Notes: a model not told the origin generated them from the sequence alone. Positions 1 through 64,000 are shown, counted from the stretch's first letter. The stretch: DNA of 64,000 nucleotides from Syntrophotalea carbinolica DSM 2380 (GCF_000012885.1 NC_007498.2:1860001-1924000); one strand, 5' to 3'. Translations and numbers: made by a program.

Positions 1-320
1 CTTAAAAGGGGCTTTTTTCATAAGGGTCTCTGACCTGCCTCCGGCTAATAGGTTATTGTAGGAGAGAACTCTGTCTGGGACTGTTCAAAAGGGAAATATT
101 CGAAAATTGATTAAATATCAGGCAGTAAATTAGATTTAAATAGTTATTTGAGACAAACAATGCATTGAATATTGAACATTCATTTTATTTTGAGGCTATT
201 GTACAATAATTTTTCATCGAGATAAAGGTCATGTTAGAGCTATTATCGCCGTTGCAGATTTCCAAAAACGGTTGCCGGTCATAAAACTCCTTCCTCCCTA
301 ATGTTTTCAAATCCCTCAAA
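1..320. other. Gene-free left edge
   Basis: No coding region is convincing here. The first bases (a GGGGC block followed by a run of T) look like the 3' half of a rho-independent terminator cut by the window edge. The remainder is AT-rich, and no promoter or repeat can be assigned. Confidence 0.4.
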
Positions 321-352
321 AAGAAAAAGCCCGACCAATGGCCGGGCTTTTC
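321..352 (-). terminator. Terminator after the iron alcohol dehydrogenase
   Basis: An AAAGCCCG arm and a CGGGCTTT arm flank a short interrupted stem (ACC aat GGC). A-rich sequence lies on one side and T-rich on the other, so the hairpin could stop transcription in both directions. It lies about 25 bp past the stop codon of the minus-strand dehydrogenase. Confidence 0.75.
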
Positions 353-376
353 ATTTTCCTGTAGGAAGTCGCTTAA

Positions 377-1549
377 TTACATAGCGGCCTTATAGATGTC
401 GATGACCTGGTCCAGCGTAGCAGTACGCGGATTGGTCAGCATACAGGCATCTTTCTGTGCATTTTCTGCCATGGTCTTAAGGTCTTCTTCTTTGACATTC
501 AGCTCGGTCAGGCCGGCCGGGATGCCGATGGAAGCGGACAGTTCGCGAATGGCTTCGATGCCGGCGGCAGCAGCTTCGGTGACACTCAGACCCTCGGTGG
601 GTACGCCCATGAAGTCGGCGATGTCAGCGAAGCGATCCGGGCAGGCGATCATGTTGTAGTCGCAAACGGCCGGCAACAGGATGGCGTTGCAGACACCGTG
701 AGGCAGGTTGTAGAAACCGCCGAGCTGGTGAGCCATGGCGTGTACGTAGCCGAGAGAGGCGTTGTTGAACGCCATGCCGGCCAGGTACTGTGCGTAACAC
801 ATGGCATCGCGAGCGGCGATGTTGGCGCCCAGGGCAACGGCAGGACGCAACCACTCGGCGATCAGACGGATGGCTTTTTCGGCGCAAGCGTCGGTGATCG
901 GAGTAGCGATGGTGGAAACATAGGCTTCCACGGCGTGGGTCAGGGCGTCCATGCCGGTGGCTGCGGTCAGTGCGGGGGGCTTGCCCAGCATCAGAACGGG
1001 GTCGTCAACAGCGATCAGCGGAGTGCAGCGCCAGTCGACGATAGCCATTTTAACATGGGTTTCGAGGTTGGTGATGATGCAGAAGCGGGTCATTTCGGAA
1101 GCGGTACCCGCGGTGGTGTTGATCGCGATCAGGGGGGTCATGGGAACGGTGGATTTGTTCACACCCTCATAGTCGCGGATGTTGCCGCCGCCGGCAGTAA
1201 CCAGGCCAATACCTTTGGCGCAGTCATGGGAAGAACCGCCGCCCAGGGAAACGATGAAGTCACAGCCTTCGTCTTCGTAGACTTTTACGCCGTCGTGAAC
1301 GTTTTTGTCGGTGGGGTTAGGCTCAGCACCGGGGTAAATGACAACCTCAACACCAGCATCTTTGATGTAGCCGGCGATAGTGTCGGCTACACCCATCTTC
1401 ATCAGGCCGGCATCGGTAACGAGGAGAGCTTTTTTAGCGCCGAGTTCATTGGCTTTAGGGCCAACTTCCTTGGCGCAACCAGGACCCATCAGGGTAACGC
1501 TGGGGATGAAAAAGCCGTAGGTAGTTTCTGCGAGATTTACCACTGCCAT
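377..1549 (-). CDS. Iron-containing alcohol dehydrogenase
   Basis: A cytoplasmic group III alcohol dehydrogenase interconverting a primary alcohol and an aldehyde with NAD(H). At 390 residues it has the usual family length. Seen in the sequence: the nucleotide-binding GGGSSHD segment (about 103-109), TTAGTASE (about 145-152), and the metal ligands Asp201, His205, His270 and His284 in the contexts TGMDALTHAVE, YVHAMAH and NLPHGVCN. The start is supported by AGGAGG 7 bp upstream. It is monocistronic, ends in a strong hairpin, and its upstream side is occupied by a transposase remnant. In a fermentative anaerobe this enzyme typically oxidises or forms ethanol and related diol products, but the substrate cannot be read from sequence. 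Fold and class are secure. Confidence 0.95.
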   Translation of the reverse strand: MAVVNLAETTYGFFIPSVTLMGPGCAKEVGPKANELGAKKALLVTDAGLMKMGVADTIAGYIKDAGVEVVIYPGAEPNPTDKNVHDGVKVYEDEGCDFIVSLGGGSSHDCAKGIGLVTAGGGNIRDYEGVNKSTVPMTPLIAINTTAGTASEMTRFCIITNLETHVKMAIVDWRCTPLIAVDDPVLMLGKPPALTAATGMDALTHAVEAYVSTIATPITDACAEKAIRLIAEWLRPAVALGANIAARDAMCYAQYLAGMAFNNASLGYVHAMAHQLGGFYNLPHGVCNAILLPAVCDYNMIACPDRFADIADFMGVPTEGLSVTEAAAAGIEAIRELSASIGIPAGLTELNVKEEDLKTMAENAQKDACMLTNPRTATLDQVIDIYKAAM

Positions 1550-1560
1550 TTTGAATCCTC

Positions 1561-1779
1561 CTAATCGAGCGTTGAGGATGAAGGAACCCTATTTATCTTC
1601 TGCGAGGTAGACCGTGGCCCTTCATCCAAAAGAGTGAATTCTCCTAGTGGATCATTAAAAAGATAAAATACTTGTGCCGTTTCTCCGGACAACTCAAAGC
1701 TCACAGGCGTTATGTAGCCCAGGGAACGTCGGCGCAAAGTGGATCGGTTCGTATCGTTTGTTGGCATGAACTGATCCAT
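1561..1779 (-). pseudogene. IS3-family transposase C-terminal remnant
   Basis: A 72-codon frame whose early part (RRRSLGYITPVSFE) resembles the conserved C-terminus of IS3-family transposases, usually R-R-H-S-x-L-G-Y-x-S-P-x-x-F-E. The catalytic DDE core is absent, and about 40 unrelated residues follow the motif, so this is a decayed scrap and not an active element. No terminal inverted repeats were found. It lies directly upstream of the alcohol dehydrogenase and may have contributed to that gene's present promoter region. The identification rests on one short motif. Confidence 0.35.
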
Positions 1780-2205
1780 CTTCTATCATTGGCAACTTTA
1801 CATGTCAAGCCTTTAGATAAAAAAATATTCTTTTAAAATCTGCCACCTTTTTACGCGTATCACGAATCCCGTTTAGTGCGGTGGTTGTGAAAAATCGGTG
1901 ATCTGATGCTGCTTAAAATGTGCGGAAGAGATCTATCGATGACTCATGGAATTGACTATAAGGCTTTGTTTTTAGGTGGATAACAAGTAATAGCTAAAGT
2001 GGCTTGTAAAGAGTTACTTATTAGTTCTGATGCTTTATCCAAATAAGGACGAATCCCAACATATGCGGAGACGTTGGGGGCAGGTATGAATTGGGATGTT
2101 TGGTAAATCATGCAATCTTGGCTCTGTACCTTTAAATGGGTACCACAGGGAAAAGACGGCGGCTTCACTATCAAAAGTCTGTCTGTCCTATGTCCCCCTC
2201 TTTCA
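1780..2205. other. Gene-free stretch, possibly degraded mobile DNA
   Basis: No gene is convincing. A 72-codon minus-strand frame (1956-2174) has no recognisable domain and no good ribosome binding site. A TTGACA-like hexamer on the minus strand (1803-1808) followed 17 bp later by a weak TAGAAG could be a promoter reading toward the dehydrogenase. That is a guess. Confidence 0.3.
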
Positions 2206-2251
2206 AGTCACCAAAAGCCCCTGGCCAGATGAAAGGGGGCTTTTGGTGACT
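2206..2251. terminator. Large perfect hairpin after copA-cueR
   Basis: A 16-bp perfect inverted repeat (AGTCACCAAAAGCCCC at 2206-2221 and its complement at 2236-2251) around a 14-base loop. It lies about 60 bp beyond the cueR stop codon. The A4/T4 tracts are inside the stem, so it is not a classical U-tract terminator. It could end transcription or protect the mRNA 3' end. Confidence 0.5.
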
Positions 2252-2309
2252 GATGGATGGTGATATTGGGGGATACGAGAAGTCCGCCTTTTTGACCGAA
2301 TCTGCCTAC

Positions 2310-2723
2310 TCAGCTTTTGTTCTCTGCCAGGTCGTCGAGGATCGGACATTCCGGTCGGCTGTTGCCATGACAGCGATCCGCTAGTTGCTGCAGCGTTCGT
2401 TTGAGGGCTTCCATCTCGGCTATCTTCTTTTCAAGTTCGGCGATCTGCTGGAGTGCGATTTTTTTTACATCGCTGCTCGAACGTTCATGGTTGCGCCATA
2501 AGGCAAGGAGATCGCGAATACGCGAAACGGGGAAGCCAAGAGCGCGGCCGCGTCGGATGAACTTGAGGTTATGGACCTCCTCTGCCGAGTAAGCCCGGTA
2601 CCCGTTGGGCGCCCTGGAAACCGGGGCCAAAAGCCCGATGTCCTCATAGTACCGGATCATCTTGGCCGGGACCCCGGAGGCACGAGAGGCCTTGCCTATG
2701 GTGAATGTGCCTTTCTCATCCAT
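2310..2723 (-). CDS. cueR: CueR-like MerR-family copper regulator
   Basis: A cytoplasmic metal-sensing activator of copper efflux. It is 137 residues long. An N-terminal winged helix of MerR type contains [12 protein letters not shown] (about 21-32) and NGYRAY (about 40-45), followed by a long dimerisation helix (about 80-115). The C-terminal metal loop has Cys118 and Cys126 seven residues apart, followed by P-I-L, which matches the Cu(I) loop of CueR (Cys112/Cys120) and not the loops of Hg or Zn sensors. The reading frame overlaps the end of copA by 8 bp, so the two are translationally coupled. A MerR-type operator lies in front of copA, which this protein probably controls. Confidence 0.9.
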
Positions 2724-5220
2724 GACCCGCCTCCTGCCGGATTTCTGCTCTCATCGGTGGCCGGAATCGCCGCAGCCGAAGGGCATTGCCGAGCACGCAG
2801 ATACTCGATGCCGCCATTGCGATGGCGGCGATCACCGGGGAGAGCAGAACGCCGAAGGCGGGATAGAGTGCCCCGGCGGCAATCGGGATCAGGGCGCTGT
2901 TGTAGGCGAAGGCCCAGAAAAGATTCTGCTTTATATTGCGGATTGTCGCCCGGGAGAGGGCGATGGCGTTCGGCACGTTGCGAAGGTCCCCCGACATGAG
3001 GACGACTTCGGCCGATTCCATGGCGATGTCGGTGCCCGTCCCGATGGCGATCCCGACATCGGCCTGGGCCAGCGCCGGAGCATCGTTGATCCCGTCCCCA
3101 ACGAAGACGATCTTGCGCCCTTCCTTCTGTAAGCCCTTGACCGCCTCCACCTTGCCGTCGGGAAGCACCTCGGCGACGACTTCGTCGATCCCCAGGCGCC
3201 TGGCGATCGCTTCCGCCGTCCGGCGATTGTCGCCGGTGATCATCGCCACCCGAAGCCCCGCCCGGTGCAGAGCTTCGATAGCCGCCGCCGTCGAATCCTT
3301 GATCGGATCGGCTACCGCCAGCACGGCGGCGAGGCGGTCGTCTACGGCGGCGTACAGCGGAGTTTTCCCTTCATCTCCCAGCTGTTCCGCGGTTTGACCG
3401 AAAGACCGCAGGTCGATGCCTAGTTGCTTCATGTAGCGGTCGGCGCCGATTTCGATCCGCCTGCCTTCGACCCGGGCGGAGAGGCCGAGGCCAGGATGCG
3501 CCTTGAAGTTCTGCGCCTCGGCAAGGGGAAGACCATGGTCCTTCGCGCCTTTCACCATAGCCTCAGCGATGGGATGCTCGGAGAGCCTCTCCGCCGAGGC
3601 GATCAGGCGAAGCACTTCGCCCGACTCCCATCCCTCGGCCGCTGCGAAGTTCGTAAGCTCCGGCCGGCCCCGGGTCAGGGTGCCTGTTTTATCCATGGCG
3701 ATGACCTCGGCGTCGCGCATCGTCTGCAGCGCCTCCCCCCTGCGAAAAAGTATGCCCATGTCGGCGCCCCTGCCTGTGCCCACCATGATAGAGGTGGGGG
3801 TGGCGAGACCCATCGCACACGGACAGGCGATGATCAGGACGGCGACGGCGTTGACCAGGGCGTAGGTCAGCGCCGGAGCGGGGCCGAGCAAAAGCCAGGT
3901 TCCGAAGGTGACCAGCGCCGCGGCGATGATGGCTGGCACGAACCAGGTGGTCACCCGGTCGGCGAGGGCCTGAATCGGCAGTTTCGATCCCTGCGCCTGC
4001 TCGACCATCCGGACAATCTGCGACAGCAACATATCCGCCCCGACCTTTGTCGCGCGGAAGGTGAAGCTGCCCGTCTTGTTAATGGTGGCGCCGACCACCG
4101 CGGCGCCCTTTTCCTTGAGGCTCGGGATGGGCTCGCCGGAAACCATCGACTCATCGACATACGATTCCCCGTCAAGGATCTCTCCATCCACCGGGATTTT
4201 TTCGCCGGGGCGAACCAACACCGTATCCCCCACGCAAACCTTTTCGACGGCGATCTCCATTTCCTCGCCGCCGCGGACCACCCGAGCGGTTTTTGCTTGC
4301 AGGCACATGAGGCGCTTGATCGCCTCGCTGGTGCGCCCTCTTGCGATCGCTTCCATATAGCGGCCGAACAGGATCAGGGTAATGATGACGGCCGCCGCTT
4401 CGAAATAGACATGTACCGTTCCTGCCGGAAGGGCGGCTGGAAAGAAGGTAGCCACCACCGAATAACCCCAGGCCGCCGAGGCTCCGAGCATGACCAGGGT
4501 GTTCATGTCGGGAGCGCCCCGCTGAAGGGCCGGCCACCCCTTGCTGTAGAAACGCCGGCCGGGTCCCAACTGCACCATGGTGGCCAGGACGAAAAAGAGA
4601 TAGAAGAGGTTGGAGCGGCCGATGGTGTCCATCAGCCAGTAATGTAGACCCGGGACGAAATGGGAGCCCATTTCGAGAATGAACAGCGGGGCGGTGAACA
4701 TTGCTGCAACAATGGCCGCGCGCTTCAGGGTGCCAACCTCGCGTTCATGGGTCTCCCGCTCGCGGTCGACCCGATCCGGGGACTTGCCGATTTCTTCAGC
4801 GCTGAAACCGAGTGTCCTGACGGCCTCGATGAATGTCGCGGAGGGTGTCGTGGCGAAAAGGGTGTTCACCGTCGCAATCTTGGTGGCCATATTGACAGTA
4901 GCTTCCAGGACACCAGGGACGGTCTTGAGAGCCCGTTCCACGCGGCCGGCGCAAGAGGCGCAGCTCATGCCGTCGATTCCCAGTTGGACCGTATGCAGGA
5001 CAGGCTCGTAACCGGCCGCACGGATCGCTTTTATAACGGCGGCGACATTCGCCGGATTTTCGGATAACTCAAACTTGGCGCGCTGCATGGCAAGGTTCAC
5101 GGTAACGTTCAGCACCCCGGGCACACTCCGGATGGCCTTTTCAACTTGTCCGACACAGGATGCGCAGTTCATCCCCCTAATCCCTAATTCTCTTGCTTTC
5201 ATTCTTTTTGTGGTCGACAT
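2716..5220 (-). CDS. copA: Copper-exporting P1B-type ATPase
   Basis: Pumps Cu(I) out of the cytoplasm using ATP. It is 834 residues from the chosen start. Two N-terminal heavy-metal-associated domains carry GMNCASC (16-22) and GMSCASC (84-90). The membrane core holds the transport motif CPC (466-468), the phosphorylation site D510-KTGT, the SEHP motif of P1B pumps, and GDGINDAP near the C-terminus. The ATG at 5220 is preferred over an in-frame ATG 75 bp upstream because AAAGGAGAA precedes it and because the upstream stretch is the MerR-type promoter itself. It is followed by cueR with an overlap. Confidence 0.95.
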
Positions 5221-5251
5221 GGCTTCTCCTTTCTCATGCAAGTCTGGAAGA

Positions 5252-5282
5252 AGGGTAAACCTTCCCATTGTTGGAAGGTCAA
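5252..5282 (-). promoter_or_regulatory. CueR/MerR-type promoter of copA
   Basis: The -35 hexamer TTGACC and -10 TACCCT are separated by 19 bp, the over-long spacer typical of MerR-family targets. The spacer contains the dyad ACCTTCC-N6-GGAAGGT, the classic CueR box. It lies about 30 bp upstream of the copA start. Confidence 0.88.
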
Positions 5283-5432
5283 GGAGAAAGTTCACTGGCT
5301 TGCCTGATGGGCTGTCATATCTGACAAGTAGTGAATTGACAATTCTGCCTTTTCTAAATCAATGTTGCAATTCAGATTGCAGATGTCTTCGATGTACACA
5401 AAAATCTGGCCCTGGACTTGGGCTCTAACAGG

Positions 5433-6359
5433 TTATTTTTGAATTGCTTTGCGGGAGGCACACTCACTTCCTTGAACTTCATTGAGCAGAAGCATATCAA
5501 GAAAAGATTGTAGAAGCTTCGTACGGTAACCGTCGTCTCGCAGGAGGATGGTCAGAGATCGTGTAAGGTTAAGGTGCGTCGATATTTCAACCAGCCATCC
5601 ATTTTCCAACTCTCGCTGAACGGCAAGTCGCGACAGGCAACTGATCCCCAAACCAGCTTCAACAGCCTTCTTGATAGCTTCCGTATGCCCTAATTCCAGA
5701 TCGATATTAATGCTGCCGCCAAATTCTGCAAGGGCGGCTTCAAAAACTTCTCTTGTTCCCGATCCCGGTTCGCGCATTATCCAGTTGGCTTTTTCAAGCA
5801 TGTCGGCAGTTACCGAATTTATCTTGGTTATAGGATGTTCCCGGCCCGCGATGACCACCAACTCGTCATTTCGCCATGGGATAGCTTTAAGAAGGGGGGC
5901 ATGGGAGGGTCCTTCAATCAGTCCCAGATCAATGTCCCCTCGATCGAGAGAAACCTCGATCTGGTGCGTATTCCCCACCTGGAGAGAAGCCTTGGCATCG
6001 GTATAGAGACACGAATATCTGGCAATTAGGGAAGGCAGCAGATAATTGCCGATAGTAGTGCTGGCTCCGATTCTCAAAAGTCCCCTCGGCTGACGCTCTG
6101 ATTCCGCCAGCAGGTTTTCAAAGCGGGCGACTCTTCGCAAAATTTCCTGCGCCGGTTCTAATAGCAACCGGCCACGGTCATTGAGAATCAGCCGACGTCC
6201 CTGGCGAATAAACAATTGCCCGCCGGCATTTTCTTCCAACTCCTTGAGGGCCATGCTGATTGCCGGCTGACTCATTAGCAGTAACTCACCAGACTTTGTA
6301 GCCTGTCCTGTTTCGGCAACTTTGGTGAAAACAGCCAGTTTGCGCAACGTAATACTCAT
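5433..6359 (-). CDS. LysR-family transcriptional regulator
   Basis: It is 308 residues with an N-terminal winged helix-turn-helix (about 1-60, with QPAISMALKELEE) and a periplasmic-binding-like effector domain (about 90-295, with RIGASTTIGNYLLPSLI and EPGSGTREVFE). The EPGSGTR segment and overall character resemble CysB/CbbR-like regulators such as YeiE. It is divergently transcribed from a YeiH-family membrane protein, with a 100-bp shared upstream region carrying a perfect ATATAAG dyad. The arrangement suggests it controls that neighbour and itself. The effector is unknown. Confidence 0.9.
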   Translation of the reverse strand: MSITLRKLAVFTKVAETGQATKSGELLLMSQPAISMALKELEENAGGQLFIRQGRRLILNDRGRLLLEPAQEILRRVARFENLLAESERQPRGLLRIGASTTIGNYLLPSLIARYSCLYTDAKASLQVGNTHQIEVSLDRGDIDLGLIEGPSHAPLLKAIPWRNDELVVIAGREHPITKINSVTADMLEKANWIMREPGSGTREVFEAALAEFGGSINIDLELGHTEAIKKAVEAGLGISCLSRLAVQRELENGWLVEISTHLNLTRSLTILLRDDGYRTKLLQSFLDMLLLNEVQGSECASRKAIQK

Positions 6360-6361
6360 AG

Positions 6362-6380
6362 ATATAAGTGTTCCTTATAT
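6362..6380. promoter_or_regulatory. Probable LysR operator
   Basis: A perfect dyad, ATATAAG-N5-CTTATAT, begins 3 bp upstream of the lysR start and about 80 bp before the divergent yeiH start. Dyads of this ATAAG/CTTAT type are common LysR-family recognition sites. The assignment is by position and symmetry. Confidence 0.5.
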
Positions 6381-6459
6381 ATAGTGTAAGAATTATTTAG
6401 TTTTAATTATATACATGCTCTGTTATTTTCCAAACAAAAATTTGAAAGGAGAAAATCAC

Positions 6460-7392
6460 ATGATAGAACAACTCGGGAGAAAGAGCCTGTTTCTGGTTTT
6501 GTTGGGTTTGTGCGCTGTTCCCTTTGTCACGACGACGGAGGGTTTGGTGGCCGGCATTCTTTTCAGTATTTTTCTCGGCAACCCATGGGCTGTTGAATCT
6601 TCTGCCTGGAGCAAAAAACTGCTTCAGATATCCGTGGTGGGGCTCGGCTTCGGATCGGGGATAGGAGAGGTCTGGAGCGTCGGCAGGGCCTCGGTTGTCT
6701 ATACCATGGTCGGCATAACTCTCACTCTTGTTTTAGGTAAATTGCTACGAAAAATTTTCCCATCCAGTCCCAAAACCGCCGCTCTTATCGCTTTCGGTAC
6801 CGCCATCTGTGGCGGCAGCGCCATAGCCGCCATGGCGCCCGTTCTAAAGTCGGAGGACGATGAAACGGCCATAGCTCTGGCCACTGTATTTACCCTGAAT
6901 GCTGTTGCCTTGCTTCTCTTCCCGACGCTGGGACATTTGTTTGACTTGAGTCAGTATCAGTTTGGAGAATGGGCCGCTCTGGCGATTCATGACACCAGCA
7001 GTGTTGTCGGAGCTGCTGCGGCTTATGGCCCCGAAGCCCTGGCTGTCGGAACCACTGTCAAGCTGACCCGGGCTATGTGGATTGCACCGGTTGCCCTCGG
7101 AACAGCTTTGGTGCTCAAATCCGATAAAAGGGCCAAGATCCCGCTATTTATCATCGGCTTTGTTGCCGCATCCATGATTCATACCTTTATTCCACAATTC
7201 GCTTCCATATATGCGATGCTCGCCGGTGTTGCCAAGCAATGCCTGGTGCTTACCCTGTTTTTGATCGGTGCGGGTTTGAGTAAATCGTTGTTGAAAAAAG
7301 TCGGATTCGCTCCGATGGCTTTGGGGCTTACGCTCTGGTTTCTGGTCGGCAGCCTGACGTTGGGAGCCATACTGGCGGGATGGATTCATTGA
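6460..7392 (+). CDS. yeiH: YeiH/UPF0324 family inner-membrane protein (putative sulfate-exporter family)
   Basis: A polytopic membrane protein of 310 residues with about ten hydrophobic segments and conserved glycine-rich stretches such as GTAICGGSAIAAMAPV and HDTSSVVGAAAAYG, typical of the YeiH (UPF0324) family. Members are annotated as putative sulfate exporters and in some species are linked to sulfite or sulfoacetate metabolism. Transport has not been shown for this protein. The start at 6460 is chosen because AAAGGAG lies 8 bp upstream; an in-frame ATG 45 bp earlier lacks such a site. It is paired with a divergent LysR gene. Confidence 0.85.
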   Translation: MIEQLGRKSLFLVLLGLCAVPFVTTTEGLVAGILFSIFLGNPWAVESSAWSKKLLQISVVGLGFGSGIGEVWSVGRASVVYTMVGITLTLVLGKLLRKIFPSSPKTAALIAFGTAICGGSAIAAMAPVLKSEDDETAIALATVFTLNAVALLLFPTLGHLFDLSQYQFGEWAALAIHDTSSVVGAAAAYGPEALAVGTTVKLTRAMWIAPVALGTALVLKSDKRAKIPLFIIGFVAASMIHTFIPQFASIYAMLAGVAKQCLVLTLFLIGAGLSKSLLKKVGFAPMALGLTLWFLVGSLTLGAILAGWIH

Positions 7393-7466
7393 CTCGGAAA
7401 ACTCTATCCCACGTTTATCCGAAGATACTTTTCAAGACACAACCTCCATAAACCATAATGCTTTAT

Positions 7467-8894
7467 TCAAACTTTACAGTCCTTTACCGCTTTTCCGAGG
7501 AACTCAACCCCGTGTTCCACTCTATTTGACCAATAGGAAGCGTTTATGCGAAAGCAATGACGGAAGTTCTTTTTAAGGGTGAAAATCATTCCAGGAGCGA
7601 TGCTGATGCCATTTTGCAATGCTATCTCGTAGAGTTTGTATGTGTCATAACCTTCAGGTAACTCGACCCAGAGATTGTAACCTCCCCGGGGACGACTCGC
7701 TATTGTACCTCCTGGAAAATAAAGTCCGATGACTTCTATAACGCTATCTATTTGCTTGGCATAGGTCCGTCTGACCTTCCTCAGATAAGAATCATACCCA
7801 CCGTTCACCAGGAACTCGGCAATGGCAAGTTGGGTCGGCGATGCCGTCGCAATATTGGATAGAGATTTGCGCTGCATCAGTTTCTGCATAAATTTTCCCG
7901 GTGCTATCCAGCCAACCCTATACCCCGGGGCAAGGGTCTTGGAGAAAGAAGAGCAGTGTAGCACAAGGCCCTTTTGCTCATAGGCTTTCAAAGCGTTGGG
8001 GCGGGCTTTTCCGAATGCTAAATCTCCGTAAATATCATCCTCAATCAGGGGGATGTTATTTCTTTCAAGGAGGGAGACAAGCTCCTGTTTTTTTTCTTCG
8101 GGCATGAGGCTGCCCAGCGGGTTATTGAAATTTGCAATTACGATGCAGGCCGAAACGTGATTTTGCTTGATGGTATAACTGAGAACATCAAGGTTGATAC
8201 CTTCGGCTGGGCAGGATGGGATTTCCAATATTTTCAATCCCATCCATTGTATGAACTTGAGAAAAGCGGGATGAACGGGAGTTCCGATGGCTATTGTGTC
8301 TCCCTGTCGACACACACACTGAAGGGCGAGAGTGATTGCCTCTATGCACCCCGAAGTAATAATGATGTCGTCTGCTCCCAAGGAACATCCCGCGAGAAAG
8401 GAGCGTTTTGCAATCTGGGTGCGCAATCGGGGGATCCCTTGGACATCTGCATAGGAAATACTCTGGATTCCAAAGCGTTTTGATTCCGAAGCGAGCATCC
8501 TGGTGAGTTTTTCGATGGGTAACTTATCGGGATTGGGCATGCCGATGCCCAGAGGTAAGAGCATTTGATTGGAAATGGTGTTCATCACCTGTAGCGTTGT
8601 GTCCTCAAGAACAACCTGTTTCGGTTTCAGGTTTTCCCGTAGAAGGCCACCGGAGCGTTTAATCCCGTGGGATAAGGCTTGGGGCTTGACATAAAAACCG
8701 GATTGAGGGCGGGCTTCGATCAGCCCCATGTTTTCCAGTTGCGCATAGGCCGCCATGACGGTATTGGGACTGATTTTCATTTCTCTGCTGAGAACCCTTA
8801 TGGACGGTATCCGCTCACCCTGGCGAAATGTACCCTTTCCGATCATTTCCTGAATTTTCTTGCAGACAGCCTGGTATAGCAGCGTTTTGTCCAT
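7467..8894 (-). CDS. MocR-type GntR/aminotransferase regulator
   Basis: A 475-residue regulator that fuses an N-terminal GntR winged helix (about 5-72, with IPSIRVLSREMKISPNTVMAAY) to a fold-type I aminotransferase domain. The PLP-binding set is intact: Asn258 in NFNNPLG, Asp286, Tyr289, Lys319 in SSFSKT, and Arg326. MocR proteins use the aminotransferase-like part as a PLP/amine sensor, usually activating a divergent operon and repressing themselves. Here the divergent genes are a MoxR/VWA pair. The 207-bp shared region holds an array of ACAG/CTGT half-sites that recurs upstream of the hydrogenase 1 operon, which suggests a wider target set. Confidence 0.9.
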   Translation of the reverse strand: MDKTLLYQAVCKKIQEMIGKGTFRQGERIPSIRVLSREMKISPNTVMAAYAQLENMGLIEARPQSGFYVKPQALSHGIKRSGGLLRENLKPKQVVLEDTTLQVMNTISNQMLLPLGIGMPNPDKLPIEKLTRMLASESKRFGIQSISYADVQGIPRLRTQIAKRSFLAGCSLGADDIIITSGCIEAITLALQCVCRQGDTIAIGTPVHPAFLKFIQWMGLKILEIPSCPAEGINLDVLSYTIKQNHVSACIVIANFNNPLGSLMPEEKKQELVSLLERNNIPLIEDDIYGDLAFGKARPNALKAYEQKGLVLHCSSFSKTLAPGYRVGWIAPGKFMQKLMQRKSLSNIATASPTQLAIAEFLVNGGYDSYLRKVRRTYAKQIDSVIEVIGLYFPGGTIASRPRGGYNLWVELPEGYDTYKLYEIALQNGISIAPGMIFTLKKNFRHCFRINASYWSNRVEHGVEFLGKAVKDCKV

Positions 8895-8951
8895 ATTCTA
8901 CCCCCCGTGTATATCGTCCTACAGAATACCACTTCCCGTAATTTTTATGCA

Positions 8952-9040
8952 AAAACAGTTGGTCTAAAAAAAGACGATAACAGATGCCGTTTTTTGTAAC
9001 TGTTATCATCTTTTGGTGCAGAAACTGTGGCTGTCGGTTA
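8952..9040. promoter_or_regulatory. ACAG/CTGT operator array between mocR and moxR
   Basis: A 19-mer at 8952-8970, AACAG at 8979, AACTGTTATC at 8998, AAACTGT at 9020 and CTGTCGGTT at 9031. The GATAACAG/CTGTTATC parts form an inverted repeat (8976-9007). The same elements with nearly identical spacing lie at 11946-12033, upstream of the hydrogenase operon. The position between divergent genes fits a MocR binding region. Confidence 0.5.
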
Positions 9041-9101
9041 TCACGTAGAGAATTTATATTGATGCCACACCAACCTAAATACCGATGTAAGGGGAGAAGT
9101 T

Positions 9102-10100
9102 ATGGAGTCCTCGGTTACGGTCAAACCTTCTCTGGCCATCACCATTCTCAAGAGCGGACTACACGTTAACGTTCCGATGTTTCTATGGGGACCACCTGGG
9201 ATAGGTAAATCCCAAATTGTTGCGCAAGTAGCTGCGGATTTGCGCTTACCTTTAATCGATATACGTGCCGTTCTTCTTGATCCCGTCGATTTGCGGGGTG
9301 TTCCTTCCGTTGATAACAGCGTCACACGATGGAATCCTCCGGACTTCTTGCCAACAGAAGGGGAGGGGGTACTTTTCCTCGATGAACTGTCCCAGGCGCC
9401 CGAATCTGTTCAGAGTTCGTTGTTGCAGCTTGTCCTTGATCGTAAGCTAGGCGAATACTGCCTACCCGATGGATGGAGAATACTGGCTGCAGGAAACAGG
9501 GTAATGGACGGCTCTTTTAGCAGGAAAATCAGCAAAGCCCTGGGTTCCCGTTTTGCCACTCACTTGGAATTAGCCGTGGATCTTGATGAATGGTGTGCTT
9601 GGGCGGTTGATAACGATGTTCCGGTAGAGATTAGCAGTTTTTTGCGTCTACGCCCTGAATTGCTTCATTCCTTTGATGCCAAGGCCCAGGGGAATTCTTT
9701 CCCGTGTCCGCGGGTATGGGCGAATGTCGGTAAATTTCTGGGAACATTGCCTTATGAAGCGGAGTTGCCTTTTTTTGCAGGCGCATTAGGTTTTGGCGCG
9801 GCTGCTGAATTCACCTCTTTTTTAGGAATATGCCGGGACCTTCCGGATATAGATGCCATTATGTGCAGTCCGGATGATGCTGAAATTCCCGGAGAGCCTT
9901 CAGTGCTCTATGCCTTATGTGGAGCCATGAGCCGGAAAATAAATTCAGAGAATGTTTCACGGGCCTTCCGCTATATGAAACGCTTGCCGACCGAATTTCA
10001 GGTCGTTTGGTTGCGCGATGCTCTACGTGCCGAGTCCAAGCTTGCCGGAACCGACGAATTTGCCGATTGGGCCAAAGTTAACGGCGATCTTTTGATCTGA
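9102..10100 (+). CDS. MoxR-type AAA+ ATPase
   Basis: It is 332 residues with Walker A GPPGIGKS (about 30-37), Walker B VLFLDEL (about 90-96) and a sensor-like AAGNR segment (about 131-135), i.e. the MoxR/CbbQ class of AAA+ proteins. These ATPases work with a VWA-domain partner, which follows 32 bp downstream, as chaperones that remodel or insert cofactors into target enzymes. A ribosome binding site (AAGGGGAGAAG) precedes the start. The substrate is unknown. Nearby genes of interest are the divergent mocR and, about 2.2 kb further on, the hydrogenase operon. Confidence 0.88.
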   Translation: MESSVTVKPSLAITILKSGLHVNVPMFLWGPPGIGKSQIVAQVAADLRLPLIDIRAVLLDPVDLRGVPSVDNSVTRWNPPDFLPTEGEGVLFLDELSQAPESVQSSLLQLVLDRKLGEYCLPDGWRILAAGNRVMDGSFSRKISKALGSRFATHLELAVDLDEWCAWAVDNDVPVEISSFLRLRPELLHSFDAKAQGNSFPCPRVWANVGKFLGTLPYEAELPFFAGALGFGAAAEFTSFLGICRDLPDIDAIMCSPDDAEIPGEPSVLYALCGAMSRKINSENVSRAFRYMKRLPTEFQVVWLRDALRAESKLAGTDEFADWAKVNGDLLI

Positions 10101-10132
10101 GGGCCAAGGATAATATCCAAAAGGAATGACCG

Positions 10133-11302
10133 ATGGAAAAATCCTCAAAGCTGGCAAAAGCGATTGCGAGGACGGTGCTCGATCACCCTTTTTTCGCTAC
10201 ATTGCTGCTCCGTATGCGGATTTATGAGGATGCAAACACCAAAACCGCCTGTACCAACGGAAGGGAAATCCGATACAACCCGCAGTTTGTCGACTCTTTG
10301 CACGTCGATCAGGTGGTGTTTGTTCTGGCCCATCTGGTTATGCATGTTGCCCATTTTCATCCGTTGAGGAGGGGAGGGCGAAATCTCGGCAAATTCAATA
10401 AAGCCGGTGATTACGCTATAAACGGAATCCTTAAGGATGCAGGTCTCAGCATGTTGCCTGGCGCTTTATATAAAAAAGAATTCGCCAATCTTGCCGCAGA
10501 GCAAATTTATGAACGCCTGCCCGGATCTGCGCGCGAGGAGGAACACGCGGGAACCGGTCGAGAGGACGAAGAAGGTTATCGGGATGATCCCGGTGGATGC
10601 GGCGGTTTCGAAGATGCCGGGAACGAATACGGCAAACCGCTGTCAAGGGCAGAGAGGGAACGCGAAGAAGCGGAAATTACCATTGCGATACAGCAAGCTG
10701 CCCAGGCCGCAAAAGCTCAGGGGAAATTGCCGGCTTCCCTTGAACGTCTGGTGAACGAAAGTGTTCATGCTATTCTCGATTGGCGGGAAATGCTGAGAAG
10801 TTTTATCGATCGTACGGGCCGCAACGATTATTCGTGGAAACAACCGAACCGGCGCCACATTGCCAAGGGGATCTATCTTCCGAGTTTTTGCTCAAACGGG
10901 CTCAAACCTCTTGTTGTTGCCGTGGATACTTCCGGCTCGATCGGGCAGAGCGAGTTGAATCAATTTCAGGCCGAACTGAACGATATCCTTCAAAGTTATC
11001 CTTCCACTGTCAGTGTGGTCTATTGCGATAGCGACATAACCGGAACGCAGATCTTTACCCCGGATCAATATCCTGTGGAGTTGAATGCGACAGGGTTCGG
11101 AGGTACCGATTTGTGTCCGCCTTTTGAGTGGGTCTCTAAAAACGTGCCCGATGCCGGTTGCATAATTTACCTGACAGACCTGCGGGGAAACAGTCCGGAC
11201 ATCGATCCCGGTATTCCAACTCTGTGGGTCTCCACCATCGGTGACCGGGATATCCCATCGCACTATTATCCAAAGTTCGGGCAAATCGCCACCCTTGAAT
11301 AA
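10133..11302 (+). CDS. VWA-domain protein of the DUF2201 metallopeptidase-like family
   Basis: It is 389 residues. The N-terminal half resembles the putative metallopeptidase domain of DUF2201 proteins, but the expected HExxH is HLVMH (67-71), so the catalytic glutamate is missing. A charged, probably disordered linker (about 130-185) leads to a VWA-like domain with an intact metal-binding DTSGS motif (265-269), a GGTD segment and YLTD. Together with the upstream MoxR ATPase it forms a two-gene unit of the RavA-ViaA/CbbQ-CbbO kind. The N-terminal domain probably binds rather than cleaves a client protein. That role is inferred. Confidence 0.85.
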   Translation: MEKSSKLAKAIARTVLDHPFFATLLLRMRIYEDANTKTACTNGREIRYNPQFVDSLHVDQVVFVLAHLVMHVAHFHPLRRGGRNLGKFNKAGDYAINGILKDAGLSMLPGALYKKEFANLAAEQIYERLPGSAREEEHAGTGREDEEGYRDDPGGCGGFEDAGNEYGKPLSRAEREREEAEITIAIQQAAQAAKAQGKLPASLERLVNESVHAILDWREMLRSFIDRTGRNDYSWKQPNRRHIAKGIYLPSFCSNGLKPLVVAVDTSGSIGQSELNQFQAELNDILQSYPSTVSVVYCDSDITGTQIFTPDQYPVELNATGFGGTDLCPPFEWVSKNVPDAGCIIYLTDLRGNSPDIDPGIPTLWVSTIGDRDIPSHYYPKFGQIATLE

Positions 11303-11366
11303 CTCCGGGAGGTTCGGTTTTCGGTAATGGCCACGAGATGGATCGATAAGAATATCAAGAGGAAAA

Positions 11367-11579
11367 ATGGATAAAGTGATACTTCTTACCTTGTGTCAGC
11401 GGGACAGTCTCAGGACGGGATTTCCTGAACTCTCGCGCCAATGTTTTTACCTCGGGACCGGAGAGGTCAACACCAGGCAATATCTATTGCGTTATACAAC
11501 AACCGTAGAGAATGCTCTCGCTTTACGGTTGATGGGATTATGCTCCTTTGAAAGTCAAGAAATGGAAATATGTCCATAG
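11367..11579 (+). CDS. Hypothetical protein, 70 residues
   Basis: A short frame preceded by AGAGGAAAA directly before its ATG and lying 64 bp after the VWA gene on the same strand, so it could be the third gene of that unit. No domain, signal peptide or membrane segment is recognisable. The composition is ordinary, with four cysteines. It may be a real small protein or chance coding. Confidence 0.4.
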   Translation: MDKVILLTLCQRDSLRTGFPELSRQCFYLGTGEVNTRQYLLRYTTTVENALALRLMGLCSFESQEMEICP

Positions 11580-11678
11580 GGTATAGTCGCGAAGGAGCCA
11601 GATCCATTATCCCCATGAGTATTTCTTTTGCCTTTGGATGCCACAGTTGAATAATACCTGAAATAGAGGGCTTATGGT

Positions 11679-11819
11679 ATGTCTAAAAAAAGTTGGGCTC
11701 AAATCATGACTATACTTCTCGTCATGGGCATGTTTGCATTTGTCGATATTACCTCAGAGAAAGAAATTCTTTTCCCCGAAATCTTTGTGTCCTGCTATTT
11801 CACGAGCGTAATACATTAA
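11679..11819 (+). CDS. Hypothetical small membrane ORF, 46 residues
   Basis: An ATG-led frame encoding a basic start (MSKKSW), one hydrophobic segment (about residues 9-24, ending MGMFAFVDI) and a short tail. It may be the remaining N-terminus of a larger transporter-like membrane protein or a free-standing single-span peptide. The ribosome binding site is poor. Not identified. Confidence 0.25.
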   Translation: MSKKSWAQIMTILLVMGMFAFVDITSEKEILFPEIFVSCYFTSVIH

Positions 11820-11940
11820 ATTTATCATTCATCAATGTTTCCTTCTGAAAGTGGAACGTCCATCACGTTCTATACCAGCCATCATACTCTGCATCTAGTG
11901 CATCTTCCATTATTTTGACTGTATTGCCCACCGTATTTCG

Positions 11941-11969
11941 TTTACAAAACAGTTTCTCTAAAAATTATA
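11941..11969 (+). promoter_or_regulatory. Candidate promoter of hydrogenase operon 1
   Basis: TTTACA and ATTATA are separated by exactly 17 bp. An ACAGTTT half-site falls in the spacer, and a GTTTCT-N11-AGAAAC inverted repeat (11952-11974) overlaps the -10 element, so a regulator bound here would affect RNA polymerase directly. Confidence 0.4.
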
Positions 11970-12033
11970 GAAACAGACCGTTATTCAGAGAACTGTTACC
12001 GTAATAATTTGTAACGATTGTCTCTGTCTGTTT
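11946..12033. promoter_or_regulatory. ACAG/CTGT operator array upstream of hydrogenase operon 1
   Basis: AAAACAGTT-NN-TCTAAAAA at 11946, AACAGA at 11972, AACTGTTACC at 11991 and CTGTCTGTT at 12024. The four blocks match the mocR upstream array (8952, 8979, 8998, 9031), with block-to-block distances of 26/27, 19/19 and 33/33 bp. Joint control by the MocR-type regulator is a reasonable inference. Confidence 0.5.
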
Positions 12034-12269
12034 TTAACTAAAAAACCTATCTTACATGACATTGGAAGTGGCCTTTTTCTTCAGATTTAACCGTTGGTGA
12101 TGAAATCTTTAAGGAGAAGGGGTGCCGTCTTTGATTGCAAGTTGTGGTAAGGATTTTTAATTTTAAATTTCATGCGTTTGGGTCTTAAGGGGCTTTCCCG
12201 ATACAGAAGGGCATAGGCCTCCGGGAAAGTAAATTTCATCATGGCTCACAGAAGGGAGAGATTGAATTT

Positions 12270-12791
12270 ATGCAAACAGGATCAACATGTCAGAAAAGCG
12301 GGGAATGCAGAATTCCGGATCGTGCCACGTTGCCGGCAACGCTGTATCGGCAGCTTGCGGATTTCGTAGCTACGCTGCCCACCAAGGAAGGCCATCTGGT
12401 AACGGTTCTCCACAAAGCCCAGAGTCTGTTCGGCTACCTGCCTAAAGAAGTGCAGGAGTTCGTCGCCGATCATATGGAAGTATCACTTGCCCAGGTTTAC
12501 GGTGTTGTCAGCTTCTACACCTTCTTCACCATGATCCCCAAAGGCAAGCATCCCATCTCCGTCTGCATGGGTACCGCCTGCTTCGTTAAAGGTGCTGATA
12601 AGGTTGTTGACGCCTTCAAAAACCAGCTTGGTGTTACGGTAAGCGAAGTGACCAGAGATGGTAAGTTCTCCATCGACTGTCTGCGCTGCGTTGGTGCCTG
12701 TGCCTTGGCACCGGTTGTTCTGGTCGGAGAAAAGGTCTATGCCAATGTCACGCCTGACCAGGTTAAAGACATTATTGCTGACTTCGATTAA
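12270..12791 (+). CDS. hydC: [FeFe]-hydrogenase subunit, NuoE-like [2Fe-2S] protein (copy 1)
   Basis: It is 173 residues and homologous to NuoE and to the gamma subunit of NAD-linked [FeFe] hydrogenases (HydC/HndA). The thioredoxin-like C-terminal domain binds a [2Fe-2S] cluster through CMGTAC (C-x4-C) and CVGAC (C-x3-C). It would pass electrons within the NADH-binding arm formed with HydB. It is the first gene of hydC-2Fe2S-hydB-hydA, with intergenic gaps of about 20 bp. Ribosome binding site AAGGGAGAG. A close paralogue, at several stretches nearly identical in DNA, starts the second operon at 52.6 kb. Confidence 0.92.
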   Translation: MQTGSTCQKSGECRIPDRATLPATLYRQLADFVATLPTKEGHLVTVLHKAQSLFGYLPKEVQEFVADHMEVSLAQVYGVVSFYTFFTMIPKGKHPISVCMGTACFVKGADKVVDAFKNQLGVTVSEVTRDGKFSIDCLRCVGACALAPVVLVGEKVYANVTPDQVKDIIADFD

Positions 12792-12810
12792 TACAGGGAG
12801 ATGACACGAT

Positions 12811-13194
12811 ATGACCAAGATTAATTCTCTGGCGGATCTGCAGGAAAAAGCTGAAAAACTGCAGGCTGCGAAAACAAAAACTATGAACGAAAAGGTAATC
12901 GTCAGGGTATCTCTGGCTACCTGCAGTATCGCTTCGGGCGGCAAAGAGCTTATGGCAGCCATGAAAGAAGAGTGTGCCGCCCAGGGCATCGCCAATGTCG
13001 TGTTTAAGCAGGTGGGTTGCCAGACGTACTGCTACGCCGAACCCACCGTTGAGATCACTCTACCCGGCAGGGAGCCTGTGACCTTCGGCTATGTCAAAGG
13101 CGACAAGGCTAAAGAACTGGTGCAGAAATACATCAAAAGCGGCGAACTGGTCGAAGGTGTCATTTCGACCAACTACGAGCGCGTTGTTTTTTAA
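12811..13194 (+). CDS. [FeFe]-hydrogenase small thioredoxin-like [2Fe-2S] subunit (copy 1)
   Basis: It is 127 residues with a thioredoxin-like ferredoxin fold and cluster motifs ATCSIASGG and VGCQTYCYAEP. In T. maritima-type hydrogenases this domain is fused to the N-terminus of HydB; here, as in HndB of Desulfovibrio-type enzymes, it is a separate subunit. The first about 35 residues (INSLADLQEKAEKLQ) form a probable helix. It is much more diverged from its paralogue in operon 2 than the following hydB gene is, which matters for the gene-conversion argument. Confidence 0.9.
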   Translation: MTKINSLADLQEKAEKLQAAKTKTMNEKVIVRVSLATCSIASGGKELMAAMKEECAAQGIANVVFKQVGCQTYCYAEPTVEITLPGREPVTFGYVKGDKAKELVQKYIKSGELVEGVISTNYERVVF

Positions 13195-13212
13195 TACAAG
13201 GGGAGAACAGCT

Positions 13213-14673
13213 ATGGCAACTCAGCTTAGAATAGCCACCCGCAACAGCGGGTTTATCGATCCGGAATCCGTCGAGTCTTACATTGCCGTCGGCGGCTACC
13301 AGGCTCTGGGCAAATGCCTGTCCAAAATGAAGCCTGCCGACGTTATCGAACTGATGAAAAACAGCGGTCTGCGCGGCCGTGGCGGCGCAGGTTTCCCCAC
13401 CGGTGTAAAATGGGGTTTTGCCGCCAAGTACGAGTCCGACATCAAGCATGTCGTATGTAACGCCGACGAAGGTGACCCGGGGGCATTCATGGACCGCGCG
13501 GTTCTCGAAGGCGACCCGCACAGCGTTCTCGAAGCTATGGCCATTGGCGCTTACGCCATCGGCGGCAACAAAGGCACCATCTACATCCGTGCCGAGTACC
13601 CGCTGGCCATTGCCCGTCTGAAAATGGCCATCGAGCAGGCCAAGGAAATGGGCGTGCTGGGCGACAACATCATGGGCACCGATTTCTGTTTCGACCTCGA
13701 GTTGAAATACGGCGCCGGTGCGTTTGTCTGTGGCGAGGAAACCGCCCTGATCAACTCCATGGAAGGTAACCGCGGCGAGCCTTACACCAAGCCTCCTTTC
13801 CCTGCTGAAGCCGGTTACTGGAACAAGCCGACCATCGTGAACAACGTCGAGACCCTGGCCAACATCCCGGCCATCATCATGAAGGGCGCTGACTGGTTCA
13901 ACAAGATCGGTACCGAAACTTCCAAGGGCACCAAGGTTTTCTGTATCTGCGGTAAGATCGCCAATGTCGGTCTGATCGAGGTTCCCATGGGAACCACCCT
14001 GAAAGAAGTTATCTACGATATCGGCGGCGGTATCCCCGGCGGCAAGGAATTTAAAGCCGTTCAGACCGGTGGACCTTCCGGCGGTGCTTTGACCTACAAA
14101 GACCTCGATGCTCCTATCGACTACGAAAACCTCGTGGCACGCCAGTCGATGATGGGTTCCGGCGGCATGATCGTCATGGACGAAGAAGACTGCATGGTGT
14201 CGGTTGCCAAGTTCTTCCTCGACTTCACCATGGACGAAACCTGCGGCAAATGTACGCCCTGCCGGATCGGCTCCAAGCGTATCTACGAACTGCTTGACAA
14301 AATCACCATCGGTCAGGGTACCGAGGAAGATCTGGAAAAACTGCGCAGCCTGTCGGTGAACATCAAGGACACCGCTCTGTGTGGCCTGGGCCAGACCATG
14401 CCTAACCCGGTATTGTCGACCATGCGCGTGTTCGAAGACGAGTACCGCGCGCACGTCATCGACAAGAAATGTCCTGCCGGCGTTTGCGCCGAACTGCTCG
14501 AATACACTGTTGTGGACCAGAAGTGCGTTGGCTGTACCCTGTGCGCCAAAGTCTGCCCGGTTAACTGCATCAGCGGTAAGCCGAAAGAAGTCCATGTCAT
14601 CGACCAGGCTGCATGTATCAAGTGCGGCGCATGTCTGGACAAGTGTAAGTTCGACGCCATCATCAAACAGTAA
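13213..14673 (+). CDS. hydB: [FeFe]-hydrogenase NADH-binding subunit, NuoF-like (copy 1)
   Basis: It is 486 residues. The NuoF core has the NADH/FMN site GRGGAGFPTG (55-64) and GAGAFVCGEETAL, then the [4Fe-4S] site CGKCTPCR. A C-terminal two-cluster ferredoxin domain carries CVGCTLCAKVC and CIKCGACLDKC. It oxidises or reduces NAD(H) and, in enzymes of this architecture, takes part in electron bifurcation with ferredoxin; bifurcation is inferred, not shown. The product differs from the operon 2 copy at only three positions that I can see (K38E, E74D and one E to A), far fewer than its neighbours differ. Confidence 0.93.
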   Translation: MATQLRIATRNSGFIDPESVESYIAVGGYQALGKCLSKMKPADVIELMKNSGLRGRGGAGFPTGVKWGFAAKYESDIKHVVCNADEGDPGAFMDRAVLEGDPHSVLEAMAIGAYAIGGNKGTIYIRAEYPLAIARLKMAIEQAKEMGVLGDNIMGTDFCFDLELKYGAGAFVCGEETALINSMEGNRGEPYTKPPFPAEAGYWNKPTIVNNVETLANIPAIIMKGADWFNKIGTETSKGTKVFCICGKIANVGLIEVPMGTTLKEVIYDIGGGIPGGKEFKAVQTGGPSGGALTYKDLDAPIDYENLVARQSMMGSGGMIVMDEEDCMVSVAKFFLDFTMDETCGKCTPCRIGSKRIYELLDKITIGQGTEEDLEKLRSLSVNIKDTALCGLGQTMPNPVLSTMRVFEDEYRAHVIDKKCPAGVCAELLEYTVVDQKCVGCTLCAKVCPVNCISGKPKEVHVIDQAACIKCGACLDKCKFDAIIKQ

Positions 14674-15026
14674 CGAAAGGAGACATTCCAGATGTCTATG
14701 ATGAATATAACCATCGATGGTAAAGCTACTCAGGTGCCGGCGGGTAGCACCATACTGGACGCGGCCAAAAAGCTTGACGTCCACATCCCCACCCTGTGTT
14801 TCCTGCAGATGGACGAAATGAAATTCAACAACATGACGGCTTCCTGCCGTATCTGTGTTGTTGAAGTGGAAAAACGCCGCAATCTGGCTCCCGCTTGCGC
14901 TACTCCGGTCATGGACGGCATGGTTGTCAAAACCAACACCATCCGCGTTCTCAATGCCCGTCGCAGCGTTCTCGAGCTGATGCTTTCCGACCATCCCAAG
15001 GACTGCCTGGTATGCGCCAAGTCCGG
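13213..15026 (+). repeat. Long inverted repeat, left arm (hydB plus 5' hydA)
   Basis: About 1.8 kb covering hydB, the hydB-hydA gap and about the first 110 codons of hydA are nearly identical in DNA to the reverse complement of 49790-51603. Sampled stretches differ at scattered single bases. Identity ends sharply inside hydA. Confidence 0.85.
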
Positions 15027-16449
15027 CAACTGCGAACTGCAGGATCTGGCCGAAGCTTTCGATATTCGCGAAATCGGCGTTTCAGGAGCCATGTCCACCT
15101 ATCGCCGGGACGCATCCCCGGCCATCATCCGCGATATGGACAAATGTATCCTGTGCCGTCGCTGCGAAACCATGTGTAACGATGTTCAGACTTGCGGCAT
15201 TCTTTCAGGTGTAGACAGGGGGTTTAATGCCGTGGTCGCTCCTCCGTTTGAGATGAATCTGGAAGATTCCGCCTGTACCTTCTGCGGGCAATGTGCGGCC
15301 GTTTGTCCGGTAGGCGCACTTGTTGAGCGTGATCATACTTGGGATGTCGTTACCGCTCTTGCTGATCCTGAAAAAGTAACCGTGGTGCAGACGGCACCGG
15401 CAGTACGGGCCGCCCTTGGGGAGGAGTTTGGAATCGAAGCCGGAACTTCCGTGACCGGAAAGATGGTTGCGGCATTACGGCAAATAGGTTTCGACCACGT
15501 ATTCGACACCGACTTCGCGGCCGACCTCACTATCATGGAAGAAGGTTCCGAATTCCTCGATCGTTTGACGCGGCATCTCGATGGCGACACGTCAGTCAAG
15601 TTGCCCATCATGACTTCGTGCTGCCCTGCGTGGGTAAAGTTTTTCGAGCATCAATTCCCCGACCTCCTCGATGTTCCTTCGACCGCTAAATCGCCGATGC
15701 AGATGTTCGGTGCCGTCGCCAAGTCTTATTACGCAGAACTTCTCGGTATCCCCCGCGAAAAGATGGTTGTGGTCTCGATCATGCCTTGCCTTGCCAAAAA
15801 ATACGAATGTTCCCGGCCGGAATTTATGGTCGATGGGAATCCTGACGTGGATATTACCCTTTCGACCCGTGAGTTGGCGCGTTTGATTAAACTGATGAAT
15901 ATCGAATTCAACGCCTTGCCCGATGAGGATTTTGATGCTCCTCTGGGCTATTCGACCGGTGCTGCCGTCATTTTCGGTGTTACCGGCGGCGTTATCGAAG
16001 CCGCCTTGCGAACCGCCTATGAACTGCATACGGGAGAAAAACTGGACAAAGTAGACTTTGAAGATGTTCGCGGCATGGATGGCGTTAAATCCGCGAAGGT
16101 ACAGGTTGGCTCTCATACCTTGAACATAGGCGTTGCACATAAACTCGGAAATGCACGGAAACTTCTCGAAGAAATCCGGGAAGGCAAGTCCCAATATCAT
16201 GCGATTGAAATCATGTCGTGCCCGGGTGGGTGTATCGGCGGTGGCGGCCAACCTTACCACCATGGCGATGTCGAACTCCTCAAAAAGCGTACGGCGGCGA
16301 TCTATGACGAGGATTTGGCCAAACCGGAAAGAAAGTCCCACGAAAACCCCTATATCGTTGAACTGTATGAAAAGTATCTGGGGAAACCGCTCAGTGAAAA
16401 AGCGCACCACTTACTGCATACCCATTATTTCAAGAGATCCAAGTTTTAG
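14692..16449 (+). CDS. hydA: [FeFe]-hydrogenase catalytic subunit (copy 1)
   Basis: It is 585 residues. Domains in order: plant-type [2Fe-2S] domain (Cys36, 52, 55, 69), the His-ligated [4Fe-4S] site (His101, Cys105, 108, 114), a two-[4Fe-4S] ferredoxin (Cys152-162 and Cys195-205), then the H-cluster domain with TSCCPAW (308-314), MPCLAKKYE (364-372) and ExMxCPGGCxGGGGQP (506-521). All H-cluster cysteines are present, so it should be an active proton-reducing or H2-oxidising enzyme. Ribosome binding site GAAAGGAG. Residues 1-111 equal the operon 2 copy; the rest diverges clearly, for example TSCCPAW here against TSCCPGW there. Confidence 0.95.
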   Translation: MSMMNITIDGKATQVPAGSTILDAAKKLDVHIPTLCFLQMDEMKFNNMTASCRICVVEVEKRRNLAPACATPVMDGMVVKTNTIRVLNARRSVLELMLSDHPKDCLVCAKSGNCELQDLAEAFDIREIGVSGAMSTYRRDASPAIIRDMDKCILCRRCETMCNDVQTCGILSGVDRGFNAVVAPPFEMNLEDSACTFCGQCAAVCPVGALVERDHTWDVVTALADPEKVTVVQTAPAVRAALGEEFGIEAGTSVTGKMVAALRQIGFDHVFDTDFAADLTIMEEGSEFLDRLTRHLDGDTSVKLPIMTSCCPAWVKFFEHQFPDLLDVPSTAKSPMQMFGAVAKSYYAELLGIPREKMVVVSIMPCLAKKYECSRPEFMVDGNPDVDITLSTRELARLIKLMNIEFNALPDEDFDAPLGYSTGAAVIFGVTGGVIEAALRTAYELHTGEKLDKVDFEDVRGMDGVKSAKVQVGSHTLNIGVAHKLGNARKLLEEIREGKSQYHAIEIMSCPGGCIGGGGQPYHHGDVELLKKRTAAIYDEDLAKPERKSHENPYIVELYEKYLGKPLSEKAHHLLHTHYFKRSKF

Positions 16450-16460
16450 GAAAAGGAGTG

Positions 16461-16492
16461 CTGAAGTTCCCACTTTAAAGTGGGAACTTCAG
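16461..16492. other. Perfect 32-bp palindrome after hydA1
   Basis: The 16-base arm CTGAAGTTCCCACTTT is followed immediately by its exact complement with no loop spacing, 11 bp past the hydA stop. No T-run follows, so it is not a normal terminator. In RNA it would make a very stable hairpin. It could dampen read-through into, or stabilise mRNA upstream of, the GlpC-like gene. Confidence 0.7.
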
Positions 16493-16540
16493 GCGCTCAA
16501 AAGGATTGCGGTAAGGGTTTAAATGAAGGGGCAAAACGAC

Positions 16541-17935
16541 ATGAGCTTATCGGATCGTCAGGAAGGGCGGACCCCTGAAAAAATATTGTGTGAGGTGATT
16601 CATCTATGCGCCGATTGCGACGCTTGTCGTGACATGATGGGGGAGGATTGCGCTTTTTTTATTGAACTTTATCGCCTGAACGACCAGAAACGGGAAAGTG
16701 GTATACCCATCAGCGAAAAACAGCTACGTTACCTGGCCGAACTCTGCACTTTCTGCGGCCTGTGTCCCTGTCCGCAGGTACCGATGGATGTGATGGAGGC
16801 AAAAAGCCTCTATGTCGACAAGGAAGGCATGGCCCTGGCAACCCGTCTTCTCAGCGATGTTCCATTCATGGCCCGTCTTTGCGGAACTTTTCCCAGGCTA
16901 TCTCAGGCTTTGCAATCGAATCGATTCACCGGAGCAGTGTTACGAAAGGCGGTCCGCATTCATTCCGACCGGAACCTGCCGGTCTTTCCCAAAGATGATT
17001 TTTTCCGTTGGGCGGCAAAGCATGGTCTTGATCGCCCGCAAGACGGTAATAACCGCGTTGCCTATTTTGCCGGTTGTACCGCAGGTTACCTGTTTCCGGC
17101 CATAGCCCGCAGCGTCGTTGAGATATTGCAGCATCATGGCGCAACGGTATATGTACCCCCTCAGCAATGCTGTGGCATGCCGTATCTTGTGGAAGGCGAC
17201 CGTAAGCGTACCCTGGGACTGGCTCGGGCCAATATGGATGGCTTGCTAGGAACTCTCCGGGATGGCTATGAACTGGTCTATTCTTGCCCGACCTGCGGTT
17301 ACTTTTTAAAAAACCTACTCAAGGACCGGGCTTACTACTCCGGAATGTATCAACAATCGGTCGATGCCAGGGATGGAGAAATCAAGGTTCCCGCGCCGGA
17401 AAAAGGGAAGAACCAGTTCTGGACTCTTAGAAAGTCCGCATATCGCAATATCCTGAAGGATGACGGATACTTTTCATCCATTAATCCCATGGAACGAATA
17501 GAACTCTCCGATCATCTCCAAGATTTCGGACTGTTTCTGAGACGTTTGCAGGCCAATGGCCAGCTGGATACAGACTATTCCCGCGTATCCGGACCGATGG
17601 TTTATTTTGCTCCATGCCATTTGCGAGAGCAGAAAATCGGCCGGCCGTATCTCGATCTCCTGAAAATGATTCCCGGACTCGATATCCAGGAGATCGGTAA
17701 CGATTACGATTGTTGTGGGATGGGCGGTGTTTTCGGCTTCAAGGAACATTTCCACCAGAAGTCACTCGACCTGGGTAGAGCGTTGATGGAAAAGATCCGT
17801 GCGCAAAACCCCAGAGCCATTGTGACGGACTGTATGAGTTGCCGGTTGCAGTTCAATCACTGTTTGCCATATCCGGTCTTTCATCCGGTGGAAGTGCTGG
17901 CCCGGGCCTATAAAGGGACAGTAGAGGAAGGGTGA
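16541..17935 (+). CDS. GlpC/HdrD-like Fe-S protein with two CCG domains
   Basis: It is 464 residues from this ATG, which has GAAGGGG at good spacing; an in-frame ATG at 16523 is possible. The N-terminus holds ferredoxin-type cysteines (CADCDACRDMMGEDC and CTFCGLCPCP). Two cysteine-rich CCG domains follow (YFAGC...QCCGMP...SCPTCG, and YFAPC...DCCGMGG...DCMSC). Such proteins (GlpC, HdrD/HdrB, glycolate oxidase Fe-S subunits) move electrons to quinone or handle heterodisulfides through non-cubane clusters. It sits between hydA and hydE on the same strand, suggesting an electron-transfer or maturation role tied to hydrogenase 1. The partner is unknown. Confidence 0.82.
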   Translation: MSLSDRQEGRTPEKILCEVIHLCADCDACRDMMGEDCAFFIELYRLNDQKRESGIPISEKQLRYLAELCTFCGLCPCPQVPMDVMEAKSLYVDKEGMALATRLLSDVPFMARLCGTFPRLSQALQSNRFTGAVLRKAVRIHSDRNLPVFPKDDFFRWAAKHGLDRPQDGNNRVAYFAGCTAGYLFPAIARSVVEILQHHGATVYVPPQQCCGMPYLVEGDRKRTLGLARANMDGLLGTLRDGYELVYSCPTCGYFLKNLLKDRAYYSGMYQQSVDARDGEIKVPAPEKGKNQFWTLRKSAYRNILKDDGYFSSINPMERIELSDHLQDFGLFLRRLQANGQLDTDYSRVSGPMVYFAPCHLREQKIGRPYLDLLKMIPGLDIQEIGNDYDCCGMGGVFGFKEHFHQKSLDLGRALMEKIRAQNPRAIVTDCMSCRLQFNHCLPYPVFHPVEVLARAYKGTVEEG

Positions 17936-18000
17936 AGTGAGATTGTCAAGTTATCGGCAATTTCAAGTGGCCGAATTTTAAAACGATAGGAAGTATTCAA

Positions 18001-19014
18001 ATGACCAAGGAATTAATTCTTCACTGGTTAAAGACCACGGATGCAAGACAAGTCGCAAGACTATGGAAAGCTGCCGATGATGTCCGCCGGCAATATGTCG
18101 GAGACGACATCCTTCTCCGGGGACTTTTGGAGTTTTCCAATTTTTGTGACAGGAATTGTTGGTACTGTGGCCTTAGGGCGGATAATACGACGGTTGAACG
18201 CTATAGGATGTCGGAAGATGAGATCCTTGACTGTGCGCATAAAGGAATGCGGTATGGCTATGGCACCATAGTACTGCAGTCGGGTGAGGATTATGGGATG
18301 TCCGCCGCATGGATGGAAAACGTTATCAGGAGAATAAAAAGGGAGACAAACCTGGCGATTACCTTAAGTCTCGGGGAGAGAGCCGGAGCCGAGCTATCCT
18401 GTTGGAAAACAGCCGGTGCGGATCGATATCTTCTGCGTTTTGAAACCTCTAATCGGAGCCTGTACGACCAAATACATCCCCGGTGTGGCGAAAAAGGCGG
18501 CGATCGCATCGCCCTTCTTAAAAAGCTTGAAGAACTCGGATATGAGGTGGGCAGTGGGGTCATGGTCGGTATTCCCGGCCAGACGTATGAAGACCTGGCG
18601 AATGATATCGAACTTTTCCGGTCTCTCGGTTTGTCCATGATAGGGGTAGGGCCCTACATTCCCCATACAGGTACTCCCCTTGGATATGCAGATAAATTGA
18701 TGACGGTACCCGACGGCGAACAGGTTCCCTGTTCGGAAGAGATGCCATACAGGGTTATTGCCTTGACGAGACTTGTGTGCCCGTCCGCAAACATCCCGAC
18801 AACAACAGCTCTGGCAACCTTGAATATTTCCTATGGCAGGGAGTTGGGCTTGTCCCGGGGAGCAAATATTGTGATGCCTAATCTAACCCCTAAAAAGTAC
18901 AGGCCCATGTACGAAATTTATCCCTCAAAGGCCTGTATTGATGAGACTGCTGCTGATTGTCGAGTATGTATGCATCGTCGCATAGCCTCGATTGGTCGGA
19001 CAGTCGGGCGATAA
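18001..19014 (+). CDS. hydE: [FeFe]-hydrogenase maturase HydE, paralogue 1 (with accessory-cluster cysteines)
   Basis: A radical SAM enzyme of H-cluster assembly, acting on the HydG-derived Fe(CO)2(CN)-cysteine complex. It is 337 residues. The radical SAM cluster ligands are Cys49, Cys53 and Cys56 (C-x3-C-x2-C), followed by GGEDY-like and E-rich SAM-binding strands. A C-terminal C-x7-C-x2-C set (Cys312, 320, 323) matches the accessory [2Fe-2S] ligands known in Thermotoga HydE. It ends the hydrogenase 1 cluster, which has no hydF or hydG of its own. A second hydE at 47-48 kb lacks those C-terminal cysteines. Confidence 0.9.
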   Translation: MTKELILHWLKTTDARQVARLWKAADDVRRQYVGDDILLRGLLEFSNFCDRNCWYCGLRADNTTVERYRMSEDEILDCAHKGMRYGYGTIVLQSGEDYGMSAAWMENVIRRIKRETNLAITLSLGERAGAELSCWKTAGADRYLLRFETSNRSLYDQIHPRCGEKGGDRIALLKKLEELGYEVGSGVMVGIPGQTYEDLANDIELFRSLGLSMIGVGPYIPHTGTPLGYADKLMTVPDGEQVPCSEEMPYRVIALTRLVCPSANIPTTTALATLNISYGRELGLSRGANIVMPNLTPKKYRPMYEIYPSKACIDETAADCRVCMHRRIASIGRTVGR

Positions 19015-19121
19015 CAACATATGTTCGAATTTAGATATAAACGAATCGATGGCATGCCACTTTCTTGATAGAAACAATCCTCTCCTTGTTGATGTTAAGA
19101 TATCTGTCACGCCATTGATAT

Positions 19122-19163
19122 GGGCCTCCAAAATTGTATGCCTCCCATTTTGGAGGCCCTTTT
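19122..19163 (+). terminator. Terminator after hydE (hydrogenase 1 cluster)
   Basis: A 13-bp perfect stem (GGGCCTCCAAAAT with ATTTTGGAGGCCC), a 12-base loop, and TTTT on the plus-strand side. It closes the plus-strand unit about 110 bp beyond hydE. Confidence 0.85.
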
Positions 19164-19587
19164 AATTCCCTCGACGGGACCGGTAGGTGTAGCCAGAGCG
19201 TCCAGCAGCCTTCAAGGTGGAGCTAACTACTTCGCGAGTTCTCCAAGGGTGGGATATCTTCTGAAGGTCGGAGACAATATGCTTGATGGCTTCCTTGTGG
19301 TTGAGGCCGCCAGCAACATATTTGTCATAGGACTTGACCAGGCGATCACGGTAGGCAGCTTTCAGGTCTTCAGCTTCCTGGTTGATCGATGAGGATTTAG
19401 TACGAGCCAGAGCCCGGGCAATGGTGCTGTGACGGTCAGTGGTTCGAAAGAACCCGGCAAGGGAATCAAGGAAGAAACAGTAGGATCTGACCAGCTCCGC
19501 AGGAAGGACAACGGTAACGGCTACCTGGTCGTCATCCAGAGCTTCAACGGTCAGTTGTTCACGAAGAAAGGACAGCGAAGGTATCAT
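19162..19587 (-). CDS. Hypothetical protein, 141 residues
   Basis: Not recognised. The sequence starts with a hydrophobic strand-rich part (VAVTVVLPAELVRSYCFFLDSLAGFF), continues with a charged helical middle, and ends in a basic tail (AGRSGYTYRSRRGN). A segment around 93-120 (LNHKEAIKHIVSDLQ...TREVV) could be helix-turn-helix-like, so a DNA-binding or mobile-element accessory role is possible. No operon partner: it faces the hydE terminator and lies about 110 bp downstream of recG on the same strand. Confidence 0.5.
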   Translation of the reverse strand: MIPSLSFLREQLTVEALDDDQVAVTVVLPAELVRSYCFFLDSLAGFFRTTDRHSTIARALARTKSSSINQEAEDLKAAYRDRLVKSYDKYVAGGLNHKEAIKHIVSDLQKISHPWRTREVVSSTLKAAGRSGYTYRSRRGN

Positions 19588-19695
19588 GAGATACCCCCGC
19601 AGAAATTGACCCTAACAAATGTTGGGTCGGATAAGATATATTATGTAAACCAATATAAAATTTAACCTGCATCAGACAGGTAGTATTTTTGATAC

Positions 19696-21849
19696 TCACC
19701 CAAGGCTCGCTAATTCAAGGCGATCCCCCCAACGGTCCTTAAGAGCTTGTCGTAATTCGGCGTAATGATCGGAGGTCAAAAATCCGGGGTCATTCGCAAT
19801 ACTGAAAGCTTCCTGCCGTGCCTGTTCAAGGATACGGCCGTCGCGGATCAGGTTGGCTACACGAAAATCGGGTAACCCGGACTGCCGCGTACCCAGAAAT
19901 TCACCGGGACCTCTGATCTCGAGGTCGGCTTCGGCGATTTTAAATCCGTCCGTGGTTGCCTCCATGACGTCAAGACGACGTAACCCATCTTCACTGCAAC
20001 GATGCGATCTGATCAACAGACAATAGCTTTGATGCTGGCCGCGTCCGACTCGGCCGCGCAATTGATGTAACTGAGCAAGACCGAAGCGTTCCGCATGCTC
20101 AATCATCATGACAGTTGCATTGGGAACGTCGATGCCGACTTCGATCACGGTTGTGGAAACCAGGATGTCGAGTTCCCCGGCTTTAAAGCAGCGCATGATC
20201 GCTTCTTTGTCGGCTGGACGCATTTTTCCATGCAGAACACCGATCCGTTTATCGGGAAAAACCTTCTCCTGCAAGAACTCGGCGCCCTCGGTCGCCGCCA
20301 TGAGATCGCTTTTCTCTGTCTCTTCAACCAAGGGGTAAACGATGTAAGCCTGCCTGCCTTCGACAAGTTCGTTCCTGATGGTTTGGTAGGCCTGCCGCCG
20401 TTGCTGATCGACGATGACTTTAGTGTTAACCGGTTGCCGACCGGGAGGCATCTGGTCAATGACCGATAAGGCCAGGTCGCCGTATACGGTGAGTGCAAGG
20501 GTACGTGGAATGGGCGTCGCGGTCATGACCAACAAATCGGGATGCTTCCCCTTTTTGCGCAGGCAAGCCCGCTGCAAGACACCGAAACGATGTTGTTCAT
20601 CGATGATGCCGAGCCCGAGTGCTGCGAATTCCACATCGTCCTGCAATACTGCGTGAGTACCCACCACCATGTCGACGGTGCTGTTTTTCAGTTGTTGAAG
20701 GATTTCACGGCGTTGAGCTGTCGGCGTAGATCCGGTTAAAAAGACGACGCCTAGTCCGAGGGCCTTCATCCAGCCCTGAAATTGAAAAAAGTGTTGCTCT
20801 GCGAGAATTTCTGTCGGCGCGACAACGGCCACCTGGGTCCGGTTTTCGATGGCGACCAGAGCGGCCATAAGGGCCACGACCGTTTTGCCGCTGCCGACAT
20901 CCCCCTGAAGCAAACGATTCATCGGGTGTGGCGACATCATGTCGCGCTTAATTTCCCCCAGCACTCTGCGTTGGGCCTCAGTCAGACGAAATGGCAGCAT
21001 CCCGGCCAAAGGTTTGGTGTAGATATGATCGAGCTTAAAAGCATGACCTTCTTCGAGTAAAACCCCACGCCGTTTTAAAGCCATGCCGAGTTCGAGATAA
21101 AAGAGTTCGTCAAACACCAGGGTCCGTCTCGCCGGACTCATCCCCTCTTCCAGTTCTTTTAATGAGGAATCAGAGGATGGGAAGTGTACCCGCCTGAGAG
21201 CATCCGACAACGGCATGAGGTTTTGTCGTTTGCGTATCTCATCAGGAAGCGGAGCCACGACGTATTCGGCATAGCGGTCAACGATCTGTTTCCAGATTTT
21301 ACGGATGGTTTTTTGGGTCAGTCCTTCGGTAAGAGGATATACCGGGAGAATCCGGCCAAAGCTGAGCGGATCGGATTCCAGCAACGATTGCGGGTCTTGC
21401 CCTTCGCGCAGGAAATCGACATCCGGATGATGAATTTCACGGATGGCCCCGAACCTCTTGACTTCACCGTAAAAAATACCTCGACGGCCCAGCGGATACT
21501 GCTTTTGTATCCAGGTTTTCCGGTAATGAAACCATTTGAGACTGATGCTGCCACTGCTGTCTCCAACGATAACTTCAAAGAGTTTTCGGCGCGAGCGCGA
21601 GGTTGTTTTTTCGGAGGCAGCAAGGACTTCACCGACGAAGATCTCTTTGCAATCCGGTTTTAATTGAGCGATGGGAGTGAGACGGCGACGGTCTTCGTAG
21701 CGAAAAGGCAGGGTATAAAGGGCGTGTTCAACAGTGAAAACCCCCATTTTGGCAAATTTTTCGACCAAACGGGGACCAACCCCCCGGATGGTATCCAGGG
21801 GAGTTCCAAGAAATTCATGGCATTGCTTGTAAGTGGGCTTAAGGGACAT
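19696..21849 (-). CDS. recG: ATP-dependent DNA helicase RecG
   Basis: Remodels stalled replication forks and Holliday junctions by branch migration. It is 717 residues. An N-terminal wedge/OB region (about 45-215) precedes the helicase core, with Walker A GDVGSGKT (about 315), the RecG-type DEQHRFG box, TATPIPRT, and motif VI in QLRGRVGRG. The C-terminal TRG region is present (GPGEFLGTRQSG). The start is supported by AGGAGGGCAGG upstream. A DUF1858 gene lies 14 bp before it, so the two are probably co-transcribed. Confidence 0.96.
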   Translation of the reverse strand: MSLKPTYKQCHEFLGTPLDTIRGVGPRLVEKFAKMGVFTVEHALYTLPFRYEDRRRLTPIAQLKPDCKEIFVGEVLAASEKTTSRSRRKLFEVIVGDSSGSISLKWFHYRKTWIQKQYPLGRRGIFYGEVKRFGAIREIHHPDVDFLREGQDPQSLLESDPLSFGRILPVYPLTEGLTQKTIRKIWKQIVDRYAEYVVAPLPDEIRKRQNLMPLSDALRRVHFPSSDSSLKELEEGMSPARRTLVFDELFYLELGMALKRRGVLLEEGHAFKLDHIYTKPLAGMLPFRLTEAQRRVLGEIKRDMMSPHPMNRLLQGDVGSGKTVVALMAALVAIENRTQVAVVAPTEILAEQHFFQFQGWMKALGLGVVFLTGSTPTAQRREILQQLKNSTVDMVVGTHAVLQDDVEFAALGLGIIDEQHRFGVLQRACLRKKGKHPDLLVMTATPIPRTLALTVYGDLALSVIDQMPPGRQPVNTKVIVDQQRRQAYQTIRNELVEGRQAYIVYPLVEETEKSDLMAATEGAEFLQEKVFPDKRIGVLHGKMRPADKEAIMRCFKAGELDILVSTTVIEVGIDVPNATVMMIEHAERFGLAQLHQLRGRVGRGQHQSYCLLIRSHRCSEDGLRRLDVMEATTDGFKIAEADLEIRGPGEFLGTRQSGLPDFRVANLIRDGRILEQARQEAFSIANDPGFLTSDHYAELRQALKDRWGDRLELASLG

Positions 21850-21863
21850 GCCCCCTGCCCTCC

Positions 21864-22070
21864 TTAGTCGTTGTCGATGGCAGCGTTGAGATCCTTTAAC
21901 AGGGCATCGACATCAACACCATGGGCATTGGCTCCCTGCTCAAGAGTTTCGAACTTGGCGACCGCGCATCCCAGGCATCCCATCTGATATTTCATAAATA
22001 CCTGGACGACAGGCTGACCATAGTTAAGGATTTCGCTGAATTTCATATCTTTGGTGATTTTGTCGCTCAT
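21864..22070 (-). CDS. DUF1858 small redox-disulfide protein
   Basis: It is 68 residues, matching DUF1858 proteins (hybrid-cluster-protein-associated redox disulfide domain). The conserved core GCLGC (C-x2-C) around residues 32-35 follows a helical N-terminus (MKFSEILNYGQPVVQVFMKYQM). Family members are small anaerobe proteins thought to take part in thiol or Fe-S chemistry; no reaction is established. It lies between greA and recG on the same strand. Confidence 0.8.
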   Translation of the reverse strand: MSDKITKDMKFSEILNYGQPVVQVFMKYQMGCLGCAVAKFETLEQGANAHGVDVDALLKDLNAAIDND

Positions 22071-22116
22071 AATCTTTTCCTTTGAAGGACGTTATCGAAA
22101 AGGATAGCCGTCTATT

Positions 22117-22593
22117 TTACATATATGCAATGTTGACGACTTCATAGATTTTCAGTCCGGAAGGAACCTTGATCCGGACTTCGTCATCCAGGCGATGTCC
22201 GATCAGTGCCCTGCCGACCGGCGAGGTGACAGAGATTTTGCCGTGTTTGAGATCAGCTTCATCTTCACCGACGATTTTATAAGTTACTTCACTGTCCGTA
22301 TCCACATCGAACAAGGTAACGCTGGCGCCGAAAACGATTTTATCCGTGACGACATCGCCGGGTTTAATCACCTCGGCGCGTGCAATTTTGTCGTTCAGCT
22401 CTTTGATGCGTCCCTCGATAAAACCCTGCCGGTTTTTGGCGGCATCGTATTCGGCATTTTCGGAAAGATCCCCATGGCTGCGTGCTTCCGCGATATCCTG
22501 GACCACTTTGGGGCGTTCGACGCGAATAAGATGCTTTAGTTCGTCTTGGAGACTACGGTAACCTTCTTCAGTCATAGGTACGCTTTGGGACAT
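22117..22593 (-). CDS. greA: Transcription elongation factor GreA
   Basis: Rescues backtracked RNA polymerase by stimulating transcript cleavage. It is 158 residues, the normal size. The N-terminal coiled-coil (about 8-75, with the conserved D-L-S-E-N-A-E-Y-D tip region) is followed by the FKBP-like C-terminal domain (VGRALIGHRLDDEVRIKVPSG). It is separated from carB by about 115 bp that contain two hairpins. Confidence 0.95.
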   Translation of the reverse strand: MSQSVPMTEEGYRSLQDELKHLIRVERPKVVQDIAEARSHGDLSENAEYDAAKNRQGFIEGRIKELNDKIARAEVIKPGDVVTDKIVFGASVTLFDVDTDSEVTYKIVGEDEADLKHGKISVTSPVGRALIGHRLDDEVRIKVPSGLKIYEVVNIAYM

Positions 22594-22626
22594 GGTTCGC
22601 TTTAACCCTCTTCTGTAAAAATCAGC

Positions 22627-22644
22627 GGGCGGGTAAACCCGCCC
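22627..22644 (-). terminator. Hairpin after carB
   Basis: GGGCGGGT-AA-ACCCGCCC, followed on the minus strand by GCTG and five T. It lies between the carB stop and greA and probably limits read-through. A second stem, GCCGCCAT-gaaa-ATGGCGGC (22691-22710), overlaps the last base of carB. Confidence 0.5.
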
Positions 22645-22709
22645 GGTAGTTTAACTTATATTTGGTTTATTACGTCTAAGATACTCGAATGCCGCCATGA
22701 AAATGGCGG

Positions 22710-25700
22710 CTATTGCCCTGAATAATACTCCTGGAGAGGAACAACGTCAAGCTTTTCTCGTCCCAGAGACAGTACGGCATCCACGGCGGCAATGATGCCT
22801 TCGAGGGTTGTATAGTAGGCAATGTTGTACATCAGGGCCGTACGCCGGATGGAATAGGAATCGGATACGGATTGCGGCCCGAAAGTGGTGTTGAATACCA
22901 TGTCGATTTCTTTGCTTTTCAGTGCATCAACACAATGCGGGCGACCTTCTTTAACCTTGTTGATGGCGGTTACCGGAAGCCCGTTGGCCTCGAGGAAAGA
23001 AGCTGTTCCACGGGTTGCAACCAGGGAAAAACCACCCTCAACCAGGCGCCGTGCCGGCTCAAGGAAGGTTTGCTTGTCGCCATCCTTGAGGCTGATAAAG
23101 ACCTTGCCTTTGACAGGCAGAATCACTCCGGCCGCCAGCTGAGCCTTGGCAAAGGCCCGATACAGGTTGGTGTCGATTCCCATGACCTCACCGGTCGATT
23201 TCATTTCGGGACCGAGCAGCGTATCGACCCCGGGGAACTTGACAAAGGGGAAGACGGCTTCCTTGACCGAGATGTAGGACGGAATGATCTCATCGTGGAC
23301 CTGGAGATCTTCCAGAGTTTTTCCTGCCATGACCCGTGCAGCCAGTTTGGCCAGTGGTCGATTGGTCGCCTTGGATACAAACGGCACCGTGCGACTGGCG
23401 CGCGGATTGACTTCGAGCAGATAAATGGTGTCTTCCTTGACAGCGTATTGAATGTTCATCAAGCCGACGACACCGAGCTCCAAGGCAAGCTCCCGGGTCT
23501 GACGGCGGATTTCATCGACAATCTCGGGTTTCAGAGAGAACGGAGGCAATGCGCATGCCGAGTCGCCGGAGTGAATGCCGGCCTCTTCGATGTGCTGCAT
23601 GATACCGCCGATAACGACGCTTTTTCCGTCGCACAGAGCATCGACATCGACTTCGATGGCATGTTCGAGAAATTTATCGATCAGAATCGGATGATCCGGG
23701 GAGGCCTGCACGGCATTTTGCATATAATTGCGCAAGGCATCGACATGGTAGACGATTTCCATGGCGCGACCGCCGAGAACGTAGGAAGGACGCACAACGA
23801 CCGGATAACCGATACGTTCAGCGATCTTCTCAGCTTCGTCGAAGGAGCGTGCCAGACCATTGTCGGGTTGCAACAGGTTGAGCTTGAATAACAGTGCCTG
23901 AAAGCGCTCGCGGTCCTCGGCGCGGTCGATAGCATCGGGTGAAGTGCCGATGATGGGGACGCCGGCTTTTTCCAGCGACACGGCCAGTTTCAAAGGAGTC
24001 TGACCGCCGAACTGCACAATGACGCCCACAGGCTTTTCAATATGGACGATCTCGAGGACATCCTCAAAAGTCAAAGGTTCGAAATAAAGTCGGTCGGATG
24101 TATCGTAGTCGGTGGAAACGGTTTCAGGGTTGCAATTGACCATGATGGTTTCGTAACCATCCTCAGCCAAGGCCATAACGCCGTGAACGCAACAGTAATC
24201 GAACTCGATGCCTTGACCGATTCGATTGGGCCCGCCGCCGAGAATCATGATCTTTTTGCGGTCAGTCGGCATCGCTTCGCATTCGGTTTCATAAGTCGAA
24301 TAAAGATACGGCGTATGGGCTATGAATTCGGCACCGCAGGTGTCAACGCGCTTGTAAACGGGATGAATGTTCATGTCAAGGCGCAGTTGACGTACCTCGT
24401 CCTCCGTTTTGCCCCAAAGTTGCGCCAGACGCCGATCGGAAAATCCGTTTTGCTTGGCTTCGCGCAACAATTCAGGCCATTCGGTGGCGGTAGCGGGCAA
24501 TTCGACCAATTTGACCAGTTGCTCTTCCATCTCAATGATCTGCTGGATCTGAAAGAGGAACCAGGGATCGATACCGGTGGCGGTATAAATCTGCGGAATA
24601 TCCATACCGGCGCGGAATGCGTCGGCGACATACCAGATACGCTCCCAGTTCGGTACATGCAGCTTGGTATTGAGCAGTTCCCGGGCGGCATCATCCAGGG
24701 GAGAACCCCACTCTGCAGGAGAGTTGTAGAGGCGACTTTCGAACCCGTAGGATCCGATTTCCATGGAACGCAGACCCTTTTGGAGGCTTTCTTTAAACGT
24801 CCTGCCGATGGACATGGCCTCTCCCACCGACTTCATCTGGGTGGTCAGTGTGCTGTCGGCCTGGGGAAATTTCTCGAAAGTAAAACGCGGAATCTTGGTG
24901 ACCACATAATCGATGGTCGGTTCGAAGGAAGCAAAAGTTTCCTGGGTAATATCGTTGGGAATCTCATCCAGGGTGTAACCCACGGATAATTTTGCGGCAA
25001 TTTTAGCAATGGGAAAACCCGTTGCCTTGGATGCCAGGGCCGACGACCGCGATACCCGGGGGTTCATCTCGATGACCGCCAGGCGTCCGTCGACGGGGTT
25101 GATGGCGAACTGAATATTGGAACCGCCGGTGTCGACCCCGATTTCGCGGATGATCTTGATGGAGGCATCGCGCAAAAGCTGGTATTCCTTGTCGGACAGG
25201 GTCTGCGCCGGCGCCACGGTGATGGAGTCGCCGGTATGAACGCCCATGGCATCGAAGTTTTCGATGGAGCAGATGATGACGACATTGTCGGCCTTGTCGC
25301 GCATGACCTCAAGCTCGAATTCTTTCCAACCGATGATCGACTCTTCCACCAGAATCTCATCGGTGGGAGAAGCATCGATGCCGCCGAGTGCCAGCGCTTC
25401 ATATTCTTCACGGTTGTATGCGATACCGCCGCCCGTTCCGCCCAAGGTAAAAGAAGGACGAATAATGGCCGGATAGCCGACATACTCGATGATCTTCATC
25501 GCTTCTTCATAACTGTGGGCGAGGCCGGATCGGGGTACGGCTACGCCTATTTTGGCCATGGCTTCTTTAAACAGGGTGCGGTCCTCGGCTTTTTCAATAG
25601 CCGGCAGACTGGCACCGATCAATTCCACGCCGTAGCGTTCGAGTACACCGTTTTGGGCCGCGGCGACGGCGGTATTCAATGCGGTCTGGCCACCGAGAGT

Positions 25701-25964
25701 GGGTAAAATGGCGTCGGGACGCTCTGCTTCAATGATTTTCTCGAGGACTTCCGGTGTAACCGGCTCCACATAGGTCCGATCCGCTGTTTCCGGGTCGGTC
25801 ATGATGGTGGCCGGGTTCGAATTCAAAAGGATAACGGTGTATCCCTCTTCTTTGAGAGCCTTGCAGGCCTGGGTTCCGGAATAATCGAATTCGCAGGCCT
25901 GGCCGATAATAATGGGCCCGGCGCCAATAATCAGAATTTTCTGAATATCTGTTCTTTTGGGCAT
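22710..25964 (-). CDS. carB: Carbamoyl-phosphate synthase large subunit
   Basis: Makes carbamoyl phosphate from bicarbonate, ammonia and two ATP, feeding pyrimidine and arginine synthesis. It is 1084 residues, full length. Two ATP-grasp halves are visible ([10 protein letters not shown] in the first, [12 protein letters not shown] in the second), each preceded by a pre-ATP-grasp fold ([18 protein letters not shown] and [17 protein letters not shown]). A C-terminal MGS-like allosteric domain begins about residue 940. It is the last gene of pyrR-pyrB-pyrC-carA-carB and therefore should follow the PyrR attenuator. Confidence 0.97.
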
Positions 25965-26042
25965 GGTCTTTCCTTCACTTGATCCTGAAGCCCCGCAGGG
26001 CGCAAAGTTTTATTGGTTTTGCACTGTCCGCCTGAAAGTCCG

Positions 26043-27173
26043 TCAGCCCTGACTTTGGCGATTTTTTTCCATAAGGTCGGCAAAGCGCTCGAACAGGTAG
26101 CGTGCATCGTGAGGACCGGGAGATGCCTCGGGATGATACTGCACCGAAAAAGCCGGAAGCTTACAGTGTTCCAGGCCCTCGATGGTGTTGTCGTTAAGAT
26201 TGATGTGTGTCAGTACCGCCGTGTTGTCGATAGAGCTTCCTTCCACCGCAAAACCATGGTTTTGAGAAGTTATCTCAACCTGCCCTTCGGCTTTGCGCTG
26301 AACCGGCTGGTTGCCGCCGCGATGCCCGAATTTCAACTTGTAGGTATGACCTCCCAGGGCCAGAGCTAAAAGCTGATGTCCGAGGCAGATGCCGAAAATG
26401 GGCATTTTGCCAAGCAGTTGACGAATGTTTTCCTGAGCATACTGGATCGGTTCGGGATCACCGGGGCCGTTGCTCAAAAACACGCCGTCAGGATTCATCG
26501 CCATGACGTCCTGTGCGGGGGTTGTAGCGGGAACCACCGTGACATCGCATCCGATCGCCACCAGGTTGCGCAGAATATTTCGCTTGATGCCGAAGTCGTA
26601 AGCCACGACTTTATAGCGAGGCTCTCCGGTTTGTTGCTGGTAGCCTTCGCTAAGATCCCACGGCCCTTCGGTCCAATGATAGGGCTCTTTACAGGTCACT
26701 TCCTTCACCAGGTCGCGTCCGACGATAGATGGGGCCTTGCGGGCCTTTTCGACCAGCGATTCGGGATCGAGATCGATGGATGAAATGATGCCGGTTTGGG
26801 CACCGTTATCGCGGATATGGCGCACCAGAGCGCGGGTGTCGATGCCCTGAATGCCGACGATCTGGTTCTGTTTAAGATAGTCGTCGAGGGTTGTGGTGCT
26901 GCGCCAGTTGCTGGGGTAAGGACAGGCCTCCTTGACAATAAATCCGGATAAATGAGGTCGGCCGGATTCAACATCTTCGGGATTAATACCGTAATTGCCA
27001 ATCAGAGGATAAGTCATGGTTACGATCTCGCCACAGTAGGAGGGATCGGTCAGAATCTCCTGATAACCGGTCATGCTGGTATTGAAAACTACCTCTCCGG
27101 TTACTTCCCCTCGGGCGCCAAACGCTTTGCCGGTAAAAACCCTGCCATCGGCCAGGGCTAGAATTGCTTTCAT
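26043..27173 (-). CDS. carA: Carbamoyl-phosphate synthase small subunit
   Basis: The glutaminase subunit that supplies ammonia to CarB. It is 376 residues. An N-terminal CPSase small domain is followed by a class I glutamine amidotransferase domain with the nucleophile in GICLGHQL and the [10 protein letters not shown] segment carrying the catalytic His. It lies 78 bp upstream of carB on the same strand. Confidence 0.96.
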
Positions 27174-27232
27174 GGGGCCTTACTCCTTACAGTTCTAAGA
27201 TACGCTCAATGCAGTTGAATCTATATGCAGGT

Positions 27233-27260
27233 GACGGCGCTGCCTTCAGGGAGCGCCGTC
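27233..27260 (-). other. Hairpin between pyrC and carA
   Basis: A perfect 9-bp stem (GACGGCGCT with AGCGCCGTC), 10-base loop, no U-tract. It stands in the 187-bp gap that splits the pyr/car unit. It could be an RNA processing or partial-attenuation site, or simply stabilise one half of the message. Confidence 0.4.
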
Positions 27261-27360
27261 GATTATCATTTATTGTTGTTCCGGATAGGATCACCGTTAT
27301 AGCGCGCCTTTGGCAAACGCCGCGGCCGCTGATCAACCGTAACCCTTCCTGATGAAACGA

Positions 27361-28638
27361 TCAATCAGACAGTCTATAGGTTATACGTCCGTCGACGATC
27401 GTGCAAATGGCGCGACCTTTGAGTTTCCAGTCGCCGAAGGGGGTATTCCTGCTCCGCGACTGCCCGGCCTGGGGATCCAACGTCCATTTGATTTCAGGGT
27501 CGATAATCGTCACGTCTGCTGGTCGGCCGACTTCCAGAGTGCCACCGGGCAAGCTCAGCGCAGCGGCGGGACCGCTAGTGAGGCAGGCAATAGCATCGGA
27601 CAAGGACAAAGCCCCCTCTTCAACCAGACGCAAGGTAAGCGGCAAAGCGGTTTCCAGCCCGATAATACCATTTAACGCCAGGTTGAATTCGACATTTTTT
27701 TCATCGGGATGATGCGGAGCATGATCGGTCGCAATGACGCTCAGGGTGCCGTCTGCCAAGCCCTCGCGAATGGCTTCCAGGTCATCGCTGGTACGCAAAG
27801 GCGGGTTCATCTTGGCGTGCGTGTCATAGCCGCGAACGGCATCCTCGGTCAGGGTAAAGTAGTGAGGCGCCGTTTCGGCAGTAACCCTTGCGCCCCGTGC
27901 TTTGGCGGCGCGGATGATCTCGACAGCGCCCCGGGTTGAAACATGGGCCACATGCAGACGCGCATTGGTATACTCCGCAAGCATAACGTCCCGCGCAACA
28001 GCGGAGACTTCAGCAACCCACGGAATACCTCGCAGGCCAAGTTCGGTAGCGACGAAACCGTCGTTCATAACGCCGTCGCCGACCAGGGAAAGGTCTTCGG
28101 AATGACTGACAATGGGCAGGTCGAAAGAACGCGCGTATTCGAGAGCGCGACGCATGATTTCACCGTGGGAAACGGGATGCCCGTCGTCGGTGACTGCAAC
28201 GCAACCGGCTTGTTTCATATCGCCAAGTTCGGCAAGGGATTCGCCCTTCAGACCTTTGGTTATAGCCCCTACGGGATAAACTTTGGCATGACCTGCCTGG
28301 GCGGCCTTGTGCAGAATATATTGGGTTGTGGCTTTGTTGTCGTTAACCGGGGAGGTGTTGGGCATACAGGCTACAGCGGTAAATCCACCGGCAGCCGCGG
28401 CCCGCGTTCCCGATTCGATATCTTCCTTGTATTCGAATCCCGGGTCGCGCAGATGAACATGGATGTCAATAAGGCCCGGGACGACCAGACAGCCGGCAGC
28501 ATCGATCTTTTCGGCATCCGCCGTTTGAATATCCGTACCGACCTGCGCGATACGGTTATCTTCGATCAATACGTCAAACTTTTCATCGATACCGTGGGCC
28601 GGATCCAGAACCCGCCCATTCGTAATCAGAATTTTCAT
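27361..28638 (-). CDS. pyrC: Dihydroorotase (class I)
   Basis: Cyclises carbamoyl-aspartate to dihydroorotate in pyrimidine synthesis. It is 425 residues, the size of the class I amidohydrolase type. Zinc-site motifs are intact: [10 protein letters not shown] (about 58-67), [14 protein letters not shown] and ATDHAPH. pyrB lies 26 bp upstream on the same strand. Confidence 0.96.
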
Positions 28639-28664
28639 TATTATCCCTCTTCAAGCATGCGCGT

Positions 28665-29606
28665 TTACTGGGCCGAATCTTCGAGTTTTTCACCGCCAGA
28701 AACCAGATAAAGCAGTGCCATGCGCACGGCCACGCCGTTTTCCACCTGATCCAGAATAACATTCTGAGGTCCATCCGCTACCGCCGAGGAGATCTCGACA
28801 CCGCGGTTCATGGGGCCGGGGTGCATGACAATGGCATCGGGCTTTGCAAGCTTCATTCTATCCGGGGTGAGCCCGTAAAACATGGAATATTCCCGCAGGG
28901 AAGGCAGCATGGTTTTGCCTTGTCGTTCCTGCTGAATGCGCAGCATCATGACGACATCGGCGCCGCTGACGGCATCGTCGATGCGATCGAACACCTGGGC
29001 CCCGAGACGCTCAATACCGGGCGGCAACATGGTACCGGGACCACACAGTCTTACCTCGGCACCCAGTTTGTTTAGAGCGTAAACATTGGATCGGGCAACG
29101 CGACTATGGGTAATGTCGCCGATAATAGCCACTGTCAATCCCTCGATATGCCCCTTCTTCTGCCGTATGGTGAGAAGGTCCAGCAGTGCCTGGCTGGGAT
29201 GTTCGTGAGCGCCATCACCGGCATTGATGACCGAAAAATCACAACGCTCGGCTAAATAGTGAGGAGCGCCGGAGCAGGAGTGACGCATGACAATGATATC
29301 GGGCTTCATGGCCTCAAGATTCTTGGCCGTATCCTCCAGCGTTTCCCCCTTCACCACGGCGGAGGTCGATGCGCTGATGTTAACCGTATCGGCAGAGAGC
29401 CTTTTCCCTGCAATTTCAAAGGAGGTCCGAGTGCGGGTACTCGCTTCGAAAAAGACGTTGATAACCGTCTTTCCTCGCAAAGTGGGTACTTTTTTTATAG
29501 ACCGCAGGCTTACGTCCTTGAAACTCTCGGCAGTATCCAGAATGAGGGTTATGTCCTCGGCCGACATCTGCTCGATACCAAGAATATGCTTGTGATTGAA
29601 CGCCAT
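28665..29606 (-). CDS. pyrB: Aspartate carbamoyltransferase catalytic chain
   Basis: Joins carbamoyl phosphate and aspartate. It is 313 residues. Carbamoyl-phosphate-binding STRTRTSFE and the [11 protein letters not shown] segment are present. No pyrI regulatory chain gene is in the operon, fitting a PyrR-controlled rather than allosterically controlled pathway. It lies 90 bp after pyrR. Confidence 0.96.
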
Positions 29607-29696
29607 GTCGCATCTCCTGATGTAAAAAATAAATCCTTAAATCAAATATTTATCTAGCAAGAACCAATAAAGTCCTTTAAGTCGATGCGCAAGCTG

Positions 29697-30251
<555 letters not shown>

Positions 30252-30257
30252 TCAGGC

Positions 30258-30293
30258 AAAAAAAAGGTATCCTCTCTTTCGGGAGAAGATACC
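30258..30293 (-). terminator. pyr operon attenuator terminator
   Basis: On the minus strand GGTATCTTCTC-CCGAAA-GAGAGGATACC forms an 11-bp stem with one G-U pair and is followed by eight T. It stands between the promoter and pyrR, about 30 bp before the start codon, where an attenuator is expected. Confidence 0.88.
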
Positions 30294-30343
30294 CGGACAT
30301 CTTGGTTTTAATTTTTTGGTAAGACTTTATGATCACCCTTGCT

Positions 30344-30357
30344 AACCTCTCTGGATT
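30344..30357 (-). promoter_or_regulatory. PyrR-binding loop (anti-antiterminator)
   Basis: AATCCAGAGAGGTT matches the PyrR recognition consensus ARUCCNGNGAGGYU at every position. Flanking bases extend the stem to seven pairs (GUUAAUC with GGUUAGC) around the CAGAGA hexaloop. It lies about 35 nt downstream of the predicted transcription start and about 50 nt upstream of the terminator. Confidence 0.85.
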
Positions 30358-30398
30358 AACTTAAAAGGCCTATTGAACGTTCCTACTAAATCTTTCGA

Positions 30399-30427
30399 AG
30401 GATACAGAAGAAGTGCTCCTTTGTCAA
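30399..30427 (-). promoter_or_regulatory. Promoter of the pyr/car operon
   Basis: A perfect -35 TTGACA and -10 TATCCT with a 17-bp spacer on the minus strand, placed so that the transcript starts just before the PyrR-binding loop. Confidence 0.75.
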
Positions 30428-30454
30428 TTCAAATTCAACCTTGACGTGCTGGTT

Positions 30455-31114
30455 TTATTTGATCAACCGCCCCATGCGATTCCAGCGAGGGCTGTGTTTT
30501 TTGCTGTCCCAGGACCAGTATTTAATGAACGCCAGCCCTTTTATCTCGGATTTTTCGACAAAACCCCAGAAGCGGCTGTCGTATGATCGGTCTCGGTTGT
30601 CGCCCATGACAAAATACTGTCCGCCGGGAACCTGTTGTGGCGCGAGATTGTCGCGGCGCGGATCCTCGGCAAAGAAGGGACCTTTATGAACGGCCTGGGG
30701 AATGTTCAACGCTTCGCCATTGATATACACCACCTTGCTGCGCACCTCAACAGTGTCTCCGGGGACGCCGATAACCCGTTTGATGAAGTCCCTGCGCTTA
30801 TAAAAAGGGAGGTCTTCATCCAGCGGGAATTCAAAAACGATAACATCTCCGCGTTGCGGGTTGCGTAGACTTAGAAACCTCTCCTCGGACCACGGCACCT
30901 GTAATCCATAAATAAATTTGTTAACAAGCAGATGATCACCGATAAGCAAGGTGTCTTCCATCGATCCCGACGGGATTTTAAAAGCCTGAAACAAGAAGGT
31001 TCGTATGATCAGCGCCAAAATCAAGGCAACGCCGATCGCTTCGCCCCACTCACGATACCACGGCTTTCCGGAATTTTTATTGAGTGCTGTGCCGGACGAG
31101 GTGCGATTGGACAT
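30455..31114 (-). CDS. lepB: Signal peptidase I
   Basis: Inner-membrane protease that removes signal peptides. It is 219 residues. One N-terminal membrane anchor (about 22-40) precedes the catalytic Ser in SGSMEDTL and the catalytic Lys in RRDFIKRVIG, with GDNRDRSYDSRFWG in box E. It lies 5 bp downstream of lepA, the classical lepA-lepB pairing. Confidence 0.96.
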   Translation of the reverse strand: MSNRTSSGTALNKNSGKPWYREWGEAIGVALILALIIRTFLFQAFKIPSGSMEDTLLIGDHLLVNKFIYGLQVPWSEERFLSLRNPQRGDVIVFEFPLDEDLPFYKRRDFIKRVIGVPGDTVEVRSKVVYINGEALNIPQAVHKGPFFAEDPRRDNLAPQQVPGGQYFVMGDNRDRSYDSRFWGFVEKSEIKGLAFIKYWSWDSKKHSPRWNRMGRLIK

Positions 31115-31119
31115 GCGTG

Positions 31120-32919
31120 TTATTCCTTTACTTTGAGGATGGCGAGGAAGGCTTCCTGGGGCAACTCGACGTTGCCGACCTGCTTCATGCGCTTCTTGCC
31201 TTCTTTCTGTTTTTCGAGCAATTTACGCTTACGGGTGATGTCGCCGCCATAACATTTGGCGGTAACGTCCTTACGCAACGCCTTGACGTTGGCACGTGCC
31301 ACCACTTTGTTGCCGATCGCGGCCTGGACAGCGACTTCGTATTGCTGGCGCGGAATAAATTCTTTCATCTTGGCGACCAACTCCCGGCCACGCATCTGCG
31401 ACTTGTCACGATGCACTATGAGCGACAGGGCGTCGACCGTTTCGGCGTTGACCAGGATATTCAAACGCACCAGATCGCTTGGACGGTAATCGAGGAATTC
31501 GTAGTCCAGGGAAGCGTACCCGCGGCTGACCGTCTTGAGACGGTCGTAGAAATCGAGCACGATTTCGTTAAGGGGCAGTTCATAGACGACCATGACACGA
31601 TTGGAGGTCAGATATTTAATCTCGCGCTGGATACCGCGTTTCTCTTCGCACAGAGCAAGCACGCCGCCAACGTAATCGTTGGGAACGTGGATGGACGCCA
31701 CAATGAACGGTTCCAGGATCTGATCGATATATTGCAGCTCAGGCAGCTTATTGGCACTATCGACGATAAGCTCTTCGCCTTTGGTGGTGATAACCCGGTA
31801 GCGTACAGTCGGGGCCGTGGTGATCAGCTCCATATTGAATTCACGCTCAAGGCGTTCCTGAATGATCTCCATATGCAGCAATCCGAGGAAACCGCAACGG
31901 AAACCGAATCCAAGGGCCAGGGAATTTTCAGGCTCAAAGGAAAAGGACGAATCGTTCAGGCGCAGCTTTTCCATGGCATCACGCAACGCGTCATAATCTC
32001 CGCTGTCTATGGGATACAGTCCGGAGTAGACCATGGGTTTGACTTCCTGAAAACCGGCTAAAGGGTTCTCGGCAGGTCGATGAAGATGGGTTACGGTGTC
32101 ACCTACCTTGGCATCCTGCAACACCTTGATGCCCGCAATGACAAAACCGACCTCTCCTGCCGCCATTTCCGAAAACTCAACGGGATGAGGCGAAAAAGCC
32201 CCGATCTTAAGGACTTCATAGCTGCGTTTGCTGGCCATGAGTTGAATCTTGTCGCCTTTTTTCAGGGTACCGTCGAAGATCCGGACAAGCATAATGACGC
32301 CTTGATACGAGTCGTACCAGGAATCAAAAATCAATGCTTTAAGCGGCGCATCGGCATCGCCCTTCGGCGCAGGAACCTTCTCGACGATGGATTCGAGGAT
32401 CTCGTGAATGCCGATGCCCTCTTTGGCGCTGGCTTCGACGGCGTCAGAGGCATCAAGACCAATGATCTCCTCGATCTCCTCCTTGATCCGCGCAGGTTCG
32501 GCACCGGGCAGGTCGACCTTGTTAAGCACCGGAAACACCTCGAGGTTTTGGTCGATGGCCAGGTAGACATTGGCCAGCGTTTGAGCCTCCACCCCCTGAG
32601 ATGCATCGACGACCAGCATGCCACCTTCACAGGCTGCTAGCGAGCGACTCACTTCATAGCTGAAGTCAACATGCCCGGGAGTGTCGATGAGGTTCAGAAT
32701 ATAATCCTGACCGTCTTCAGCCCGATATTTAAGGCGAACGGCTTGCGCCTTGATGGTGATGCCACGTTCCCGCTCAAGGTCGAGCTTGTCGAGAAACTGG
32801 TTGGTCTTTTCGCGATCGCTAAGGGCTCCGGTGGTTTCGAGAAGGCGGTCCGCCAGAGTCGATTTACCGTGATCGATATGGGCTATAATGGAAAAATTGC
32901 GAATTTTACTACGTTCCAT
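31120..32919 (-). CDS. lepA: Elongation factor 4 (LepA)
   Basis: Ribosome-bound GTPase that back-translocates or assists initiation. It is 599 residues. G1 [14 protein letters not shown] (about 13-26), G3 DTPGHVDF, G4 [10 protein letters not shown], and the LepA-specific C-terminal domain (about 485-599, with RNRVMV-like and [16 protein letters not shown]-like parts) are present. It is followed by lepB. Confidence 0.97.
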
Positions 32920-32963
32920 GAGGCTCTTTTCCGTGGAGTTTATAAAAGAATTTCGAATGGATC

Positions 32964-32992
32964 AATGTACAAAAACCCCCCGATTTTGTAAA
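32964..32992 (-). promoter_or_regulatory. Candidate promoter of lepA-lepB
   Basis: TTTACA and TACATT with a 17-bp spacer on the minus strand, about 45 bp upstream of the lepA start. Confidence 0.5.
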
Positions 32993-33192
32993 GTGAAAAG
33001 GCGGTTTCCACGCTGCGATGGCTATTTTGGATCCATTCATGGCGCTTAGGCTTTTTACTTGATTCCTGTGCTGGGGATGGATACCCTTTGCGCTCCGGAT
33101 GTATGTTGATTGAAGCCGTCTTTATCTTATACCAGAACGTCATTTTGCTGTAAGAGTCAACCGCGAATCGAGGTCATCAGGAGGGTCATTTT

Positions 33193-35067
33193 TTGAAAAC
33201 CGTAGATGAGTTGATAAAGCACTCCGTAGATAAAACGCCGGGAAAAACCGCCCTGCGCTTCAAGGCTGCGGGCACCTGGCAGGATATGACCTATCAGGAA
33301 TTATGGCATCAAGTCGAACGCATAGCCGGCGGCCTGCACCATTGGGGTATCCGCAAAGGGGACCGCATCGCTCTGATCGGTGCGACCTCGCCCGACTGGA
33401 TCGCAGCCTACCTGGCTATCATGCAAAGCGGTGCGATTGTGGTTCCGGTCGACAAAGAACTTAAAGCTGGGGAGTTGCGCCACGTTCTTACCGATTGCGG
33501 GGCAAAATTGCTTTTCACAGAGCGTCCCTTCATCGAACTGCTTGCCGAAATAGGCGAAGGCCTTCCTGCCCTTGCAAAAATCGTCGTTATGGAAAAGACG
33601 GCAGAGCGCAGCCTGGATTCGCAAACTGAGCAAGTCATGGTCGATATTGTCGAAGCGTGGCGCGGCCTGGTGGAGCAATACCAGATTTCCGACATGGCAA
33701 GGCAGCAGGTTGAAAACCTGGGACGCCGACTGGAGCAACTGCATTACAAAAAGGCTGAAATCGCGAGTAAAAAGGAACGTAAAAAACAGCCGCCTTCAAG
33801 TATTTTCAACGATATCGAGTCATGGAAACATACCTTTTCCCTGCGCTTTAACCTCGAATCACTGGAACTGTTCGCAACACAAGGATCGATACCGGAAGTG
33901 GATCGCAGCCCCACAGATCCGGCCGTTATACTCTACACCTCGGGCACCACCGGGCGCGCCAAAGGAGCTATGCTGAGTCACGCCAATATCGTGACCAATA
34001 TCGAGGCCGCCGTCCGTCACCTCGAAGTCGATGAAGGGATGCACACCCTGTCCTTCTTACCCATCAATCATGTTTTCGAGCAGGTTGCCGGCGTTCTCGC
34101 GCCGCTGTCCTTGTGCGGGACCGTGTCTATCGCCGAATCTCTTAAAAAAATCGGGCAGAATTTGATGGAGGAAAAACCCTCTCATGTTATGGGGGTCCCC
34201 GCTGTTTACCGAGTGCTTCTTGGACGCATAAGCCGAAGCATCGAAGAAAAGCCCCTTTCCCGAGCCCTTTTTGCCATCCCCTTAACGCGGCCGCTTGTAA
34301 CTTCCAAGGTTCGAAAAGCGTTAGGGCGTAACATTACCTTTATCAGTGGCGGCGCGGCCCTCGATCCGGATCTTGCACGTGGCATGACCAAGCTGGGATT
34401 TACCGTCCTTCAGGGTTACGGCATTACGGAGACATCGCCGATCATCTCTGCGGAATCTCCCTCCAGACGAAAAATCGGAACCGTCGGCCAGGTTATTCCC
34501 GGCGTTCAGGTACGCATCGATCGCCCCAACGAAGAAGGTATCGGTGAAATCCTTGTTCAGGGACCCAACGTGATGCAGGGCTACTACAAGCGCCCCAAGG
34601 CCACGGCCGAGGCCATCGTAGACGGCTGGTACCATACCGGGGATCTCGGCCACATGGATGAAAACGGGTTTTTGTCTATCTGCGGTCGCATGAAAAACCT
34701 CATCGTCACCCCCAACGGCAAGAATGTGTATCCTGAAGAAGTCGAAAATGAGCTGTTGAAATGCCCCCTTGTCGCAGAAGTCATGGTCTATGGACACAAA
34801 CTTTCGGCCACCGCCGAGGAGGTGCATGCCATCATTTTCCCGGACCAGGAAGCACTTGATCACTATGTGAGAGACAATGATCTGACGGCGCTGAATGAAG
34901 AGGATGTGGAAGAACTTATCCGGCGTGAAGTGCTGGAGGCCGGCAAACGGCTGGCCGATTATAAGAGGGTAAAGCGCTTCACCCTGCGCGATGATGAATT
35001 TCCCAAGACCACGACCAGAAAAATCAAGCGTTATGTAGTGGAAGCCGATATACCGGCCGGCGGTTAA
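33193..35067 (+). CDS. Long-chain acyl-CoA synthetase / AMP-dependent ligase
   Basis: Activates a carboxylic acid to its acyl-CoA through an acyl-adenylate. It is 624 residues, starting at TTG with AGGAGGG about 7 bp upstream. The adenylate-forming motif YTSGTTGRAKG (about 252-262), GYGITETSP, and the hinge region YHTGDLGHMDENGFLSICGR are present. A charged insertion around 165-205 (QQVENLGRRLEQ...KKERKKQ) is typical of FadD15/FAA-like long-chain synthetases. It is monocistronic and convergent with the ClC gene, only 17 bp away. Confidence 0.9.
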   Translation: MKTVDELIKHSVDKTPGKTALRFKAAGTWQDMTYQELWHQVERIAGGLHHWGIRKGDRIALIGATSPDWIAAYLAIMQSGAIVVPVDKELKAGELRHVLTDCGAKLLFTERPFIELLAEIGEGLPALAKIVVMEKTAERSLDSQTEQVMVDIVEAWRGLVEQYQISDMARQQVENLGRRLEQLHYKKAEIASKKERKKQPPSSIFNDIESWKHTFSLRFNLESLELFATQGSIPEVDRSPTDPAVILYTSGTTGRAKGAMLSHANIVTNIEAAVRHLEVDEGMHTLSFLPINHVFEQVAGVLAPLSLCGTVSIAESLKKIGQNLMEEKPSHVMGVPAVYRVLLGRISRSIEEKPLSRALFAIPLTRPLVTSKVRKALGRNITFISGGAALDPDLARGMTKLGFTVLQGYGITETSPIISAESPSRRKIGTVGQVIPGVQVRIDRPNEEGIGEILVQGPNVMQGYYKRPKATAEAIVDGWYHTGDLGHMDENGFLSICGRMKNLIVTPNGKNVYPEEVENELLKCPLVAEVMVYGHKLSATAEEVHAIIFPDQEALDHYVRDNDLTALNEEDVEELIRREVLEAGKRLADYKRVKRFTLRDDEFPKTTTRKIKRYVVEADIPAGG

Positions 35068-35084
35068 TGCAATGCTTTACTCTG

Positions 35085-36905
35085 TCATGTTTCTGCAAAA
35101 ACCCCTTTTTTCTTTTCCAACTCGCTGGCATAGCGGGTCAATACCGCGCGTCGCGACAGCATGAACAACACCTTGCCGGGGTGCTCCGAATCGACCACGG
35201 GGATTTCCTCGATACCGCGCCGGGTAAACTTACGCAATGCCAGGGTCAGGGATTCTTCCGGAATAGTGGTTACAACCTGAGAAATAGCAACATCTCTTGC
35301 CAGGATAAGGGATGGCGGGATCTCTTCGTGAAGAATGCGCCGCAAATCGTTGATGGAAAAGATGCCGGTCATTTCCCCTTGCCGATCGATGACCGGAAAA
35401 TAGTTGGTGTCGCTACCTGACATCTGTTCGATAATATCATTCAGCGGCATGTCTTCCGGAATCAGGGTCGGTTCTCTGCCGAACTCGGCCAGTTCTCCGA
35501 CCGAGATGCCGGCCAGGACATTGACAACCAGGTCGCCAAGATGAGCGGGCGAATCGACCCTGCCGGTTACCTGCTGCTGATAAATAGAGCTGCGCCGGAA
35601 AAAGACCATGGCAACCACGCATACCAGCATCAGCGGCGCCAGCAATGCATAATTCCCCGTCAATTCGCTTACCATGATAAGCGTGGCAATGGGCGTATTG
35701 GCAACTCCGGCAAAAAAGCCGGCCATGCCGATAATCACACAGGTCCGCGGCTCGGCCAGCAACATGGGAAACAAGGCATGCACAACGGCGCCGAAACTAC
35801 CGCCCAGCATGGCACCGATTACCAGGCTCGGAGCGAACACCCCTCCGGAACCTCCGGAGGAAATCGTCAGGCTGGTGGCAATGATCTTCCCTAATCCCAG
35901 CAGGACCATCAACCACAACGCCATTTTTCCGTAAAGAGCCGCCTGTACCCAGCCGTATCCCGAACCAAGCACTTGCGGTACGAACATGGCCATCACTCCG
36001 AGAATGAGACCGCCTAAAGCCGGTTTCAGCCAGGTTGGCATATTTAAAGCGACGAAACGATCCCTGGCATAATAAAAGGTCTTCACATAACCGGTGCCCA
36101 AAATGGCGCAGGCGATACCAAGCAGTAGATAAAAACCCAGTTCAACCGGGTGTTCGAAACGAAAGGCAGGCGTTGCCAATAAAGGACTCCATCCGGTCAC
36201 GGCTCCAAACAGAGAGTAGGCTACAATCGAGGAGATGATGCAGGGGATAAGCCCTTCATGCTCGAACTCGGGATCCTGATAGAGAACTTCGACTGCAAAA
36301 AGTGCCCCGCCGAGAGGTGCGCGAAAGGTTGCACCTACCCCGCCGGCCATGCCTGCCAACAACAAAACGCGTCGGTCGGAGACGGAGAGTTTTAAACGAT
36401 CGGCTAAAAACGACCCGAATCCGGCACCAATCTGGGCAATAGGCCCTTCCCTTCCGGCTGAGCCCCCGGTACTTATGGTTGCTACGGAAGCAATGGCCTT
36501 CACAACCGGGACTCGGCCTCGTATCAGGCCTTTTTTCTGATGAAACGCCTCAATGGCTGCATCGGTACCGTGCCCTTCGGCTTCGGGGGCAAATCGAAAA
36601 ACCAGCCACCCGGAAACCAAACCTCCCAGGACGGGAATCACAAAAAGAAACCATCGATGCGACATCTTGAGAGAATTTACAACCCCACCGCTTTGTAGGG
36701 CATTGCCATGTCCCGGGGTGTGCAGCCCGCCCCAATGAACAAGAATCCACTCCGTTGCCGTATCGGTGGCGAAATAAAACGCCAGCGCACCAGCGCCTGC
36801 CACCAGGCCGACCAGGGCACTAAGCAACATGAATCGTCCAACAGCTCGGACGTCAAGATTGTGAAGGGACCTGCGCGGCTTAAGTAAGTCAGACATATTT
36901 CCCAT
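35085..36905 (-). CDS. ClC-family chloride channel/transporter with CBS domains
   Basis: A polytopic inner-membrane anion channel or Cl-/H+ exchanger. It is 606 residues. The signature filters are GGSAGREGP (about 145-153) and GGSGGVFAP, with GHGTD in place of the usual GSGIP, as in other CBS-containing bacterial ClCs. Two C-terminal CBS domains (about 460-590) probably bind nucleotides and gate transport. ATG codons at 36905 and 36896 are both possible starts. Confidence 0.9.
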   Translation of the reverse strand: MGNMSDLLKPRRSLHNLDVRAVGRFMLLSALVGLVAGAGALAFYFATDTATEWILVHWGGLHTPGHGNALQSGGVVNSLKMSHRWFLFVIPVLGGLVSGWLVFRFAPEAEGHGTDAAIEAFHQKKGLIRGRVPVVKAIASVATISTGGSAGREGPIAQIGAGFGSFLADRLKLSVSDRRVLLLAGMAGGVGATFRAPLGGALFAVEVLYQDPEFEHEGLIPCIISSIVAYSLFGAVTGWSPLLATPAFRFEHPVELGFYLLLGIACAILGTGYVKTFYYARDRFVALNMPTWLKPALGGLILGVMAMFVPQVLGSGYGWVQAALYGKMALWLMVLLGLGKIIATSLTISSGGSGGVFAPSLVIGAMLGGSFGAVVHALFPMLLAEPRTCVIIGMAGFFAGVANTPIATLIMVSELTGNYALLAPLMLVCVVAMVFFRRSSIYQQQVTGRVDSPAHLGDLVVNVLAGISVGELAEFGREPTLIPEDMPLNDIIEQMSGSDTNYFPVIDRQGEMTGIFSINDLRRILHEEIPPSLILARDVAISQVVTTIPEESLTLALRKFTRRGIEEIPVVDSEHPGKVLFMLSRRAVLTRYASELEKKKGVFAET

Positions 36906-37241
36906 TCTTACGGATAGGCGATCACACCCCGTGCAAGGGCACAGGCAGTCATCTACGGAACCGTATGGACTTGATAAAGATAATAATATCGTGGAGTTTC
37001 AAGATCTTCATAACAGGGTTTGATTATAGGAGGTTTAGTGCGGTCTGACAATCCCTTTGTGCACAGGGTAAGCAGGCCGTTTTTTGCCGAAGATCCGGGG
37101 CTCGAAAAACAGAACAAAGAACAGGGCCGTGACTTTGCCCTTTAAACGGTGAGCACGGGAAACAGTCGGCGAAATAGGCGGGATATTGAAGGTGGGCATG
37201 GCCGGCCGCGGCGCCATCAGCACCGCAGCCGGAGAACGATT
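36906..37241. other. Gene-free stretch
   Basis: No convincing gene or regulatory site. Minus-strand frames here lack recognisable domains and overlap the 3' end of the thioesterase gene out of frame. Confidence 0.4.
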
Positions 37242-37676
37242 TCATTGCTGCTCGGGGGGAATTCCAGGTGATTGAGATGAAGATCTGTCGATAAACAGGC
37301 GTGCTTCGGCTTCTGCGCAGATATCTCCGGATACCACCAGTCTCGAACGTACACGCACAATGCGTCTGCGATGACTGAGCACTTCCCCGAACAAGGTTAT
37401 CTCGCATCCGCAGGGAACAGGTTTACGATAACGTACCTGCAATTCGGCTGTAACGGCTTGTCCTCCCAGACCCATGGCTGCATAAATACACGTTTCGTCG
37501 AGCAACGCAGCAAGGACACCACCGTGCGCAATCCTCCCCCACCCCTGAAAATGTTCCTCCAGCGTGACACGGCTGAAAGCACATAACAGGTCATGATCGG
37601 TCTGAAAGGAGGCCTTTATCCCCATGGGATTATGGCCACCGCAGACAAAACAGGAGTCGGTTTTGGAGAGCTGCAT
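37242..37676 (-). CDS. PaaI-type hotdog thioesterase
   Basis: It is 144 residues. An N-terminal CFVCGGHNPMG motif (about 9-19) and the HGGVLAALLDE helix (about 51-61) mark the PaaI/YbgC-like hotdog fold with its catalytic acidic residue. It probably hydrolyses an acyl-CoA; substrate unknown. It lies 3 bp after the TM2-domain gene on the same strand. Confidence 0.85.
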   Translation of the reverse strand: MQLSKTDSCFVCGGHNPMGIKASFQTDHDLLCAFSRVTLEEHFQGWGRIAHGGVLAALLDETCIYAAMGLGGQAVTAELQVRYRKPVPCGCEITLFGEVLSHRRRIVRVRSRLVVSGDICAEAEARLFIDRSSSQSPGIPPEQQ

Positions 37677-37679
37677 AGC

Positions 37680-38078
37680 TCAGCTTCCCAGACGGTTGAT
37701 TTCAGAAACCTGAGTATTCAAGGTCCAGAAATCGTAAAGAATGCCCAAACCGAAAATACCGCCTGTCAACAGATACACAAGCCCGGTCAGCCATTTGCCG
37801 AGATAAAAGCGGTGGATGCCAACGATCCCGAGAAATCCCAATAAAAGCCAGGCGATGTTGTAATCCAAACGCCCTGCGGTAAACCGTTCGTCGGCTTGAC
37901 GATCCATTCGAGGGATGAGAAAAAGATCCACGATCCAACCGATAAAAAACAGGCCGAGGGTGAAGAAATAAATAGTGCCGCTTATGGGTTTTCCGTAATA
38001 AAACCGATGCGCACCGATAAATCCGAAAATCCATAAAATGTAGCCGACAACAAGACTGTGCGTATTTTCCTGAACCAT
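37680..38078 (-). CDS. TM2-domain membrane protein
   Basis: It is 132 residues from the ATG chosen here, which has AAGGAGG 5 bp upstream; an in-frame ATG 24 bp earlier lacks one. Two TM2 modules are visible: GFIGAHRFYYGKP...GLFFIGWIVDL and GIVGIHRFYLGKW...GIFGLGILYD, giving about four membrane spans. The function of bacterial TM2 proteins is not established. It is coupled to the thioesterase gene downstream. Confidence 0.82.
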   Translation of the reverse strand: MVQENTHSLVVGYILWIFGFIGAHRFYYGKPISGTIYFFTLGLFFIGWIVDLFLIPRMDRQADERFTAGRLDYNIAWLLLGFLGIVGIHRFYLGKWLTGLVYLLTGGIFGLGILYDFWTLNTQVSEINRLGS

Positions 38079-38146
38079 TTCATCCTCCTTCACAATGATC
38101 AACCGGTTTCTGGCTTTCGATCTTTAAATACCTGTATGCGCGTTAT

Positions 38147-39535
38147 TTATGTCGCCGGTTCGTTCGAAAAGGCATCGGTGTCATCAAGATCGATGCGGGC
38201 GTTTTCCCGAATAATCGGCGATAAAACTTTGCTGTTTTGAATACCGAGTTGACGCAGGCTTTCAGCTCGACGAACCAGGTTCCCCCGCCCGGTGGTCAGC
38301 CGTTTATGAGCCTGACCATAAGTTTGGCGCGTTTTTTCGAGCAGATCGCCGATTTTTTCCAGATCATTGACGAAACGTACGAAATGATCGTAAAGATTGC
38401 CGGCTTGTCGGGCAATCTCTACAGCGTTTTGGTTCTGATATTCGTAGCGCCAGATATTCTGAATGGTTCGCAACGTCAATAGTAATGTTGAGGGGGAGAC
38501 AATCATGACGTTTTGTGCAAAGGCTTTGCGAAAAAGGGTTTCATCCTCTTCAAGGGCCAACATGAAGGCCCCCTCGACAGGAATAAACATCAGCACAAAA
38601 TCGAGACTGCGAAGACCCGGCAACGCCTGGTAATGCTTGCTTTGCAGTAACTTGATATGGCTATGCAAAGATGTCAGATGTTGGCGTAACGCAAGACTGC
38701 GTTGTTCGTCCTCCGAGGCATTCACATATCTTTCATAGGCGATCAGGGAAACCTTGGAATCAACGACAATATCTTTGTTTTCCGGCAGATGCACGACGAT
38801 ATCCGGTCGCAATTGTCGGCCCTGCGCATCGCGAAAACTGCCTTGCGCTTCGTATTCGCGCCCCTTATGGAGCCCGGACTGCTCCAGGATGCGCTCGAGT
38901 ACGATTTCTCCCCAGATCCCCTGGGTCTTGACCTGTCCCTTAAGGGCGTTGGTAAGGTTGATTGCATCGGTCTGAATCTGCTGGTTACACTCCTGCAATC
39001 GTACGATTTCCTGACGCAATGAAAAACGCTCTCGGGCTTCCCTCTGGTAGGTTTCGTCGACCTTCTTTTCAAAATCCTTGAGTTGCGCCCGAAAGGGATG
39101 CAGCAGTTGGTCGAGGTTGGAACGACTCTGATCGACAAGATTGCGGCTTTTATCTTCAAAAATACGATATGCCAGGCTCTGAAATTCAAGTTTCATCTGC
39201 TCTTTGGCATCGTTGAGCAATTGAAGCTTCTCAGCGGCCTGTTTCCGTTCTTCTGCCAGCTTGGTTTCCAGAGAGGCTTGGCTCGCAGTGGCTGCTGTCA
39301 GAGCCTGCGCCGTACGCATACGCTCCTGCTGGGATTTTTCCAAACGCTCAAGCAGCGAGGCAATCTCCTGGCTTCGCGCGGCGAGGCGTTCTTCCAGTAC
39401 GGCCTGAATCGATGCAGCCTCCTGACGAAACGCCTGTTGATCCGTCGCCGAACGGCGCTGCAGAAACATAGCCGCAAACAAAACACCCAAGACTGATCCG
39501 GCGCAAAAAGCACCCGCGAAGATAAACCATTCCAT
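38147..39535 (-). CDS. rmuC: DNA recombination protein RmuC
   Basis: It is 462 residues. An N-terminal membrane anchor (about 3-25) leads into a long coiled coil (about 28-200). The RmuC domain (about 205-420) carries GIWGEIVLERILEQSGL, RPDIVVHLPENKDIVVDSKVS and FIPVEGAF. RmuC is a predicted nuclease-fold protein that limits inversions at short inverted repeats, a point of interest beside the long inverted hyd repeats. Confidence 0.94.
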   Translation of the reverse strand: MEWFIFAGAFCAGSVLGVLFAAMFLQRRSATDQQAFRQEAASIQAVLEERLAARSQEIASLLERLEKSQQERMRTAQALTAATASQASLETKLAEERKQAAEKLQLLNDAKEQMKLEFQSLAYRIFEDKSRNLVDQSRSNLDQLLHPFRAQLKDFEKKVDETYQREARERFSLRQEIVRLQECNQQIQTDAINLTNALKGQVKTQGIWGEIVLERILEQSGLHKGREYEAQGSFRDAQGRQLRPDIVVHLPENKDIVVDSKVSLIAYERYVNASEDEQRSLALRQHLTSLHSHIKLLQSKHYQALPGLRSLDFVLMFIPVEGAFMLALEEDETLFRKAFAQNVMIVSPSTLLLTLRTIQNIWRYEYQNQNAVEIARQAGNLYDHFVRFVNDLEKIGDLLEKTRQTYGQAHKRLTTGRGNLVRRAESLRQLGIQNSKVLSPIIRENARIDLDDTDAFSNEPAT

Positions 39536-39612
39536 ATTTTTTTTATGCGCAAAGGTTTTTTAAATGGTCATGCCAAATACTTATGCAAAACCCTCGGATA
39601 AGGGCGCCTGGA

Positions 39613-40143
39613 TCAGTTTTGGCCATAGATATTAAAGAAAATCTTGTCATGTTGAAGCGATTCGGCGGAATGGGCCGGTTTGGATTCGTCAGGATAGCCG
39701 AGGCTGATAATCGATTCCACAACAAGATCCTCGGGTATCTGCAGCAATTCCTTTATATAATCCTCGGCTGCACTGCGACTGCTGTGTTGTCGCAACCTGA
39801 TCTGCACCCAGCAGCTTCCAAGACCCATTTCTTCGGCTACAAGCTGAAGATTGGCTGCAGCAATGGAGCAATCTTCAATCCATACATCGCAGCGTTGCGG
39901 ATCGGCACATACAACCACGGCCAAAGCTGCACCTTTAAGAAAGGCGGCTCCATGTTCTTTGCTTCGAGCGAGTTTTGCGAGCAGCCCTGGTTCCGTGACG
40001 AAAACGAACTGCCAGGGATTGAGATTTCTGGAGGAGGGAGATCGCAGCAGGGTTTCGACAAGAATGTCGATCTTCTCTTTTTCTATGGGGCGTGGCTGGT
40101 ATTTCCTTACGCTGCGTCGTTTTTTAAGTAAAGACAGTAACAT
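39613..40143 (-). CDS. Nitroreductase-family flavoprotein (A)
   Basis: It is 176 residues from the ATG preceded by GGAGGAG. FMN-binding RRSVRKYQPRPI (about 8-19) and RSPSSRNLNPWQFVFV are typical of the family; the central CADPQRCDVWIEDCSIAAANLQL segment has extra cysteines. It would reduce nitro compounds, quinones or flavin substrates with NAD(P)H; the true substrate is not known. It lies about 70 bp downstream of a close paralogue on the same strand, a tandem duplication. Confidence 0.88.
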   Translation of the reverse strand: MLLSLLKKRRSVRKYQPRPIEKEKIDILVETLLRSPSSRNLNPWQFVFVTEPGLLAKLARSKEHGAAFLKGAALAVVVCADPQRCDVWIEDCSIAAANLQLVAEEMGLGSCWVQIRLRQHSSRSAAEDYIKELLQIPEDLVVESIISLGYPDESKPAHSAESLQHDKIFFNIYGQN

Positions 40144-40211
40144 GATTGCTCCTCCTTTAGAAGTGCCATCCCTACTGCTCCCCTTGACATGGGCAGTCCC
40201 TACCCTGCGGG

Positions 40212-40742
40212 TCATCTGTTCCGGTAGGTATTTCTATGAATTTTATCGTCTGCAAAATCATTGGCGCCATGAGCCGCGATCGTTGCCAAGGGGTAACCTA
40301 TGCCGATGATGGACGCGACCTCAAGATGTTCAGGCAATCCAAGCTGATGGCGCACCACACTTGACGAAGAGACCCCTGTTTGGTGTTGCCGACGACGAAT
40401 TTGCGACCAGCAGCTGCCCAACCCGAGATCCTCGGCAGCCAATTGAACAATAGTTGCGGCAACCGCACAATCTTCCACCCAGACATCGCTGACACCCGGA
40501 TCGCCGCAGATGACGATACATAACGGAGCTCGGGCAAGGAAACCGGCGCCCTTGGGTTTTACCGAAGCCAGGTTGGCGATAATATCGGGGTCGGTGACCA
40601 GAACAAACTCCCAGGGGTGACGCCCCTTGGAAGTCGGCGAACGAAGCAGAGCTTCAACGAGAAGGTCAATTTTTTCTTCTTCAATCGGAGATTGATCGAA
40701 GCTGCGGATACTGCGACGCTTGCGCAGTAATTCCATGAACAT
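40212..40742 (-). CDS. Nitroreductase-family flavoprotein (B)
   Basis: It is 176 residues, paralogous to the next gene downstream and equal in length. It has RRSIRSFDQSPI, RSPTSKGRHPWEFVLV and CGDPGVSDVWVEDCAVAAT. The start is chosen at the ATG preceded by GGGAGGA; in-frame sequence upstream has no ribosome binding site. The two genes probably form one transcript. Confidence 0.88.
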   Translation of the reverse strand: MFMELLRKRRSIRSFDQSPIEEEKIDLLVEALLRSPTSKGRHPWEFVLVTDPDIIANLASVKPKGAGFLARAPLCIVICGDPGVSDVWVEDCAVAATIVQLAAEDLGLGSCWSQIRRRQHQTGVSSSSVVRHQLGLPEHLEVASIIGIGYPLATIAAHGANDFADDKIHRNTYRNR

Positions 40743-41009
40743 TCCACAGTCCTCCCTAAACACCCTATAGTAATCTACGAAAGCCGACGTTTCGGCACTC
40801 AATGTTGAATCCAATGCCGTGGTTGACTGCTACGGTCTCATGGCTTGCGGGGCTGTCTGTCACACCACCTGGGGATCCAGAGAATTCACGGGAGCCACCG
40901 AAAAGACACTTGCCTGAAAAAGTGATGCCCTAATGATTTCAATACACTACCAGTTGAGTAAGGAAAATTCAAGGAAAGCCGGGGAGAGACGGTTCGGGAA
41001 CCTGCCACG

Positions 41010-41360
41010 TCAAACGTGCAGATGTTTGAGGGTGTGAATTTCATTTTTATGATAAATGTCATAAAAGACAACGCTGCGGTCTGCCAGCTTCTTGCAATGG
41101 TCGCATAGTTTAGCCAGTTTGTCGCGATCTTTGCGACATATCTCGCACCAATGGTAGATGAGCCTGTAATCACGACGGCCTACATATTTTTTCAAGCGTC
41201 CATGATGAACCCCATGCATGACACCATCGGCATCCGATGGATTTTGCAGCAACCGTGTAATAACTTTGCGAATCCTCTTGTAGCCGGTTGGATCTTTTCT
41301 CCGGATTTTGGACATTTTTGCTGCAAATGAGGCTGTGGAATGAAAACGATAGGTATCCAT
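41010..41360 (-). CDS. RelE/ParE-superfamily toxin-like protein with a four-Cys insertion
   Basis: It is 116 residues. The RelE-like core is visible as helices around KRIRKVITRLLQNP (28-41), then strands GRLKKYVGRRDYRLIYHW (54-71) and VVFYDIYHKNEIH near the end. Between the last strands lies an insertion with CEIC (72-75) and CDHC (86-89), a likely zinc knuckle. RelE proteins cleave mRNA on the ribosome, but catalytic residues cannot be assigned here. It lies 8 bp after a MazG-like gene on the same strand, with no conventional antitoxin gene adjacent. Confidence 0.7.
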   Translation of the reverse strand: MDTYRFHSTASFAAKMSKIRRKDPTGYKRIRKVITRLLQNPSDADGVMHGVHHGRLKKYVGRRDYRLIYHWCEICRKDRDKLAKLCDHCKKLADRSVVFYDIYHKNEIHTLKHLHV

Positions 41361-41368
41361 GGCGATCC

Positions 41369-41644
41369 TCAGGCCGTCCGGAGAAGTCCGCGGAGTTTAT
41401 CAAGTTTTTTATCAATGGCACGAGAAACGCTTTCCTCGCCGAACATAAACATAAGCTGATGCGCCATGAGAACGACGTCGGCAAGTTCATCGATGACTTC
41501 CGCTTCAGCAACCTTGCCCCGTTTGTAGTGCTTGAGAACGGCGATCAGTTCAGCGCATTCTTCTATCATCTGGTCATACTGGGCTTCATCTCCCCACTTG
41601 GTTATGGTCTTCTTGAAAATATCTCTGTCGATTTGGTTTTTCAT
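41369..41644 (-). CDS. MazG-like nucleotide pyrophosphohydrolase
   Basis: It is 91 residues from the ATG with AGGGAA upstream. It is an all-alpha NTP-PPase with EECAE (28-32) and ELAD (53-56), the metal-binding EExxE...ExxD pair, so it should hydrolyse a nucleoside triphosphate to the monophosphate. Housekeeping MazG is larger; this short form is common in phages and islands. It is paired with the RelE-like gene in one unit. A role in countering that toxin is a hypothesis. Confidence 0.82.
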   Translation of the reverse strand: MKNQIDRDIFKKTITKWGDEAQYDQMIEECAELIAVLKHYKRGKVAEAEVIDELADVVLMAHQLMFMFGEESVSRAIDKKLDKLRGLLRTA

Positions 41645-41956
41645 GTCAATTCCCTGCTGTATTGATAAAGACGTTTCGGTAGACACACAAATGCTGTGCC
41701 GGTTTGAACCGAAACAATATTTGCCAGATGAATAACTTAAGCGGATAAAAGTGGCTACCGGGACACGATCATAATGCCCTTAGTGAAACCTGGAAAGGAA
41801 AGTTACAACAGCAATAAGTAAAACGACGGGAAGCTCGAGAGATAGAATACATTTTCACAAAAAAGAAGGCTGCGCAACCATTAAAAAAGAAACATCCCCT
41901 TCCTGAATAAATTTAATTTTTTCCTGATTAAATATTCCTGGGGCTACCATAAAAAC
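41645..41956. other. Gene-free stretch
   Basis: AT-rich in its second half. It separates two minus-strand genes and probably holds the promoter of the MazG-like/RelE-like unit. No clear promoter, terminator or repeat could be assigned. Confidence 0.35.
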
Positions 41957-42457
41957 TTAATTTCTGGCGTTGGAACTCATGGCAGTGCGCTGCTCAGTCG
42001 GTTGGCAGGGGATATCTATTTTGATTATTTCACCCCTCTTCTTAATAAAAACACTCTTCTGCTTAACTGAGAGATCATACTCCGCACTGGAACAACTCAA
42101 AGGATAATTTGTACCGTTTTCAAGGCCGGGAATGAACGCCGGTAAAGGATATTCAACATTATCAAGCACGCACACCACGGCTTTTTCAAGGGGAATTTCA
42201 CCATCATCCCATTTTTGATTATTATTATCATCGAGAAAGGCATCGATAATAACCGTTCCATTCTCTGTGGGCATAAGCGGTGCGCCACCGAAAAAAAGAT
42301 TGAAAATGTTATCCTTTTTCACACCTTCATTTTTGATATTGAATTCCGTTTCAGACTCATCGGCCCAAACCGGTTGTGTTATCCCGGATAAGCCCGGAGA
42401 TATCATGTACAATGAAAAAATGGCAAAGCATGCCATCATTTTTACGTATTTAATCAT
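41957..42457 (-). CDS. Secreted SdrD_B-like domain protein
   Basis: It is 166 residues from ATG at 42457. A signal peptide is clear (basic MIKYVKMM, hydrophobic core, likely cleavage after Ala32 in PVWA). The mature part has one SdrD B/Cna-B-like element, DAFLDDNNNQKWDDGEIPL (72-90), an aspartate-rich calcium-type loop followed by a small beta domain, and two cysteines that could form a disulfide. It is exported; the role is unknown. It is divergent from a triheme lipoprotein 168 bp away. Confidence 0.7.
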   Translation of the reverse strand: MIKYVKMMACFAIFSLYMISPGLSGITQPVWADESETEFNIKNEGVKKDNIFNLFFGGAPLMPTENGTVIIDAFLDDNNNQKWDDGEIPLEKAVVCVLDNVEYPLPAFIPGLENGTNYPLSCSSAEYDLSVKQKSVFIKKRGEIIKIDIPCQPTEQRTAMSSNARN

Positions 42458-42625
42458 TATGAAACCCTGTCCCCGCAAAGAGAGTTACTGTTGTTCCACC
42501 TTCATCAACGCGACCTGCAGGCATTATAGCCGGAATGGACAGAACATGCCAACATGCGATTGGTGGTTATTTGGAAGGCTTTGTGTCAAGGATTGGTATC
42601 AACGCGTTATCGCCCAGGAGAAACC

Positions 42626-42931
42626 ATGAATAAGCTACTGATCATCTGCGCTTTGACAACCTGCCTGATGGCGTGCAAGCAAGCGGATTGGGATAACCGC
42701 GACCCTGTTCCGACGCCATATCAAGCGAGCAACATCGGACAGAACGGTAAGGACGACATTCGGTTCCCACACTCACGGCATGCCTCAATCTTTGCGTGTA
42801 ACATCTGCCACCGGGATAACATCGCCAAAATAAGGCTTGATCAACAACAGGGACATGGACGATGTCTCGACTGTCATCGCAACAAAGGGCGCGGACCGAC
42901 AGACTGCGGTGGTTGCCATATCCACGAATAG
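42626..42931 (+). CDS. Triheme c-type cytochrome lipoprotein
   Basis: It is 101 residues, starting at the ATG preceded by AGGAG. The signal peptide ends in a lipobox LMAC with lipidated Cys17. Three heme c sites follow: CNICH (58-62), CLDCH (80-84) and CGGCH (94-98), with extra histidines (FPHSRHAS and others) as distal ligands. It resembles small c7-type cytochromes, here membrane-anchored. It probably carries electrons in the periplasm or outer-membrane face; partners are not visible in the window. Confidence 0.85.
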   Translation: MNKLLIICALTTCLMACKQADWDNRDPVPTPYQASNIGQNGKDDIRFPHSRHASIFACNICHRDNIAKIRLDQQQGHGRCLDCHRNKGRGPTDCGGCHIHE

Positions 42932-42951
42932 ACCATTTTTAACGTAAAACG

Positions 42952-42974
42952 GCCCCCCTTTTTTTCAGGAGGGC
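42952..42974. terminator. Terminator between the cytochrome and hydF
   Basis: GCCCCCC and GGAGGGC arms (with wobble pairing) flank a T-rich loop between two convergent genes. On the minus strand TTTT follows shortly after the stem. It may serve both sides. Confidence 0.45.
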
Positions 42975-43018
42975 AGCTCGTTTTTCAGGCCGGCAGAATA
43001 AGATGTAAGGGCACTAAC

Positions 43019-44269
43019 TCAATAGCCGGGAGTCGATAATACCGGGCTCATTTCCCGATAAATATCTTCAGCCGCAGGGAAAGGCTTGAGAGCTCGCTCG
43101 AAGATGCCCAGTGAGTAGGCAATCGTCAGGCCATAGTTGCTGCATGGTACGCCAGCTTCCTGGCAACGCATGATACGGGAAAGGACTTCGCGCCGGTTCC
43201 ACATGCAAGATCCGCAATTGATAACCAATTTATAGGACGATATGTCTTCGGGGAAATCGTGTCCCTGAACATGGACGAACTCCAGCTTGCCACCGACATA
43301 TTGCTGCAGCCAGCGTGGTATTTTAACCCGACCGATATCTTCCCCGATGGGATGGTGACTGCATGATTCGGCAATCAATATGCGATCCCCGGGGACCAAG
43401 TTTTCAATAGCCATGGTACCCCGTACGTAAGCAGACAAATCCCCTTTATATCGCGCAAAAAGTATGGAAAAAGAAGTCATGAGCACATCGTCCGGGGTGT
43501 CTCCGGCAACCTTCAGGAAGGCTTGAGAGTCGGTTACCACCAGAGCCGGTGGACGTTTCAGACGATCAAGAGCGTCGCGCAACTCCCTCTCCTTGACCAC
43601 CATGCAATAAGCGTCGTTATCGAGGATATCCCGAATAGACTGAACCTGCGGGAGAATCAGACGGCCCTTTGGCGCTTCCATATCGATGGGCACCACCAAC
43701 ACGGCCATCTCCCCGGAGGGTACCAAATCGCCCACAATGGACGGGGGATTGATGAATTCCTCAGGCACCGTGCGGATCAGTGATTCACGCAGTTCTATGA
43801 TACCCTCGCCTTTTTCGGCTGCTGTCGCAACGCACGGGACGTCCTTTTGCGAAAGACTCTCCAGATGCCCTGTGTCCGGTTGTGCAATATCGGTCTTGTT
43901 AAAAACAACGACGACAGGTATCTGCCGTTGCTGAAGCTCAGCAAGGATGGCATCTTCAAAGTCGTCCCACCTTCCCGCCTCGGCGACAATCAAGCCGATG
44001 TCGGTTCGATCAAAAACCTGCCGGGTTTTCTGAACGCGCATTTCACCCAGGGCCCCGACATCATCGATACCGGCGGTATCAATAAACAAAACCGGCCCGA
44101 TGGGAAGCATTTCCATCGGTTTTTCAACGGCATCGGTGGTCGTACCGGCGACGTTGGAAACGATAGAAACATTTTGCCGGGTCAAGGCATTGAGTAATGA
44201 AGATTTACCTACGTTGCGGCGGCCGAACAAGCCGATGTGCAACCGCATTCCTTTCGGTGTAGCTTTCAT
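43019..44269 (-). CDS. hydF: [FeFe]-hydrogenase maturation GTPase HydF
   Basis: Scaffold that receives the 2Fe subcluster and transfers it to HydA. It is 416 residues. The N-terminal GTPase domain has GRRNVGKS (16-23), DTAG and NKTD; a dimerisation domain follows; the C-terminal cluster domain has CSH (303-305) and NCGSC (351-355), the [4Fe-4S]-binding set. Its ATG overlaps the stop codon of the upstream aspartase gene by 4 bp, so the two are translationally coupled. Confidence 0.95.
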   Translation of the reverse strand: MKATPKGMRLHIGLFGRRNVGKSSLLNALTRQNVSIVSNVAGTTTDAVEKPMEMLPIGPVLFIDTAGIDDVGALGEMRVQKTRQVFDRTDIGLIVAEAGRWDDFEDAILAELQQRQIPVVVVFNKTDIAQPDTGHLESLSQKDVPCVATAAEKGEGIIELRESLIRTVPEEFINPPSIVGDLVPSGEMAVLVVPIDMEAPKGRLILPQVQSIRDILDNDAYCMVVKERELRDALDRLKRPPALVVTDSQAFLKVAGDTPDDVLMTSFSILFARYKGDLSAYVRGTMAIENLVPGDRILIAESCSHHPIGEDIGRVKIPRWLQQYVGGKLEFVHVQGHDFPEDISSYKLVINCGSCMWNRREVLSRIMRCQEAGVPCSNYGLTIAYSLGIFERALKPFPAAEDIYREMSPVLSTPGY

Positions 44270-45678
44270 CGAGGCCCCTTGTTTATGGGCGTTCCCAGAC
44301 GGGTAACGCTCTCCGGAGAGATGAGTTCGTCAAAAGTTTCCGCCGTAACCAGACCGCCTTCGATGGCGAGCTCGCGAAGACCCCGCCCCGTGGTCGCTAC
44401 CTGCTGGGCAAGTTCGGTGGCTTTCTGATATCCGATCAGGCTTACCAAAGCGGTGACACTGGCGGTTGAATTGATGACATGTTGGCGGCAGCGTGCTTCG
44501 TTGGCTTCGAGTTGTTCCACGCAAAAGCGCCGTAATATACTGCATGCATGATTTAACAGATCGATGCTTCCGAGTAAAGCGTCGGCCACTAACGGAAGAA
44601 ACGGATTAAGTTCCAGATGGCCCATGGCACAGGCTTGAGCGATAGTCTGATCGTTGGACATGACAACCATGGCAGCCTGGGAAACCGCTTCCGGAATGAC
44701 CGGATTGACCTTACCGGGCATAATGGAGGATCCGGCCTGTCGATGCGGCAGACTCAGCTCCCCTATGCCAGCATCGGGACCGGAGGATAAAAACCGAAGG
44801 TCCCCAGAAATTTTAAGCAGATTGGTCGCTAACGCCTTGAGAATACCGCTGACTTCAACAAAGGCATCCACATTCTGCGTTGCATCGATCAGGTTTTCGG
44901 CGCGAGCCAGACCCAGTCCGGTTATGCTTCGGAGTTTTTCCACCACCTTGAAAATATATTGCCGAGGGGCGGCAAGCCCGGTACCGATAGCCGTCCCGCC
45001 GAGGTTAACCACCCTGAGGCGCTCTTCACATTTGTAAATACGCCATCGATCCCTGGCAAAAGCATCGGCATAAGCGGACATCTCCCGACCCAGGGTGGTC
45101 AGGGCCGCATCCTGCAACTGGGTGCGTCCTATTTTGACCACATGGGCCAAGGCTTTTTCCTGTGCCTGAAAGGCCTCGAGCAAGGCGACAACTTCCCTTT
45201 CCAAAAGCCGCAATTGCTGAATCGCAGCGACTTTAAGGGCGGTCGGAAAGGTATCGTTGGTCGATTGATGGCGATTGACATCCTCGAGAGGGTTTACCGT
45301 CCCGTATTCGCCGAGAGGTTTGTCCAGCAACTGCAGGGCGCGGTTGGCCAGAACCTCATTCACATTCATGTTGGTCGAAGTTCCGGCACCACCTTGCAGA
45401 GCATCCACGACGATATGATCATCAAGCCGCCCTTCCATCATTTCGGTACAGGCGTCCTCGAGGGCCTGGGCTTTGGGTTCAGGCCAGCAACCCAATTCGC
45501 GGTTGGTGCGGGTACACGCCAATTTAACGGCACCAAACGCATGAACCAGAGCCCGACTGACTTTTCTTCCGGTCAGGGGAAAGTTTTCCAGAGCTCGAAC
45601 GGTATGGATGCCGTACAATGCCTGCTCCGGAACTTCAAGCTGGCCAAGAAGATCTTTTTCCGTACGATATGCGCTCAT
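44266..45678 (-). CDS. aspA: Aspartate ammonia-lyase (aspartase/fumarase superfamily)
   Basis: Splits aspartate to fumarate and ammonia; fumarase activity cannot be fully excluded. It is 470 residues. It has the superfamily signature GSSIMPGKVNP, GGAGTSTNMNVNEV and STNDTFPTA, the pattern usual for aspartases. The ATG at 45678 is 2 bp after the hydG stop; a TTG at 45684 overlapping hydG is an alternative. It sits between hydG and hydF with essentially no gaps. Aspartase genes are known from other HydEFG clusters and may supply ammonia for the bridging amine of the H-cluster. Confidence 0.92.
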   Translation of the reverse strand: MSAYRTEKDLLGQLEVPEQALYGIHTVRALENFPLTGRKVSRALVHAFGAVKLACTRTNRELGCWPEPKAQALEDACTEMMEGRLDDHIVVDALQGGAGTSTNMNVNEVLANRALQLLDKPLGEYGTVNPLEDVNRHQSTNDTFPTALKVAAIQQLRLLEREVVALLEAFQAQEKALAHVVKIGRTQLQDAALTTLGREMSAYADAFARDRWRIYKCEERLRVVNLGGTAIGTGLAAPRQYIFKVVEKLRSITGLGLARAENLIDATQNVDAFVEVSGILKALATNLLKISGDLRFLSSGPDAGIGELSLPHRQAGSSIMPGKVNPVIPEAVSQAAMVVMSNDQTIAQACAMGHLELNPFLPLVADALLGSIDLLNHACSILRRFCVEQLEANEARCRQHVINSTASVTALVSLIGYQKATELAQQVATTGRGLRELAIEGGLVTAETFDELISPESVTRLGTPINKGPR

Positions 45679-45680
45679 AA

Positions 45681-47105
45681 TCAAAAATAGATATCGCGAA
45701 CGTTGCGGTCCTTGATTTCTTCCAGTTGTTTAAGAGTACGGTTTTTCATCTCGCCATCTTCCATTTTGGCAAGTTCTTCGGCAATAAGTTTTTCACCGAC
45801 AGCCCGTGTTTCCTCGGAGGCATAATCGACCAGGTACTCTTCCAGGGTCAACAACGCATTGGGGGTACAGTAACGCTTGATGAAACCGGGGATACTGAAC
45901 TCCATAAAATGTTCGCCTGTGCGACCGCTGCGATAACAGGAGGTACAGAAACTGGGAACATAACCATCGCTAATCAACTCGCACATAACCTCATCCAGGG
46001 AACGAATATCGCCAAGGCTGAACTGTTCCCGTTCCATAACCTGGGCATCTCCCGCTTCGGTGTATCCGCCGAGTTCGATACGGCTGCCGGCATCGATTTG
46101 AGAAACACCGAAGGACATCAGCTCTCTGCGCAGTTCAGGTTTTTCGCGGGCGGTGAGAATCAGCCCCGTATAGGGTACCGCAAGTCGCAAGATAGCTATA
46201 ATACGCTTGAAGTCCTCGTCGTCGACGAAATACTCTTCGTTGAAGTCAACCCCTTGAGCAGGACGGAGCCTGGGGAAACTCAATGTGTGAGGGCCGACAT
46301 TGTACCGCTCCTGAAGATACAATGCATGACGAACCATGCTAAGCACTTCGAAACGCCAGTCATATAAACCGAAAAGAACACCGAGCCCGACGTCGTCGCA
46401 ACCGGCTTCAAATGCACGACTCAGACCGTCAAGTCGATAAAGGTAATTTCCTTTTCGGGTATTGCCGGGATGCATCATGGAATAGGTATCGTGATGATAG
46501 GTTTCCATGAAAATCTGGTACGTGCCGATCCCTGCCTCTTTGACCTTTTTATAGCCTTCGATATCGAGAGGCGCAGCATTGATATTTACGCGGCGAATCT
46601 CCCCGTTTCCGGATTTGACGGAATAAACATTTTTTACCGTATCCGCAATAAAATCGGCATCGTATTTGGGATGTTCTCCGAATACCAGTATCAGACGTTT
46701 GTGTCCCTTATCCTCAAGGGCAACGACCTGCTGACCTATTTCCTCGGGAGTCAAAGTGCGCCGTATCGCATCAAAATTCGACCGCTTAAATGCACAATAG
46801 GTGCAATCATTAATACAGTCATTGCCGATATATAAAGGCGCAAACAGAACGATACGATTACCGTAAACGGTTTTTTTAAGTTCCCGGGCTGCGGCAAATA
46901 TTTCCTCAATCAGCGCAGGATCGTCGGTCAGAACAAGTTCAGCCGTTTCCTCAACGGAAAGCGCTTCTTTAGCCAGACTTTTGGCAATAATTTCGCGAAT
47001 CCGAGTGGCATCCGGTTTCTTGCCGGCCAAAAGCGCATTGAGGTGGTTCTCATCGATAAAATCGACGGCGTTTTTACTGAGTTCCATGGATGGTAAAGCA
47101 CACAT
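45681..47105 (-). CDS. hydG: [FeFe]-hydrogenase maturase HydG (tyrosine lyase)
   Basis: A radical SAM enzyme that cleaves tyrosine to p-cresol and yields the CO and CN ligands. It is 474 residues, full length. Radical SAM cluster: Cys97, Cys101, Cys104. The HydG-specific C-terminal cluster: Cys387, Cys390, Cys413 (C-x2-C-x22-C), which separates it from ThiH. It is 5 bp after hydE and coupled to the aspartase gene. Confidence 0.96.
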   Translation of the reverse strand: MCALPSMELSKNAVDFIDENHLNALLAGKKPDATRIREIIAKSLAKEALSVEETAELVLTDDPALIEEIFAAARELKKTVYGNRIVLFAPLYIGNDCINDCTYCAFKRSNFDAIRRTLTPEEIGQQVVALEDKGHKRLILVFGEHPKYDADFIADTVKNVYSVKSGNGEIRRVNINAAPLDIEGYKKVKEAGIGTYQIFMETYHHDTYSMMHPGNTRKGNYLYRLDGLSRAFEAGCDDVGLGVLFGLYDWRFEVLSMVRHALYLQERYNVGPHTLSFPRLRPAQGVDFNEEYFVDDEDFKRIIAILRLAVPYTGLILTAREKPELRRELMSFGVSQIDAGSRIELGGYTEAGDAQVMEREQFSLGDIRSLDEVMCELISDGYVPSFCTSCYRSGRTGEHFMEFSIPGFIKRYCTPNALLTLEEYLVDYASEETRAVGEKLIAEELAKMEDGEMKNRTLKQLEEIKDRNVRDIYF

Positions 47106-47110
47106 AATAA

Positions 47111-48181
47111 TCAGCCCTCTTTCCGCTTGGATGTTGTGGTTTGTTGAAGATGATGCGGCGAGTCACCCCGCCCGCTTCCCGGAGTCCTGCCGAGATGCTC
47201 TATTTGCCTGAATGCTGCATCCCGGCTCTCTTCCGCCGTTTCCGTGGAAGCGGCCTTGCTGGGATAAATTTCGTATAACTTACGATACTGCAAGGGCGTC
47301 AGGTTAGGCATAACGACGTTGGCCCCCCAACAGAGGCCCATCTCACGTCCGGCCTGACGATCCAGGGTAGCAAAAGCAGTGGTACTGGGGATATTGGCCC
47401 CTGGACAAACGATGCGCGCCAAAGCCAGAACCCTTAACCCCATTTCAACGCTGCCTGGCACCTGATCGATACCCGCGTCGGAAACCTGCCCGGCACCCAA
47501 TGGTGTTTGAGGATGGGGGATAAAGGGACCTACGCCGATCATATCAAGAGACAATTCCCCAAATAACTCTATATCGCGAGCCAGATCTTCATAGGTCTGC
47601 CCGGGAATACCGATCATGACGCCACTGCCGGTTTCATAACCTAACGATTGCAGCGTTTTCAGCATGGAAATCCGATCACATGGCGCATGACCGTCGCGCG
47701 GCGGATGGATGTAATTGAACAATTGACTGTTGGAGGTTTCAAAGCGCAGCAAATAACGATCGGCACCGGCTTCCCTCCAGGCCGCCCACTCATCGACCTT
47801 GCGCTCTCCGAGACTCAATGTGACGGCAAGATTCGTTTCTGATTTTATAAGAGAAATCAGTTCCCCGATGAAATCTTTGGATAAGCCGGGATCTTCACCG
47901 CCTTGCAAAACAAGGGTTCCGAAGCCGAAATCCACAGCCTTGCGTGCACAATCAAGTACTTCATCAGCGGTAAGACGGTAGCGTGTAATGGCCTGATTGT
48001 CCCTACGGATGCCGCAGTAAAGACAATTACGACTGCATATATTGGAAAGTTCGACCAAACCCCGCAGGTGTACGGCATCACCAACATATTGCTGTCGAAT
48101 CTGGTCGGCCCTATCCCTTAGCGGATAAACCTCAGGTCCGGGCGGACATTTTAACCAGCGGATGATGTCCTGATAATTCAT
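47111..48181 (-). CDS. hydE: [FeFe]-hydrogenase maturase HydE, paralogue 2 (no accessory-cluster cysteines)
   Basis: It is 356 residues. Radical SAM ligands Cys49, Cys53 and Cys56 are at the same positions as in paralogue 1. The C-terminal accessory-cluster cysteines are replaced (A, S and A where paralogue 1 has Cys312, 320 and 323), and there is a polar tail of about 25 residues. The accessory cluster is known to be dispensable in other HydE proteins, so this should be functional. First gene of hydE-hydG-aspA-hydF; AAAGGATGG precedes the start and an FNR box lies 83 bp upstream. Confidence 0.94.
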   Translation of the reverse strand: MNYQDIIRWLKCPPGPEVYPLRDRADQIRQQYVGDAVHLRGLVELSNICSRNCLYCGIRRDNQAITRYRLTADEVLDCARKAVDFGFGTLVLQGGEDPGLSKDFIGELISLIKSETNLAVTLSLGERKVDEWAAWREAGADRYLLRFETSNSQLFNYIHPPRDGHAPCDRISMLKTLQSLGYETGSGVMIGIPGQTYEDLARDIELFGELSLDMIGVGPFIPHPQTPLGAGQVSDAGIDQVPGSVEMGLRVLALARIVCPGANIPSTTAFATLDRQAGREMGLCWGANVVMPNLTPLQYRKLYEIYPSKAASTETAEESRDAAFRQIEHLGRTPGSGRGDSPHHLQQTTTSKRKEG

Positions 48182-48234
48182 AATGTTCTATCCATCCTTT
48201 AAAAACGTGTATTTGAATTCGAAGGTTGAGATGG

Positions 48235-48240
48235 ATATTA
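48235..48240 (-). promoter_or_regulatory. -10 element of the hydEG-aspA-hydF promoter
   Basis: TAATAT on the minus strand. The implied start of transcription (about 48228) puts the FNR box centre at about -42, the class II activator position. No good -35 hexamer is needed in such promoters and none is seen. Confidence 0.5.
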
Positions 48241-48263
48241 AAGAAAAAGCGACAATCATTCTT

Positions 48264-48277
48264 TGATGCACATCAAA
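48264..48277. promoter_or_regulatory. FNR-family binding site
   Basis: TTGATGCACATCAA is a perfect match to the FNR consensus TTGAT-N4-ATCAA. It lies between the hydrogenase 2 terminator and hydE, spaced for activation of hydEG-aspA-hydF under anaerobic conditions. The regulator gene is not in the window. Confidence 0.72.
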
Positions 48278-48309
48278 TTTTTCCTTTTTATGGTGTATAC
48301 CAAAAATAA

Positions 48310-48340
48310 AAAGGCCGGGTGCAACAGCACCCGGCCTTTT
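48310..48340. terminator. Terminator of hydrogenase operon 2
   Basis: A 10-bp GC-rich stem (GGCCGGGTGC with GCACCCGGCC), AACA loop, AAA and TTTT on the two sides, so it can act in both directions. It separates hydA2 from the hydE promoter, making the maturase genes a separate transcript. Confidence 0.9.
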
Positions 48341-48366
48341 CGTTAAACCAGAAGGATAAATCCCTC

Positions 48367-50124
48367 TTACAGCTGCTGACGCTTGAAGTAGTGCGTATGC
48401 AGCAGGTGATGCGCTTTTTCGCTGAGCGGTTTACCCAGGTATTTCTCGTACAGCTCAATGATGTACGGGTTTTCGTGGGATTTACGGAGCTCTTTACCAG
48501 CATCTTCGTTGTACAGAACCTGATTACGCTTGGCAAGAATTTCCATATCACCGTGATGGTAAGGCTGACCACCACCACCGATGCAGCCGCCGGGGCAGGC
48601 CATGATTTCAATAACATGGAACTGCTTTTCACCGTTCCGAACCATTTCGAGCAGTTTACGGGCATTACCCAAACCGCTGGCTACGCCAACATTCAGGGTA
48701 TGAGGACCGACCTGGATTTCAGCGGTCTTAACACCGGTCAGGGTACGAACTGCTTCGAACTCGACTGCAGGCAGGGTTTCGCCGGTGGCCAGTTCGTAAG
48801 CGGTACGCAGAGCAGCTTCCATAACGCCGCCGCTGTTACCGAAGATCGGAGCAGCACCGGTCGAAGCACCAAGAGGTGCATCGAAATCTTCATCAGGCAG
48901 TTTGGCGAAGTCGATATTCATGCGCTTGATCAAACGACCGAGTTCGCGGGTCGAGATAACGATGTCGACGTCGGGGTTACCGTTAACGGCAAATTCCGGA
49001 CGAGAACATTCGTATTTCTTGGCGAGACAAGGCATGACAGAAACGACGACCATCTTTTCGCGAGGAATGCCAAGGATTTCGGCATAGTAGCTTTTGGCGA
49101 TGGCACCAAACATCTGCTGCGGAGATTTGGCGGTCGAAGGAACGTCGAGCATGTCAGGGAACTGATGCTCGAAGAACTTGACCCAACCCGGGCAGCAGGA
49201 CGTCATAATAGGCAATCTGACGTTCTTATCACCATCGAGGAATTTCTGCAGACGGTCCAGGAATTCGGAGCCCTCTTCCATAATGGTAAGGTCGGCGGCA
49301 AAATCGGTATCGAACACGTGATCGAAACCGAGGCGACGCAATGCAGCAGCCATTTTCCCGGTAACGCTCTGACCGGGTTCCATGCCACAAGCTTCGCCCA
49401 ATGCAGCGCGAACAGCAGGAGCGGTCTGAACGACGGTGACCTTTTCGGGATCGGCGATAGCGTCGATGACCTTCCAGGTATGATCGTTTTCAACCAGGGC
49501 GCCAACGGGGCAAACGGCCGTACACTGACCGCAGTTGGTGCAAACAGTGTCGTACAAATTCATCTCGAAAGCAGGAGCAACAACTGCATCGAAACCGCGA
49601 TTTACGCCCGACAGGACACCGCAGGTCTGAACGTCGTTACACATGGTTTCGCAGCGGCGGCACAGGATACATTTGTCCATATCGCGGATGATGGACGGGG
49701 AAACGTCCTCGCGATAGGTAGACATGGCACCGGCGACACCCACTTCGCGGATACCGAAGTACTCAGCTAAGTTCTGAAGCTCACAATCTCCGGACTTGGC
49801 GCAGACAAGGCAGTCCTTGGGATGGTCGGAAAGCATCAGCTCGAGAACGCTGCGACGGGCATTGAGAACGCGGATGGTGTTGGTCTTGACAACCATGCCG
49901 TCCATGACCGGAGTAGCGCAAGCGGGAGCCAGATTGCGGCGTTTTTCCACTTCAACGACACAGATACGACAGGAAGCCGTCATGTTGTTGAATTTCATTT
50001 CGTCCATCTGCAGGAAACACAGAGTGGGGATGTGGACGTCAAGCTTTTTGGCCGCGTCCAGTATGGTGCTACCCGCCGGCACCTGAGTAGCTTTACCATC
50101 GATGGTTATATTCATCATAGACAT
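48367..50124 (-). CDS. hydA: [FeFe]-hydrogenase catalytic subunit (copy 2)
   Basis: It is 585 residues, the same length and domain order as copy 1: [2Fe-2S] domain, His-ligated cluster, two-[4Fe-4S] ferredoxin, H-cluster domain with TSCCPGW, MPCLAKKYE and EIMACPGGCIGGGGQP. Residues 1-111 equal copy 1 and then differ at many sites, including Ala to Gly in the first H-cluster motif and changes around the ferredoxin clusters (CTNCGQC for CTFCGQC). This may tune potential or partner choice. Last gene of operon 2, followed by a strong terminator. Confidence 0.95.
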   Translation of the reverse strand: MSMMNITIDGKATQVPAGSTILDAAKKLDVHIPTLCFLQMDEMKFNNMTASCRICVVEVEKRRNLAPACATPVMDGMVVKTNTIRVLNARRSVLELMLSDHPKDCLVCAKSGDCELQNLAEYFGIREVGVAGAMSTYREDVSPSIIRDMDKCILCRRCETMCNDVQTCGVLSGVNRGFDAVVAPAFEMNLYDTVCTNCGQCTAVCPVGALVENDHTWKVIDAIADPEKVTVVQTAPAVRAALGEACGMEPGQSVTGKMAAALRRLGFDHVFDTDFAADLTIMEEGSEFLDRLQKFLDGDKNVRLPIMTSCCPGWVKFFEHQFPDMLDVPSTAKSPQQMFGAIAKSYYAEILGIPREKMVVVSVMPCLAKKYECSRPEFAVNGNPDVDIVISTRELGRLIKRMNIDFAKLPDEDFDAPLGASTGAAPIFGNSGGVMEAALRTAYELATGETLPAVEFEAVRTLTGVKTAEIQVGPHTLNVGVASGLGNARKLLEMVRNGEKQFHVIEIMACPGGCIGGGGQPYHHGDMEILAKRNQVLYNEDAGKELRKSHENPYIIELYEKYLGKPLSEKAHHLLHTHYFKRQQL

Positions 50125-51603
50125 CTGGAATGTCTCCTTTCGTTACTGTTTGATGATGGCGTCGAACTTACACTTGTCCAGACATGCGCCGCACTTGATA
50201 CATGCAGCCTGGTCGATGACATGGACTTCCTTCGGCTTACCGCTGATGCAGTTAACCGGGCAGACTTTGGCGCACAGGGTACAGCCAACGCACTTCTGGT
50301 CCACAACAGTGTATTCGAGCAGTTCGGCGCAAACGCCGGCAGGACATTTCTTGTCGATAACGTGCGCGCGGTACTCGTCTTCGAAGACGCGCATGGTCGA
50401 CAATACCGGGTTAGGCATGGTCTGGCCCAGGCCGCACAGAGCGGTGTCCTTGATGTTCACCGACAGGCTGCGCAGTTTTTCCAGATCTGCTTCGGTACCC
50501 TGACCGATGGTGATTTTATCAAGCAGTTCGTAGATACGCTTGGAGCCGATACGGCAGGGCGTACATTTGCCGCAGGTCTCGTCCATGGTGAAGTCGAGGA
50601 AGAACTTGGCAACCGACACCATGCAGTCCTCTTCGTCCATGACGATCATGCCGCCGGAACCCATCATCGACTGGCGTGCCACGAGGTTTTCGTAGTCGAT
50701 AGGAGCGTCCAGATCCTTGTAGGTCAAAGCACCGCCGGAGGGGCCGCCGGTCTGAACGGCTTTGAATTCCTTGCCGCCGGGGATGCCGCCGCCGATATCG
50801 TAGATAACTTCTTTGAGGGTGGTTCCCATGGGAACCTCGATCAGACCGACATTGGCGATCTTACCGCAGATACAGAAAACCTTGGTGCCCTTGGAAGTTT
50901 CGGTACCGATCTTGTTGAACCAGTCGGCGCCCTTCATGATGATGGCCGGGATGTTGGCCAGGGTCTCGACGTTGTTCACGATGGTCGGCTTGTTCCAGTA
51001 ACCGGCTTCGGCAGGGAAAGGAGGCTTGGTGTAAGGCTCGCCGCGGTTACCTTCCATGGAGTTGATCAGGGCGGTTTCCTCGCCGCAGACAAACGCGCCG
51101 GCGCCGTATTTCAACTCGAGGTCGAAACAGAAGTCGGTGCCCATGATGTTGTCGCCCAGCACGCCCATTTCCTTGGCCTGCTCGATGGCCATTTTCAGGC
51201 GGGCAATGGCCAGCGGGTACTCGGCACGGATGTAGATGGTGCCTTTGTTGCCGCCGATGGCGTAGGCGCCGATGGCCATAGCTTCCAGAACGCTGTGCGG
51301 GTCGCCTTCGAGAACCGCGCGGTCCATGAATGCCCCCGGGTCGCCTTCATCGGCGTTACATACGACATGCTTGATGTCGGAGTCGTACTTGGCGGCAAAA
51401 CCCCATTTTACGCCGGTGGGGAAACCTGCGCCGCCACGGCCGCGCAGACCGCTGTTTTTCATCAGTTCGATAACGTCGGCAGGCTTCATTTCGGACAGGC
51501 ATTTGCCCAGAGCCTGGTAGCCGCCGACGGCAATGTAGGACTCGACGGATTCCGGATCGATAAACCCGCTATTGCGGGTGGCTATTCTAAGCTGAGTTGC
51601 CAT
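49790..51603 (-). repeat. Long inverted repeat, right arm (hydB plus 5' hydA)
   Basis: Reverse-complement counterpart of 13213-15026, with the same internal spacing (1479 bp from hydB start to hydA start in both). Near identity includes the non-coding hydB-hydA gap. Confidence 0.85.
50143..51603 (-). CDS. hydB: [FeFe]-hydrogenase NADH-binding subunit, NuoF-like (copy 2)
   Basis: It is 486 residues with the same NADH/FMN, CGKCTPCR and C-terminal two-[4Fe-4S] ferredoxin elements as copy 1, and only three amino-acid differences from it (Glu38, Asp74 and one Ala). The near identity, silent sites included, shows recent homogenisation. The two hydrogenases therefore share in effect the same NADH arm. 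Confidence 0.93.
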   Translation of the reverse strand: MATQLRIATRNSGFIDPESVESYIAVGGYQALGKCLSEMKPADVIELMKNSGLRGRGGAGFPTGVKWGFAAKYDSDIKHVVCNADEGDPGAFMDRAVLEGDPHSVLEAMAIGAYAIGGNKGTIYIRAEYPLAIARLKMAIEQAKEMGVLGDNIMGTDFCFDLELKYGAGAFVCGEETALINSMEGNRGEPYTKPPFPAEAGYWNKPTIVNNVETLANIPAIIMKGADWFNKIGTETSKGTKVFCICGKIANVGLIEVPMGTTLKEVIYDIGGGIPGGKEFKAVQTGGPSGGALTYKDLDAPIDYENLVARQSMMGSGGMIVMDEEDCMVSVAKFFLDFTMDETCGKCTPCRIGSKRIYELLDKITIGQGTEADLEKLRSLSVNIKDTALCGLGQTMPNPVLSTMRVFEDEYRAHVIDKKCPAGVCAELLEYTVVDQKCVGCTLCAKVCPVNCISGKPKEVHVIDQAACIKCGACLDKCKFDAIIKQ

Positions 51604-51621
51604 AGCTATGCTCTCCTTATA

Positions 51622-52005
51622 TTAAAGTACAACGCGCTCGTAGGCGGCAGGGATGACACCATCAACCAGTTCCCCGCTTTTGATGTATTTCTGAACCAGT
51701 TCTTTGGCTTTGTCGCCTTTAACATAGCCGAATACGACAGGTTCCTTGCCGGGCAGCGTAATTTCAACAGTAGGCTCAGCGTAACAGTAGGTCTGGCAAC
51801 CAACCTGCTGGAACTCCACATTGCTCAGCCCCTGAGCTGCAACTTCAGCTTTCATGGCCTCCAGAACTTCCTTGCCGCCGGAAGCGATGCTGCAGGTAGC
51901 CAGAGATACGTTTACGAGTACTTTTTCGCTTTTAGTTTTAACGGCGGCAGCCTTCAGCTCTTCAGCTTTTTTCTGCAGATCCGCCATAGAATTAATCTTG
52001 GCCAT
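51622..52005 (-). CDS. [FeFe]-hydrogenase small thioredoxin-like [2Fe-2S] subunit (copy 2)
   Basis: It is 127 residues with the same ATCSIASGG and VGCQTYCYAEP cluster motifs as copy 1, but with roughly a quarter of positions changed, mainly in the N-terminal helix and around residues 45-65. It therefore lies outside the homogenised tract that begins at hydB. It is the second gene of operon 2. Confidence 0.9.
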   Translation of the reverse strand: MAKINSMADLQKKAEELKAAAVKTKSEKVLVNVSLATCSIASGGKEVLEAMKAEVAAQGLSNVEFQQVGCQTYCYAEPTVEITLPGKEPVVFGYVKGDKAKELVQKYIKSGELVDGVIPAAYERVVL

Positions 52006-52022
52006 ATCGAGTTATCTCCCTA

Positions 52023-52622
52023 TTAAGCAAAGTCAGCAAGAATGTCTTTGACCTGATCAGGCGTCACATTAGCGTAAACCTTCTCGCCGACCAGAACAAC
52101 CGGTGCCAGAGCGCAAGCACCAACACAGCGCAGACAGTCGATGGAGAACTTACCATCTTTGGTCACTTCGCTTACCGTAACACCAAGCTGCTGCTTGAGG
52201 GCGTCAACAACCTTATCAGCACCTTTAACGAAGCAGGCGGTACCCATACAGACAGAGATGGGATGCTTGCCTTTGGGGATCATGGTGAAGAAGGTGTAGA
52301 AGCTGACAACACCATAAACTTTAGCCAGAGATTCATCCATCTGATCGGCAACGAACTCCTGCACTTCTTTAGGCAGGTAGCCGAACAGACTCTGGGCTTT
52401 ATGGAGAACCGTTACCAGATGGCCTTCCTTGGTGGGCAGCGTAGCTACGAAATCCGCAAGCTGCTGATACAGCGTTGCCGGCAACGTGGCACGATCTGGA
52501 ATTCTGCATTCCCCGCTTTTCTGACATGTGGACGTTTGCATACTGTTCTTCCTCTCCTTGTGATTCGCCAAATCGGGATTTGGCTTTGGTTTACGAAAGA
52601 AACTCAAGATTTTCTTCAGCAT
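52023..52622 (-). CDS. hydC: [FeFe]-hydrogenase subunit, NuoE-like [2Fe-2S] protein (copy 2)
   Basis: It is 199 residues from an ATG with AAGGAGG at ideal spacing. A second in-frame ATG at 52541, also preceded by AGGAGAGG, gives a 172-residue protein aligning end to end with copy 1. The extra 27 residues are basic and lysine-rich (KKILSFFRKPKP). Cluster motifs CMGTAC and CVGAC are intact. Whether one or both starts are used cannot be told. First gene of operon 2. Confidence 0.9.
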   Translation of the reverse strand: MLKKILSFFRKPKPNPDLANHKERKNSMQTSTCQKSGECRIPDRATLPATLYQQLADFVATLPTKEGHLVTVLHKAQSLFGYLPKEVQEFVADQMDESLAKVYGVVSFYTFFTMIPKGKHPISVCMGTACFVKGADKVVDALKQQLGVTVSEVTKDGKFSIDCLRCVGACALAPVVLVGEKVYANVTPDQVKDILADFA

Positions 52623-52765
52623 TGGCGCCTCCTTGTATCAAAAAACGTAACTAGGAACATGTGGGCGAAAAACATCATTATTCCTAACAGCGTTTTCGCG
52701 TCGGACAAACCTTCTTGAACTCAAGCAGCAACATCACATCACAAACCTATCCCAAAGCACTCCAA

Positions 52766-52794
52766 ATAAACCATATAATGGGCGGCACTGTCAA
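52766..52794 (-). promoter_or_regulatory. Candidate promoter of hydrogenase operon 2
   Basis: A perfect TTGACA and a GTTTAT -10 with a 17-bp spacer on the minus strand, about 140 bp upstream of the first possible hydC start. Confidence 0.4.
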
Positions 52795-52830
52795 TCACAT
52801 AACTACATAATTTTATAACGATTTTTGGTG

Positions 52831-52859
52831 CAGTTTGACCCAGGACATGCGCCAAACTG
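52831..52859. promoter_or_regulatory. CAGTTTG palindrome upstream of hydrogenase operon 2
   Basis: CAGTTTG-N15-CAAACTG, centred about 50 bp upstream of the candidate -35 hexamer, a position suited to an activator. The AAACTGT half-site also occurs in the mocR (9020) and hyd1 (11949, inverted) upstream regions, and the preceding TTTTGGTGCAG is shared with the mocR region. Confidence 0.4.
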
Positions 52860-53322
52860 TAACAATATGAGCCACTTTAGCGAACCGCATTTCATGTCCG
52901 GCACACTCACTCGAATTATCATGCACCGGGAACGGAAAAATGGCTTTTATATAACGATGGAATAAAAAAGAAGAAGTGAAACATCCAGACAGCCGGAGAC
53001 GCATCTGAAACGCCACGGACAGCCTTTTGGGTAGGGGGTTCCTCGGTATTTGAATGCTGGCAAGACCAATATTCATGGAGGCATCTTTTGTGGCCGCCGG
53101 GGCCCGTTAAAGAGTTGTTTTGATTTCGTCCCAAAAACGCCGATATGTAACCATCTTTTTGGCGTTTGGTCAACACCTTAATTAGCATTTAAAAGTGACG
53201 CACTATGTCTAAAAACAGACCAGCCACGACACGTCTCGGAACACCCTAACCGTTGAAAACTGCCACTTTCCCCGCTATCGTCCGCACCCAACAGGATTCC
53301 AGAACAGGTAGACCGAAATTTG

Positions 53323-53352
53323 TTGCCAGCCACCAGACAGATAAGCTAGTAT
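53323..53352 (+). promoter_or_regulatory. Candidate promoter of yhbY
   Basis: TTGCCA and TAGTAT with an 18-bp spacer, about 40 bp before the yhbY start. Confidence 0.4.
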
Positions 53353-53392
53353 CCACAGTTTGCTCGACAAACAATCAAGGAGCTTTACGAAT

Positions 53393-53704
53393 ATGGATAT
53401 ATCGAACAAAAGTACGGCGTTGACGGGAAAGCAGGTCAGACACCTGCGCGCACTGGGCCACCATTTAAAACCCGTAGTGCTCATAGGCAAAGAAGGGGTC
53501 TCCGCTGCCCTTATCAGCAGCATCGATGAATGCCTGACACGTCATGAATTGCTTAAAATCAAGGTTCTTGAAACCTGTCCGCTTGATCGCAAGGAAGCAG
53601 CCGACCTGATTGCAAGTGAAACCCGCGGCCACGTAGCTCAGGTGCTGGGTCGAACCATTTTGATCTATCGTGCGGCCGAATCCCCGACTATTGTACTTCC
53701 TTAA
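53393..53704 (+). CDS. yhbY: YhbY-type CRM-domain RNA-binding protein
   Basis: A ribosome-assembly factor that binds pre-50S particles. It is 103 residues, a single CRM domain: LTGKQVRHLRALGHHLKPVVLIGKEGVS at the N-terminal side and the ELLKIKVL strand. The start is chosen at the ATG after AAGGAGC; an upstream in-frame ATG lacks a site. It is convergent with dgt. Confidence 0.9.
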   Translation: MDISNKSTALTGKQVRHLRALGHHLKPVVLIGKEGVSAALISSIDECLTRHELLKIKVLETCPLDRKEAADLIASETRGHVAQVLGRTILIYRAAESPTIVLP

Positions 53705-53746
53705 GCGAAGACAATCGAAGCGTCCGCAAGTGTCAGCCGGACACGC

Positions 53747-54877
53747 TCACACCGGCTCGTACGGTTCAAAAAGTTTTTTATATTCGTCCAAGGCATAGCG
53801 GTCCGTCATGCCGGCCACAAGGTCGCATATAGCGCGCTCCTTGCCGTGGATTTCAAATCTTGCATGATATTCCGCCGGTAGCAACGAAGGCGTCTTAAGG
53901 TAACTTTCAAAGATCATTGAGAGAATGCGCTCAACCTTGACGCGCATTCTCTCCACTTTATGGTGCCTGTAGAGCCGCTCTCGAAGAAACTGCTTTAAGA
54001 TTTTGTTCTGAGTGCGGACAGCGCTGCTGAAACAAACCATACGATCGTTCTGTCGTCGGACATCCTCAATGGAGCGTATTCCACGGGCTGCGATATTTGC
54101 TGAAGTGGTTGCCACTACATCTTCAATAAGTTGTCCTATCAATGTACTTATGGTTTGATAAATATGCCTCGAAGGCTCCAGTGAAGGGAATTGTCGCTCA
54201 ATAGAGGTAAAGGCTGCGCTCCACAATGGCACCTCGTGCAACTCGGCAAGAGTTATGTACCCCGCCTTGAGCCCATCGTCTATATCATGATTGTTATATG
54301 CAATTTCGTCAGCCAGATCGATGATCTGCGCCTCTAGCGTGGGCGGCACATGGGGTTGATATTCCTGCGCTTCATGCATGGAATGAGACGATATGTCGGA
54401 ATGCTTTATAATACCCTCCCGGGTCTCCCAGGTCAGGTTCAAGCCGTAAAAGTCAGGATAACGCTCTTCCAGGTATTCAACAATACGCAACGATTGCCTA
54501 TTGTGCTCAAACCCGCCAAACCCCTCCATGAGCCGATCCAGGACATCTTCTCCGGTATGCCCGAATGGCGTATGCCCCAGGTCATGAGCCAGCGCCAGCG
54601 CTTCGACAAGGTCTTCGTTCAAAAATAGACGACGGGCGATGCCACGTGCGATCTGCGCAACCTCGAGAGAGTGGGTCAGGCGGGTTCGATAATAATCTCC
54701 CTCATGGTTTACGAAAACCTGGGTCTTGTATTCGAGTCGGCGAAAGGCCGCGCAATGAATAATACGATCACGATCCCTTACGAAGGCGCTACGGTCATCA
54801 CGAAAATCTTCGCGGTAGCGCCTTCCACGACTTTGATTGCTGCGTGCAGCGTAGGGAGCCAAATCGGGTCGCTCCAT
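53747..54877 (-). CDS. dgt: Deoxyguanosinetriphosphate triphosphohydrolase-like protein
   Basis: An HD-domain dNTPase that hydrolyses a dNTP to the nucleoside and tripolyphosphate. It is 376 residues from the ATG with AAGGAGGAGG upstream. HD motif residues are in RLTHSLEVAQIAR and ALAHDLGHTPFGHTGED, with the family's DRDRIIHCAAFRRLEYKTQVF start and LADEIAYNNHDIDDG. It is typical of the short dgt-like proteins of Gram-negative anaerobes. Confidence 0.92.
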   Translation of the reverse strand: MERPDLAPYAARSNQSRGRRYREDFRDDRSAFVRDRDRIIHCAAFRRLEYKTQVFVNHEGDYYRTRLTHSLEVAQIARGIARRLFLNEDLVEALALAHDLGHTPFGHTGEDVLDRLMEGFGGFEHNRQSLRIVEYLEERYPDFYGLNLTWETREGIIKHSDISSHSMHEAQEYQPHVPPTLEAQIIDLADEIAYNNHDIDDGLKAGYITLAELHEVPLWSAAFTSIERQFPSLEPSRHIYQTISTLIGQLIEDVVATTSANIAARGIRSIEDVRRQNDRMVCFSSAVRTQNKILKQFLRERLYRHHKVERMRVKVERILSMIFESYLKTPSLLPAEYHARFEIHGKERAICDLVAGMTDRYALDEYKKLFEPYEPV

Positions 54878-55075
54878 CAGCCTCCTCCTTATGCAAAATA
54901 CAGTTTTAAGACCAGGAAATACTTTAAGCCGCATCCGTGGCAAGGATTCTTATGGCCACGACGCCAACGCCCCACTCCCTCAAAAGAAACACATTATGTT
55001 GTCGCACAGGACTCAATACATTACAGCCGATCTTCAAAAAGCGCAAAGCCGCATAACATCAATAAAGGAGACTTC

Positions 55076-55104
55076 TTGACCAGATGGGTGCGCCATGATA
55101 GATT
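55076..55104 (+). promoter_or_regulatory. Candidate promoter of rsmD-coaD
   Basis: TTGACC and TAGATT with a 17-bp spacer, about 50 bp upstream of the rsmD GTG start. Confidence 0.55.
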
Positions 55105-55152
55105 TTGCCCCACTTTAACCGGAAGTATCAGCTCAATAAAAGGAACCGAAGG

Positions 55153-55737
55153 GTGCGCATCATAAGCGGATCAGCAAAAGGAAGAAAGCTTCGCCAGTTC
55201 AAGGGACAGAATATCCGTCCGACGACGGACAGGGTACGAGAGGCGCTGTTCAGCAGTCTGCAAAGTCGTCTCGGTTCTTTTTCCGAGCTGAAGGTGCTTG
55301 ATCTTTTTGCGGGGACCGGTGCTTTAAGTCTTGAAGCATTGAGTCGGGGAGCCGCATACGCCGTGCTTGTTGACCAGAGCCCCAACTCTGTTGCCGTTAT
55401 TGCCGAGAATATAAAAACCTGCGGCATGCAAGACCGTACCCGGCTCTGCAGAACATCAGCCAGTATCTTTGTCAACCAGAACCAGGCGGCAAAGGATGCT
55501 CCCTTTGATCTGATTTTCCTTGACCCACCCTACAACAAAAACCTCGTCACACCGACTCTAAACGGGATTGTAGAAAACAAGTTGCTTTCCGGCTGTGGAA
55601 TTATATGCGTTGAAGCAGCACGGAAAGATCCGGTCCCTTCCGAAGTGCCGGGGCTTATCCAGTTGGACCGCAAGGAATACGGTTCGACGGCCGTATCGTT
55701 TTTTTCTCTTTCCAAGCCCGGGGAAGATCAACCATGA
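55153..55737 (+). CDS. rsmD: 16S rRNA (guanine966-N2)-methyltransferase
   Basis: Methylates G966 of 16S rRNA. It is 194 residues from a GTG start that matches the family N-terminus (RIISGSAKGRKL). SAM-binding LDLFAGTGALSLEALSRGA and catalytic DLIFLDPPYN are present. Its stop overlaps the coaD start by 4 bp, the usual rsmD-coaD pairing. Confidence 0.94.
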   Translation: MRIISGSAKGRKLRQFKGQNIRPTTDRVREALFSSLQSRLGSFSELKVLDLFAGTGALSLEALSRGAAYAVLVDQSPNSVAVIAENIKTCGMQDRTRLCRTSASIFVNQNQAAKDAPFDLIFLDPPYNKNLVTPTLNGIVENKLLSGCGIICVEAARKDPVPSEVPGLIQLDRKEYGSTAVSFFSLSKPGEDQP

Positions 55738-56234
55738 GTAAACGTATTGCAGTTTATCCCGGATCTTTTGATCCCATCACCAACGGTCACCTGGATATTA
55801 TTCTAAGGGGACTGAATATCTTCGATGAACTGATTGTGGCCGTAGCCCATAATGTGGCAAAAACCGGCCTGTTTTCCATTGACGAGCGTCTGGATTTGAT
55901 CCGGGAGACGGTTAAAGATTATCCGCAGGTACGCGTTGACACCTTCAAGGGTTTGTTGGTCGATTATCTCACCCGCCAGAATGCACGCATCGTTCTGAGA
56001 GGTCTGCGCGCAGTATCGGACTTCGAGAACGAATTCCAGTTAGCACAAATGAACCACACCATGAACACGCAACTGGAAACCCTCTTCATGATGACCTCGG
56101 TCTCCTACGGCTATCTCAGCTCATCCATCGTCAAAGAGGTTGCGGCCTGGGGAGGAGACATTGACGATTTTGTACCTCCTTGTGTCAAGGATGCCCTAAA
56201 AACAAAATTCCCGGATGCGCCCAGGATCGACTGA
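55734..56234 (+). CDS. coaD: Phosphopantetheine adenylyltransferase
   Basis: Fourth step of coenzyme A synthesis: 4'-phosphopantetheine plus ATP to dephospho-CoA. It is 166 residues. It has nucleotidyltransferase motif YPGSFDPITNGHLDI (8-22), RGLRAVSDFENEFQL and YGYLSSSIVKEVA. It is translationally coupled to rsmD. Confidence 0.96.
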   Translation: MSKRIAVYPGSFDPITNGHLDIILRGLNIFDELIVAVAHNVAKTGLFSIDERLDLIRETVKDYPQVRVDTFKGLLVDYLTRQNARIVLRGLRAVSDFENEFQLAQMNHTMNTQLETLFMMTSVSYGYLSSSIVKEVAAWGGDIDDFVPPCVKDALKTKFPDAPRID

Positions 56235-56311
56235 CGCCGCTGACAGGCCGCTGCTACGGAGCTACTATTGGATGCGCGTATCTCCGTGGCAGCAACGCAC
56301 GCCCTCCCCCT

Positions 56312-57031
56312 CTACTCTTCCCAGGCTTCAAATTTATCGACAAAACGCTCCAGAGCATCCACCACCAGACGTTCTATCTGGGCACCCTTTTGTGCCGTAG
56401 CCTTGGTCGGGTCTCCCCACACCCCTCCCGGCCAATATTTCTGCTTATTCCTCACCAACATTCCCATGGGAAAGCTTGGGAATTCCCGTTCCGCCTGCCC
56501 CTTGACAAGCTGAGGATGCGAGTAAAGCACGCGGGATGTCTCAATCTCTCCGGCGTGAGAATCGCCGGCGGTTTCGATCAACCCCTTGCCTTCCTCTGCG
56601 GCCAGTTGATATTCGGTTAAAACGGCTATTTTCAAGTCCGCAAAACGTTCAAGCAGCTCCTCGCCGGCATCTATCAGGGCTGCGTTATGCGTCCCCCCGG
56701 CATGCCCTGTCAGTAAAATAAAATTGCGCAGGCCATGTTTGTAAAGTGAAGCGACGATGTCGCAGGTCAATGCTTTAAGGGTGCCGGTTGTAATGGTAAG
56801 CGTCCCCGGATGTTGCGAGGTCGATCGACAAACTCCGTAAGAAACAGCAGGAGCCACAAATATCGGGCGACGCTCGGCAAGGCGATAACCGACGGCCTTC
56901 GCCTGCAGGGTATCGGTGGATAACGGCAAATGCGGCCCGTGCTCCTCCGTAGCGCCAAAGGGAATATAAACGGTTCGGGTTTTTTCAAGACCGGCAATAA
57001 ACTCGGGCATCGTCATGTCTTCAATAATCAT
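56312..57031 (-). CDS. Creatininase-family amidohydrolase
   Basis: It is 239 residues. It carries metal-binding EEHGPHLPLSTDT (about 28-40) and the GHAGGTHNAAL segment of the creatininase family. In bacteria such proteins include creatininase, MftE-like peptidases and FAPy deformylase; which one this is cannot be decided. It lies about 35 bp downstream of queE on the same strand and could be co-transcribed, but no functional link is evident. Confidence 0.85.
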   Translation of the reverse strand: MIIEDMTMPEFIAGLEKTRTVYIPFGATEEHGPHLPLSTDTLQAKAVGYRLAERRPIFVAPAVSYGVCRSTSQHPGTLTITTGTLKALTCDIVASLYKHGLRNFILLTGHAGGTHNAALIDAGEELLERFADLKIAVLTEYQLAAEEGKGLIETAGDSHAGEIETSRVLYSHPQLVKGQAEREFPSFPMGMLVRNKQKYWPGGVWGDPTKATAQKGAQIERLVVDALERFVDKFEAWEE

Positions 57032-57066
57032 GCAGCGGCTCCACTTATCTGAATATTCATAGAATT

Positions 57067-57828
57067 CTACAGCAGCCCCAGGAACACATGGGTCTGAGGA
57101 ACGACTCTCACTTTGCCGTGATGGCGCGACAGAGCCGTCTGCAGTGCCAGCAGCCGCTCGGCAGACATGTCGACCTTACCCTGTCGTGTTGCCGGCTGAA
57201 GAAAAATGGTTACATGGGGAGCGATCTGATGAACCAGTCTACCCAAATCATGCATCTCTTCAGCAGGAGTCGATTCACAAACGACCGCCTTCACCCAGAC
57301 ATGAGCTTGCGCAGCTATTTCGAGAAAGGCCCGATGCAGCTTCCACGGCGTGGGCATCCCTGTCGTGGAAGCAAGTTTGACATCCATGGAAACCCACTCA
57401 AGGTGCGGCAGCAAAGGAGCTAAAGCATCGGGGCAGGTACCGTTTGTTTCCAGATGGATGGGCAGTATTTCCTTAAGAACCGGCACCCAGTCACGCAGTA
57501 GCTGTCCTTGCAAAAGCGGTTCCCCGCCCGTCAAACTGATGGAATGGTGCATCCCGGGAGCTCGCTTCGTCCAGGCACCCAGAATATCGGCAACAACCTC
57601 CAGCGCAACAGGATTGGTCACACTGCGAAACTGTCCGGATCCCGGCGCGTCTTCAATGCGACAAGTATCCTGAGGGGCAAAGTCGGTGTCGCAATAGGCG
57701 CAATCGAGATTGCATCCGGCCAATCGTATAAAAACCTGCCTGCAGCCGACAAGGCCGCCCTCCCCCTGAATGGATGAGAATATCTCCAGCAACTGGGCAT
57801 CAGTCGAGGGAATAGCTGGCACAGGCAT
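57067..57828 (-). CDS. queE: 7-carboxy-7-deazaguanine synthase
   Basis: A radical SAM enzyme forming the deazapurine ring in queuosine synthesis. It is 253 residues from the chosen ATG, which lies inside the end of queD (29-bp overlap); an ATG 30 bp upstream is possible. It has EIFSSIQGEGG at the N-terminus, the cluster motif CNLDCAYC (C-x3-C-x2-C), then an insertion before the SLTGGEPLLQ strand. Confidence 0.92.
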   Translation of the reverse strand: MPVPAIPSTDAQLLEIFSSIQGEGGLVGCRQVFIRLAGCNLDCAYCDTDFAPQDTCRIEDAPGSGQFRSVTNPVALEVVADILGAWTKRAPGMHHSISLTGGEPLLQGQLLRDWVPVLKEILPIHLETNGTCPDALAPLLPHLEWVSMDVKLASTTGMPTPWKLHRAFLEIAAQAHVWVKAVVCESTPAEEMHDLGRLVHQIAPHVTIFLQPATRQGKVDMSAERLLALQTALSRHHGKVRVVPQTHVFLGLL

Positions 57829-58168
57829 TGTCAGACTCCCAGATACGCACATTTTCAACCACGACGGACTCCTGAAAAACCTTACTCAGTTCCTCAAAAA
57901 CAAACCGGGCTATATTTTCAGAAGAAGGACTGATTCCTTTAAAAAACGGAAGGTCGTTTAAGTATTTGTGATCGAGGAGATCAAGAATACGATTGGTTTC
58001 TTTTTTCAAAATTTTAAAATCGACCCCAAGGCCGGCCTTGTCGAGCTCGCGAGTTGCCACGGTCACCTCAACCTTCCAGTTATGCCCGTGAAGATTTTCG
58101 CAATCCCCTTGATAGTTCATGAGATTATGAGCCGCGGCAAAGTGGGTGCAAATCATAAGGCGATACAT
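57800..58168 (-). CDS. queD: 6-carboxytetrahydropterin synthase
   Basis: Converts dihydroneopterin triphosphate to 6-carboxytetrahydropterin in queuosine synthesis. It is 122 residues. The zinc-binding His set is visible in FAAAHNL and ENLHGHNW, and the catalytic CENLHGH is intact. It lies between yacG (6 bp) and queE (overlapping). Confidence 0.95.
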   Translation of the reverse strand: MYRLMICTHFAAAHNLMNYQGDCENLHGHNWKVEVTVATRELDKAGLGVDFKILKKETNRILDLLDHKYLNDLPFFKGISPSSENIARFVFEELSKVFQESVVVENVRIWESDNACASYSLD

Positions 58169-58174
58169 TAAGTA

Positions 58175-58396
58175 TTAACTCCAATCTATTGTTTTTTGGT
58201 GCAATTCCGATAAACTTTGTTCCTCGTCAGATGGACAGGATGCATCGGGGACACGATATTCCTCATCGACCCAGGCACCAAGATCCATCTGCCGGCACCT
58301 CGAGGAACAAAAGGGTCGGTAAGCATTCCCTTCCCATGGTTTGGAAGCTCCGCAGTGCGGACATTTTACGGTAAATGTTTTTTTATCGTTTGTCAT
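58175..58396 (-). CDS. yacG: DNA gyrase inhibitor YacG
   Basis: A small zinc protein that binds GyrB. It is 73 residues from ATG at 58396. Zinc ligands are in KCPHCG (C-x2-C) and FCSSRCR (C-x3-C), followed by the family's [13 protein letters not shown] stretch. First gene of the yacG-queD-queE unit. Confidence 0.9.
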
Positions 58397-58526
58397 TGGC
58401 AGGTTCCCGAAAATTCCGTATGTAATACAATTTTCCAACCTTCAAACTAGCATATGGAGCCATGGGGACACAATGAGTAGCAGAAAGAGCATGAACATTT
58501 TAAGCGCCGCACACGGTTCGTCAATC

Positions 58527-58559
58527 AAAAAAAAGGGGCCAGGCAATGTGCCTGACCCC
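58527..58559 (-). terminator. Terminator after tRNA-Gly
   Basis: On the minus strand an 11-bp stem (GGGGTCAGGCA with TGCCTGGCCCC, one mismatch) is followed by eight T, just past the tRNA gene. Confidence 0.9.
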
Positions 58560-58570
58560 TTTGAATTCTT

Positions 58571-58645
<75 letters not shown>

Positions 58646-58683
58646 TCTGTGGGCACGAATTATAGGGGCGCTTCATGATGTTG

Positions 58684-60000
58684 TCAATGGGTTTTTTGGT
58701 ATCTGCCCAACAGAAACTGCCTCGCCTGCTCTGCTGTCAGCACCCTGCCGGCCATCTCCTCACGGCGCACGGCTTGAATCGCATTACCAACGAGAGGCCC
58801 GGGCTTTAATGCAAGATTGCTGCATATCCACCGGCCATCCAAAAAATCTTCAGGAGGGCCGCCTGATGCAAAGTCGAGAGCCAGATCCAAAACACGTTGC
58901 ACATCTGCGGAACGTGGACACCACTCGCTACACGCCAGAAAAATCAGGCCGCCGACGGGATCTGGCCCAAGGCCCGAAACCCACCACATTCGCCCACGGG
59001 AGCCGCTGGTCAAGCGCTTTGCTTCGCGAAGACAGCCCTCTCCTAGATCCAGGTATCCATTCAGCGCCCTCGTTGTGTTGCGAGCCAGTTTCAGGGCAAC
59101 CATAACATTGCGCGCAACCTTGGACGGCACCCCTTTCAAAATGACCGTTAAATTAAGTGCCGCCTGCCTGCTAAAACACTCCTCAAACTTGTAGCGCATG
59201 GCGCATCGAACAAATTCGCCATAATTTCCCTCCGCCACGTCAAGGAGCCTTTCTTGATACCGCTGGATATTCCGCAGGGCCTCGGCAGCCACAACCTGCC
59301 CCCTTGAGAACTTAAACACTGACGCAGCCGCACCGCTATCCAGCAGCGACTCCAGGGCAGCGGTCACAGCCTCATCGTCCAGCAGAAGCCCCAGTTCTCT
59401 TTTCACCCTCTCCGCGGCAACGCCTGGCAGTTCCGGAGCAGCTTCACGCATTTTCTGAAGAGTATCGTTACCTGGCGTCAAATGCAGGACTTTGCAATGA
59501 CGCAGACCTTTCAGAATCCGTAGCGGATCCTGCTGCAGAACAGTCCCGGAGCAGATAGAAAGATGCCTGCGACGCAAATCGCAGAGGCCAGATAACGGAT
59601 CGAAAAAATCGGCGGGGCTGGTATCGGCATAAACACGTAATGCCATGGCGTTGATTCTGAAATCACGCAAGAGCAGGTCGGCCGTCAGGCTGGTGGCACG
59701 AAACGGGCTGAAATCGCAACAGACATCGTTGTCGCCGCAGCGAAGAACGACACGGCTTTGACGGCGTTTTTGATCGAGAAAAAACCAGCTAGCGGAAAGA
59801 TTCCGTGCAAAAGCCCGGGCAAGCGGAGTGGGATCAAAGGGAGTGGTAAAGTCGAAATCGCTGCATGGCCTTCCCAGGAACATATCCCGGACAGCGCCCC
59901 CCACGAGAAAACAGGCTTGGTTCGGCAGTAACAACCGGGCCAATTCCCGCAGGGGTAAAAAGGATTTCAGATCGCGACATACCTTCGACAGGGAGCGCAT
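58684..60000 (-). CDS. CCA tRNA nucleotidyltransferase / poly(A) polymerase family protein
   Basis: It is 438 residues from the ATG with AAGGA 5 bp upstream. The class II nucleotidyltransferase head has LVGGAVRDMFLG and the metal-binding SDFDF, then LLRDFRINAMAL and the DPLRILKGLRH region. CCA-adding and A-adding enzymes cannot be told apart reliably by sequence reading alone. Because the tRNAs here encode CCA, a repair or RNA-tailing role is likely. It is next to tRNA-Gly. Confidence 0.85.
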   Translation of the reverse strand: MRSLSKVCRDLKSFLPLRELARLLLPNQACFLVGGAVRDMFLGRPCSDFDFTTPFDPTPLARAFARNLSASWFFLDQKRRQSRVVLRCGDNDVCCDFSPFRATSLTADLLLRDFRINAMALRVYADTSPADFFDPLSGLCDLRRRHLSICSGTVLQQDPLRILKGLRHCKVLHLTPGNDTLQKMREAAPELPGVAAERVKRELGLLLDDEAVTAALESLLDSGAAASVFKFSRGQVVAAEALRNIQRYQERLLDVAEGNYGEFVRCAMRYKFEECFSRQAALNLTVILKGVPSKVARNVMVALKLARNTTRALNGYLDLGEGCLREAKRLTSGSRGRMWWVSGLGPDPVGGLIFLACSEWCPRSADVQRVLDLALDFASGGPPEDFLDGRWICSNLALKPGPLVGNAIQAVRREEMAGRVLTAEQARQFLLGRYQKTH

Positions 60001-60026
60001 TCTCATCCTTCTGCATGGATGGAAAC

Positions 60027-60056
60027 CGTCAAGGCCCATTACCCCGGGCCTTGACG
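60027..60056 (-). terminator. Hairpin between the aminotransferase and CCA-enzyme genes
   Basis: A perfect 11-bp stem (CGTCAAGGCCC with GGGCCTTGACG), 8-base loop, but only GTTT after it on the minus strand. It is a weak terminator or an mRNA-stabilising structure. Confidence 0.45.
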
Positions 60057-60065
60057 AGAAGCAAA

Positions 60066-61370
60066 TCAGCAGAGGTCCTTAACCGCCTGGTAAATCAGAT
60101 CGAACAATTCCGGCAGGTCTTCCTCCTCAATACAGCTGAACGCAATGCGCAAATCCGTGCTGTTAATCGCAATGGTTCCTATGCCGTATTGATCGAGCAG
60201 GTGAAGACGAAGCTGCTCGGCATCTACCGTCTTCAACTTGAGACACATGAAATAGCCGGAGTTGAAGGGATAGAAATCCCATGCATCATCATAGGCGCCA
60301 TTCTCGAGAATTTCCAGCGTCTTAAGGGCCCGCCCTTGCATAATTTTGAATTTCTGGCGCTTTTGCTCCGCATATTCGGGAGATTTCATGCCCTCTATGA
60401 TGAAGCTTTGCGAGGGATGCGGGCAGTTGGAGATGGTGCCCCGAATAATTCCCAAGGTTTTGGTCTCCAGCACCTTTAACAGGTCGGAATTATCGGAGGC
60501 CCCGCAGCCACCGAACGTAATAAAGCCGGTCCGAAAGCCCCACACAAAATCTTCCTTGGTCGAACCGTCGATTTTTACAGCGAGTAAGCGCGGGTGCAAA
60601 TCGACAAGGCGCCCGAACAGAGATTCTTTAAGACAGTCCTTATAAAACAGCCCGAAATAGGCATCGTCTGTGACGGCAACGATATTGCAGCCATTTTCCG
60701 CTTCCTGACGCAAAACTTCGACGATAGCTTCCCCTTCAGCCACGCTGGGGGTATAACCGCTTGGGTTATTGGGGAAGTTCAACACAACCACGGCCTTGCC
60801 ATGTTTCGTGGCCGCATCGTGCAACACTTTGCGAAAGGCCTCTATGTTGTATGCACCGTCTTCGGTAAAAGTGGCATATTTGCATATCTCGCCGCCACGG
60901 CGGACCCCGAAGGTAAGATTGTAGTTCCCCCACATCATGTCAGCCATAATGACCTGGTCGCCTTGCTCAACGAAAAGATCAGCCACGATGGACAGGCCAT
61001 GGGTGAGCGCATTGGTGACCACAGGAGTCCCGAAAGACTTTCCACCGAGACTCGGGTTGTCGCGGAGCATCTTATCCCGCCATAACTGCCGAAGTTCCGG
61101 TTTGCCTGCAGGAGGTGCGTAGCCATACAAGTCGGAAGGCTTGAAGGCATCAAGCTTTTTATGGATGCAGGGCAAATACATGGGCTCGCCGTTTTCGGTG
61201 GCGATACCGATAGTGGCGTTAAATTTATGAGCCTTGGTTTTGGCTTCAGCGGACTGTGTCAAAATCCCCTTGGGAAAAAAGAGATTCTTGCCTAGCCGTG
61301 AAAGCAAATCAAGGGCAGCGGGATTTTCTGCTTCCAGCTGCTTGTTCAAGGCAATCGCCAACGGATTCAC
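60066..61370 (-). CDS. Class I/II PLP-dependent aminotransferase
   Basis: It is 434 residues, fold-type I. It has NFPNNPSGYTP, the VAVTDDAYFGLF strand, and the likely PLP-lysine in KIDGSTKEDFVWGFRTGF. The long N-terminus and the K-E-D-F-V-W-G-F-R context resemble a subgroup of uncharacterised anaerobe aminotransferases. The amino-acid substrate cannot be assigned. It is monocistronic, or co-transcribed with the gene downstream through a weak hairpin. Confidence 0.88.
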   Translation of the reverse strand: MNPLAIALNKQLEAENPAALDLLSRLGKNLFFPKGILTQSAEAKTKAHKFNATIGIATENGEPMYLPCIHKKLDAFKPSDLYGYAPPAGKPELRQLWRDKMLRDNPSLGGKSFGTPVVTNALTHGLSIVADLFVEQGDQVIMADMMWGNYNLTFGVRRGGEICKYATFTEDGAYNIEAFRKVLHDAATKHGKAVVVLNFPNNPSGYTPSVAEGEAIVEVLRQEAENGCNIVAVTDDAYFGLFYKDCLKESLFGRLVDLHPRLLAVKIDGSTKEDFVWGFRTGFITFGGCGASDNSDLLKVLETKTLGIIRGTISNCPHPSQSFIIEGMKSPEYAEQKRQKFKIMQGRALKTLEILENGAYDDAWDFYPFNSGYFMCLKLKTVDAEQLRLHLLDQYGIGTIAINSTDLRIAFSCIEEEDLPELFDLIYQAVKDLC

Positions 61371-61615
61371 GGTGTTTCCTCCCCCAATTTTAGTTTCAGA
61401 CTGATCTCTGGTTACCGGCGGTGCGCATTAAATCAAGAATATCCGTTTTTTTCAACGGAAATATTGTCGCACAACCGCTCGCTGGCCATAATTTAAACCC
61501 GTATACTCCGACCTCTGTTGCCGCTATGATTTCCGAACCTCTCAGATACAGAAAAAGGGTCTGAGCGAAGCATACCATACGCGTCACTTCCCTGACCGAA
61601 TTGTCCGTGAAAAAA

Positions 61616-62416
61616 TTACCATCGTCCGTCGGGAAAAGTACTCACAGCAGCAGTCCTTCCCACTGTTTTGTAAATTCTAATCCCATCCCAGGAACATCGC
61701 AAGATTCCATCATGTATCGCCCAACTGCGGCCTCGCACCGACTGCCCCATATCAGGCTGCCGGAACGGCGTCGATCCGTCCAGACGCCGCGCTAGTTCGC
61801 CGCCCGGCTGAAATTCCCGGTCGATCCACTTCATGAATCCGTAACCGGTCAGATAGTCAAAGCCGAGCTGTTCATAGAGTATTGCCGTATTGTAGGATAA
61901 GGGTTCAGCAACCATGGTATCCATACCGAGCCAGGCGGCAAATCGGTCAAAGCGGCCCATAAAATCACGAAACAGCCCCAACCCCGGCCGAACCTGGTGA
62001 GGGCAAAGACCGGCTTCCATGGCACGGATTTCCTCCGGGATATTACGAGTCAGCGTTCCGAGGCAGTTATCCCTACCTTCGGCATCACGATCGATATTGA
62101 ATCGCGGGGCATCGATGTCGTTAATGATGCAAAGCGTTAACTCCAACTGGCCATACGGCGTATCCGCAGCCTGCATAAAGAAAAGACAATCCGAATCTGC
62201 GGGGGTTCTTCTGACCTCCACCCTGACAAGCCCCAGATCCGGAGGGCAAATATAACGTATCGAGGGTTCCCCCTGGTCACTGCCAGACCTACGGTCATCG
62301 GAGAGCAGGGAAGGAGGAATCAAATCTCTATAGATATTCTCCTTTTGTTTCCGGGGTAGACCATTCAGTCCCCGGAGAGAACCGACGTTCCCGCTATCTT
62401 CAGACGGTTGTTTCAA
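61616..62416 (-). CDS. Conserved hypothetical protein, possibly GNAT-like
   Basis: It is 266 residues from a TTG start. The first about 45 residues are polar and probably disordered. The later part contains YNTAILYEQLGFDYLTGYG, similar to motif B of GNAT acetyltransferases, but the acetyl-CoA loop is not clear. It lies 13 bp downstream of a histone-deacetylase-family gene, reminiscent of AcuA-AcuC pairs that acetylate and deacetylate acetyl-CoA synthetase. The function is a hypothesis. Confidence 0.6.
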   Translation of the reverse strand: MKQPSEDSGNVGSLRGLNGLPRKQKENIYRDLIPPSLLSDDRRSGSDQGEPSIRYICPPDLGLVRVEVRRTPADSDCLFFMQAADTPYGQLELTLCIINDIDAPRFNIDRDAEGRDNCLGTLTRNIPEEIRAMEAGLCPHQVRPGLGLFRDFMGRFDRFAAWLGMDTMVAEPLSYNTAILYEQLGFDYLTGYGFMKWIDREFQPGGELARRLDGSTPFRQPDMGQSVRGRSWAIHDGILRCSWDGIRIYKTVGRTAAVSTFPDGRW

Positions 62417-62429
62417 GGGATCGCCCTTC

Positions 62430-63575
62430 CTATCGAATAAACCCGAGGCCGTGCAAAGGCAACAGACGCCGCTCCAAAAATGCCAAAGTCCTGTCTAGCT
62501 GATCCTGGGCACGGCTAAAATCGTCGGGTCGCGCCAAATGGGGAACGTCTCGTAATGATTTTTGACTGTTGCCGGATACCTCAAGAGCTTCATGGATCTC
62601 TTCGGGCAGCGCATTGCCGACTTCCTGACCCGACATGATTGCCCACAACAGAGTCCATCCTCGAGCCGTATTAAGCTTATCATACCCTCCCCCACCCAAG
62701 GCCACCCAGGGCAAGCCGCATTCCGCGAAGAATCGGCCCGCATATTCGACAGCTCCCGTTGTCATTTCAAGACGTGTAAGAGGATCGGTGCGCAGAATAT
62801 CCATACCCATCTGGGTAACCAGAATATCGGGGGTAAAAGCATGCAGCAGCGGAATGACGATCCGCCCGAAGGCTTGCTCGAATATCAAATCGTCCGCATG
62901 GGGCTCCATGGGAATATTCACCGCGTATCCATACCCTTCCCGCGTGCCCAACTCCTTGACAACCCCGGTATACGGAAAAAAGTCTTTGCCGATTTCGTGC
63001 AACGAAATGGTAAGAACACGATCTGTGGCGTAGAAAGCCTCCTGCACCCCATCGCCATGATGAGCATCAAGATCGACATACGCAACTTTGAAACCGCGCG
63101 CCACCATGGAATTTATGGCCACAACGGCATCGTTCAGATAACTGAAACCCGATGCGCGTGCGGCATGCGCATGATGCCACCCTCCCGCCATATTGAAGGC
63201 ACAGCGACAGTTTTTATCCAATACCTGTCGCGCAGCCTCCATGGTGCCGCCGCAACAAAGACTGACCCAATCGAAAAGATCCTCGAAAACGGGATTTTCC
63301 ATATCTCCGAGACCGAACCGGAAATCGGCCCGGCGAGTCGAGTCGCAACTGAATTCCTGAAGGGTGCGTAGATAATCCGGATGGTGAAAGGATAAAAGTT
63401 CAGCGTATGTGGCGCGGGGAGCTTCAATAAGACGGATGCCGGGACGGGAAAGCAAGTGCAAGGCATCAAGCAAAGCGTAAGTCAAAGCAAACCGCTCCAC
63501 CTTGAACGGATGCCCCTGGCCAAAAACACCTTGCCCAAAACGGCTGGAATAAATAAAGGCACAATCGCCATGCAT
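62430..63575 (-). CDS. Histone deacetylase / AcuC-family protein
   Basis: A zinc-dependent deacetylase of class I HDAC/AcuC type. It is 381 residues. It has active-site GGWHHAHA with the double His, the zinc ligands in VDLDAHHGDGVQ, ISLHE and the late GGGGYDKLNTARGW. In bacteria such enzymes deacetylate acyl-CoA synthetases (AcuC), acetylpolyamines or acetoin-related targets. The gene downstream may encode a GNAT-like partner. Confidence 0.88.
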   Translation of the reverse strand: MHGDCAFIYSSRFGQGVFGQGHPFKVERFALTYALLDALHLLSRPGIRLIEAPRATYAELLSFHHPDYLRTLQEFSCDSTRRADFRFGLGDMENPVFEDLFDWVSLCCGGTMEAARQVLDKNCRCAFNMAGGWHHAHAARASGFSYLNDAVVAINSMVARGFKVAYVDLDAHHGDGVQEAFYATDRVLTISLHEIGKDFFPYTGVVKELGTREGYGYAVNIPMEPHADDLIFEQAFGRIVIPLLHAFTPDILVTQMGMDILRTDPLTRLEMTTGAVEYAGRFFAECGLPWVALGGGGYDKLNTARGWTLLWAIMSGQEVGNALPEEIHEALEVSGNSQKSLRDVPHLARPDDFSRAQDQLDRTLAFLERRLLPLHGLGFIR

Positions 63576-63668
63576 ATGACGCCCTCCCCTCTAAAAGCTT
63601 TAACATCGTGCAGGGAGGCAGGTCAACTGCCAGGGCATACATTCAATCTTGCATGTCGGTCTTTGAAT

Positions 63669-63696
63669 AAAAAAAAGGTGGAGCAAAGGCTCCACC
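63669..63696 (-). terminator. Terminator after tRNA-Gln
   Basis: A perfect 8-bp stem (GGTGGAGC with GCTCCACC), 4-base loop, and eight T on the minus strand. Confidence 0.9.
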
Positions 63697-63758
63697 TGTT
63701 GGCCGCCCCTCGGGACAACCTGTATCTATTTTCACACGCGTTGCTGCGTGAATGATTT

Positions 63759-63832
63759 TGGCTGGGAGACAAGGATTCGAACCTTGGTTGACGGAGTCAG
63801 AGTCCGTAGTCCTGCCGCTAGACGATCTCCCA
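63759..63832 (-). tRNA. tRNA-Gln (anticodon CTG)
   Basis: Minus-strand cloverleaf: acceptor TGGGAGA/TCTCCCA, anticodon stem ACGGA/TCCGT with loop CTCTGAC (anticodon CTG, reads CAG), T-loop GGTTCGAATCC, encoded CCA. 74 bases. Confidence 0.95.
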
Positions 63833-63922
63833 AAAGCGAGTGACGTTTTAACAAAGCCTATCGTCAGTGTCAAGGGTAAAAATTCTTTTTTTCAAAAAAA
63901 ACCACTCGAACATCGCGATCCG

Positions 63923-64000
63923 TCAAGTATGCTCCATGTCTTGCAAACTGCGCTGAACGATTTCCCGCAAGTCGCGCGAGATCCCCTCCGTGGAGAACAT
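63923..64000 (-). CDS. Partial CDS at the window edge
   Basis: The last 25 codons of a minus-strand frame ending in TGA (residues ...SRDLREIVQRSLQDMEHT). The ATG at the very edge may be internal. Too short to identify. Confidence 0.4.
   Translation of the reverse strand: MFSTEGISRDLREIVQRSLQDMEHT

Follow-up and report, generated by a model that had tools for sequence, protein, structure and literature searches.

Regulators of the MocR/GabR subfamily, such as GabR, TauR, PdxR and EnuR, combine a GntR-type winged helix-turn-helix (wHTH) domain with an aminotransferase-like PLP domain and autoregulate a divergent locus (PMC5320631). Their operators are made of two to four direct or inverted boxes that contain TGT and lie approximately whole helical turns apart (PMC5320631); Suvorova and Rodionov 2016 (PMC5320631) described a four-box class, ordered ← ← → →, comprising 8 regulogs and 39 regulons. 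The known targets of these proteins belong to the metabolism of PLP, GABA, taurine, ectoine and amino compounds. Little is known of how syntrophic bacteria regulate their [FeFe] hydrogenases, Rex being the regulator named in the papers that we found. In Gram-positive anaerobes that are fermentative H2 producers, Rex controls hydrogenase genes (PMC6391272, PMC5886521) by sensing NADH/NAD+ (PMC6391272).

Here, we analysed a 64-kb window, positions 1860001-1924000 of the one 3,665,893-bp chromosome of Syntrophotalea carbinolica DSM 2380, a syntrophic ethanol-oxidising bacterium. Comparative analyses indicate that a MocR protein encoded in this window very probably binds two arrays of short boxes and controls its own gene, a moxR-DUF2201-orf70 operon and the trimeric [FeFe] hydrogenase operon hnd3, which encodes a hydrogen-producing enzyme. 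While the regulator and its operator resemble those described above, a moxR/VWA operon and an [FeFe] hydrogenase are not among the known MocR targets. As for Rex, hydrogenase genes would be under transcription-factor control, but here by a candidate MocR of the PLP-binding kind, whose operator is unrelated. We found no literature linking MocR to hydrogenase regulation: judged by title and abstract, none of the six papers that mention both appears to deal with such a link. An earlier computational prediction is nevertheless possible. The locus thus probably represents a known type of regulator and operator with an unexpected target, and a control not previously described for hydrogen metabolism.

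The mocR gene (7467..8894, minus strand) encodes a protein of 475 aa, with an N-terminal GntR-type winged HTH (PF00392, residues 6-69, E 1.7e-14, above the cut-off) and a C-terminal fold-type-I aminotransferase-like domain (PF00155, Aminotran_1_2, residues 147-458, E 2.6e-35). It matches GabR structures over nearly its full length (residues 5-448). The PLP lysine K319 (K312 in GabR; S-x-x-K motif) is found as SSFSK within SSFSKTLAPGYRVGW and is conserved in the alignment, which makes a PLP-dependent switch likely. The mocR promoter also carries a conserved operator of direct and inverted boxes, within the two-to-four range of the subfamily. By its sequence features, the protein is a member of the MocR/GabR subfamily that falls under the cut-off of every named equivalog tested. 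Its NCBIfam scores, in bits against the respective cut-off, are 247/320 for PdxR, 215/487 for YczR, 176/480 for EhuR, 111/600 for GabR and 100/573 for PtsJ, and it is also under the cut-off for the rhizopine MocR. An amine- or PLP-linked control is suggested by the protein family.

The first-pass annotation had highlighted a 19-mer, AAAACAGTTNNTCTAAAAA, with copies at 8952 and 11946, followed by AACAG (8979 and 11972), AACTGTTAYC (8998 and 11991) and CTGTCNGTT (9031 and 12024). We recovered all these blocks together with their block-to-block spacings. The unit of the arrays is nevertheless better described as ACAG and CTGT half-sites arranged → → ← ←, the outer one being a doublet; of the 19-mer, the TCTAAAAA half, which had been taken as part of the motif, lies outside what is conserved. 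Array 1 (8952..9039, no strand assigned, spacings 21/16/21) is a predicted MocR operator in the mocR/moxR intergenic region. Its half-sites are ACAG at 8955 and 8980, and CTGT at 9000, 9025 and 9031, with CTGTGGCTGT as outer doublet (9025-9034). Read towards mocR, it follows the plan ACAGCCACAG-N21-ACAG-N16-CTGT-N21-CTGT, as in homologues. Array 2 (11946..12032, no strand assigned, spacings 20/16/21), also a predicted MocR operator, lies upstream of hnd3, with ACAG at 11949 and 11973, CTGT at 11993, TTGT at 12018 and CTGT at 12024; its outer doublet is TTGTCTCTGT (12018-12027). It differs from array 1 by an A-B spacing of 20 instead of 21 and by one outer half-site that reads TTGT instead of CTGT. 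The two arrays agree at 35/40 box positions and at only 18/48 positions between boxes, which indicates that they are not recently duplicated DNA.

On the 3,665,893-bp chromosome, just two sites match the 19-mer perfectly and the closest others carry 3 mismatches, and the composite AACAG-N12..18-AACTGTT-N20..26-CTGT matches genome-wide only at the two arrays, with 0 matches for the reversed control. A looser pattern with the spacing of homologues, ACAG-N20..22-ACAG-N15..17-CTGT, gives 5 matches in the genome, 3 of them within the arrays and 2 outside; of the latter, at least the match at 824177 looks like coding sequence. We also trained a weight matrix on 20 homologue arrays, our genome being excluded, and scanned the window blindly. 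Array 1 scored 32.9 bits (20.4 on the other strand) and array 2 scored 14.2 and 12.1; the next independent site was at -2.4 and ten shuffles peaked at 8.6. A profile built from the same 20 arrays ranked arrays 1 and 2 first in the window, and in the 3.67-Mb chromosome retrieved only these two (E 1.6e-4 and 0.08). An Rfam search of 8800-12400 gave no match.

Homologues of mocR (46-58% identity) are spread over several classes of the phylum and many of its orders, and 20 of them are preceded by the array with unchanged spacing, on the plan ACAGATACAG-N21-ACAG-N16-CTGT-N20/21-CTGTATCTGT. The distance from the core to the mocR start is 108-112 bp in most homologues and 109 bp here. Among 25 homologue genomes, 17 contain matches to the strict pattern (0-1 matches for the reversed control); in 16 the match lies beside mocR, in one place per genome, and in the seventeenth it is on another contig and looks unrelated. 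The recognition-helix residue N44 of MocR is common to the homologues with four-box arrays. The nearest MocR relatives, which form a lineage in another class (f50, 55-58% identity), carry the array too. The divergent gene varies: it encodes a DUF2917 protein in several Desulfuromonadia-type genomes, a small AhpD-like protein in the f50 lineage and MoxR here, and yet the array accompanies mocR across orders and classes. On these comparative grounds, the array is a phylogenetic footprint of the autoregulatory MocR operator, and the earlier proposal of protein sites, with the adjacent MocR as the candidate binder of both arrays, is strongly supported by this footprinting.

Close counterparts are the uncharacterised mocR-DUF2917 loci of Desulfuromonadia-type bacteria, some with an EamA transporter, which share with our locus the operator architecture, the distance to the mocR start and the promoter geometry, at 48-53% protein identity. 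They differ from it by their divergent gene (DUF2917, or AhpD-like in f50), by a single strict-pattern array per genome and by having no link to a hydrogenase. A DUF2917 search of the S. carbinolica genome gave no match, the control giving no signal either, and a scan of genome contigs yielded only two distant mocR homologues, without useful context.

Downstream of array 1, on the plus strand, moxR (9102..10100; Pfam AAA_5, 3.1e-10) encodes a MoxR-like AAA+ ATPase and is followed by a gene for a DUF2201 metallopeptidase/VWA protein (10133..11302; DUF2201_N 9.7e-99, DUF2201 4.1e-45), both being accessory second copies, and by orf70 (11367..11579), a small protein kept behind moxR-DUF2201 in the family with 55-66% identity. 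Within the order, the moxR-DUF2201-orf70 set is found only in this family, apart from distant DUF2201 homologues. The other moxR copy of the genome lies beside 630691-631851. In a DUF2201 tree, the copy at 631 kb falls inside the genus and the copy of the window outside, with moderate support. Every complete moxR upstream region of the other copies, including the one at ~631 kb, carries an FNR-like palindrome, TTGAY-N4-RTCAA, which is not found upstream of the moxR of the window.

Array 2 precedes, on the plus strand, hndA3 (12270..12791; thioredoxin-like [2Fe-2S] subunit, Pfam 2Fe-2S_thioredx, 3.4e-49), hndB3 (12811..13194; no Pfam match, 78.7% identical to the hnd2-cluster paralogue), hndC3 (13213..14673; NuoF-like NAD(P)H-binding subunit) and hndD3 (14692..16449; catalytic [FeFe] hydrogenase subunit, group A6 by NCBIfam NF040763 with 902.6 bits for a cut-off of 765). 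Two further plus-strand genes likely belong to the operon, one for a CCG-domain oxidoreductase (16523..17935; Pcar_1606 in PMC3543383) and hydE3 (18001..19014) for a radical-SAM hydrogenase maturase (PMC3543383). The HndA/B/C/D set and the H-cluster domain (PF02906, PF02256) identify a trimeric NADH-linked [FeFe] hydrogenase. The cluster at 12270 is named hnd3 (Pcar_1602-1606) in the genome paper (PMC3543383), and the label 'hydrogenase 1' of the first-pass annotation has to be replaced accordingly (HndD-3, Pcar_1602-1605).

The same window contains a paralogue, hnd2 (48370-52541, minus strand, Pcar_1633-1636), whose four subunits are 94% (HndA), 79% (HndB), 99.4% (HndC) and 83% (HndD) identical to those of hnd3. 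Upstream of hnd2 there is no MocR array but a TTGACA-containing stretch that is conserved in relatives. Among the hnd operons of 13 family genomes, our own included, and the paralogues of our genome, only hnd3 is preceded by an array. Since no other genome examined has an array before a hydrogenase, the link to hnd3 rests on one genome and is, in these comparisons, lineage-specific. The orthologous moxR operons of the nearest relatives do not have the array either. In related genomes, the blocks upstream of mocR homologues are therefore conserved from one order or class to another, while the nearest relatives, in which this mocR is missing too, have no array at their moxR and hydrogenase promoters. 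The hnd2 proteins Pcar_1633/1634 were reported as abundant and constitutive in proteomics (PMC4275255), which would fit with a constitutive hnd2 alongside a regulated hnd3, although the 99.4% identity of the HndC copies may render mass-spectrometric assignment ambiguous.

We then considered the promoters that flank the arrays. A simple sigma-70 scan detected no significant promoter, and aligning -10 elements on the operator proved informative instead. With a -10-like hexamer defined by A at the second base, T at the sixth and at least 4/6 matches to TATAAT, one sits at an offset of exactly 30 bp, counted from the first CTGT of the outer doublet, in 11/20 homologues towards mocR and in 10/20 towards the divergent gene (DUF2917); the other offsets give 0-4. 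Here, such hexamers lie at the same distance of 30 bp for all three genes: that of mocR (TATTCT, 8923..8928, minus strand) is measured from the outer CTGT, that of moxR (TATATT, 9055..9060, plus strand) from the CTGT that opens the doublet, and that of hndA3 (TATCTT, 12048..12053, plus strand) from the doublet's first half. On the left of array 2, where there is no gene, offset 30 reads ACAGTC and no -10-like hexamer is present. The start of hndA3 is ~215 bp downstream of the proposed -10, and another promoter could lie in between. At each flanking promoter the outer box overlaps the -35 position, where the hexamers match poorly (2-3 of 6 in 26/28 promoters). Such an arrangement suits an activator that stands in for the -35 contact, without proving activation.

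The sign of control can be argued both ways. MocR might bind both arrays and repress hnd3 and moxR until an amine relieves repression, as for EnuR, a MocR/GabR-type repressor of ectoine genes (PMC8739950). This variant is compatible with the core of our preferred explanation and differs from it in the sign of control. The overlap of the outer boxes with the -35 region and the precedent of EnuR speak for it, while the poor -35 hexamers are those expected with an activator and GabR, of the same subfamily, activates gabT and represses itself according to the title of Edayathumangalam 2013 (cited in PMC8739950). We therefore regard repression as a plausible variant, albeit the less probable one.

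Other explanations of the arrays fare less well. That they are a chance resemblance is conceivable for short, AT-rich blocks in an AT-rich intergenic region, but their uniqueness in the genome against controls, together with the blind matrix scan and its shuffles, leaves this idea with a negligible probability, and we consider it refuted by that scan and by the profile search of the chromosome. Another protein, either a nucleoid protein or another GntR-type regulator, could bind the arrays and lie near mocR by coincidence: regions between a regulator and its divergent target can carry sites for several proteins, and three further proteins of the genome have a GntR domain. However, among these four only MocR adjoins an array, the array travels with mocR although the divergent gene changes, and the operators known for MocR proteins include four-box arrays (PMC5320631, Table 2), all of which makes a different binder very improbable. 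Finally, array 1 might be an operator and array 2 a degenerate or inactive leftover, for example an old copy brought along as hnd3 was assembled, hnd3 being driven otherwise. The lower scores of array 2 and the lack of an array before hnd in any relative go in this direction, but boxes that are conserved between diverged spacers are the pattern of selection on boxes, and on the gene side, but not on the other, a -10-like hexamer has stayed in place at exactly +30; an inactive array 2 thus appears unlikely, if less so than a different binder. Taken as a whole, the explanation in which arrays 1 and 2 are both operators of MocR (7467-8894) is held with high confidence.

Site identity, conservation with mocR, shared promoter geometry, uniqueness in the genome and absence from the promoters of paralogues and relatives were all computed, and from them we infer that MocR physically binds the arrays. 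The PLP-binding MocR would occupy the four ACAG/CTGT boxes as an imperfect dyad, and in each flanking promoter the -35 position would be covered by an outer box. Through array 1, the protein would control its own gene and the divergent moxR-DUF2201-orf70 operon, and through array 2 the hnd3 operon. We somewhat favour activation of moxR and hnd3, combined with autoregulation, over repression, and propose that the effector would be PLP itself or an amino compound. The two arrays probably make up the whole MocR regulon. If this is true, H2 release would be tied to nitrogen/amine or vitamin B6 status, and it would be clear why the organism keeps two hydrogenase operons that are so alike, 30 kb from each other, under distinct promoters. 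The conserved operator also defines a DNA code for a large MocR group, as yet uncharacterised, with DUF2917, AhpD-like and hydrogenase targets, making its function directly testable, and the two arrays offer a ready promoter pair for footprinting and reporter work.

Regarding its origin, this mocR is absent from the other members of the genus, and in the MocR tree the protein sits on a long branch (0.81) beside the f50 lineage and not beside homologues of its own order. No moxR-DUF2201-hydrogenase set was found beside homologue mocR loci in the order or in f50; the one exception is a genome in which a partial match (40%) to the N-terminal part of HydA lies 5 kb away from mocR. An origin outside the order is probable for the regulator, which would have evolved fast and been recruited to two accessory paralogous operons. 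Before the takeover, moxR would have had an FNR-like box, and hnd its own conserved TTGACA-containing upstream region. We see roughly even chances for a broader reading with two parts taken jointly: that the MocR group keeps its operator architecture and swaps target genes between lineages, and that here an acquired, fast-evolving MocR took over a MoxR/VWA operon of chaperone type along with an H2-evolving [FeFe] hydrogenase, H2 disposal being switched according to how much PLP or amino compound is present. The GC content is mostly 45-50% at 7.0-10.5 kb, dips to 39% at 11.5-12.0 kb and reaches 49-57% in the hydrogenase genes.

The accessory moxR-DUF2201 operon of the window ends with a 70-aa ORF, orf70 (window 11367-11579), that has no match in Pfam or NCBIfam. 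As orf70 is kept downstream of moxR-DUF2201 across the family, with 55-66% identity, its conservation marks it as a real gene of this module. We also compared nine complete moxR upstream regions outside the window, from relatives and from the second copy of the own genome (L069-L073, L075-L078), and all nine harbour an FNR/CRP-like palindrome, TTGAY-N4-RTCAA, located ~95-280 bp upstream of moxR. This palindrome is absent upstream of the window moxR copy; the sole FNR-like palindrome within the window, at 48263, lies between hndD2 and hydE2.

Around mocR, a YeiH-family transporter gene (window 6415-7392) is convergent to the regulator gene, and one distant genome (L106:5089-5991) also has such a transporter gene (58% identity), ~2.3 kb away from its mocR. 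In the f50 lineage, which belongs to another class (L178-L181, L101), the place of DUF2917 as divergent partner of mocR is occupied by an AhpD-like protein of 83-97 aa that bears a C-terminal CC motif. A second MocR subgroup (L025-L028, L092-L098; 36-42% identity) has a different array near the start codon, with ACAGATACAG ~20 bp upstream of CATAACAG and exclusively direct repeats, and in its recognition helix S/A-T replaces N-T.

Regarding the paralogous [FeFe] hydrogenase operons, the region upstream of hnd2 (just above window 52541, minus strand) is conserved genus-wide, including a TTGACAG-containing stretch (compare L144-L146). hndA2 carries a conserved, in-frame 27-codon 5′ extension (MLKKIL.FFRKPKPN.DLA..KERKNS), preceded by a strong ribosome-binding site, whereas its paralogue hndA3 lacks this extension with its ribosome-binding site. 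Finally, the three HndC/NuoF copies of the genome (window 13213-14673, window 50146-51603 and an hnd-type locus at about genome coordinate 2161457, L163) are 99.4% identical, while the adjoining subunits share 75-94%, a pattern that suggests gene conversion.
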